Shown: positions 1 through 34,918 of the stretch, piece after piece
Position numbering within the stretch: position 1 is the stretch's first letter
Layout of the letters: the number at the start of each line of letters is the position of its first letter
The notes under the pieces: generated by a model
Databases searched by the model: none
Told to the model about the DNA's origin: nothing
Seen by the model: the letters and a program-made list of their open reading frames with translations, nothing else
Origin: an uncultured Lachnospiraceae bacterium
Lineage (GTDB): Bacteria; Bacillota; Clostridia; Lachnospirales; Lachnospiraceae
NCBI GenBank assembly: GCA_944384105.1
Contig: CALWSC010000014.1
Coordinates: forward strand, 1-34,918
Length of the DNA: 34,918 nucleotides
Direction: 5' to 3'
Made by a program: the position numbers and the translations under genes

Positions 1-41
1 TTTGACTCCTGCACACGCTGGTTCGAATCCAGCTAGCCCAG
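1..41 (+). tRNA. trnQ: tRNA-Gln (TTG), 3' part only
   Basis: The window opens inside the anticodon loop (TTTGAC, giving anticodon TTG). A T-arm follows (GCTGG, TTCGAAT loop, CCAGC), then the acceptor 3' strand TAGCCCA and a G discriminator base, as is usual for glutamine tRNA. The 5' half lies outside the window, so identity rests on the anticodon loop and acceptor end. No CCA is encoded. It is the first of three closely spaced tRNA genes. Confidence 0.85.
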
Positions 42-53
42 TTAGGAACTTGC

Positions 54-126
54 GGAGCATTAGCTCAGTCGGTAGAGCACTTGACTTTTAATCAAGTTGT
101 CCGGGGTTCGAATCCCCGATGCTTCA
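54..126 (+). tRNA. trnK: tRNA-Lys (TTT)
   Basis: A full cloverleaf can be drawn: acceptor GGAGCAT pairs with ATGCTTC (one G-U pair), D-arm GCTC/GAGC, anticodon arm CTTGA/TCAAG around loop CTTTTAA (anticodon TTT), and T-arm CGGGG/CCCCG with TTCGAAT. Discriminator is A and no CCA is encoded. Length is 73 nt. It lies 12 nt after tRNA-Gln, so the tRNAs are probably co-transcribed. Confidence 0.97.
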
Positions 127-181
127 GTATCGCAGCTACAGAGGTAGTTGCCTTTTTTTGTATATAGCCCTAATATGATAT

Positions 182-262
182 GCGGATATGGCGGAATTGG
201 CAGACGCGCCAGATTTAGGTTCTGGTGTCTATGACGTGCAGGTTCAAGTCCTGTTATCCGCA
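182..262 (+). tRNA. trnL: tRNA-Leu (TAG)
   Basis: Acceptor GCGGATA pairs with TATCCGC. The anticodon arm CCAGA/TCTGG closes loop TTTAGGT (anticodon TAG). There is a class II variable arm and a T-arm with TTCAAGT. Length is 81 nt with discriminator A and no encoded CCA. It is the last tRNA before the terminator at about 268. Confidence 0.96.
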
Positions 263-267
263 GTCTG

Positions 268-294
268 AAAGTGCCTTTAAACAGGCACTTTTTT
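268..294 (+). terminator. Rho-independent terminator of the tRNA cluster
   Basis: The 8-bp stem AAGTGCCT/AGGCACTT has a 6-nt loop and continues into a T run. It begins 5 nt after tRNA-Leu, as expected for termination of the tRNA transcript. Confidence 0.9.
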
Positions 295-342
295 AACTTG
301 TGCTGTAAAAAGAAGGGGCTGTGAAAAAGCATAGACTAAAAC

Positions 343-385
343 AAAGAAGGACCATGGGTCAAAAATAAGCCCAAGGTCCTTCTTT
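343..385 (+). terminator. Hairpin just inside the left IS end
   Basis: An 11-bp perfect stem (AAAGAAGGACC at 343-353 with GGTCCTTCTTT at 375-385) is extended by four more pairs after one mismatch, around an 11-nt loop. Subterminal hairpins like this often block read-through into a transposase or mask its ribosome site when transcribed from outside; that role is inferred. Confidence 0.5.
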
Positions 386-405
386 TGTGTTAAAATTAAC
401 TTGCA

Positions 406-1018
406 ATGATAATTATTAACAAGTCTAATTCTAACGCAAAACAGGCAGTTTTGCCAATACTTATTTCGGATTATCTGGATATTTGTGATCCAGTGCTGAC
501 ATTTGACCGTTTTATGGTGGAAATGGATCTGGAGAAATATCTGAAAGGAATCCCGAAACACTCTGCGGGAAGAATCAGATATAATCCGGTCAGCATGCTG
601 AAAACAGTCTTATTCGGATTTATGACGAATGGGTATATCTCTCTGCGGGAACTGGAAGACAGTTGTTTTGAAACAAAACATGTGGATCTGCAGCATCTGT
701 ACATTGACGGTTCTAAATTTGAAGCAGATTCTATCCGAAATATCCCGTTGCAGATGCCGGATATGGTTCCTGCAATAGAAGTATCATGGAGACCCCTTCC
801 GGGCGGTCAACTTTCCGATCGGTGAAGATGGCCTTATGAGGTGTCCGAACGGCAAAGCCTTTCACTTGCAGTATCGACAAAATGTAAGAGGAAATGCATA
901 TGGCAGACAGGAAGAAGTGTATCAGTGTGAAGATTGTGCCGGATGTCCGTATGCAGAGGGATGGAATCGGTCCGGCTGGAAGTCTTTCTGGTTTCTATTG
1001 GACACATTTAATCATTGA
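406..1018 (+). pseudogene. Broken IS1182-family transposase
   Basis: The first reading frame (406-825) carries an N-terminal DUF772-like region (NPVSMLKTVLFGFM, LRELEDSC). It then jumps without the usual intervening sequence to YIDGSKFEA, which resembles the segment around a catalytic Asp in these DDE transposases. This suggests an in-frame deletion of several dozen codons. After the stop at 823-825 the homology continues in another frame from about 836 (RCPNGKAF, YQCEDCAGCPY, a Cys-rich stretch typical of the family). It ends prematurely at 1018, with the rest of the catalytic domain missing. The copy therefore has at least one deletion, one frameshift and a C-terminal truncation and should be inactive. 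Family assignment comes from remembered motifs and is fairly secure; exact deletion limits are not. Confidence 0.75.
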
Positions 1019-1085
1019 GACCTATGGGGGAAGGGGGATTATAGGCATTTTTAGGAAAAAACATGTGCTTATGTATAAAAGGAGA

Positions 1086-1119
1086 GCTGTGAAAAAATGA
1101 TTTCTCATTTTTTCACAGC
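1086..1119. repeat. Perfect 15-bp hairpin at the right IS end
   Basis: GCTGTGAAAAAATGA (1086-1100) and its reverse complement (1105-1119) enclose a 4-nt loop. The outer half overlaps the right terminal repeat, so the GCTGTGAAAAA end motif is present in both orientations. It lies directly after the ATP-grasp stop on the minus strand and could serve as that operon's transcription stop (inference). Confidence 0.7.
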
Positions 1120-1136
1120 CCCTTTTATATAAGGTT

Positions 1137-2315
1137 TTAAATCAGCTGAATACATTCCCACGCTCTCCCGCGGATATACTCAAAATCTTCGCGGGATGAT
1201 GCAGGCGCATACAACTGCCCGATGCGGTCTGTTCCATTGGTTATGGGCGGAACCTCTGTCCCCTCGGGATAGTCGACAGAGACGAAAATTCCCTCTTTTG
1301 CAAGTCCGGCGATACGGTCCCGGTCGATTTTTCCGATGCGTGCGCGGCGTTCGCTGAAGAGGAGCGTGCCATAACACGGAACAGCGCTCTGCAGGGTAAA
1401 ATCCGTATGGTCCCCGGCTGCGCATTTAATCATCTGTGCGTAGTAGTCAATACCGCCGTATAGCGAGATCAGTTCCGGAATACAGGTGGCGCCGCACCTG
1501 CCGCCTGCCTCGATGATGTAAAGATCATCCCCGACGACAAAAGCGTCAATATTCATTGCGCAGTTATTCATGCCTGAGACGTCGATAATTCGCTGTACCT
1601 GAAGGCGGATCTGATCCATAAGCTGCGGAGAGCCGCTGAAGGGAAAATGATGACCGACCGGAACGGTTGTCCTTTCGCCGTGATAGACGAGCTTCGTGTG
1701 CGGAAGCAGCAGAACCGGCTTGTGATCCTGCACGAAAGCATCAATTCCGATTTCACAGCCGTCAATATAAGCCTCCGCAAGCAAATAGGGCTTGCGTGTG
1801 AAGGTTCGTGCGAGCAGATAGGAAGCAGAGAGCTCAGAGATGCTGTTGACCTTAAGTACGCCGCGGCTGCCCGAGCTGTCTGTTACCTTCAGGACAATCG
1901 GTGCGCCGAGCTCGTGAAATGCCTCCTCAGCGTCCGAGAGGGAATAGATCTTTCGGAAATCCGCAGTGCGCACTCCGCCTGCAGCGAACATTTCCTTCAT
2001 CTTCGCCTTATCGGTCAGAAGGGCTGCCGCATCAGACGGAATGCCGCACAGATCCAGTGCGTCGCAGACTTTTCCGAGTGTACGGACCGCAACATCCGTA
2101 CCTGTGGTGCAGATACCGCAGATGCCTTCCCTTCGCGCCGCTTCCAGGATTGCGCCGCTGTCCGTGGTGTCGAGTGTATAGAACTTATCCGCCAGAGCGA
2201 AGCCGGGATAATTGCCCGCATAGCTTACAACAATGGTGTAAAAGCCGAGTTCCTTTGCCTTTTGGATCAGGGGGACCTGATAAACGCCTGCCCCCAGAAT
2301 CATCATTTTCCTCAT
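1137..2315 (-). CDS. ATP-grasp domain ligase (substrate unknown)
   Basis: The 392-residue protein has an N-terminal Rossmann-like pre-ATP-grasp region (MILGAGVYQVPLIQKAKELG) as in PurK and carbamoyl-phosphate-synthase-like ligases. Its central ATP-grasp fold has a glycine-rich loop (SSGSRGVLKV, about residues 147-156) and a metal-binding segment YIIEAGGRCGATC. The family uses ATP to activate a carboxylate and join it to an amine, hydroxyl or thiol; nothing here reveals the substrate. In the metal site the usual E-x-N-x-R is E-A-G-G-R, a variation I believe occurs in some amino-acid-ligating subfamilies. The start has GGTGA about 8 nt upstream; the ATG ATG at codons 4-5 is an alternative. It is the last gene of a minus-strand operon, 51 nt after the glycosyltransferase stop, and ends beside the IS remnant. 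Confidence 0.8.
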   Translation of the reverse strand: MRKMMILGAGVYQVPLIQKAKELGFYTIVVSYAGNYPGFALADKFYTLDTTDSGAILEAARREGICGICTTGTDVAVRTLGKVCDALDLCGIPSDAAALLTDKAKMKEMFAAGGVRTADFRKIYSLSDAEEAFHELGAPIVLKVTDSSGSRGVLKVNSISELSASYLLARTFTRKPYLLAEAYIDGCEIGIDAFVQDHKPVLLLPHTKLVYHGERTTVPVGHHFPFSGSPQLMDQIRLQVQRIIDVSGMNNCAMNIDAFVVGDDLYIIEAGGRCGATCIPELISLYGGIDYYAQMIKCAAGDHTDFTLQSAVPCYGTLLFSERRARIGKIDRDRIAGLAKEGIFVSVDYPEGTEVPPITNGTDRIGQLYAPASSREDFEYIRGRAWECIQLI

Positions 2316-2366
2316 AAAATATTCACCGGGGAAATTTCCCGTTCCTTTCTGAAATACAAAAATAAA

Positions 2367-3374
2367 TCAAAGCGCTGTATCATCGTTGACGAATGCAGCA
2401 GGTTCCCGTTTCTTCTTTTTTTTCTTCTTTCCGTGCTTTTTTTTCTTTTTCTCCGGAAGATTCACTGTCTCGCGCACGATATACTGCGGAGTGCTGTTGA
2501 TTGAGAGAATAATCTTTCCTATATATTCTCCGATGATGCCGAGCACCAGAAGTACGATGCCGAAGAATACGAACATGCAGCACATAATCGAAGCCCAGCC
2601 GACCTGCATATCAGGTGTGACAAGCTTTCGGATCAGCGTGATGACTGCCCCGAGAAAACCGAAGCAGGCAAAAATTGTTCCCAGCAGCGCGGAGATGCGA
2701 AGCGGGATCACCGAGTAATTCCAGTAGGCTAGCCAGAGCGTCATGAGCTTCTTGAGCGTGTAGTTTGAGCTGCCGACCTCGCGTCTGTGATGTTCCACGG
2801 TGACGTTAGCGATGTTGTTTGTGGTTCGGTAAAAGATACCGTCCACATACGGGTTATAATTTTTATACCGTATGACTTCATCCTTTACCGCTCGGGTGAT
2901 AACCCAGAAATTGCTTGATACGATATCCTTCGGACGCCCCAGCAGAATCCGGGAGGATACCTCATTAAATTTACTCGTGAGATTCTTGAAAAATCCATTT
3001 TGTTTCTTGTTATACCGCCCGTAAACGAGATCATACCCTTCTGAAATTTTGTCCAGCAGCCGGAAGATCTGGGATGGGTGAGTCTGCATATCATCGTCCA
3101 TGCCGAGAATGTAATCGCCGTCCGCATAGTTCATTGCCGCCATCAGGGCGTTGTGCTGTCCGAAATTGCGGGCGAGGTTGATGCCGTGTACGAAGGGATA
3201 CTTGTCCGCGAGGCGCCGGATGGCGTCAAAGGTGGCGTCTTTGGAGCAGTCATTTACAAGGACGAACTCACAGGTATAACCGGGATGAGAGTGAAATTCA
3301 TCCAGCACCATCTCCACAACCTTCTCAATGGTTGCCTGCGAGTTATAACAGGGTATTACTACTGATACCAGCAT
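2367..3374 (-). CDS. GT2 glycosyltransferase, polyprenyl-phosphate (ArnC/GtrB) type, with Lys-rich tail
   Basis: The protein has 335 residues. The N-terminal GT-A domain starts VSVVIPCYNSQATIEKVV and contains the nucleotide-sugar/metal motif DDDMQTHP. Two C-terminal membrane helices follow (about residues 228-250 and 262-288). This is the layout of enzymes that put one sugar from a nucleotide sugar onto undecaprenyl phosphate on the cytoplasmic face. The last about 30 residues are very basic, with runs of five and seven lysines around His-Gly, which is unusual and gives T-rich runs on the plus strand. AGGAG lies 10 nt before the ATG. Its start is 14 nt after the PLP-enzyme stop, so they are co-transcribed. 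The SMR-type pair at 4583-5267 is a plausible flippase partner (ArnE/ArnF analogy). The donor sugar cannot be told from sequence. Confidence 0.88.
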   Translation of the reverse strand: MLVSVVIPCYNSQATIEKVVEMVLDEFHSHPGYTCEFVLVNDCSKDATFDAIRRLADKYPFVHGINLARNFGQHNALMAAMNYADGDYILGMDDDMQTHPSQIFRLLDKISEGYDLVYGRYNKKQNGFFKNLTSKFNEVSSRILLGRPKDIVSSNFWVITRAVKDEVIRYKNYNPYVDGIFYRTTNNIANVTVEHHRREVGSSNYTLKKLMTLWLAYWNYSVIPLRISALLGTIFACFGFLGAVITLIRKLVTPDMQVGWASIMCCMFVFFGIVLLVLGIIGEYIGKIILSINSTPQYIVRETVNLPEKKKKKHGKKKKKKKREPAAFVNDDTAL

Positions 3375-3388
3375 ATTTTAAAAACTCC

Positions 3389-4351
3389 TTATCGAATGTC
3401 AGATTCCAAGGAGAGTGCGTCAAAAAACAGCGGCGTTCCCCCTGTGTGTAAAAAGAGTATCTGTTTTCCGCGGATATCATGCTCATCCAGATAAGAGCAC
3501 ATGCCGCGAAAGGCCTTGCCTGTGTAGGTTGGGTCGAGACAGATGCCGTTTTCGCAGAACTGCCTGCGGATCACGGAGAGAATGGTACCGTCATATTTGC
3601 CATAACCTCCGGCGAGATATGCGTCCGTAAGCTCGATCTCCTGATCAAAACCCTCCGGCAGATGCAGAGCGCGGTCAGCAAAGTACGATTCCACGCCGGT
3701 GCGCAGGATGCGGGTGCCGCGCTCCTTATCGCGTGAGACGGAGATTCCGACGATATGCCGCCTGTCGTGCGCGAGCAGGTGTCCGCAGATCAGCCCGCTC
3801 TGCGTCGCTCCGGTGCCGGAAGCGTGGAAGATATAGTCGAAATGTACACCCATTTGTTCCTCCTGACGGCAGATCTCAGCGTAGGCGTCCGCGTAGGCGC
3901 GTGCCGCCGTGCCCTCATTTCCCTCGCCCAGGCGGTTCCCATATATGTAATATGGCACAAAGCCGCGGCTCTTAGCAGTCTCAAACGCTCTGTCTACTGC
4001 GGGCGCAATCTGGTCTTTCGGGCATCGGAGAACCTCCGCGCCAAGCCACCCGACGAGCCTGCTGTTTCCGGTCAAAGCAGAACCTCCCTCCGAATCCTCT
4101 GAACAGATCATCAGACAGGGAATTCCCTCGATGTGACAGGCGTTGGCGAGCACCCGACAGAGATTGGAACGGCTGTTCCCGTACAAAATCATAAAATTTC
4201 CGCCCTTTGCGCGCATATCCGCCAGAAAGGCGTACGCAATCCGAACCTTGTTTCCGCCCAGACTGAACGGCAGCAGGTCATCCCGCTTGATATAAAAATA
4301 ATTCCCCTCCATCCTGAGAGGATGGATCGGAGTTTCCGTCAAAATATCCAT
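3389..4351 (-). CDS. PLP-dependent enzyme of the D-cysteine desulfhydrase / ACC deaminase family
   Basis: The 320-residue protein resembles type II fold PLP enzymes: IKRDDLLPFSLGGNKVR holds the expected PLP lysine (GGNK), with a serine-rich substrate loop (GNSRSN) and GTGATQSG and LHTGGTPLF phosphate-binding glycine segments. Relatives deaminate or desulfurate small amino acids (D-cysteine, ACC), but the exact reaction is not predictable. I choose the ATG at 4351 because AGGAAAGG lies about 10 nt upstream; an in-frame upstream ATG would encode this ribosome site as protein. It is the first gene of the minus-strand operon and has its own promoter (4384-4412). A PLP amino-acid enzyme next to an ATP-grasp ligase and a lipid-sugar glycosyltransferase suggests an amino-acid-modified sugar, which is inference. 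Confidence 0.8.
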   Translation of the reverse strand: MDILTETPIHPLRMEGNYFYIKRDDLLPFSLGGNKVRIAYAFLADMRAKGGNFMILYGNSRSNLCRVLANACHIEGIPCLMICSEDSEGGSALTGNSRLVGWLGAEVLRCPKDQIAPAVDRAFETAKSRGFVPYYIYGNRLGEGNEGTAARAYADAYAEICRQEEQMGVHFDYIFHASGTGATQSGLICGHLLAHDRRHIVGISVSRDKERGTRILRTGVESYFADRALHLPEGFDQEIELTDAYLAGGYGKYDGTILSVIRRQFCENGICLDPTYTGKAFRGMCSYLDEHDIRGKQILFLHTGGTPLFFDALSLESDIR

Positions 4352-4383
4352 ACGTCTGAGTCCTTTCCTGAAAAACTGTTTCC

Positions 4384-4412
4384 AGTATACCATCAATGCG
4401 CGGGAGATACAA
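4384..4412 (-). promoter_or_regulatory. Sigma-A-type promoter of the PLP/GT2/ATP-grasp operon
   Basis: On the minus strand -35 TTGTAT (4412-4407), a 17-nt spacer and -10 TATACT (4389-4384) with a TGG extension just upstream of the -10. It lies about 35 nt before the chosen ATG at 4351 and points leftward. Confidence 0.7.
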
Positions 4413-4485
4413 GGGCAGCGACGGGAATCTCCGGGACAAACGCAAAAGAAGGAAGCCCTCAGCCGTGCCGCGGCATGGATGGGGA

Positions 4486-4514
4486 TTGCCTCTGCCCCGC
4501 CCAGGTGCTATAAT
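4486..4514 (+). promoter_or_regulatory. Sigma-A-type promoter of the SMR-type pair
   Basis: -35 TTGCCT (4486-4491), a 17-nt spacer and a perfect -10 TATAAT (4509-4514), about 70 nt before the start at 4583. With the leftward promoter at 4384-4412 it makes a compact divergent control region. Confidence 0.75.
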
Positions 4515-4582
4515 GTCAGAGTTCCGCAAAACAAGTGAGGACATGTAAAGCTGAACTATTATCAGGGAAAGGAGCCGGACAA

Positions 4583-4933
4583 ATGGCAAAGGCAAAGGAT
4601 TATGTGCTTCTGCATCTGAATATCCTGCTGTTTTCACTCACCAGCGTATTTTCGAAGCTGGCGTCCACGCAGTACGTAAAGCAGGGGCTTTCTTCGGCGC
4701 TGCTGTATGTGTTTTTGTTTCTGATGCTGTTAAACTGCGCGGTATATGCGGTGGCGTGGCAGCAGGTGATTAAGAAATTTGCGCTCTCCACGGCATATGC
4801 GAACAGGAGTGTGTATCTGATCTGGTCGCAGATCTGGGCAGCGGTGATTTTTCATGAAAATTTGTCCGTGCAGAATATCATCGGCATGATGGTGATTCTG
4901 GCGGGAGTACTGGTGGTGCAGAGATATGAATAG
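4583..4933 (+). CDS. SMR/EamA-type four-helix membrane protein, first of a pair (ArnE/ArnF-like)
   Basis: The 116-residue, very hydrophobic protein has four predicted helices (about 7-27, 35-56, 68-88 and 95-113). A Glu in the last loop (IFHENLSVQNIIGMMVILAG) matches the EamA/SMR pattern. The start is the ATG at 4583, preceded by AAAGGAG. Its gene overlaps the next one by 8 nt. Paired small SMR proteins typically form heterodimers; ArnE/ArnF flip undecaprenyl-phosphate-aminoarabinose. Given the divergent lipid-sugar glycosyltransferase at 2367-3374, flipping of a polyprenyl-phosphate sugar is the leading guess. Export of a small cationic compound is the alternative. Confidence 0.78.
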   Translation: MAKAKDYVLLHLNILLFSLTSVFSKLASTQYVKQGLSSALLYVFLFLMLLNCAVYAVAWQQVIKKFALSTAYANRSVYLIWSQIWAAVIFHENLSVQNIIGMMVILAGVLVVQRYE

Positions 4934-5267
4934 ATGGTTTATGCTGCTGATGCTTGCAGGTACGTTTTTTTCCGCGGCGTCGCAGATTTTATTAAAGAAG
5001 AGCGCGCAGAGAAATTATAAAAACCGGCTGTTTGAGTATCTGAACTGGCGTGTGATCACAGCGTACGGTATCTTCTTCGGCGTACTGTTTCTGAATACCT
5101 ACGCTTACACAAAGGTGGATATGAAGTACGGACCGGTCATCGATACATTCAGTTATGTGTTCGTGCTGCTGCTGTCGTGGCTGATTTTAAAGGAAAAGAT
5201 TTCGAGAGGGAAGCTGATTGGAAATCTGCTGATAATTTTGGGCGTATTTATTTATACCCTCCCGTAA
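4926..5267 (+). CDS. SMR/EamA-type four-helix membrane protein, second of a pair
   Basis: The 113-residue partner of the preceding gene has four hydrophobic helices and a conserved-looking last section (SWLILKEKISRGKLIGNLLIILG) typical of SMR/EamA half-transporters. Its ATG lies inside the end of the upstream gene (8-nt overlap), pointing to translational coupling and equal amounts of both subunits. The two proteins share the fold but little sequence, as expected for a heterodimer. Substrate is unknown; lipid-linked sugar flipping is inferred from neighbours. Confidence 0.78.
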   Translation: MNRWFMLLMLAGTFFSAASQILLKKSAQRNYKNRLFEYLNWRVITAYGIFFGVLFLNTYAYTKVDMKYGPVIDTFSYVFVLLLSWLILKEKISRGKLIGNLLIILGVFIYTLP

Positions 5268-5294
5268 AAGAAGCTCTTCCCTGAATTGTTTCAG

Positions 5295-5323
5295 TTGCTT
5301 TTCCAACGAAAAGATGTTACAAT
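5295..5323 (+). promoter_or_regulatory. Sigma-A-type promoter of the amidase gene
   Basis: -35 TTGCTT (5295-5300), a 17-nt spacer and -10 TACAAT (5318-5323), about 90 nt upstream of the amidase ATG. The leader between them shows no obvious riboswitch-like structure by eye. Confidence 0.7.
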
Positions 5324-5412
5324 GAATGTCACGAAAAAGTAATAAAAATGTAACAAATGGGAGAGGTTTCCGGTGAACGCTTTCCCTGGCTTTGAAAAGG
5401 AGTAACGATGCG

Positions 5413-7293
5413 ATGAAGAGAAAGAACTATCTCGCCGCGCTTGCAGCCTCTGCGCTGCTGCTTGTCTGCAGCGCAGGGACCGTATATGCGGCTGACGACG
5501 GTCTGGGTGTACGGTATCTGCTCGAGGATACTCTCTCAGAGGAGCAGCAGGTCAATGTATTTGTGAGCGTGGAGCAGCCCGGACAGGCGATTGAGAGCGC
5601 AGTACTGGTCTATGAGGAAAATGGGGCGCAGCTTACGGCGGAGGCGTCTGAGATTATCGAGAACAGCATGGTCTTTGAGCTTGCAGGAACGGCAGAGCGC
5701 GAGTATCAGCAGGTGCAGCTTACGGCAGGAGGGGAACCGTATACGGCGGATCTGGCGCAGACGCAGCAGAGTGAGGAGATTCTCCTGGATTCAGAGACGA
5801 TTGCGGAGGTGGATACGGGGCTTACCGGAGAGGACGTGGACGGCTTTGTAATTTCCGGAAATACCGATGAGGAAATTGAGGAAAATCTGGAAGCAGCGGT
5901 CTATGTGACAGATCCGTATATGATGCCGAATACGCTCTCTTTGGACCGCGCACGGCAGAACCCCTGGATTGTGCTTGATCCCGGACACGGGGGATCAGAC
6001 CCGGGAGCCACAAGGACATGGGACGGAAAACTGTATCAGGAGAAGGATATGACGCTTAAAATCTCCTGGGCGACGCGCCGCTATCTGAATGAGAAATATC
6101 CCAATGTCAAGGTTACCATGACAAGAACTGATGATACCTATATAAGCCTGAGCTACCGCACAAACTATGCGGCGAGCGTTGGAGCAACCGTGCTCGTAAG
6201 CCAGCACATTAACTCTACGTCCGGCAGCACCACGACGGCGACCGGAGTGGAGGCAATGGTTGCAAATGTTGGATCATTCCGCACGGAGGTAGCGCAGTCG
6301 GGACAGGATCTGGCGCGCGCAATCCTCAATGAACTGGTATCCCTTGGATACAGAGACAGAGGATTTGTAATCAAGATGAGTACAAATGGAAGCACTTATG
6401 CGGACGGAAGCCCGGCGGACTACTATTCCATCGTGTGCAACAGCATGAACAACGGTATCCCCGGCATTATCATCGAGCATGGATTTATCAACAGCGAGCA
6501 CGATTTCCGTACATATTTACAGAGTGACGCTTCTTTGGAGCAGCTCGGCCAGGCAGACGCGCGGGGTATTGCGAAGTTCTTAAATCTCGACAGTCTGACG
6601 CCGGAACCGACGCCAACTCCGGATCCAACCCCGGAACCGACGCCAACTCCCGATCCGACCCCGACCCCGGATCCAACCCCGGAACCGACGCCAACCCCCG
6701 ATCCAACGCCGACACCTCAGCCGCAGGCAGGCTGGCAGATGATGGACGGCATTTACTACTATATAAACAGTGACGGCACGATCCACAAGGGCTGGCTTGA
6801 GGAGGGCGGCAAGCGCTATTACCTCGATCCGGTAAACGGACAGATGCAGGCGGGCTGGAAAGACATCGGGGGAGCGCGTTATTATCTGAATGCTTCAGGC
6901 GTCATGCAGACCGGCTGGCAGGTCGTGGGAGGGAAGTATGAGTACTATTACCTCGGCGACGACGGGAAGATGCGTACCGGCTGGCAGACCGTGGACGGAG
7001 AGTGGTATTACTTAAAACCGTCGGGAGCGCTCCAGTTCGGCTGGCTGAATGAGGGCGGCGAGCGTTACTGGATGGGAACAAGCGGGAATATGCAGGTGGG
7101 CTGGCAGATGATCGACGGCATCTACTACTTCTTCAATGCCTCCGGACATATGCAGACCGGCTGGCTGTATCTTGGCCCGTTTACATACTATCTGGAGCCG
7201 AGCGGACACATGCACGCAGGCTGGCTTGTGGAGAACGGAAAGAGATATTTCTTCAACGCCTCAGGGCTTCTGACGAAGACGGAGACGCTCTAA
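5413..7293 (+). CDS. Secreted N-acetylmuramoyl-L-alanine amidase with C-terminal wall-binding repeats
   Basis: The 626-residue secreted enzyme cleaves the amide between muramic acid and the stem peptide. An N-terminal signal peptide (basic start, hydrophobic core, cleavage after VYA) is followed by about 150 residues of uncharacterised acidic sequence. An Amidase_3 zinc domain (about 185-390) shows the expected ligand and catalytic residues H192 (DPGHGG), E210 (YQEKD), H265 (SQHIN) and E355 (IIEHGF). A Thr/Pro/Asp/Glu linker (about 396-436) leads to about nine GW-type wall-binding repeats of roughly 20 residues, each with a Gly-Trp and a Tyr-rich strand. The ATG at 5413 is used because AGGAG lies 10 nt upstream; a TTG seven codons earlier would put that site inside the gene. 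It has its own promoter and no obvious terminator before the next gene. Confidence 0.93.
   Translation: MKRKNYLAALAASALLLVCSAGTVYAADDGLGVRYLLEDTLSEEQQVNVFVSVEQPGQAIESAVLVYEENGAQLTAEASEIIENSMVFELAGTAEREYQQVQLTAGGEPYTADLAQTQQSEEILLDSETIAEVDTGLTGEDVDGFVISGNTDEEIEENLEAAVYVTDPYMMPNTLSLDRARQNPWIVLDPGHGGSDPGATRTWDGKLYQEKDMTLKISWATRRYLNEKYPNVKVTMTRTDDTYISLSYRTNYAASVGATVLVSQHINSTSGSTTTATGVEAMVANVGSFRTEVAQSGQDLARAILNELVSLGYRDRGFVIKMSTNGSTYADGSPADYYSIVCNSMNNGIPGIIIEHGFINSEHDFRTYLQSDASLEQLGQADARGIAKFLNLDSLTPEPTPTPDPTPEPTPTPDPTPTPDPTPEPTPTPDPTPTPQPQAGWQMMDGIYYYINSDGTIHKGWLEEGGKRYYLDPVNGQMQAGWKDIGGARYYLNASGVMQTGWQVVGGKYEYYYLGDDGKMRTGWQTVDGEWYYLKPSGALQFGWLNEGGERYWMGTSGNMQVGWQMIDGIYYFFNASGHMQTGWLYLGPFTYYLEPSGHMHAGWLVENGKRYFFNASGLLTKTETL
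6598..6720 (+). repeat. Degenerate Pro/Thr-coding tandem repeat (amidase linker)
   Basis: Short units encoding TPEPTPTPDP-like sequence recur with small variations (CCGGAACCGACGCCAACTCC blocks alternating with CCGGATCCAACC-like blocks). They encode the flexible linker between catalytic and binding domains. Such repeats are prone to length change by slippage. Confidence 0.85.
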
Positions 7294-7321
7294 AGAGTAA
7301 TGACAAAGGAAACAGTAGAAA

Positions 7322-8002
7322 ATGAAAAGCTTGATTATCATTCCTGCATTCAATGAGGAAATGAATATCGAAAAGGTGGTGAAGAGTCTGAGACAGAACT
7401 GTCCGCAGCACGATTATATCGTGGTAAACGACGGTTCCTCAGACCACACTGCGGATATTTGCCGCGCAAATGGATTTCCGCTTTTGGATCTCCCGGTAAA
7501 CCTGGGGCTTGCCGGGGCGTTCCAGGCTGGGATGAAGTATGCGTATTTAAAGGACTACGATTGCGCAATCCAGTTTGATGCGGACGGGCAGCACCTTGCA
7601 GAGTACATTGACGACCTGGTGGAAGAGATGAAGACGGGCAAGGACATTGTAATCGGTTCGCGTTTTGTGACCGAGAAGAAGCCCTGGAGCGCGAGAATGT
7701 TCGGAAGCCGTGTAATCTCTGCCGCGATTCTTCTTACAACGGGGAAGCGCATCAAGGACCCGACGTCCGGGATGCGGCTGTATAACCGCAGTATGATCCG
7801 TGAATTTGCGCTGAATCTCAATTTCGGACCGGAGCCGGATACAGTGTCGCATCTCGTAAAGCGCGGGGCACGGGTCTGCGAGGTACAGGTGCAGATGCAG
7901 GAGCGCATGGACGGGGAGAGTTATTTGAACTTTGCGAAGTCTATTACCTATATGCTGCGCATGGCCATATCCATCCTGATCATACAGAATTTCAGAAAGT
8001 AG
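7322..8002 (+). CDS. GT2 glycosyltransferase, polyprenyl-phosphate (DPM1-like) type
   Basis: The 226-residue single GT-A domain has IIIPAFNEEMNIEKVV at the N-terminus, VVNDGSSDHT and the DADGQH metal/nucleotide motif, as in dolichyl- or undecaprenyl-phosphate sugar synthases. Unlike the other two enzymes of this class in the window it has no clear membrane helices of its own, so it probably relies on the next gene's membrane protein for anchoring. AAAGGA precedes the ATG. The DUF2304 gene starts 11 nt after the stop, so the two are an operon pair. Predicted product is an undecaprenyl-phosphate sugar on the inner face; the sugar is unknown. Confidence 0.87.
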   Translation: MKSLIIIPAFNEEMNIEKVVKSLRQNCPQHDYIVVNDGSSDHTADICRANGFPLLDLPVNLGLAGAFQAGMKYAYLKDYDCAIQFDADGQHLAEYIDDLVEEMKTGKDIVIGSRFVTEKKPWSARMFGSRVISAAILLTTGKRIKDPTSGMRLYNRSMIREFALNLNFGPEPDTVSHLVKRGARVCEVQVQMQERMDGESYLNFAKSITYMLRMAISILIIQNFRK

Positions 8003-8012
8003 GTGACAGAAT

Positions 8013-8444
8013 ATGTCGGTCGTATTTCGAATCGTACTGATCGTGGTGTCGTTCGGCACCATGGGATACATGCTGCGCAAGATTCACCAGGCGAAGATGC
8101 AGATTGAGGATTCTCTGTTCTGGTTCCTCTTCTCCGCGCTTCTGCTGGTGCTGAGTATCTTTCCGCAGATTGCTACCTGGGCGACGAGACTGCTTGGCAT
8201 GATGTCCACGTCGAACTTTATATTCCTGTTCATCATTTTCGTGCTGCTGGTGCGCATGTTCTATATGACGCTCAAGATTTCACAGCTTGACGACAGACTT
8301 AAGAATTTTGCGCAGAAGATGGCGATTGAGGAAAATTTAAGGGAAGAGCAGGCGAAACGAGAAAAAAACGCGCAAAGCTGCACAAACAGCGCAGATTTTG
8401 CCAAAGACAGCGGGGAAAACGGGAAACACCGCCTTGAACAATAG
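8013..8444 (+). CDS. DUF2304 family small membrane protein
   Basis: The 143-residue protein has three hydrophobic segments (about 4-20, 33-55 and 66-88) and a charged, Lys/Glu-rich C-terminal tail that looks helical. DUF2304 proteins usually sit beside DPM1-like glycosyltransferases, as here, and are thought to act as membrane partner or flippase component; the biochemical role is not settled. AGGTGA lies at the gene junction. The promoter of rfbB begins inside its 3' end. Confidence 0.82.
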   Translation: MSVVFRIVLIVVSFGTMGYMLRKIHQAKMQIEDSLFWFLFSALLLVLSIFPQIATWATRLLGMMSTSNFIFLFIIFVLLVRMFYMTLKISQLDDRLKNFAQKMAIEENLREEQAKREKNAQSCTNSADFAKDSGENGKHRLEQ

Positions 8445-8462
8445 ATAAGATGATGATATAAT
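8434..8462 (+). promoter_or_regulatory. Sigma-A-type promoter upstream of rfbB
   Basis: -35 TTGAAC (8434-8439), a 17-nt spacer and -10 TATAAT (8457-8462), 32 nt before the rfbB ATG. The -35 overlaps the end of the DUF2304 gene, so rfbB can be expressed independently of the upstream pair. Confidence 0.75.
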
Positions 8463-8494
8463 AAACGAAATATGCAGTTATGGAGGAAGAAATC

Positions 8495-9577
8495 ATGAGA
8501 ACTTATCTGGTCACAGGAGGAGCCGGATTTATCGGTTCAAACTATATCCACTATATGTTTAAGAAGTACGGAGATACGATCCGTATCATCAATGTGGACA
8601 AGCTGACCTATGCAGGTAATCTGGAGAATTTAAAGGACATCGAGAACCGTGACAATTATACATTTGTGAAGGCTGATATCTGCGACAGCGATGCGATTCA
8701 TAAGATTTTTGAGGAAAATGACATCGATCGCGTGGTTCATTTCGCAGCGGAGAGCCATGTTGACCGCAGCATCAAGAATCCGGATGTGTTCGTAAAGACG
8801 AACGTTCTGGGAACGCTTGTGATGCTCAACGCGGCAAAGGCTGCATGGGAGCTGCCGGACGGAAGCTTTAAAGAGGATAAGAAGTTTCTGCATGTGTCAA
8901 CGGATGAAGTGTACGGCTCTTTAGAGGAGGACGGCGGATACTTCTATGAGACGACTCCGTATGACCCGCACAGCCCGTACTCCGCAAGCAAGGCATCTTC
9001 AGATATGCTGGTGAAGTCTTATATGGATACGTATCACTTCCCGGCAAACATCACGAACTGCTCCAACAACTACGGACCGTATCAGTTCCCGGAAAAGCTC
9101 ATCCCGCTGATCATTAATAATGCGCTGCAGGGCAAGAAGCTCCCGGTATACGGAGACGGAAAGAACGTTCGCGACTGGCTGTATGTAGAGGATCACGCGA
9201 AGGGCATCGATATGGTGCAGGAGAAGGGACGCCTTTTTGAGACGTACAATATCGGAGGACACAACGAAAAACAGAATATAGAGATCATCCACATCATTCT
9301 GGATACGCTGCAGGAGATGCTCCCGGACGACGATCCGAGAAAGGCTTTAGTGAGCGAGGATCTGATCACCTACGTCGAGGACCGCAAGGGACACGACAGA
9401 AGATACGCGATTGCTCCTGACAAGATTAAGGCAGAGGTCGGCTGGTATCCGGAGACCTGTTTTGCAGACGGTATTAAGAAGACGATCCAGTGGTTCTTCG
9501 AGCATGAAGAATGGATGAAGAATGTCACCAGCGGAGATTATCAGAAGTATTACGAGGAAATGTATAACAACAAATAA
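8495..9577 (+). CDS. rfbB: dTDP-glucose 4,6-dehydratase
   Basis: The 360-residue extended SDR enzyme has TGGAGFIG NAD-binding at the N-terminus, the dehydratase signature STDEVYG (Thr, Asp and Glu for water elimination) and the active-site YSASK. It converts dTDP-glucose to dTDP-4-keto-6-deoxyglucose, the second step to dTDP-L-rhamnose. In this window the product is also the likely substrate of the RffA aminotransferase at 28052, making it a branch point. The ATG at 8495 is chosen because GGAGG lies 8-9 nt upstream; five upstream in-frame codons would encode that site. It is followed by a terminator and is apart from rfbA, rfbC and rfbD. Confidence 0.96.
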   Translation: MRTYLVTGGAGFIGSNYIHYMFKKYGDTIRIINVDKLTYAGNLENLKDIENRDNYTFVKADICDSDAIHKIFEENDIDRVVHFAAESHVDRSIKNPDVFVKTNVLGTLVMLNAAKAAWELPDGSFKEDKKFLHVSTDEVYGSLEEDGGYFYETTPYDPHSPYSASKASSDMLVKSYMDTYHFPANITNCSNNYGPYQFPEKLIPLIINNALQGKKLPVYGDGKNVRDWLYVEDHAKGIDMVQEKGRLFETYNIGGHNEKQNIEIIHIILDTLQEMLPDDDPRKALVSEDLITYVEDRKGHDRRYAIAPDKIKAEVGWYPETCFADGIKKTIQWFFEHEEWMKNVTSGDYQKYYEEMYNNK

Positions 9578-9586
9578 ATAGGGGAA

Positions 9587-9622
9587 GCAAATGGCAGTGT
9601 GGAACAGACACTGCTCTTTTGC
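9587..9622 (+). terminator. Rho-independent terminator after rfbB
   Basis: GCAGTGT (9594-9600) pairs with ACACTGC (9608-9614) around a 7-nt loop. The stem is followed by TCTTTT, and outer GCAAA/TTTGC pairing is also possible. It suggests partial or full termination before the next glycosyltransferase. Confidence 0.75.
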
Positions 9623-9645
9623 GTTCCATGCGAGAGGTGCACTTT

Positions 9646-10602
9646 ATGGATAAGATAGCCGTGTTGATACCGTGCTACAATGAGAGCAAGACGATTGAGA
9701 AGGTAATCCGCGACTGGCAGAGGGAGCTGCCCGAGGCAGTAATCTACGTATACGATAATAATTCCAGCGACGGGACGGATGAGATTGCAAGAGCAGCAGG
9801 AGCCACGGTGCGCTATGAGCGCGCTCAGGGCAAGGGCAATGTGATCCGGCGCATGTTCCGGGAGATTGACGCGCAGTGTTATCTGATGATAGACGGAGAT
9901 GACACATACCCTGCGGAATACGGCAGGCAGATGGTGCGCGAGGTGCTGGAGAAGGATGTGGATATGGTGGTGGGCGACCGTCTTTCCTCCACATATTTTG
10001 AGGAAAATAAAAGACCGTTTCACAATCTGGGCAACAGCCTGGTGCGTGGGACGATCAACCGGCTGTTCCGCAGCAATATCCGTGACATCATGACGGGATA
10101 CAGGGCATTCAGCTACCAGTTTGTAAAGACCTTTCCTGTACTCTCCAAGGGCTTTGAGATTGAGACCGAGATGAGCATTCATGCGGTGGACAAAAACATG
10201 CGCGTCAGCAATGTGATTATCGAATACCGCGACCGCCCGGAGGGCAGCGTCTCCAAGCTGAACACGTACTCTGACGGATACAAGGTTTTAAAGACGATCG
10301 GAAGACTTTATAAAAACTATAAGCCTATGCAGTTCTTCGGGCTTCTGACACTGGCGCTGCTTGTCATTGCGGCAGTGCTGTTTCTTCCGATTCTGATTAA
10401 GTTTATTCACATCGGGACGGTTCCAAACTTTCCGACGCTGATAGTAAGCGGATTTATCGCGATGGCAGCGATTCAGTCTCTGTTTGCGGGATTGATTCTG
10501 TCAACGCTGGCAGAGAAGAATCGGCAGGAATTTGAGTTTCGGCTTCAGCTGGTTCAAAGAGACTATAATGAGATGGTGAATAACAGTGAAAAGACTGATT
10601 AA
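9646..10602 (+). CDS. GT2 glycosyltransferase with two membrane helices (GtrB/CsbB type)
   Basis: The 318-residue protein has a GT-A domain starting IAVLIPCYNESKTIEKV with YDNNSSDGT and the DGDDTYP metal motif. The C-terminal part has two helices (about residues 227-250 and 263-285) and a short basic tail. This is the CsbB/GtrB arrangement that loads a sugar on undecaprenyl phosphate. The ATG at 9646 has GAGAGGTG upstream; nine upstream in-frame codons lack a ribosome site. The gene overlaps the GtrA-type gene by 17 nt, so enzyme and flippase are translationally coupled. No promoter was recognised between the rfbB terminator and this gene. The sugar is unknown. Confidence 0.88.
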   Translation: MDKIAVLIPCYNESKTIEKVIRDWQRELPEAVIYVYDNNSSDGTDEIARAAGATVRYERAQGKGNVIRRMFREIDAQCYLMIDGDDTYPAEYGRQMVREVLEKDVDMVVGDRLSSTYFEENKRPFHNLGNSLVRGTINRLFRSNIRDIMTGYRAFSYQFVKTFPVLSKGFEIETEMSIHAVDKNMRVSNVIIEYRDRPEGSVSKLNTYSDGYKVLKTIGRLYKNYKPMQFFGLLTLALLVIAAVLFLPILIKFIHIGTVPNFPTLIVSGFIAMAAIQSLFAGLILSTLAEKNRQEFEFRLQLVQRDYNEMVNNSEKTD

Positions 10603-10978
10603 TCAGATTCTGAAGTTCGGCGTGGTCGGCGGGACAGCGTTTCTTATTGACTACGGGCTGCTGTTCGTGCTGACGGAGTTTGCCGGGATCCATTATCTGA
10701 TCTCAGGCACAATCTCCTTTGCTGCTTCTGTAATCTATAATTATATCTTAAGCGTCGTCTGGGTGTTCGACCCTGTGGGAGAACGCAGCAAGGCGAAGGA
10801 TATGGCGGTATTTCTGATCTTAAGCGTGATCGGACTTGGCATCAACCAGGCAATCATGTGGGTGCTGGTGGAACTCTTCGGAGTTTACTACATGCTCTCA
10901 AAGATTGCTGCCACTGCCATTGTAATGGTTTACAACTTCATCACCAGGAAGATTTTCCTGGAAGGTGGAAAGAATTAG
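10586..10978 (+). CDS. GtrA-family lipid-linked sugar flippase
   Basis: The 130-residue protein has four transmembrane helices and the GtrA pattern near the N-terminus (LINQILKFGVVGGTAFLIDYG). GtrA/GtcA proteins are thought to move undecaprenyl-phosphate sugars across the membrane. The start lies inside the preceding glycosyltransferase (17-nt overlap). Together with that enzyme and the YfhO-type protein at 25049-27841 it forms the known three-part scheme for adding sugars to surface polymers outside the cell, as in the B. subtilis CsbB-GtcA-YfhO set. Confidence 0.9.
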   Translation: MKRLINQILKFGVVGGTAFLIDYGLLFVLTEFAGIHYLISGTISFAASVIYNYILSVVWVFDPVGERSKAKDMAVFLILSVIGLGINQAIMWVLVELFGVYYMLSKIAATAIVMVYNFITRKIFLEGGKN

Positions 10979-11003
10979 AGAGTTATTTTAGGAGGATATA
11001 CGA

Positions 11004-11873
11004 ATGAAAGGTATTATTCTTGCCGGAGGCTCCGGCACCAGACTGTACCCGCTGACAAAGGCGATCTCCAAGCAGATTATGCCGGTATATGACAAACCGA
11101 TGATTTATTACCCGTTATCCACGCTGATGCTCGCAGGCATCCGTGAGATCCTGATCATCTCCACGCCGAGAGACCTGCCTGTGTTCGAGGAGCTTTTCGG
11201 AACGGGAGAGCAGCTGGGGCTTAAGATGTCCTACGCAGTGCAGAAGTCCCCGAGAGGGCTTGCAGACGCATTTATCATCGGCGAGGAATTCATTGGGGAC
11301 GATAATGTGGCGCTTGTTCTGGGAGACAATATTTTCTACGGACAGAGCTTTTCGAGAGTGCTGAAAGCTGCGGCTGAGAGGAAAGAGGGCGCGACGATCT
11401 TCGGCTACTATGTAAGAGATCCGAGAGAGTACGGCGTCGTGGAGTTTGATGAGAACGGCAAAGCGCTCTCCATTGAGGAGAAGCCGGAGCACCCGAAGTC
11501 TAACTATGCGGTTCCGGGACTGTATTTTTACGATAATGACGTCGTGGAGATTGCTAAGAACGTTAAGCCGTCCGCAAGAGGTGAGATTGAGATCACGAGC
11601 ATCAATAACGAGTATCTGAACCGCGGAACTCTTCATGTAGAGACGCTTGGACGAGGCTTTGCATGGCTGGATACGGGAAATCATGACTCTCTGCTGGATG
11701 CGGCGGATTTTGTGTCTGCAGTGCAGAAGCGCCAGGGATTGTATATTTCCTGTATTGAGGAGATCGCGTATAAGAGAGGCTTTATCTCAAAAGAGCAGCT
11801 TGTAGAGCTTGCGCAGCCGCTTTTAAAGACAGCATACGGAAAGTACCTCATGGAGGTGGCAGAGGGCTTATAA
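11004..11873 (+). CDS. rfbA: Glucose-1-phosphate thymidylyltransferase
   Basis: The 289-residue enzyme makes dTDP-glucose from dTTP and glucose-1-phosphate, the first step of dTDP-L-rhamnose synthesis. The nucleotide-binding start [16 protein letters not shown], the LGDNIFYG segment with metal-binding Asp, and EKP are all present. Length is normal for RfbA. AGGAGG lies 8 nt before the ATG. It starts 25 nt after the GtrA gene and is followed after 17 nt by the epimerase gene, so this section is probably one operon running on to rfbC and the exporter. Confidence 0.97.
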
Positions 11874-11890
11874 GTCTGGAGGAGAAAAGT

Positions 11891-12727
11891 ATGAGATATT
11901 TAGTTACCGGAGCGAACGGCTATATCGGAAGCCATGTCCTGAAGCATCTTCTGGACGCGGGACAGGAGGTTCTCGCGGCAGATGTGAATTTTACGGGCAT
12001 GGATGAGCGCGCCGTCCGCATGGAGGGGGATATTTTTTCCGGAGATGCGGACATCTTTGAGAAGTTTCAGCGCCCGGATGTCTGCATTCATCTGGCATGG
12101 AGAGACGGGTTTGTACACAATTCAGACAGTCACATCCTGGATCTGCCGAAGCACTATGTATTTCTGAAGAATATGATCGCGGGCGGCTTAAAGCATCTTG
12201 TGGTCATGGGAAGCATGCATGAGATCGGATACTGGGAGGGTGCAATCGATGAGAACACGCCGGCAAACCCACAGTCTCTCTATGGGATTGCCAAGAATTC
12301 GCTGCGCCAGATAGCGGCTGAACTTGCAAAAAATAACGGCGTATGCCTGCAGTGGATCCGCGGCTTCTATATTCTGGGGGACGATTTGAAGAACCATTCC
12401 GTATTCAGCAAGATTCTGCAGGCTGATATGGAGGGGAAGGAGAAGTTCCCATTCACCACAGGAAAGAATCTGTATGATTTTACCAGTGTGGATGAGCTTG
12501 CAGAGCAGATTGCAGCCGTTGCCTCTCAGACAGAGATTGACGGCGTGATAAACTGCTGCACAGGCAGGCCGGTATCCCTCGCTGAGAAGATGGAGGAATT
12601 TATAGAGGAGCATCATCTGAAGATCCGGCTCGATTACGGTGCTTTCCCGGACAGGGAGTACGATTCCCCCGGCATCTGGGGAAATCCGGAGAAAATTCAG
12701 AGGATCATGAAAAACAAGAGAAATTAA
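11891..12727 (+). CDS. NAD-dependent epimerase/dehydratase of unknown sugar specificity
   Basis: The 278-residue short extended SDR has YLVTGANGYIGSHV for NAD binding and YGIAK as the active-site Tyr-x-x-x-Lys. It is not RfbD (that gene is at 24138) and lacks the dehydratase signature seen in RfbB. It may be a 4-reductase or 4-epimerase acting on a dTDP-6-deoxy-4-ketosugar or on another nucleotide sugar. Location between rfbA and rfbC favours a dTDP-sugar substrate (inference). GGAGGAG precedes the ATG. Product identity is open. Confidence 0.8.
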   Translation: MRYLVTGANGYIGSHVLKHLLDAGQEVLAADVNFTGMDERAVRMEGDIFSGDADIFEKFQRPDVCIHLAWRDGFVHNSDSHILDLPKHYVFLKNMIAGGLKHLVVMGSMHEIGYWEGAIDENTPANPQSLYGIAKNSLRQIAAELAKNNGVCLQWIRGFYILGDDLKNHSVFSKILQADMEGKEKFPFTTGKNLYDFTSVDELAEQIAAVASQTEIDGVINCCTGRPVSLAEKMEEFIEEHHLKIRLDYGAFPDREYDSPGIWGNPEKIQRIMKNKRN

Positions 12728-12748
12728 GTTGCGAAAGGAATGACAGAT

Positions 12749-13318
12749 ATGGGTAAGATTACAGTGGAAACGTGTGAGATTGAGGGCTTAAAGATCATCA
12801 CTCCTACCGTGTTCGGTGATGAGCGCGGATACTTTATGGAGACATATAATTACAATGATTACAAGGCAGCGGGCATTGACCAGGAGTTTGTACAGGACAA
12901 TCAGTCCAGCTCCAGAAAAGGCGTGCTGCGCGGTCTGCATTTTCAGATTCATTTCCCGCAGGACAAGCTTGTGCGCGTTGTCAGCGGAGAGGTATATGAC
13001 GTTGCGGTTGACCTGCGCCCAGGCTCCAAGACCTTCGGAAAGTGGCACGGCGTGCTGCTCTCTGCAGAGAACAAGAAGCAGTTCTTTATCCCCAAGAACT
13101 TTGCGCACGGATTCGTAGTACTCTCCGAGAGCGCGGAGTTCGCATATAAGTGTACAGATTTCTATCATCCGAACGATGAGGGCGGACTTGCATGGAATGA
13201 TCCGGCGATCGGCGTGCAGTGGCCGATGCCTGAGGGAATGACAGAGAAGGATTTGATTATCTCCGAGAAGGATCACAAGTGGAGCGGTCTGGACGAGTAT
13301 GTAAAGAACCGTAAATAA
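12749..13318 (+). CDS. rfbC: dTDP-4-dehydrorhamnose 3,5-epimerase
   Basis: The 189-residue cupin enzyme contains the RfbC pattern VFGDERGYFMETYN, the core LRGLHFQ with the catalytic His, VYDVAVDLR, and FAHGFVVLS. It performs the third step to dTDP-L-rhamnose. An ATG three codons earlier directly abuts AAAGGA, so the ATG at 12749, at 9-nt spacing, is preferred. It lies 21 nt before the exporter permease gene, tying sugar supply to export in one transcript. Confidence 0.95.
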   Translation: MGKITVETCEIEGLKIITPTVFGDERGYFMETYNYNDYKAAGIDQEFVQDNQSSSRKGVLRGLHFQIHFPQDKLVRVVSGEVYDVAVDLRPGSKTFGKWHGVLLSAENKKQFFIPKNFAHGFVVLSESAEFAYKCTDFYHPNDEGGLAWNDPAIGVQWPMPEGMTEKDLIISEKDHKWSGLDEYVKNRK

Positions 13319-13339
13319 TGGTCAAGAGGAGTAAACGGA

Positions 13340-14728
13340 ATGTCTAAGAAAAAATGGCTGCCGGTTGTGATTGTGCTGATGGTGCTCTCCAACTGGCTGA
13401 TCTTCCGGTTTATGCCTCCGGTGCAGAGCCCTCTGTCCCTGCGGGTGACCGTGCAGTCCGACGTATCGGATGAATACCAGCTTTTTTACAGCGATGACGG
13501 TATCTGGAGCATTGACCAGTCCTCGACGGCCAGGTATGAGGCTGAAGACGTCAATAGCCCGAAGGAGCTGGAATTTTACATCGGTAAGAGCGGTCACAGC
13601 CAGTTCCGCTTCGATATGGGAGCGCAGGCTGCGGATATTGCGATATCGGATGCAAAGTTCTGTGTCGGAAGCAGGGAGCTTGCAGTCCCGCTGGAAGCGT
13701 TTGCGGACAGCAGTGAGCAGACAGATCTCGGCGGTGTGGAGGTTTCCGGAAACCGTGTGAATATTGAGGCGAAGGACGGCGACCCGCGCATGACACTTGC
13801 GCTTGAGAGCAATGTTGCAGATGAGCTTGACACACTGATTGCAGACGGCTCAAAGGCGCTTGCTGCGGCGTGTAAAGTGCTTGCGTGTGCGGCAATCGAC
13901 ATCCTGCTGCTGGGCGCTCTGATTGTGAGCAGCCATGTGAAGACTCTGTTCATCGAGCTGTTTCAGAACCGCAGACTGATTGGCAAGCTGGCGTATAATG
14001 ATTTCAAAACAAAGTATGTCGGCTCCTATCTGGGAATTCTCTGGGCGTTTGTGCAGCCGTTAATCACCGTGTTCGTATACTACTGCGTATTCGGTATCGG
14101 ATTAAAGAGCGCTCCGGTCAACAATGTACCGTTCCTGCTCTACCTCATTTCCGGACTGGTGCCGTGGTTCTTCTTCTCCGATGCGCTCGGAGGAGGTACA
14201 AACGCGATGATCGAATACCAGTATCTGGTAAAGAAGATTGTTTTCAAGATTAGTATGCTACCTGTGGTGAAGCTGATCTCCGCGCTCTTTGTGCATGTAT
14301 TCTTTACGCTGGTGGCGCTGGCGATTGCGATTCTGTACGGGTACACGCCGGGGCTTCAGCTGGTGCAGATTTTCTACTATATTTTCTGTAATTTTGTGCT
14401 GACTCTGGGGCTGGTATATGCGACCTGCTCCATCGTTATATTCTTCCGCGATACGACGCAGATTATCAATATCGTTCTCCAGGTGGGCATCTGGGTGACG
14501 CCGATTATGTGGACGCTGTCCATTGTACCGGAGAAGTTCCAGTTCCTGTTTAAGCTGGTGCCGATGTATTATATCGTGGACGGCTACAGGGACGCGATCT
14601 ACAGCGGACACTGGTTCTGGGAGAAGCCGTATGAGACGATTCTGTTCTGGTTTATCACAGCAGCGGTATTCGGCATCGGAACCATGGTATTCAAGCGTCT
14701 GAAGGTACACTTTGCGGATGTATTATAA
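13340..14728 (+). CDS. Polysaccharide ABC exporter permease with N-terminal extracytoplasmic extension
   Basis: The 462-residue permease is of the Wzm/TagG/RgpC type. The ABC2 membrane core occupies about residues 205-460 (FKTKYVGSYLGILWAFVQP, then several helices). Typical members have about 260-280 residues; here about 200 extra residues precede the core. These comprise a first helix (7-24), about 150 residues of soluble beta-rich sequence with patterns like FYIGKSGHSQFRFDMG, and a second helix (about 176-198). Topology puts the extra domain outside the cell. It forms the exporter with the ATPase encoded 20 nt downstream and should carry the lipid-linked polymer across the membrane. AGAGGAG precedes the ATG. 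Confidence 0.9.
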   Translation: MSKKKWLPVVIVLMVLSNWLIFRFMPPVQSPLSLRVTVQSDVSDEYQLFYSDDGIWSIDQSSTARYEAEDVNSPKELEFYIGKSGHSQFRFDMGAQAADIAISDAKFCVGSRELAVPLEAFADSSEQTDLGGVEVSGNRVNIEAKDGDPRMTLALESNVADELDTLIADGSKALAAACKVLACAAIDILLLGALIVSSHVKTLFIELFQNRRLIGKLAYNDFKTKYVGSYLGILWAFVQPLITVFVYYCVFGIGLKSAPVNNVPFLLYLISGLVPWFFFSDALGGGTNAMIEYQYLVKKIVFKISMLPVVKLISALFVHVFFTLVALAIAILYGYTPGLQLVQIFYYIFCNFVLTLGLVYATCSIVIFFRDTTQIINIVLQVGIWVTPIMWTLSIVPEKFQFLFKLVPMYYIVDGYRDAIYSGHWFWEKPYETILFWFITAAVFGIGTMVFKRLKVHFADVL

Positions 14729-14748
14729 CGGTGGGAAAGGGAAGAAAT

Positions 14749-16032
14749 ATGTCTGAGATAGCGATAAAAGTAGATCACCTGAGCAAGATGTACAAGCTGT
14801 ACGACAAGCCCTCCGACCGTTTTAAGGAAGCGATGGGCATCAGGCTCAAGGGGAAGAAACAGTATTATCAGGAACACTATGCACTGCGCGATGTCAGCAT
14901 TGATGTCAAGCGCGGCGAGACAGTCGGGATTATCGGAACAAACGGTTCCGGAAAATCCACGATTTTAAAGATTATTACCGGAACCCTAAGCCCCACAGCG
15001 GGAACTGTGACTGTAAACGGCAGAATTTCCGCGCTGCTGGAGCTGGGCGCCGGTTTCAATATGGAGTATACGGGCATTGAAAACGTGTACTTAAACGGCA
15101 CAATGATGGGATTTTCACGGGCTGAGATTGACAGCAGGCTTGATGATATCCTGTCGTTTGCGGATATCGGCGATTTCGTCCACCAGCCGGTGAAGACGTA
15201 CTCGAGCGGTATGTTCGTGCGCCTCGCCTTCGCTGTGGCGATCAACATTGATCCCGAGATCCTCATTGTCGACGAAGCTCTCTCCGTGGGAGACGTGTTC
15301 TTCCAGGTGAAGTGCTACCACAAGTTTGAAGAATTTAAGAAGATGGGGAAGACCATCCTGTTCGTAAGCCATGATCTGGGCAGCATCAGCAAATATTGCG
15401 ACCGCGTTGTACTTTTAAACAAAGGGCAGAAGATTGCGGAGGGGCGCCCGAAAAAGATTGTGGATATGTATAAGCAGATTCTGGTTAATCAGGAGGCAGA
15501 GCACGACATTAAGCAGGAGGGAGATACTGCAGAGAAGATGGTGTCGTCGGCATCCGGCGACACCTGGAAGTCTCAGCTGGATTTAAATCCGAATCTGCTG
15601 GAGTACGGTGAGAGGTTTGCAGAAATTGTGGACTTCGCTCTTATCGACGACCAGGGGAATATCAGCAACAACATCGTGAAGGGAACGGATTTTTCCATCC
15701 GGATGAAGGTGCATTTTAACCGTGATCTGCAGGATCCGATCTTTGCGTTTACGATTAAGGATCTGCAGGGAACTGAGGTGACGGGCACGAACACGATGTA
15801 TGAGAACGTCTCCGCGGGACCTGTGAAAGCGGGCGAGGAGCGCATTGTCACGTTCACCCAGAATATGAACCTGCAGGGCAGGAATTATCTGCTCTCTCTA
15901 GGGTGCGTGGGATTTTCCGATAATAAATTCGTGGTATATCACAGGCTGTACGACGTCTGCGATATCGATGTGATTTCCGATAAGAATACCGTGGGATTCT
16001 ACGATATGGATTCGGAGGTCACAATCATCTGA
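14749..16032 (+). CDS. Polysaccharide ABC exporter ATPase with Wzt-type C-terminal domain
   Basis: The 427-residue protein has an N-terminal ATPase domain with Walker A GTNGSGKST, signature YSSGMFVRLAF and Walker B ILIVDEAL followed by the switch His (VSHD). A C-terminal domain of about 155 residues (from about 275) is beta-rich (EIVDFALIDDQGN, GTDFSIRMKVHF, FTIKDLQGTEVTGTNT) as in Wzt_C. In the O9a E. coli system this domain binds the modified non-reducing end of the chain. The ATG at 14749 follows GGGAAAGG; a GTG six codons upstream is less likely. It pairs with the permease at 13340 and is followed after 18 nt by RgpF genes. Confidence 0.94.
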   Translation: MSEIAIKVDHLSKMYKLYDKPSDRFKEAMGIRLKGKKQYYQEHYALRDVSIDVKRGETVGIIGTNGSGKSTILKIITGTLSPTAGTVTVNGRISALLELGAGFNMEYTGIENVYLNGTMMGFSRAEIDSRLDDILSFADIGDFVHQPVKTYSSGMFVRLAFAVAINIDPEILIVDEALSVGDVFFQVKCYHKFEEFKKMGKTILFVSHDLGSISKYCDRVVLLNKGQKIAEGRPKKIVDMYKQILVNQEAEHDIKQEGDTAEKMVSSASGDTWKSQLDLNPNLLEYGERFAEIVDFALIDDQGNISNNIVKGTDFSIRMKVHFNRDLQDPIFAFTIKDLQGTEVTGTNTMYENVSAGPVKAGEERIVTFTQNMNLQGRNYLLSLGCVGFSDNKFVVYHRLYDVCDIDVISDKNTVGFYDMDSEVTII

Positions 16033-16050
16033 TAAAGGAGTTATGGCCAT

Positions 16051-17829
16051 ATGCAGGTACAGACAGAGAAAGCAAAGCGGTATGCGGTATATGTGTTTTA
16101 CGACAGGGAAAAGCATGCGGATGAATACAATTTCTATCTGCTCGGAGAGCTGAAAAAAGAGGTGGATTACCTTCTGGTCATCTGCAATGGCGGCGTATCG
16201 GCCGAGGGCAGAGCACGCTTTGAAGCGATTGCGGACGAGGTGCTGGAAAGAGAAAACCAGGGCTTTGACATCACTGCGTACAAGATCGGCATCGAGCGCA
16301 TGGGGTATGAGAAACTTTCAGAGTATGACGAGGTGCTCGTGCTCAATTCCACGTTCTTCGGACCGTTCTACCCGTTTCGGGAAATGTTTGAGACAATGGA
16401 TCAGCAAGACCTCGACTTCTGGGGAATGACCACATTCCACGAGGTTCCGTTTGATCCTTTCGGGACGATAAAGTACGGTCACATCCCGACACATATCCAG
16501 TCATTCTTTATGGTATTCAGAAGAAGCCTTACGGAAAGCGCCGATTTTCAGAATTACTGGGTCAATATGCCGAAGATTCACTCCTATGAGGAGGCAATCG
16601 GATTTCATGAGGCAATCTTTACGAAGGAGTTTGCGGACAAGGGCTACCGCTGGGCCGTTTACTGCGACAGCAGCGATCTCATCGGATTTACGTACGATCC
16701 GCTTCGGGATTTTCCGCGGTACATGATCGAGGAGAAGAGATGCCCGCTCTTAAAGCGCCGCTCATTTTTCCATGAATACGGGGAGGCATTCTCCAGAAGC
16801 GGGGGCGAGGGAGCAAAGGAGGCGCTTGAATACATGGAGCAGCATCTGTCCTATGATACAGACATGATCTGGGATAACCTGCTGCGGCTTGAGAATCAGG
16901 CGGATTTAAAGAAGCGGATGCACTGGAATTTCGTCGTATCCTCGAAACTTCAGAAGAAGAGAAAGAATCCGCTTCCGAAGACAGCTCTTGTGCTGCACAT
17001 CTACTATGAGGAGCTTGCGGGTTTCTGCCGCAGATACGCGGAAAATATGCCCGATGGCACGGATGTGTATGTAACGGTGCCGAATAAGGAGAAACTTGCT
17101 GTTGTCAGAGAAGCGTTCGGGAATTTCCCGCACAGGCTGGAGTATCGTATTGTAGGAAATCTGGGCAGGGATGTGGCACCGTTTCTCGTGGGCTGCAAGG
17201 ATCTGATCGAAAAGTACGATCTGATCTGCAAGGTGCATGATAAGAAGGTTTACCAGGTCAAGCCGATGTCGCTTGGGGAGTCCTGGGCGTTTAAGTGTTT
17301 TGAGAACCTCCTGAAGAATAAGACGTTTGTGGAAAATATCATCGCCGTATTCGAGGAAAATCCCAGACTGGGGATGCTTACTCCCCCGGTTCCGAACCAC
17401 GGTCCGTACTATCCGACGACCGGAAAGGGCGAGTGGGGCGAGAATTTTGCAGTGGCAAAGCAGCTCGCCGACACACTGGGACTGACAGTGAACCTGGATC
17501 CGAGAAAGGAGCCGGTCGCGCCGCTGGGATCGATGTTCTGGGTTCGGACTGACGCGCTGAAGTGTCTGTTTGCCCACGACTGGCAGTATGAGGAGTTTCC
17601 GAAGGAGCCGATCGCGGACGACGCGACGGTGCTGCACGCGATAGAGAGAATCTATCCGTTCTGCGTACAGCAGGAGGGATACTATCCGGCATGGCTCCTG
17701 GCTGATTCGTTTGCCAGAGTGGAAATCGACAACTGGGCGTATATCAACGGAGAGCTCAACCGTGCCGAGATGTCCAAAGTGGGAGCGATGCGGCACAGGG
17801 AGCTGCTGGAAAATATCCGGAATCTGTGA
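16051..17829 (+). CDS. RgpF-family rhamnan synthesis protein, first copy
   Basis: The 592-residue protein matches the RgpF family, required for rhamnose polymer synthesis in streptococci. The N-terminal half carries NQGFDITAYKIG, DEVLVLNSTFFGP and DLDFWGMT. The C-terminal half carries NLGRDVAPFLVG and the basic ICKVHDKK, then LGSMFWVR. Both halves look like glycosyltransferase-type alpha/beta domains. AAGGAG lies 10 nt before the ATG. It sits directly after the exporter ATPase gene, as in streptococcal rgp clusters, and before a diverged second copy. It acts in the cytoplasm on the lipid-linked chain; whether it transfers rhamnose itself is not proven here. Confidence 0.88.
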   Translation: MQVQTEKAKRYAVYVFYDREKHADEYNFYLLGELKKEVDYLLVICNGGVSAEGRARFEAIADEVLERENQGFDITAYKIGIERMGYEKLSEYDEVLVLNSTFFGPFYPFREMFETMDQQDLDFWGMTTFHEVPFDPFGTIKYGHIPTHIQSFFMVFRRSLTESADFQNYWVNMPKIHSYEEAIGFHEAIFTKEFADKGYRWAVYCDSSDLIGFTYDPLRDFPRYMIEEKRCPLLKRRSFFHEYGEAFSRSGGEGAKEALEYMEQHLSYDTDMIWDNLLRLENQADLKKRMHWNFVVSSKLQKKRKNPLPKTALVLHIYYEELAGFCRRYAENMPDGTDVYVTVPNKEKLAVVREAFGNFPHRLEYRIVGNLGRDVAPFLVGCKDLIEKYDLICKVHDKKVYQVKPMSLGESWAFKCFENLLKNKTFVENIIAVFEENPRLGMLTPPVPNHGPYYPTTGKGEWGENFAVAKQLADTLGLTVNLDPRKEPVAPLGSMFWVRTDALKCLFAHDWQYEEFPKEPIADDATVLHAIERIYPFCVQQEGYYPAWLLADSFARVEIDNWAYINGELNRAEMSKVGAMRHRELLENIRNL

Positions 17830-17840
17830 GAGGCAAGAGT

Positions 17841-19622
17841 ATGATGAAACGATGCGGAATTTTTTTGTTTTTTGATAAGGACGGAGTAGTGGACAGGTAT
17901 ATCGTCCACATGCTCCGATGCTTAAAGTCAAATATCGATCACCTGCTTGTGGTGTGCAACGGTTATGTGAACCGTGAGGGACTTACAGCGCTGCGCCGAG
18001 AGGCGGATGACGTACTGTGCAGGGTGAACCTGGGGATGGATGTGGGAGGCTACCGGGAGGGGCTGTTCTATCTCGGATGGGAGAGGCTTAGCCGGTTTGA
18101 CGAGGTCGTGCTGCTCAACTATACGTTCTTCGGTCCCATTTATCCGTTCACGGAGATGTTCGATGCGATGGAGCAAAGAGATGTCGATTTCTGGGGAATT
18201 ACAAAGCACCACAAGGTTGACCCGGATCCGTTCGGCGTCAACCGGTATGGCTATCTGCCGGAGCACATTCAGTCGCATTTTATGGTTCTGAGAAAGCGTC
18301 TGTTTATGAGTTACGCGTATAAGGATTTTATATTCAACACGCCGAATCCGAGGACGTATCTGGAGTCAATCTGTGAGTATGAGACTATTTTTACAAAGCA
18401 TTTTGAAGATCTGGGATTTACCTGGGATGTGTATGTGAACACCGATCCGTATGAGGGGTATTCCTACTGCCCGATTATGTTCTATACAAAGGAGATGATG
18501 GAGCAGCAGCGCTGCCCGATTATCAAGCGCAGAAGCTTTTTTACGGACTACAGTGACTTTATGCTGAATTCCTGCGGGGAGCCGGCTCTCAAGGCGTATG
18601 AATTTATCCGGGATCACACGGATTACGATACAGACTATATCTGGGAGAATATTCTGCGGCTCGAGAACCTGCGGGATATTCACAGAGTGATGCATTTTAA
18701 TTATATGCTGCCGTCGTATGACACGGATTATGAGGGCAAAGACGGTGAAAACGCGCTGTTTCTGCTGGCAGAGCACAGGGAACATTTGAGCTGGTATAAG
18801 CGGTATCTGCGGGAGATCCCCCAGTACCTCGACGTGTATCTGGTGGGTTCCGATGAGAACTGCGCGGCGGTACGCAGATATCTGAATGAGGGCACAGCCG
18901 TGCGCGCTCAGCAGATTGCGCAGGAGGACTTTTCCGATTATCTGGGGATTCTGTCAGCGCTTGCCCCGGCGGCGCAGAAGTATCCGTACGCCGGCATCCT
19001 GGATCTTGCGGATCCGAGAAAGCTCACTGTACAGCCGTACAGCAACGGCGCATCGTGGCAGTACGCGGACTTCGAGAATCTGCTGGGAAATGCGAATATC
19101 GTCGGAAATCTTCTGCAGCAGTTTGCGGCAGAGCAGCGTCTGGGAGCAATCATTCCTCCGATGCCGCAGTACGGAGAGATGTTCGCAATGACAGATGCGG
19201 ACGGATGGTTCGGACGCTTTGAGCAGGTTACATCCCTTCTGAAATCATGGGGAGTGTCCGTGACCGTGAAAAAATCAAGCGAAGCACTGTCTCCTGTGGG
19301 CGGCAGCTTCTGGGTGCGCGGCGAGCTTTTAGGAGCCGTGCGCAGAGTACATGAGAGGGGCGGAAAGGCCGACAGGCTGACGCAGCTTTTGGCGCTTCCC
19401 CTTTTATTCCAGTCAGAGGGATATTATACCGGTGCGGCTTACAGCGATCATTATGCGCCGGTCGAGATAACAAATCAGGATTATATGATGCGCGAGACGA
19501 ATAAGACCGTATTTGCAAAGTATGGTCCCACGTATCACAATGTTGTGGTCAGCAGAATCCGCGCAGGTCAGATCCTGGAGGAAAGTGAGGCAGAGAAATG
19601 GTCGAGAGAATTGGCGGAGTGA
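17841..19622 (+). CDS. RgpF-family protein, second diverged copy
   Basis: The 593-residue paralogue of the preceding protein matches it well in the N-terminal half (NLGMDVGGYREG, DEVVLLNYTFFGP, VDFWGIT, CPIIKRRSFF). In the C-terminal half the GRDVAPFL and KVHDKK segments are replaced by EDFSDYLGIL and LDLADPRK, while GGSFWVRG near the end is kept. So the second domain has probably lost or changed its activity. GAGAGG precedes the ATG at 17841; a GTG five codons upstream overlaps the previous gene. The methyltransferase gene begins inside its last codons (25-nt overlap). It could use a different acceptor or be a partner of the first copy. Confidence 0.85.
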   Translation: MMKRCGIFLFFDKDGVVDRYIVHMLRCLKSNIDHLLVVCNGYVNREGLTALRREADDVLCRVNLGMDVGGYREGLFYLGWERLSRFDEVVLLNYTFFGPIYPFTEMFDAMEQRDVDFWGITKHHKVDPDPFGVNRYGYLPEHIQSHFMVLRKRLFMSYAYKDFIFNTPNPRTYLESICEYETIFTKHFEDLGFTWDVYVNTDPYEGYSYCPIMFYTKEMMEQQRCPIIKRRSFFTDYSDFMLNSCGEPALKAYEFIRDHTDYDTDYIWENILRLENLRDIHRVMHFNYMLPSYDTDYEGKDGENALFLLAEHREHLSWYKRYLREIPQYLDVYLVGSDENCAAVRRYLNEGTAVRAQQIAQEDFSDYLGILSALAPAAQKYPYAGILDLADPRKLTVQPYSNGASWQYADFENLLGNANIVGNLLQQFAAEQRLGAIIPPMPQYGEMFAMTDADGWFGRFEQVTSLLKSWGVSVTVKKSSEALSPVGGSFWVRGELLGAVRRVHERGGKADRLTQLLALPLLFQSEGYYTGAAYSDHYAPVEITNQDYMMRETNKTVFAKYGPTYHNVVVSRIRAGQILEESEAEKWSRELAE

Positions 19623-20509
19623 CGCTGAATCTGGATTACTACAGCGGCGAGGATTTATACAGCGACGGCGATGAAATGGAGAACCGGATTCTCGATATTG
19701 TAAAGAACGAATCCGGCTACGAGTACGCGCACAGCGGCTACAGTGACTGGGCTGTACTGTACCATCTGAGCCGTCAGAGAGAAAATATCGCAGAGCCGAT
19801 GGACTTAAAGTCTACGGATGAGGTGCTGGAGATCGGAGCCGGGATGGGAGCCGTGACGGGAGCCGTGGCGAGAAGGTGTAAGAAGGTGGACTGCATCGAG
19901 CTGTCGAAGCGCCGCTCTTTGGTAAATGCCTACCGCCACAGGGAAATGAAGAATATTGAGATCTTTGTGGGGAACTTCCAGGATGTGAAAATTGAGAAGA
20001 AGTACGATGTGGTCACGCTGATCGGCGTGCTGGAGTACGCTTACCATTACATTGACAGCGAGACGCCGTATGAGGACTTTATCCGCAAAGTGGCATCCTG
20101 CCTAAAGCCTGGAGGAAAGCTCTATGTGGCGATTGAGAACAAGCTGGGCATGAAGTATTTTGCAGGATATCACGAGGATCATTTAAGCCGTCCGTATGCG
20201 GGCATCCAGGGCTACCGCCGCGAGGACAAGGTCAAGACGTTCAGCCGGTCGCAGTTAAAAAGACTTTTGCTGGACAACGGTTTCTCCGGCACGTATTTTT
20301 ATTATCCGTTTCCGGATTATAAGCTGCCGACGGTAATCTACAGTGATGATGTGATTGTAAATGCGTATATCGATTTTCCGGAGGACAGCAACTATGACCT
20401 TCCGGTATTCAAAAATTTTAATATGAACCAGGCATTTGCAAGTTTAAAGGGCGCGAAGGAGCGCAGAATGCTTGCGAATTCGTTCCTGGTGGAAGCAGTC
20501 AGGGGGTGA
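19598..20509 (+). CDS. SAM-dependent methyltransferase (candidate glycan-capping enzyme)
   Basis: The 303-residue class I methyltransferase has SAM-binding motif VLEIGAGMGAVTG (residues 76-88), a following acidic strand (VDCIELS) and the post-motif LKPGGKLYVAIENKLG. About 45 N-terminal and 100 C-terminal residues flank the Rossmann core. Its gene overlaps the RgpF copy by 25 nt and is followed 4 nt later by the kinase-like gene, so expression is tightly coupled. The order methyltransferase, kinase, coiled coil is that of the single protein WbdD, which caps polymannose O-antigen in E. coli O9a. I infer a similar end-capping role. A methyl transfer to an internal rhamnose is the alternative. 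Confidence 0.85.
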   Translation: MVERIGGVTLNLDYYSGEDLYSDGDEMENRILDIVKNESGYEYAHSGYSDWAVLYHLSRQRENIAEPMDLKSTDEVLEIGAGMGAVTGAVARRCKKVDCIELSKRRSLVNAYRHREMKNIEIFVGNFQDVKIEKKYDVVTLIGVLEYAYHYIDSETPYEDFIRKVASCLKPGGKLYVAIENKLGMKYFAGYHEDHLSRPYAGIQGYRREDKVKTFSRSQLKRLLLDNGFSGTYFYYPFPDYKLPTVIYSDDVIVNAYIDFPEDSNYDLPVFKNFNMNQAFASLKGAKERRMLANSFLVEAVRG

Positions 20510-20513
20510 GCGT

Positions 20514-21620
20514 ATGAAGAAGTTAATGATGAAGTTCAGCGATGAGAGAAACCGCAGATTCAGCATCAAGACAACGATTGCGCTCGATGATGACGGGAAG
20601 AAGTACGTGCTCAAGGAAGCGGTATTCCCTGAGGGACAGGGACATTTAAACAGTATCCTGTATTTCCGCGATCTGCTGACAGAGAATTATCCGTCAGTGA
20701 CGATATGTCCGCTTGAGAAGCGTCAGGACACGCTCTGGTTCGAGTTTATCACCGGCGAATCGCTGGAGGATAAGTACCGCAGAGCTTATGAGGCAAAAGA
20801 TAAGGAGAAGTTTCTGGAGCTGGCTGGGCTTCACAGAAAGCTGATCACAGGCAGGCCGGAAAATGTGTGTGAGTTTCACTCTTACGGCGATTTTGTGAGG
20901 ATTTTCGGGGAAGGAGAACCGTTTGAGGGTGCGGCAGGGCTTGCGGTATCCAACTTTGACGCCACGGCGGGAAATATTATCTGCCGCGGGGAAGAGCCGG
21001 TATTTATCGATTATGAGTGGGTGTTTGACAAGCCGCTGCCCAGAGATCTTGTGATCTATCACTGCATCCGCGACGTGTATTTTCATATTCCCAAGCTGGA
21101 GGAGTTTGTTCCTCTTTCTGAGATAATGCTGGAGCTTGAGGTTCGCACGGACATAGATGTGATGGAGAATGCCTACCGCCATTTTCACGGCTATGTCGTA
21201 AAGGAGGCGGACGGCAAAAGCTTTGGCGCCATGAAAGCTTCTGCGCTGAAGGGCACAAGGGATATGCAGCAGCTCGAGGAGGAGATTGAAAACCTGAAGA
21301 GAGAACTTTCCGAGGCTCATAAAAATTGGCAGGAGTGCGCTGAGAACTGGAAGGCAAGCGTGAAGGCGAACGATGAGATCAGCGCTTACTGGCAGGAGAG
21401 CAGCCGTGCAAATTTCCAGCTCGGACAGCAGATCAACAAACTGCAGGAACAGCTTGCCCAAAAGGATGGACATCACCAGGAGCACGTAAGACAGCTCGAG
21501 GCGGCAGTGCAGGAGCAGGCACGCCAGTCCGAGGTATGGCGCGTGGCGTACGAGACTGTGGTCAATTCCAAGACCTGGCGTGCGGCAAATAAGGTAAAGC
21601 GTGCGTTCGGAAAGAAGTAA
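20514..21620 (+). CDS. Kinase-like (APH fold) protein with C-terminal coiled coil
   Basis: The 368-residue protein has an N-terminal lobe with a likely ATP-binding Lys (KYVLKEAVF) and a C-lobe with LHRKLI. The catalytic-type segment is NFDATAGN (D149 and N154, spacing as in HxD-xxxx-N kinases), then FIDYEW with D166 as the metal-binding Asp. The usual His of HxD is Asn. Residues about 250-345 are a charged, Glu/Gln/Lys-rich coiled coil ending in NSKTWRAANKVKRAFGKK, similar to basic tails seen on coiled-coil glycosyltransferase-associated proteins. The ATG at 20514 has AGGGGGTGA upstream; an ATG 14 codons earlier lies inside the methyltransferase gene. Possible role: phosphorylating the chain end with the coiled coil as spacer, by WbdD analogy. 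Activity is unproven. Confidence 0.75.
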   Translation: MKKLMMKFSDERNRRFSIKTTIALDDDGKKYVLKEAVFPEGQGHLNSILYFRDLLTENYPSVTICPLEKRQDTLWFEFITGESLEDKYRRAYEAKDKEKFLELAGLHRKLITGRPENVCEFHSYGDFVRIFGEGEPFEGAAGLAVSNFDATAGNIICRGEEPVFIDYEWVFDKPLPRDLVIYHCIRDVYFHIPKLEEFVPLSEIMLELEVRTDIDVMENAYRHFHGYVVKEADGKSFGAMKASALKGTRDMQQLEEEIENLKRELSEAHKNWQECAENWKASVKANDEISAYWQESSRANFQLGQQINKLQEQLAQKDGHHQEHVRQLEAAVQEQARQSEVWRVAYETVVNSKTWRAANKVKRAFGKK

Positions 21621-21641
21621 ATTGCCAAGGGGAATAAGCAT

Positions 21642-24092
21642 ATGCAGCAAGAAGTATTTGAAGTAAAACGAGAACGGTTTCATCTGCTGGACGACAGCCT
21701 GTACATCCTTCAGGGAAATCTGCCGAAGGACTGTGAGATTGAGGCGTTTCTCGACAGAACTCCGCTGAAGGCAGAAGCAGAGGTATGGGAAAACAGAAGT
21801 GCGCTGGAGCGCTTTGCGGATCTGGATTTGATGCGAGGACAGAAGATGACGGTATCCGTTCACCTGCCGGAGGATCTACATGGATACAAGCGTCTTTCGA
21901 TCACTGCGGTCACAGAGGACGGAAGGATTCCATGGTTTTCCGTATCCGTAAAGTCTCTGGAGGCAAGGCGGGGAAAGCCGTACTATTTCATCGAGGAAGA
22001 GCGTGTCAGCCGTGCAGAGGGGACAGTCAGAGTCCGCGGCTGGGTGGTATTTCGCGAGCCTGTGAGCTTAAAGCTCTACGATGAGAGCGGCGCACAGATT
22101 CCCTGTACTGTGCAGTGGAACAGCCGCGCAGATGTGGCGCAGATGTACCAGGAGACACAGATTGAGGAGAAATGCGGCTTTTATGTGGAGCTGAACCAGG
22201 TGTCCACGAAGATTGTCTATCTGGTATTCCGGTCAAAGGGCACAAAGGCTGTCTATCCGGTGCACACGCAGAAGCTGATGATTATAAAGAATAAAGTGGA
22301 AAAGTATGCAGTGAAGGGTACGCGTTATCTGAAGGCACACGGAGCAAAGGCGCTGGCGGCAAAGACGGTCGGAAAGCTCAGCAGCGTGCGAAAGGGACCT
22401 GTACCGTATCAGAAATGGCTACCGAAGCATCTTCCTACGGCTGCGCAGCTTGAGAAGCAGCGCCAGGCGAAGTTTGATTACCGTCCATGCTTCTCGATTG
22501 TGGTGCCGCTCTATAAGACACCGCCGCAGTATCTTGACCGCCTGATCGCATCGATTAAGGAGCAGACGTACGCAAACTGGGAGCTGTGTCTGTCTGACGG
22601 AAGCGGTGCGGACAGCCCGATCCGCAATGTTCTGGAGCAGTACAGGGATTCAGATCCAAGAATCCGCGTGCTCTTTCAGGAGGAGCCGCTGCAGATTTCT
22701 GAGAATACAAATGCAGCGATTGAGATTGCGACAGGAGAGTATATCGTGTTCGCGGATCACGACGATGAGCTGACGCCGAACGCTCTGTATGAGTGTGTGA
22801 AGGCATTAAATAACGATCCCGGAATTGAGGTTCTCTACTCTGACGAGGATAAAATGTCGATGGACGGACATAAGTTCTTCCAGCCGCATTTTAAGCCGGA
22901 TTTCAATATTGACCTTCTGCGCACCGTGAACTATATCTGCCATCTCTTTGTTGTGAAGCGCTCTGTGATCGACCGCGTGGGAATGCTCAGAAGTGAATTT
23001 GACGGCGCGCAGGATTATGACTTTATCTTCCGGTGTACGGAATCAGCAGGAGCGGAGAAGATTCACCATATCCCGAAGATTTTGTATCACTGGAGGAGCC
23101 ATGAGGATTCTACGGCTGAGAATCCGGAGAGCAAGCTGTATGCATTTGACGCCGGACAGCGGGCGATTGAGGCGCACTACGAGCGCGTGGGAATCCACGC
23201 CACAGTAGAAAAGGGAGAGTATCTGGGACTGTACCGGACGAAATATATCCGCCCGTATGATCCGCTGGTATCGATCATTATTCCGAATAAGGATCACATT
23301 GACGATCTGAAGCGGTGTATCGATTCCATTGAGGAAAAGTCGACATACCGCAATTATGAATATATTATTGTGGAAAATAACAGCACAGATCCGGAGACAT
23401 TTGAATTTTATAAGAAGTTAGAGGCTGAAAATCCAAAAGCGCATGTAGTGTACTGGAAAGACATTTTCAACTATTCCGCGATCAATAATTTCGGGGTGCA
23501 GCACGCAAAGGGAGAGTATTTGTGGCTTCTGAACAACGACACGGAGATCATCAATCCGGACTGCCTGGAGGAACTGCTCGGCTACTGTATGCGTGACGAT
23601 GTGGGAATCGTCGGGGCAAGGCTCTACTTTGAGGACGATACGATCCAGCACGCCGGCGTGGTCATCGGCTTCGGCGGCATTGCGGGGCACTGCTTCGTTC
23701 AGCAGCCGAGAGGATATACCGGCTACTGCCACCGTGTAATCTGCGCGCAGGATTACAGCGCCGTGACAGCGGCGTGCATGATGGTGAAGCGTTCCGTTTA
23801 CGAGGCGGTGGACGGCTTTTCCACAGAACTGCAGGTCGCGTTCAACGACATCGATTTCTGTATGAAGGTGCGCAGCATCGGAAAGCTGGTGGTTTACAAT
23901 CCGTACGCGGAATTGTACCATTATGAATCCAAATCCCGCGGTCTGGAGGATACGCCGGAGAAGGTGGCGCGGTTCAACCGTGAGATTGCTACATTTGAAA
24001 AGCGCTGGCCGGATATATTGAGGGACGGAGACCCGTATTATAATCCGAACCTCACCCTGGACAGCCAGGATTTCTCACTGAAAAGGATATGA
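21642..24092 (+). CDS. Large GT2 protein with two glycosyltransferase domains and an N-terminal beta domain
   Basis: The protein has 816 residues. Residues 1-about 210 are beta-rich and not a glycosyltransferase; about 225-270 form a basic linker. GT2 domain 1 (about 285-530) contains FSIVVPLYKTPPQYL, the metal motif FADHDDELTPN, YSDEDK and FDGAQDYDF. GT2 domain 2 (about 540-790) has VSIIIPNKDHIDDL, VENNSTDPETF, LLNNDTE and FNDIDFCMKV. Each domain has its own sugar-transfer centre, so it may add two residues of a repeat. The whole GT part is closely similar to the 604-residue protein at 29193. AAGGGGAA precedes the ATG. It is probably a rhamnosyl- or other sugar transferase of the wall polymer; donor and linkage are unknown. 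Confidence 0.88.
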   Translation: MQQEVFEVKRERFHLLDDSLYILQGNLPKDCEIEAFLDRTPLKAEAEVWENRSALERFADLDLMRGQKMTVSVHLPEDLHGYKRLSITAVTEDGRIPWFSVSVKSLEARRGKPYYFIEEERVSRAEGTVRVRGWVVFREPVSLKLYDESGAQIPCTVQWNSRADVAQMYQETQIEEKCGFYVELNQVSTKIVYLVFRSKGTKAVYPVHTQKLMIIKNKVEKYAVKGTRYLKAHGAKALAAKTVGKLSSVRKGPVPYQKWLPKHLPTAAQLEKQRQAKFDYRPCFSIVVPLYKTPPQYLDRLIASIKEQTYANWELCLSDGSGADSPIRNVLEQYRDSDPRIRVLFQEEPLQISENTNAAIEIATGEYIVFADHDDELTPNALYECVKALNNDPGIEVLYSDEDKMSMDGHKFFQPHFKPDFNIDLLRTVNYICHLFVVKRSVIDRVGMLRSEFDGAQDYDFIFRCTESAGAEKIHHIPKILYHWRSHEDSTAENPESKLYAFDAGQRAIEAHYERVGIHATVEKGEYLGLYRTKYIRPYDPLVSIIIPNKDHIDDLKRCIDSIEEKSTYRNYEYIIVENNSTDPETFEFYKKLEAENPKAHVVYWKDIFNYSAINNFGVQHAKGEYLWLLNNDTEIINPDCLEELLGYCMRDDVGIVGARLYFEDDTIQHAGVVIGFGGIAGHCFVQQPRGYTGYCHRVICAQDYSAVTAACMMVKRSVYEAVDGFSTELQVAFNDIDFCMKVRSIGKLVVYNPYAELYHYESKSRGLEDTPEKVARFNREIATFEKRWPDILRDGDPYYNPNLTLDSQDFSLKRI

Positions 24093-24137
24093 GTCTGCAG
24101 TATCACAGCAGACAGATAAATAACAGGAGGTAATAAT

Positions 24138-24989
24138 ATGCGGGTTTTAGTGACTGGCGTCAAGGGACAGTTAGGTCATGACGTTATGAATGAACTGGCA
24201 AAACGCGGCTACGAGGGCGTAGGCGTGGATGTGGAGGAAATGGACATTACGGACGCTGCGGCAGTGGATAAAGTGATTCACGAGTCAAATGTGGACGCTG
24301 TTGTGCACTGCGCGGCGTGGACAGCCGTGGATGCAGCGGAGGACAATGTGGAGACATGCCGAAAAGTCAATGCCTACGGCACGGAGAACATTGCGAAGGT
24401 CTGCGGAGAGCTCGATATTCCGATGATTTATCTGAGCACCGACTATGTATTTGACGGAATGGGCGAGCGCCCGTGGGAACCGGATGATCCGGTGACAAAG
24501 CCGCTCAATGTTTATGGACAGACCAAGTACGAGGGCGAGCTCGCAGTGGAAAAATACGCGAAGAAGCATTACATTGTGCGCATCGCCTGGGTATTCGGCG
24601 TAAACGGCAAGAACTTTATCAAGACTATGTTAAAGCTCGCCGAGACGCATGACCGCCTCACCGTGGTAAGCGACCAGATCGGAACGCCGACATACACGTA
24701 TGATCTTGCCGTTCTGCTCGTGGACATGCTGGAGACAGACAAGTACGGAAAATATCATGTGACTAATGAGGGCGGCTACATCTCCTGGTATGACTTCGCA
24801 AAGGAGATTTTCCGCCAGGCGGGTGTGAATGTGGAGGTTGTACCGGTGACGGCTGAGGAGTACAAGGCAAAGGCAAAGCGACCGTACAACAGCCGGATGA
24901 ATAAGGATAAGCTGACCGAAAATGGATTCAAAAAACTGCCGACATGGCAGGATGCGCTGAAACGGTATCTGGATATTATCTTAAAATGA
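24138..24989 (+). CDS. rfbD: dTDP-4-dehydrorhamnose reductase
   Basis: The 283-residue SDR enzyme does the final NADPH-dependent step to dTDP-L-rhamnose. The motifs are VTGVKGQLGHDV, STDYVFDG and the active site YGQTKYEGE, all as expected for RfbD, and length is normal. AGGAGG lies at good distance before the ATG. A strong bidirectional terminator follows, so it ends the plus-strand operon that started upstream. Only with this gene is the rhamnose pathway complete in the window (rfbB at 8495, rfbA at 11004, rfbC at 12749). Confidence 0.96.
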   Translation: MRVLVTGVKGQLGHDVMNELAKRGYEGVGVDVEEMDITDAAAVDKVIHESNVDAVVHCAAWTAVDAAEDNVETCRKVNAYGTENIAKVCGELDIPMIYLSTDYVFDGMGERPWEPDDPVTKPLNVYGQTKYEGELAVEKYAKKHYIVRIAWVFGVNGKNFIKTMLKLAETHDRLTVVSDQIGTPTYTYDLAVLLVDMLETDKYGKYHVTNEGGYISWYDFAKEIFRQAGVNVEVVPVTAEEYKAKAKRPYNSRMNKDKLTENGFKKLPTWQDALKRYLDIILK

Positions 24990-24996
24990 TGCGTGA

Positions 24997-25044
24997 AAAA
25001 AGCTCCTGGAGCAGGAACGAAAAAGTTCTCTCCGGGAGCTTTTT
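24997..25044. terminator. Bidirectional Rho-independent terminator between rfbD and the YfhO-type gene
   Basis: AAAAAGCTCC (24997-25006) pairs perfectly with GGAGCTTTTT (25035-25044). The stem extends a further five pairs, one of them G-U, around an 18-nt loop. A and T runs on both sides allow it to work for both converging genes. Confidence 0.92.
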
Positions 25045-25048
25045 GAAT

Positions 25049-27841
25049 TCAGGATCCGGATTTCCGATGCCTCAGAAGATAAATTCCCCAGATTCCGGCC
25101 GTCAGCAGTACAAATACTGCGCTTCCCGCAATGCCGGCGCTCAGACCGGGGCAGCGGTATACCAGCTTGATTTCGTGATGCCCTGGGTTGAGGAAAAGTC
25201 CGGAAAATCCGTAGTTGACGCGCTGAACACAGACCTCCTCACCGTCCACATATGCGTGCCAGCCGTTCTCGTAGGGAACCGCAAGCATCAGGATGCCGTT
25301 GGAGGAGACGTCGGCGGTACCGGTCAGCGTGCTGTCACGAACGATGGGGTCTATGTGTATGCCGTCACTCAAAGAGGAAAGATCCGGCTCGCTCTGGCGG
25401 TACAGGTGCAGCTGCTCAAGAGCAGTTCCTGCAAGCGAAGCTGTGGGAAGAGAGAGCGTCAGGCTGTCTGTGCCTTTGGGAATCGTCAGCGATGCGCGAA
25501 TCACTCCATTTTCTGCGGTAAGCTGCGTGATATGGCCGCCGATCTCGGCGTACAGGCTGTCCGAGCCGCCCTCTGGGAGAGAAATGCAGAACTCAAGCAG
25601 CAGGCTTTCAGAGGCACCGCTTTCTGTGCTCTGCGGCAGCGTAAGCGTGACGGTGTGTCCGTCCTCCGAGTCCGTCCGCGTGACTGCCTGGTCGGAAGCC
25701 TCAGTCTTGACGTACTCCGCCAACTGATCCGCACCGCGCACGAGCTCCGGTGCAGTATCACAGATCACATTTTCTGCGAGCAGTGCATTCGTATCGAGCG
25801 AGGAGGCAAAAGCTTCATAGTCTTCGGAGGCAAAAGCGGAGGTGTAGAACTTTCCGATCTCCTCCGTATGCGTATTGCGGTACACATAGATATCCCCGTA
25901 TTGGCCGAAACGCTCATATCCCGGCACGCCGTAGCCGGGCTTCTTCGAGAGCACGTATTTTACATTGCACAGAGCGGCAGGCGAGATCTCCGCGGAAGTA
26001 TTGGCAAAGCTTAAATGCACCTCATTTAAGATCTGCAGATTTTTCCAGAGCTTCTGCGCATACTCGGAAGTATAGGTGTTCAGCGTGGAGTTGTATGTGC
26101 TGACGCCCATATAATTCTGTGCGAGCGAATTCAGACAGGAAGTTGCGGTTCCCACAGTATAGTCTTTCTCCACGCGGCAGAAGGAGGAGTCCTCCCTGGC
26201 GATTGCAGCGAGCGCCTGAGAAATGGAACCGTCGTACAGGGCATCAAAATACTCTGACGGCGCCTTTGTGAGCACCTCGCGCCCGTAGTGATACGATGCA
26301 TACGCATCCAGAGTCATGGATCCCGCCAGGCAGAGCGCAAGACCTCCAGCGCAGATCTGCTGTGCCCGCTTTCCGGTCAGGCACGAAAGACAGAAAGCAC
26401 GACTCTGCTCTGCTGCGTGAGACTGCCCAGAATGTTTTGTATGGCTCCGCGGGTGAATGAAGCAGATACCGAGCGCGAGAAATACCGTCATTCCGACCGA
26501 GAGTACTCCGAGTATTGCCGCAAGGAGACTGTCTGAACCGGCCTGCATACGGAAGTAAAAAGCCGCAATTCCCGCTCCGGTGACGGCCAGAAGAGGCAGG
26601 GACAGCCTGTGCCGTACCAGCGCTTCATCGAGCATCTGCGTCGTAATCCAGGCGAAAAACGGAAGACAGACAAACGTCTGGCGCGAGAACGGATAAGCAA
26701 ATCCGTTGAAAATCATACTGCCAAGCGGAATCAGCAGTACGAAGGCTCCCAGTGCCAGTGCGGATATGAGCAGAACTCTCTGCTTTGCGGAAAAACAAGC
26801 AATTCCGTTCATCGCCTGTCTGCGCGCCGCCCCTTTCACCCAGTCCACAATCAGAAAGAAACAAAACTGTACTGCGAGCAGCAAAAAGAGGGCGGAGAGA
26901 AAGACGCTCGGATCCTCATAGAAATTTGTAAAACCGCTGTAATCATTGATTCCCTGCAGATTGCCGGAGAAGAACCGCTTAAAGAGCGTCGTGTAATACG
27001 GCGCTTCATACAGCCGGATCTCCCGCAGAATTTTCTCTGCGAGAGGCTCCCCGCCGACACGCCCGGAGACTCCGAAAATCATCATTGCGCTGGGAAGCAG
27101 GGAGAAGAGAGCCATTCCGATGCCGAGCACCATGGAGCCGTACAGCTTTCCGGTCTGTGCAAGCCCTTTTCTGCAGAACAGCCGCCCATTCCAGGCTGCC
27201 CGATACAGGATATAAAAGCCCAGCACGAGAAACTGCATATAGCTCAGGTACAGAGAACACATAGCACATACCGCGCACACGGCGGTAAGAACAGCCAGAT
27301 ATTTTGTTCTGCGAAGAGACTTTTCCGCGGCGAACAAGAGCAGCGGAAAGAGCACGATTACAGTACCGAACTGATAATGCTGCCCCCAGACCATAAGATA
27401 CCCGCACAGACCATAGGCATAGGATGCGAGCACCCTGCTGCGCGCCGAGAGAGAGAAGCAGGAGAGAAATCCGTACATCGCAAGTCCGGCGAGCAGAACG
27501 CGCAGAATCTGCAGAACTGCGAGCGCCCCGTAGATATGCGCCTTTCCGGCGAGACAGCCGAAAAGATAGAGCAGTATCAGAAACGGATCAAACAGGTTCA
27601 GCGAGAACATATTGATTCCGAACCCGTTATTGAAATCCCAGGCGCTGAAAGTACCCTCCTGAAGATGACTGATGATTGTCTGGTAGTGCATCAGATACTG
27701 ATCATACGTATCAGAACCGATATCCGTAAATACCATCAGATCGTTTCCAAAGAGGAACGACCCGAAAATAAAGAGACATGACACAAGCAGAAGTCCTTCG
27801 AGAACGAGAACAGATTTTATGCCCGTTTTGTTTTGATACAT
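25049..27841 (-). CDS. YfhO-family membrane glycosyltransferase (GT-C type)
   Basis: The 930-residue membrane protein has about a dozen or more hydrophobic helices in the N-terminal 500 residues plus one at the C-terminus. An early extracytoplasmic loop carries FTDIGSDTYDQYLMHYQ with acidic residues typical of GT-C enzymes. A large extracytoplasmic portion follows and the family C-terminal pattern PYENGWHAYVDGEEV ... GHHEIKLVY precedes the last helix. YfhO relatives take sugar from undecaprenyl phosphate and add it to surface polymers outside the cell. The ATG at 27841 is chosen for GAGG about 9 nt upstream; seven codons further up there is no such site. Its terminator is shared with rfbD. 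GT2+GtrA at 9646-10978 could supply its donor. Confidence 0.85.
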   Translation of the reverse strand: MYQNKTGIKSVLVLEGLLLVSCLFIFGSFLFGNDLMVFTDIGSDTYDQYLMHYQTIISHLQEGTFSAWDFNNGFGINMFSLNLFDPFLILLYLFGCLAGKAHIYGALAVLQILRVLLAGLAMYGFLSCFSLSARSRVLASYAYGLCGYLMVWGQHYQFGTVIVLFPLLLFAAEKSLRRTKYLAVLTAVCAVCAMCSLYLSYMQFLVLGFYILYRAAWNGRLFCRKGLAQTGKLYGSMVLGIGMALFSLLPSAMMIFGVSGRVGGEPLAEKILREIRLYEAPYYTTLFKRFFSGNLQGINDYSGFTNFYEDPSVFLSALFLLLAVQFCFFLIVDWVKGAARRQAMNGIACFSAKQRVLLISALALGAFVLLIPLGSMIFNGFAYPFSRQTFVCLPFFAWITTQMLDEALVRHRLSLPLLAVTGAGIAAFYFRMQAGSDSLLAAILGVLSVGMTVFLALGICFIHPRSHTKHSGQSHAAEQSRAFCLSCLTGKRAQQICAGGLALCLAGSMTLDAYASYHYGREVLTKAPSEYFDALYDGSISQALAAIAREDSSFCRVEKDYTVGTATSCLNSLAQNYMGVSTYNSTLNTYTSEYAQKLWKNLQILNEVHLSFANTSAEISPAALCNVKYVLSKKPGYGVPGYERFGQYGDIYVYRNTHTEEIGKFYTSAFASEDYEAFASSLDTNALLAENVICDTAPELVRGADQLAEYVKTEASDQAVTRTDSEDGHTVTLTLPQSTESGASESLLLEFCISLPEGGSDSLYAEIGGHITQLTAENGVIRASLTIPKGTDSLTLSLPTASLAGTALEQLHLYRQSEPDLSSLSDGIHIDPIVRDSTLTGTADVSSNGILMLAVPYENGWHAYVDGEEVCVQRVNYGFSGLFLNPGHHEIKLVYRCPGLSAGIAGSAVFVLLTAGIWGIYLLRHRKSGS

Positions 27842-27875
27842 AATATAAATACCTCGTTTCAAGAATGATGCGTTT

Positions 27876-27881
27876 ATTATA
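27876..27881 (-). promoter_or_regulatory. Extended -10 promoter of the YfhO-type gene
   Basis: On the minus strand TATAAT is preceded by TGG, an extended -10, 35 nt before the ATG. No good -35 is seen at 17 nt (TCGCCT). Confidence 0.55.
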
Positions 27882-27945
27882 CCACAAAGCAGCGAGGCAG
27901 GCGAGCATTTATGTGTATTTGGGGACGGTCATTGATGGCGGATGC

Positions 27946-27967
27946 CCTGCGGCCGGTATACCGCAGG
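27946..27967. repeat. Short inverted repeat in the divergent intergenic region
   Basis: CCTGCGG (27946-27952) and CCGCAGG (27961-27967) around 8 nt. It lies between the YfhO-type promoter and the -35 of the rffA promoter. It could be a regulator site or just a stable hairpin; no family is recognised. Confidence 0.4.
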
Positions 27968-27987
27968 ATATACGCCGCAACAATTAC

Positions 27988-28016
27988 TTGACAGAATCTG
28001 GGGATTTGACTATAGT
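27988..28016 (+). promoter_or_regulatory. Sigma-A-type promoter of rffA
   Basis: Consensus -35 TTGACA (27988-27993), a 17-nt spacer and -10 TATAGT (28011-28016). It lies 35 nt before the rffA ATG. This is one of the strongest-looking promoters in the window and starts the rffA/glycosyltransferase operon. Confidence 0.85.
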
Positions 28017-28051
28017 AAACAAAGCAAGAAGATAAAAATGGAGAAAGAACA

Positions 28052-29203
28052 ATGATAGATTTTAATAAAGCACCTGTGGTGGGAAACGAGCTTGTATATA
28101 TGCAGCAGGCAATGCAGAACCACAAGCTCTGCGGCGACGGTCCGTTCACAAAGAAGTGCTCCGAGCTGATGAAGGAAGCGTTCAAAAGCCGCCACCTGCT
28201 GCTGACGACCTCCTGCACGCATGCACTGGAGATGGCAGCCCATTTGTCCGGCGCGGGAGAAGGGGATGAGGTGATCATGCCGTCATATACCTTCGTGTCC
28301 ACTGCAGACGCCTTCGTACAGAGAGGCGCCAGGATTGTGTTTGTGGATATCCGCCCGGATACCATGAATATCGATGAGACAAAGATTGAGGCAGCGATTA
28401 CAGAGCGCACAAAGGCGATTGTCCCCGTCCATTACGCGGGGGTGGCATGCGCGATGGATGAGATTCTGGCAATTGCCGCAAAATATAATTTAAAGGTGGT
28501 CGAGGACGCGGCACAGGGCGTGAACGCATGGTACAAGGGCAGGGCGCTCGGCACAATCGGTGATTTCGGCTGCTATAGTTTTCATGAGACGAAGAACTAC
28601 ACAATGGGAGAAGGAGGAGCGCTTCTTTTTCAGGATGATAAGTACCGCGATGCGGCGGAGATTCTGCGCGAGAAGGGAACTGACAGAAGTAAATTTTTCC
28701 GCGGACAGGTAGACAAGTATACCTGGGTCGGCTATGGCTCATCTTATCTGCCGAGTGACTTAAACGCTGCTTACCTTTACGCGCAGCTCGAGCAGATGGA
28801 TCGGATCAACAGCAGGAGGCTTGCTGTCTGGAACTATTATCACGAGAGCTTTGAAGAGCTGGAGAGAGCAGGGGCTGTGACAAGGCCGACCGTGCCGGAC
28901 TACGCAGTGCACAATGCGCACATGTATTACTTAAAGGTAAAGGACCTAAAGACAAGGACTGCCCTGATCGCATGGTTAAAGGAACACGGCGTTCAGAGCG
29001 TGTTTCACTACATTCCTCTGCACTCTTCACCCGCAGGCAGGCGGTATGGGCGCTTCTGCGGCGAGGACGTGTACACGACGCGGGAGAGCGAGCGTCTGCT
29101 GCGCCTTCCAATGTATTACAGCCTCACGATGGAGGAAGCACAGCAGGTGGTTGATGCAGTGAAGAGTTTCTGGAAGCAGGAGGGAGCGCACGATGGCAGA
29201 TAA
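28052..29203 (+). CDS. rffA: dTDP-4-amino-4,6-dideoxygalactose transaminase (RffA/WecE type)
   Basis: The 383-residue PLP aminotransferase of the DegT/DnrJ/EryC1 family closely follows E. coli RffA by memory. Matching segments include KLCGDGPFT, GDEVIMPSYTFVSTA, FVDIRPDTMNIDET, VPVHYAGVAC, VVEDAAQGV, the PLP lysine K181 in SFHETKNY, REKGTDRS, FFRGQVDKYTW and FHYIPLHSSPAG. It should convert dTDP-4-keto-6-deoxyglucose, the RfbB product, plus glutamate to dTDP-Fuc4N. No acetyltransferase (WecD) gene is visible in the window. It shares its transcript with the GT2 gene that overlaps its end by 11 nt, which suggests that enzyme handles or sits next to this sugar. Confidence 0.93.
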   Translation: MIDFNKAPVVGNELVYMQQAMQNHKLCGDGPFTKKCSELMKEAFKSRHLLLTTSCTHALEMAAHLSGAGEGDEVIMPSYTFVSTADAFVQRGARIVFVDIRPDTMNIDETKIEAAITERTKAIVPVHYAGVACAMDEILAIAAKYNLKVVEDAAQGVNAWYKGRALGTIGDFGCYSFHETKNYTMGEGGALLFQDDKYRDAAEILREKGTDRSKFFRGQVDKYTWVGYGSSYLPSDLNAAYLYAQLEQMDRINSRRLAVWNYYHESFEELERAGAVTRPTVPDYAVHNAHMYYLKVKDLKTRTALIAWLKEHGVQSVFHYIPLHSSPAGRRYGRFCGEDVYTTRESERLLRLPMYYSLTMEEAQQVVDAVKSFWKQEGAHDGR

Positions 29204-31007
29204 CAGATGGATGCAGTTTGTCAGGAAGCTCAAGCCGTATTATATAAAGAAAGGGATACGGTACCTGAAGCACTTCGGCGTGAAGGAATTTATGGTGCGC
29301 CTGGCTGAGCGCACAGAGCCGGAGGATGTGCCGTATAACCCCTGGTTTGAGAGCCGCAGGGCGACGCCGGAGAAGCTTAAGCGCCAGAGAGAGCACCGCT
29401 TTAAGAACGCGCCGCTTATCAGCATTGTAGTTCCGGCGTACCGCACGCCGGAGGCATTTCTGCGCCAGATGATCGAAAGTGTCATTGCGCAGTCGTATGA
29501 GAACTGGGAGCTGTGCATTGCAAACGGAAGCCCGGAGGATGAGACGGTGCATCGCGTGCTCAGCGAATATGCCGGGAAAGATGTGAGAATAAAGTACAGA
29601 GATCTCCGGCAAAATCTCGGAATCGCCGGAAATACAAATGCCGCATTTGAGATGGCTTCCGGTGCATTTGTCGGTCTTCTCGACCATGACGACCTGCTGG
29701 CACCGAATGCGCTCTATGAGATTGTGAGTGTCATCACACAGGATGATACTGTCGATGCGGTATATACCGATGAGGACAAAGTGCGCACCGATCTGTCGGA
29801 GCATTTTCAGCCGCATTTCAAGCCGGACTTTAATATCGATCTGCTGCGCTCCAATAACTACATCTGTCACTTCTTCGCGGTGCGCAGGAGTCTGATGGAG
29901 CGCGTCGGCGGATTTCGCACAGAGTTTGACGGGGCGCAGGACTACGACTATATTTTCCGCTGCACCGAGCAGGCACGGAGAACAGCGCATGTGGCGGAAA
30001 TTCTATACCACTGGAGAGTCCACGAGGCGTCGACTGCGGATAACCCGGCAAGCAAGATGTATGCATTTGAGGCGGGAAAGCGCGCGATCGAAGAGCATCT
30101 AAAGCGCTGCGGCGAGACGGGCGAGGTTTCGCTGCGCAAAGATCTCGGCTTTTATCGGGTGAAATATCCGGTTCAGGGAAGTCCACTGGTATCCGTGCTG
30201 ATTCCGAACAGGGATCAGAGCGGGACATTAAAGACATGCCTGGAATCACTCAAAAAGACGGCATACCCGAATTATGAGGTTATTATCATAGAGAACAACA
30301 GCACCGAAGAGCAGACATTCTCATATTATGAGGAGCTGAAGAGCGATCCGAAAGTGCGCGTTGTGCGCTGGGAGCAGAAGGGATTTAATTATTCCGCGCT
30401 CAATAATTTCGGCGCGAAGTCTGCAAAGGGCGAATATCTGCTCTTTTTAAATAATGACATTGAGGCGATAAAAAGCGGATGGATGGAGGAGCTTTTGGCA
30501 AACTGCCAGAGAAGAAACGTCGGGATCGTGGGTGCAAAGCTCTATTATCCGGATGACACCGTGCAGCATGCAGGGACAATCGTGGGTCTCGGAGGCATCG
30601 CGGGACATGCGTTTATCCATCTGCCGCGCGCGCGCAGCGGTTATCTGCACAAGGCGTCGCTGCAGATGGATTTAAGCGCTGTGACAGCAGCATGCATGAT
30701 GATGAAGCGCAGCGTATTTGACAGTATCGGAGGCTTTGAGGAGAAGCTGGCAGTGGCATTTAATGACGTGGATCTCTGCCTTCGCACCGTACAGGCAGGA
30801 TATCTCGTTGTGTATAATCCCGAGGCGGAGCTTTATCACCACGAGTCAAAATCGCGCGGAGCAGAGGACAGCGAGGAGAAGGTACGGCGTTTTCAGGGCG
30901 AGATTGAGTTCATGCGTACCCGCTGGATTCAGATCTTAAAGGACGGCGACCCAAATTACAATAAGAATTTGACTCTCAGCAAATGGAATTATTCGCTGCG
31001 GGTATGA
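29193..31007 (+). CDS. GT2 protein with two glycosyltransferase domains
   Basis: The protein has 604 residues. A short basic N-terminal segment (about 1-70) lacks the beta domain of its paralogue at 21642. GT2 domain 1 (about 75-310) contains ISIVVPAYRTPEAFL, the metal motif LLDHDDLLAPN, YTDEDK and FDGAQDYDY. Domain 2 (about 325-580) contains VSVLIPNRDQSGTL, IENNSTEEQTF, FLNNDIE and FNDVDLCLRT. Both domains look active. AGGAGGGA lies before the ATG, which is 11 nt inside the rffA gene. The position suggests use of dTDP-Fuc4N or rhamnose; the donor cannot be assigned from sequence. Confidence 0.88.
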   Translation: MADNRWMQFVRKLKPYYIKKGIRYLKHFGVKEFMVRLAERTEPEDVPYNPWFESRRATPEKLKRQREHRFKNAPLISIVVPAYRTPEAFLRQMIESVIAQSYENWELCIANGSPEDETVHRVLSEYAGKDVRIKYRDLRQNLGIAGNTNAAFEMASGAFVGLLDHDDLLAPNALYEIVSVITQDDTVDAVYTDEDKVRTDLSEHFQPHFKPDFNIDLLRSNNYICHFFAVRRSLMERVGGFRTEFDGAQDYDYIFRCTEQARRTAHVAEILYHWRVHEASTADNPASKMYAFEAGKRAIEEHLKRCGETGEVSLRKDLGFYRVKYPVQGSPLVSVLIPNRDQSGTLKTCLESLKKTAYPNYEVIIIENNSTEEQTFSYYEELKSDPKVRVVRWEQKGFNYSALNNFGAKSAKGEYLLFLNNDIEAIKSGWMEELLANCQRRNVGIVGAKLYYPDDTVQHAGTIVGLGGIAGHAFIHLPRARSGYLHKASLQMDLSAVTAACMMMKRSVFDSIGGFEEKLAVAFNDVDLCLRTVQAGYLVVYNPEAELYHHESKSRGAEDSEEKVRRFQGEIEFMRTRWIQILKDGDPNYNKNLTLSKWNYSLRV

Positions 31008-31020
31008 CAGAGGAAAGAAT

Positions 31021-31986
31021 ATGCAGAAAGTAACAGTCGTGATTCCGAATTTTAACGGAATCTCATTTATCGGAAAATGCCTGGACAGCCTGAGAGTACA
31101 GAATTTCACAGATTTTTCCGTGACCGTTGTGGACAACGGCTCCTCGGACGGCAGCAGAGAGCTGGTGCAGCAGAGCTACCCGGAAGTACATCTTATTGCC
31201 CTGCCGGAGAACAGGGGATTCTGCGGCGCTGTCAATGAGGGAATATTACACTCGGATGCTCCGTATGTGCTGCTTCTGAATAACGATACCGAAGCGGAAA
31301 CGGGCTTTGTGCGCGCGATGTACGAGGCAATGGAGGTGCGGAAGCACGCGTTCTCCTGCAGCGCCAAGATACTGCAGTACCGCGACCGGACAAAAATGGA
31401 CGATGCAGGCAACTATTACAATGCGCTGGGATGGGCATACGCGCGCGGCAAGGGAAAGCCGGAGGAGCGCTATAATAAAAGCTGCCGGATTTTTTCTTCG
31501 TGCGGAGCTGCGGTCATTTACCGCAGGAGTATGCTGGACGAGATTGGGATCTTTGACGAGGAGCATTTTGCGTATCTTGAAGATCTGGATCTGGGATACC
31601 GGGCGCGTATCGCAGGATATGAGAACTGGTACATTCCGGCGGCGCGCGTCTACCACATCGGCAGCGCTACCACGGGATCGCGTTATAACGAATTCAAGAT
31701 CCGCTATTCCTCACGGAACAATATTTACCTGATTTACAAGAATATGCCGATTTTACAGATTATCCTGAACCTTCCATTCTTAGTGCCCGGATTTTTTATA
31801 AAATTTTTATTTTTTGCTCTGAAGGGGTTCGGACGCGAATATCTCGCGGGCATTAAAAACGGTTTTTCCATCTGTAAAAACGGCAAAAAAGCTGAAAAAA
31901 AGGTAAAATTCAGATTATGCAATGTAAAGAATTACGCGCAGCTCCAGCTTGAGCTGTGGGCGAATCTGGTCGGAAGATTCCTGTGA
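31021..31986 (+). CDS. GT2 glycosyltransferase, WbbL/rhamnosyltransferase-like
   Basis: The 321-residue protein has a GT-A domain (about 1-225) with VTVVIPNFNGISFI, VVDNGSSDGS, LLLNNDTEAE and FAYLEDLDLGYRA near the active site. The pattern is that of rhamnosyltransferases such as WbbL. The C-terminal about 90 residues contain a hydrophobic stretch (IILNLPFLVPGFFIKFLFFAL) and a basic tail, probably membrane contact. AGAGGAAAG precedes the ATG, 13 nt after the previous stop. It is the third gene of the rffA operon; after it comes a new promoter. Confidence 0.85.
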   Translation: MQKVTVVIPNFNGISFIGKCLDSLRVQNFTDFSVTVVDNGSSDGSRELVQQSYPEVHLIALPENRGFCGAVNEGILHSDAPYVLLLNNDTEAETGFVRAMYEAMEVRKHAFSCSAKILQYRDRTKMDDAGNYYNALGWAYARGKGKPEERYNKSCRIFSSCGAAVIYRRSMLDEIGIFDEEHFAYLEDLDLGYRARIAGYENWYIPAARVYHIGSATTGSRYNEFKIRYSSRNNIYLIYKNMPILQIILNLPFLVPGFFIKFLFFALKGFGREYLAGIKNGFSICKNGKKAEKKVKFRLCNVKNYAQLQLELWANLVGRFL

Positions 31987-32002
31987 ACGGGAAAATATGC
32001 TG

Positions 32003-32031
32003 TTGCCCTTTTCCGTAAGTTTTGGTATGAT
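32003..32031 (+). promoter_or_regulatory. Sigma-A-type promoter of the sugar transferase / LCP operon
   Basis: -35 TTGCCC (32003-32008), a 17-nt spacer and -10 TATGAT (32026-32031) with TGG just before it. It leaves a leader of about 65 nt before the TTG start at 32103. Confidence 0.7.
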
Positions 32032-32102
32032 AGAACTTATAATGAGCAGAACACAGGACAGGTCTGCCGATTTTTAGGCGAAAGGTAACAAGGTGAACTA
32101 CA

Positions 32103-33509
32103 TTGATTAAGGATAATCAAAAGTACTTTAACCGGATGCATGTTCTGATCGATGCGGCGGTGATTGCTGTCTCCTACTGGCTGGCATGGGTGCTGAAGTT
32201 TAAGAGCGGGCTGTTCGATAACGAGGGCGGCATGCTGCCGTTTGAGTGGTACATGTTCGGGCTGATCTTTATCATTCCCGGATATCTGATTCTGTACTAC
32301 GCTTTCAATCTGTACACATCCAAGCGCGTCCAGGGGCGGCGCCTGGAGTTCGCCAACATCGCGAAGGCGAACACCATCGGCATGCTTCTGCTGATCAGCG
32401 CGATCTATGTTATCATCAAGGAGATCGATTTTTCACGCTGGGTCATCTTCATCTTCTATGCCGTGAACACCGTTTTAGAGACGATTGTGCGCAACGGCAT
32501 CCGCTATCTGCTGCGAAATATGCGCAGGCGCGGATTTAATCAGAGACATATCCTTCTGGTGGGCTACAGCCGTGCGGCGGAGGAATACATTGACCGCATT
32601 ATCCAGAATCCGCAGTGGGGATACACGGTTCGGGGGATTCTTGACGATTCCGTTACCGCCGGCACTATGTACAAGGGCGTCAAGGTGCTCGGAAGAATCG
32701 ACAACCTTATGGTGATCCTGCCGGAGAACCGTCTTGATGAGATCGCGATCACACTGGGACTGAGCGAATATTTCCGTCTGGAAGAAATTGTCGCCCTGTG
32801 TGAGAAATCCGGTGTGCATACGAAGTTTATTCCGGATTATAATAATATTATTCCGACAAAACCATACACGGAGGATCTGCTGGGACTTCCGGTTATCAAT
32901 ATCCGTTACGTGCCGCTGACGAATACATTCAACGCCACGGTAAAACGGCTTATGGATGTGGTTGGGGCTATTGCGGCTATCATACTTTTTTCACCGGTCA
33001 TGCTGATTGCGGCAATTCTGGTGAAAGTGACTTCACCCGGCCCTCTTATTTATAAGCAGGTCCGCGTCGGGCTGCACAACAAGAGCTTTGAGATGTACAA
33101 GTTCCGTTCTATGGAGGTACAGCCGGAGCAGGAGGAGCAGAAGGCGTGGACGGTCAAGAATGACCCAAGGGTCACACCGGTGGGCAAGTTTATGCGAAAG
33201 ACGAGCATAGATGAGCTGCCGCAGCTTTTCAATGTACTGCGCGGAGATATGAGCCTGGTCGGGCCGCGCCCCGAGAGACCGTTTTTTGTTGAGAAGTTCC
33301 GTGAGGAAATTCCCAGATATATGGTCAAGCACCAGGTGCGTCCGGGACTTACCGGATGGGCGCAGGTCAACGGATACAGGGGCGATACTTCGATCCGCAA
33401 GCGTATAGAGCATGATCTGTACTACATTGAGAACTGGACAGTCGGGCTGGATATCAAGATATTGTTCCTGACCGTATTTAAAGGGTTTGTGAACAAAAAT
33501 GCCTATTGA
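32103..33509 (+). CDS. Undecaprenyl-phosphate sugar-1-phosphate transferase (WbaP/WcaJ type)
   Basis: The 468-residue enzyme starts the polymer by moving a hexose-1-phosphate from a nucleotide sugar to undecaprenyl phosphate. There are four N-terminal helices (residues about 10-115), a Rossmann-like CoA-binding-type region (HILLVGYSRAAEEYI) and a fifth helix (about 280-305). The catalytic domain follows with SPGPLIYKQVRVG, MYKFRSM, TSIDELPQLFNVLRGDMS, LVGPRPERP and PGLTGWAQVNGYRG. I use the TTG at 32103: AAGGTGA lies 6 nt upstream, while the first ATG (32136) has no ribosome site. Sugar is probably glucose or galactose, unresolved. The LCP gene follows, with a potential overlap depending on its start. 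Confidence 0.93.
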   Translation: MIKDNQKYFNRMHVLIDAAVIAVSYWLAWVLKFKSGLFDNEGGMLPFEWYMFGLIFIIPGYLILYYAFNLYTSKRVQGRRLEFANIAKANTIGMLLLISAIYVIIKEIDFSRWVIFIFYAVNTVLETIVRNGIRYLLRNMRRRGFNQRHILLVGYSRAAEEYIDRIIQNPQWGYTVRGILDDSVTAGTMYKGVKVLGRIDNLMVILPENRLDEIAITLGLSEYFRLEEIVALCEKSGVHTKFIPDYNNIIPTKPYTEDLLGLPVINIRYVPLTNTFNATVKRLMDVVGAIAAIILFSPVMLIAAILVKVTSPGPLIYKQVRVGLHNKSFEMYKFRSMEVQPEQEEQKAWTVKNDPRVTPVGKFMRKTSIDELPQLFNVLRGDMSLVGPRPERPFFVEKFREEIPRYMVKHQVRPGLTGWAQVNGYRGDTSIRKRIEHDLYYIENWTVGLDIKILFLTVFKGFVNKNAY

Positions 33510-33543
33510 CGACAAGGAAGAAAGAACGTTAAGGGGAAGAGGT

Positions 33544-34710
33544 ATGGCGAGGAAAGTAAAGAAGAGCAAAGCCGCGAAGCGGCGCAGAAGAAGACGTGTA
33601 TTTTTCGGTTTTGAGATCGTGCTGCTGCTTGTTTTGATCTGTGGTGTCTATGTACTCAGGAAAGCGCAGAATGTGCTGAGCAATATCAATTTTGAGGAGA
33701 GCAGCTATACGGCTGCGGACATCAGCGCCGATGAGGCGGCAATCCGGGAGCAGAAGAAGCAGGGGTATGAGATTATTGCTCTGCTGGGTATTGATGCGAG
33801 AAATGCTGACGAATTAAAGCGGAATAACAGTGATACGATGATTCTCGCGTGTATTGATCACAACAATCAGCAGGTCAGGCTGGTATCCATTTACAGGGAT
33901 ACGCTGCTCAACACAGGAGGAGAGAGCGGAGACTTTTATACAAAGTGCAATGACGCCTACAATCAGGGCGGTGCAGAGCAGTTTCTGCGTATGATCAATG
34001 AGAATCTGGATTTAAATGTGACAAAGTATGCGACAGTCAATTTCAAGGGGCTTGCCGAGGCAGTGGATCTGCTCGGCGGACTTGATATTACAATGCGCGG
34101 AGATGAGATTATCCACATGAACAATTACTGTGTGGAGACGTCAAAGGTGACCGGGCTGGACTATGAGCCGGTTGAGGAGCTGGACGACGATCTGGATATG
34201 GCGACCATTCACGTCAACGGCGTGCAGGCAGTATCCTACTCGCGCATCCGTTATGATGAGGGATGCGACTTTAGGCGCGCGTCGAGACAGCGCCTGGTAC
34301 TGGAGAAGCTGTTTGAAAAGGCTAAAAGCGCAGGCATTCCGACGATGTTAAATGTTATGGAAAACGTGCTGCCAGATGTGCTGACGAACATGACCTCTGA
34401 GGAGATCATATCCCTTGGCATGTCTGTCATCACCTACAATCTGGGAGAACAGCTCGGCTTCCCTGTGGATCACATTGAAGATAATGTGTATGTAAGCGGT
34501 GCGACGAGAGACGTGGTTGTTCCGGTAACGCTGGAGAATAATGTGGTGAAGCTCCACCAGTTCTTATTCCCCGGAACTGCATATACTCCTTCGCAGACAG
34601 TATTGGATTACAGCGGCGACATCGTAGAGTTTTCCGGATACGGAGCGGAGGATATTCCGGATTACAGCAATAACGGTGCTATTATTGTGGAGCAGGAGAC
34701 ATTATTTTAA
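33544..34710 (+). CDS. LytR-CpsA-Psr (LCP) family wall polymer ligase
   Basis: The 388-residue membrane-anchored protein has a very basic N-terminus (KKSKAAKRRRRRR), one helix (about residues 19-38) and an extracytoplasmic LCP domain. Expected segments are IIALLGIDAR, NNSDTMILACID, VSIYRDT, VNFKGLAEAVDLLGG and YSRIRYDEGCDFRRASRQR with the Arg and Asp residues that bind the pyrophosphate lipid. LCP proteins move the finished polymer from undecaprenyl pyrophosphate to peptidoglycan, the last step of this pathway. The ATG at 33544 has GGGGAAGAGG before it; an ATG 15 codons upstream overlaps the previous gene and is a weaker candidate. Co-transcribed with the initiating transferase; a terminator follows. 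Confidence 0.93.
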   Translation: MARKVKKSKAAKRRRRRRVFFGFEIVLLLVLICGVYVLRKAQNVLSNINFEESSYTAADISADEAAIREQKKQGYEIIALLGIDARNADELKRNNSDTMILACIDHNNQQVRLVSIYRDTLLNTGGESGDFYTKCNDAYNQGGAEQFLRMINENLDLNVTKYATVNFKGLAEAVDLLGGLDITMRGDEIIHMNNYCVETSKVTGLDYEPVEELDDDLDMATIHVNGVQAVSYSRIRYDEGCDFRRASRQRLVLEKLFEKAKSAGIPTMLNVMENVLPDVLTNMTSEEIISLGMSVITYNLGEQLGFPVDHIEDNVYVSGATRDVVVPVTLENNVVKLHQFLFPGTAYTPSQTVLDYSGDIVEFSGYGAEDIPDYSNNGAIIVEQETLF

Positions 34711-34718
34711 AGTTATCA

Positions 34719-34767
34719 GCTGCGGTCTGCCGGGCAAATGGGTTCTTGGCAGAGCGCGGCTTCTTTT
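34719..34767 (+). terminator. Terminator or attenuator between the LCP gene and the next glycosyltransferase
   Basis: A 13-position stem (34719-34731 with 34748-34760) has one mismatch, one G-U pair and a 16-nt loop, followed by TTCTTTT. It starts 8 nt after the LCP stop and ends 16 nt before the next gene, so it could be partial. Confidence 0.7.
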
Positions 34768-34783
34768 GAGTATGGAGGAAGTT

Positions 34784-34918
34784 ATGAACAGACTGACGGT
34801 GGATTTGATTATCCCCACCCTGAAACCCGGAAAGGAATTTTCCGTTCTGTTAAAAAAAATTAGAGCGCAGACGTATCCGGTCAGAAGGATTTTCGTGGTG
34901 AATACCGAGGAACAGTAT
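34784..34918 (+). CDS. GT2 glycosyltransferase, N-terminal 45 residues only
   Basis: Only the first 45 codons are in the window. The start VDLIIPTLKPGKEF, then a helix with KIRAQTYPV and the strand RIFVVNTEE, is the usual beginning of a GT-A domain and resembles rhamnosyltransferases of the RfbF type. GGAGGA lies about 5-8 nt before the ATG. The metal motif and the remainder are off the right edge, so specificity cannot be judged. Confidence 0.75.
   Translation, partial: MNRLTVDLIIPTLKPGKEFSVLLKKIRAQTYPVRRIFVVNTEEQY

Follow-up and report, generated by a model that had tools for sequence, protein, structure and literature searches.

Organization of the locus

To our knowledge, it is largely open how Gram-positive gut-type bacteria control chain length in rhamnose-rich surface polymers, and the question raised by this locus is whether two adjacent genes, one for a methyltransferase (MT) and one for a kinase with a coiled coil, together end and measure such a chain. 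The window, by which we mean the whole stretch of 34,918 nucleotides from an uncultured Lachnospiraceae bacterium, contains the following features.

8480..9577, + strand: dTDP-glucose 4,6-dehydratase-like protein, RmlB candidate (name inferred)
11004..11873, + strand: nucleotidyl transferase, RmlA candidate (name inferred)
12740..13318, + strand: dTDP-4-dehydrorhamnose 3,5-epimerase (RmlC)
13340..14728, + strand: Wzm-type permease with an N-terminal extension of about 200 aa (apparent membrane helix and beta-type domain)
14749..16032, + strand: Wzt ATPase with a C-terminal Wzt_C (cap-binding) domain at residues 285-420
16051..17829, + strand: RgpF-family glycan synthesis protein 1
17826..19622, + strand: RgpF-family glycan synthesis protein 2
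19598..20509, + strand: class I SAM methyltransferase, O7-ORF6 type, with Y21, Y55, G80, G82, E101 and Y147 present
20514..21209, + strand: APH-fold glycan kinase domain, residues 1-232, with K34, catalytic D149, N154, D166 and E168-W169
21264..21563, + strand: predicted coiled coil in the kinase protein (approximately residues 251-350), putative spacer or ruler
21567..21617, + strand: short basic helix at the C terminus carrying the motif SKTWRAA, placed like SRSWRMT behind the WbdD coiled coil
21642..24092, + strand: polymerase candidate, an N-terminal non-GT region of about 280 aa and two GT2 modules; joined with MT and kinase into one fusion in relative L096
24138..24989, + strand: dTDP-4-dehydrorhamnose reductase (RmlD)
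32103..33509, + strand: bacterial sugar transferase, candidate initiating phosphoglycosyl transferase
33499..34710, + strand: LytR-CpsA-Psr (LCP) protein, candidate for ligation to peptidoglycan; the genome has five such matches in all

The arrangement described in the initial annotation was confirmed: 4 nt separate the MT gene (19598-20509) from the kinase ORF behind it (20514-21620 in full), for which a coiled coil of about 100 residues is predicted on the C-terminal side, and the pair lies downstream of a Wzm/Wzt exporter whose ATPase matches the Wzt C-terminal domain (PF14524, E 4.7e-43, Pfam). The distance from the terminator gene to the exporter is 4.9 kb. The dTDP-rhamnose genes in the window support the reading of the polymer as rhamnose-containing.

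The kinase and the methyltransferase

Sequence searches of Pfam, NCBIfam and PDB with the window kinase returned only coiled-coil, repeat-protein or chance matches, with no Pfam kinase family in this protein whereas WbdD scores APH/Pkinase, and a tblastn search against plasmids returned no match. The APH fold that had been claimed for it is supported by the predicted structure, and the 50 matches listed in a structure search are APH and related kinases; WbdD is not among these 50, an absence that proves nothing. In the alignment, K34, D166, E168, and W169 are invariant across 66 kinase rows and D149 and N154 are conserved in 65 of them, and the window kinase retains the catalytic residues checked, D149 included. 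Comparison of two species of the genus gives dN/dS values of approximately 0.08 in the kinase and 0.06 in the tail, indicating purifying selection, and the linker and coil are free of gaps between them.

The APH fold is common to kinases of the choline/ethanolamine type, a choline-binding amidase is encoded in the window, and one LicD-family match, with an internal stop, is found on another contig. These are what would be expected if the enzyme phosphorylated a small molecule for phosphocholine decoration and stood next to the MT by chance, which we regard as highly improbable: a Pfam scan of 30 window ORFs gave no LicD match, kinases of some relatives are fused to MTs and glycosyltransferases, and the protein carries a coiled coil and is linked to Wzt-C.

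The window MT keeps all six SAM-site residues checked (Y21, Y55, G80, G82, E101, and Y147) and is 95% identical to the MT of a sister species. Among 60 relatives the SAM motif is altered in the MTs of 10, whose partner kinases retain their catalytic motifs, and Y21 and Y147 are retained in just 45. Such relatives raise the alternative that the window MT is inactive or structural and that the cap is phosphate alone, which the intact SAM site and the identity between sister species make very unlikely.

Relationship to known chain terminators

The K. pneumoniae O7 protein ORF6, whose gene cluster is deposited as MN173773.1, is described as a methyltransferase-kinase terminator with two GT2 modules that acts on the chain end (PMC11231755). 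Its SAM-site residues are Y28, Y66, G91, G93, E112, and Y158, its kinase has an APH/AmiN fold with the catalytic Asp D441, and the D441A variant gave solely high-molecular-weight polymer, which was read as unterminated and unexported (same source). We compared ORF6 through a proxy, a 1457-aa plasmid protein of Pseudomonas asturiensis in which the six SAM-site residues have identical numbers and the Asp of the IDxxxxN motif is at 443 rather than the published 441. Built from 15 relatives with fused MT and kinase, a profile matched this protein over both domains (hhalign, Prob 100, E 3.2e-49), and a profile of just the kinase also matched it (Prob 88.8, E 2.5e-6), whereas with a Citrobacter relative the fused match (E 9.6e-47) was mostly carried by the MT and the kinase alone was weak (Prob 8.7); in these comparisons the gammaproteobacterial proteins, like WbdD, were entered as single sequences.

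Judged by these profiles, MT and kinase alike are homologues of the O7 ORF6 methylphosphate terminator type, and they stand in the same order. Through the P. asturiensis protein the six window residues are the equivalents of the O7 SAM site, and the window pair also has the predicted APH/AmiN-type fold with its conserved catalytic Asp and a predicted coiled coil behind the catalytic domains; a GT2-GT2 polymerase, Wzm/Wzt, and dTDP-rhamnose genes complete the likeness to the O7 system. Unlike in ORF6, MT and kinase are two distinct proteins in the window, the GT2-GT2 part is a third gene, and no Ig-like CBM was detected between kinase and coiled coil, a domain reported for ORF6 and not for other terminators (PMC11231755). 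The window locus differs further in its LCP and RgpF genes and in its Gram-positive-type genome. Since the two ORFs lie 4 nt apart and do not form one polypeptide, the pair is a split homologue rather than an O7 ORF6 proper.

The initial annotation had likened the pair to E. coli O9a WbdD, and this was right as to type, a terminator with MT, kinase, and coiled coil split over two genes, while descent from WbdD or a close likeness to it finds no support in the profiles. The window shares with WbdD the logic of kinase, methyltransferase, coiled coil, and Wzt-C exporter (PMC3482155), and both have an SxSWR-like motif behind the coil (SKTWRAA and SRSWRMT). Matching activities in matching order together with this motif are what a genuine but divided WbdD homologue would show, yet WbdD is a single protein with a eukaryote-type kinase (PMC3482155) that has no detectable homology to the window kinase. 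Against WbdD of E. coli HS the kinase profile gave Prob 0.4, against an unrelated control 0.5, the MT is alike in only 76 core columns (hhalign, Prob 79.8) that amount to the generic SAM core, and the Pfam APH/Pkinase match of WbdD has no counterpart in the window protein. A split WbdD homologue is disfavoured, and we consider it scarcely credible.

Two further systems offer partial parallels. Geobacillus stearothermophilus WsaE belongs to a Gram-positive rhamnose glycan system with Wzm/Wzt, a methyltransferase, and two GT domains; unlike in the window, no kinase is described there, the cap is an O-methyl group on an S-layer glycan, and the MT is fused to the GTs (PMC2943079). The window, with its kinase and separate MT, does not have the WsaE-type fusion of an MT to two rhamnosyltransferase domains. 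In Aquifex aeolicus Wzm/Wzt-CBD, the modified chain end is recognised by the Wzt C-terminal domain (PMC9445017), but the cap is 3-O-methyl and phosphate is not described, in contrast to the cap proposed here.

Split, fused, and coil-less relatives

The split of MT and kinase over two genes is set against relatives in which they are one protein. A census of the window and 80 of 89 other loci, the nine weaker ones and kinase loci found by profile alone being set aside, used stop-to-stop frames and search models built from the window's own proteins; of its 82 kinase ORFs, 38 are fusions with the MT and 40 have the MT next to them. In relative L096 the window's three genes (MT, kinase, and polymerase candidate) are joined in a single frame, with no coiled coil between kinase and polymerase. 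A quick 69-row tree, which omits L034, ORFs at contig edges, and loci lacking a 170-residue MT, implies at least 15 changes between fused and split forms; it was built with no mixture model, and as 28 of its 68 inner branches are open and some branches are long, this is a rough minimum.

The coiled coil is not universal among the kinase relatives. By our own heuristic score, run with controls and distinct from the published predictors, a coiled coil of at least 28 residues is present in 54 of the 82 kinase ORFs, and of the remaining 28, two are cut short by a contig end.

Co-occurrence with the Wzt-C exporter

The survey of 200 genomes of the family reveals a very strong link: the kinase is carried by 99 of 100 genomes with a strong Wzt-C match and by one of 21 with a weaker match, where the cut-off of 133 bits (next value, 121) was fixed after the scores were seen, and where co-occurrence within a single family is not independent evidence because operons are inherited together. 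Of 114 kinase copies, a count made after second halves of one kinase gene were merged by hand, 96 have Wzt-C upstream within 7 kb and 18 do not, although in two of these 18 it is directly downstream. Also among the 18, locus L042 has a plain ABC exporter and L056 just a distant ABC ATPase, both without Wzt-C, and no similar ATPase was found in the stretch examined at L067, L098, and L033. The initial annotation had named the pair being common without Wzt-C exporters as an argument against capping, and with so strong a co-occurrence this argument does not refute it. Going by its sequence, the Wzt-C domain of the exporter ATPase should be the putative cap reader.

The pair could instead add (methyl)phosphate to internal or side-chain residues and neither end nor measure the chain. 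The chemistry and homology would be identical, and the 28 of 82 relatives without a scored coiled coil and those in which Wzt-C is absent nearby would fit. The near one-to-one tie to the strong Wzt-C group argues against such decoration, as does the homologous-type O7 ORF6, which is reported to act on the chain end and whose D441A polymer was read as unterminated and unexported (PMC11231755), and we think it unlikely.

Hypothetical mechanism

We propose, as the probable reading, that the pair is a split O7 ORF6-type chain terminator that caps the rhamnose-containing polymer, stops its growth, and tags it for export. We infer the acceptor sugar, the methylphosphate product, the trans assembly of MT and kinase, which the fused relatives would imply, the coupling to export, the wall attachment, and the ruler role. 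The kinase would phosphorylate a lipid-linked, rhamnose-containing chain at its non-reducing end, the chain being the product of the adjacent RgpF/GT2 enzymes, and the MT would next methylate the terminal phosphate to give methylphosphate. The capped end would halt chain growth and would be recognised by the Wzt-C domain, licensing export by Wzm/Wzt, after which an LCP enzyme would probably link the polymer to the cell wall. The coiled coil may space the kinase from the membrane-bound polymerase, such that only chains above some minimum length are capped.

The pair is a concrete candidate, widespread in the Lachnospiraceae and with its catalytic residues named, for length control of a surface polymer. 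Versions that occur naturally as split, half-fused, or fully fused forms, some with a coiled coil and some without, make the question of the coil as a ruler directly testable, and they also allow the necessity of joining kinase and methyltransferase to be tested. A literature search, by titles, beginnings of abstracts, and term counts, gave nothing that points to an MT-kinase pair in Lachnospiraceae. A survey of chain-termination chemistry by Mann, Kimber, and Whitfield (Glycobiology, 2019) reportedly covers Gram-positive systems too, and a prior mention of the pair there is therefore possible.

Ig-like domains in the family

An Ig-like CBM after the kinase was detected in 39 of the 82 kinase ORFs and, by profile, not in the window kinase protein; the CBM alignment used loci chosen by tail length, with six rows later omitted. 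The CBM profile did not match the N-terminal region of the 816-aa glycosyltransferase. The window's own Wzm extension, taken singly, matched it weakly (Prob 4.8), and a profile built from ten Wzm extensions gave Prob 96.4. We put forward tentatively, as a rather doubtful extension, a family-wide Gram-positive capping machine that would combine a two-protein terminator acting in trans, kindred Ig-like folds that handle the chain before and after export, and a phosphate-only cap where the MT is degenerate. The Ig-like folds concerned would be those in the cytoplasmic terminators of many relatives and in the probably outward N-terminal part of some Wzm permeases, that of the window included.

Proposed assignment of the pair to the O7 ORF6 type of chain terminator

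We propose that two neighboring genes of the window would encode a chain terminator of the type of O7 ORF6, the methyltransferase-kinase terminator of Klebsiella pneumoniae.

19598-20509: class I SAM methyltransferase (MT)
20514-21620: predicted APH-fold kinase with a C-terminal coiled coil

We built a profile from 15 fused MT-kinase proteins of the window's bacterial family and compared it with single sequences. It aligns with a 1457-aa plasmid protein of Pseudomonas asturiensis from near the MT start to the kinase end (Prob 100, E 3.2e-49) and with a 649-aa plasmid protein of Citrobacter braakii (E 9.6e-47). With the kinase profile alone, the former is matched at Prob 88.8 and E 2.5e-6, the latter only at Prob 8.7. 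Each of the two proteins is preceded by an ABC permease and by an ATPase that bears the C-terminal cap-binding domain Wzt-C. PMC11231755 names Y28, Y66, G91, G93, E112, and Y158 as SAM-site residues of O7 ORF6 and D441 as its kinase Asp. Because the P. asturiensis protein has all six SAM-site residues at identical numbers and the Asp of its IDxxxxN motif at 443, it can be recognized as a putative O7 ORF6 orthologue, the published residue numbers standing in for the O7 sequence. The window equivalents are Y21, Y55, G80, G82, E101, and Y147 in the MT and D149 in the kinase. In the C. braakii protein (locus L203, 8923-10872), FEREW replaces the family's IDYEW, so that its kinase may be altered.

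The initial annotation had likened the pair to a possible split form of WbdD, the E. coli terminator. At the level of sequence we do not retain a close likeness: WbdD of E. coli HS matches the kinase profile with Prob 0.4, against 0.5 for an unrelated control protein, and the MT likeness is confined to 76 core columns.

Association with Wzt-C exporters

The kinase profile matches 106 of 200 genomes of the window's family, the window genome included, and Wzt-C is present in 121 of the same set. Both are found in 100 genomes, the kinase only in 6, Wzt-C only in 21, and neither in 73 (Fisher p 1e-27, weakened as a test by the relatedness of genomes from one family). The kinase is present in 99 of the 100 genomes with Wzt-C of at least 133 bits, and in 1 of the 21 with weaker Wzt-C only. 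Wzt-C lies upstream, on the same strand and within 7 kb, in 96 of 114 kinase copies. For the 98 copies that share contig and strand with Wzt-C, the two lie a median of 1.4 kb apart. Several copies without upstream Wzt-C sit on short contigs, and at loci L044 and L046 the domain lies just downstream. Locus L042 has a plain ABC exporter and L056 only a distant ABC ATPase, both without Wzt-C, and no similar ATPase was found in the fetched stretches of L067, L098, and L033. Of all the evidence, this near one-to-one co-occurrence with strong Wzt-C, together with the proximity, speaks most strongly for a kinase product that this Wzt-C subtype would read.

Architecture and conservation among relatives

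Across the phylum the kinase profile matches 9 of 299 genomes, 4 of them from the window's family, and a scan of named genomes gave at least 566 confirmed relatives, the best 80 of which mostly bear the name Lachnospiraceae or that of genera such as Blautia, with a few others. In an architecture census of the window and 80 of 89 other places (82 kinase ORFs), 38 have the MT fused to the kinase and 40 have it next to the kinase; in the other 4, two of which are at contig edges, the census rule locates no MT. L048, scored without an MT by this rule, has one upstream by a separate count. C-terminal fusions join the kinase to GT2 modules in 32 of the 82 ORFs and to RgpF in two, both of the latter with a scored coiled coil in between:

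L032, 6724-10350: kinase-RgpF fusion
L052, 9585-12539: kinase-RgpF fusion

In L096 (genome G121), a single frame of 1243 codons contains the MT, the kinase, the N-terminal region of the 816-aa protein (21642-24092 in the window), and two GT2 modules, and thus fuses the window's three genes. A quick tree (69 rows and two outgroups) requires at least 15 changes between fused and split MT-kinase and at least 9 in GT fusion. The recurrent fusion and separation of MT and kinase argues that the two would act as one unit. L034 carries two MT-kinase genes in tandem, with GT modules fused to the second.

Kinase residues K34, D166, E168, and W169 are invariant in 66 aligned rows, and D149 and N154 are kept in 65, the sole exception being L033, where neither an adjoining MT nor Wzt-C occurs in the fetched stretch. 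The L033 kinase-GT protein (463-3711), without the catalytic Asp and Asn, is a copy that has either decayed or taken on another function. The MT varies more than the kinase: Y21 and Y147 are retained in 45 of 60 rows, and ten of the 60 relatives have a changed SAM motif:

L031, L038, L044, L045, L048, L055, L080, L097, L101, L103: altered MT SAM motif

The kinases of these ten retain their catalytic motifs (eight by the kinase alignment, L101 and L103 by motif), and their caps are perhaps phosphate only.

Proposed mechanism and the coiled coil

Alongside the pair, the window carries genes for dTDP-rhamnose, for two RgpF proteins and several GT2 proteins, for a Bac_transf initiator, and for an LCP protein. 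If the pair works as O7 ORF6 does, it would cap the growing chain end, and the cap would both halt elongation and mark the chain for Wzt-C. As described in PMC11231755, O7 ORF6 phosphorylates a repeat-unit mimic in vitro and subsequently methylates part of it, and D441A is inactive; in vivo, D441A gives solely high-molecular-weight polymer, interpreted as unterminated and unexported. The Wzt C-terminal domain of A. aeolicus is established as the cap reader (PMC9445017).

The coiled coil predicted for the kinase tail is upheld by our own simple heptad score, which is 0.72, compared with 0.48 +/- 0.05 in 1000 shuffles, none reaching it. Positive controls score 0.69 (WbdD), 0.54, and 0.55 (two gammaproteobacterial relatives), and negative controls 0.32 (window MT), 0.40 (GT), and 0.40 (Wzt). 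Aligned with the sister species over 119 positions, the window's linker and coil have no gap, and dN/dS is ~0.08 for the kinase and ~0.06 for the tail. The window protein ends in SKTWRAA and a basic helix, and SRSWRMT follows the coil of WbdD; this pattern occurs in 9 of the 82 kinase ORFs (66,633 residues in all) and four times in the remaining ORFs of the loci (~5 per million residues). With 119 scored residues, the window coil is surpassed within the 82 ORFs only by those of L037 and L095, a length that fits a spacer role in the window's system. Its use as a length-measuring device in the terminator is the least certain step, because 28 of the 82 ORFs, two of which are truncated at a contig end, have no scored coil.

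Methylphosphate terminators with coiled coils, various module orders across proteins, and Wzt-C coupling are already known. PMC11231755 terms the strategy widespread, with O7-like clusters in distant species including the archaeon Methanoculleus, and reports orthologues from alphaproteobacteria, gammaproteobacteria, and cyanobacteria. As far as searches of the literature show, what is new is the MT and kinase as two separate proteins, the distribution among Lachnospiraceae, where fusion or fission has recurred, and the almost one-to-one pairing with a single Wzt-C subtype; a 2019 census may cover part of this.

Ig-like domains

Behind the kinase, 39 of the 82 ORFs carry an Ig-like domain, which was not found in the window kinase protein by the same domain comparison. 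It resembles the P. asturiensis region corresponding to the CBM reported for O7 ORF6 (PMC11231755); the hhalign match is weak (Prob 36), and a one-sequence hmmsearch gives 17.7 bits and E 1.2e-7. The exporter permease carries an extension:

13340-14728: Wzm permease with a ~200-aa N-terminal extension

This extension is common to 10 of 64 Wzm of the loci, the window's among them, and six of these ten loci also have the Ig-like domain on the kinase. A profile of the ten extensions matches the post-kinase Ig-like domain of the relatives (Prob 96.4, E 1.2e-9), the window extension by itself only with Prob 4.8.

Two further genes accompany the glycan genes of the window:

5392-7293: Amidase_3 protein that carries choline-binding repeats, on the upstream side of the glycan genes
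25049-27862, minus strand: YfhO-family membrane protein, antisense to the surrounding glycan genes
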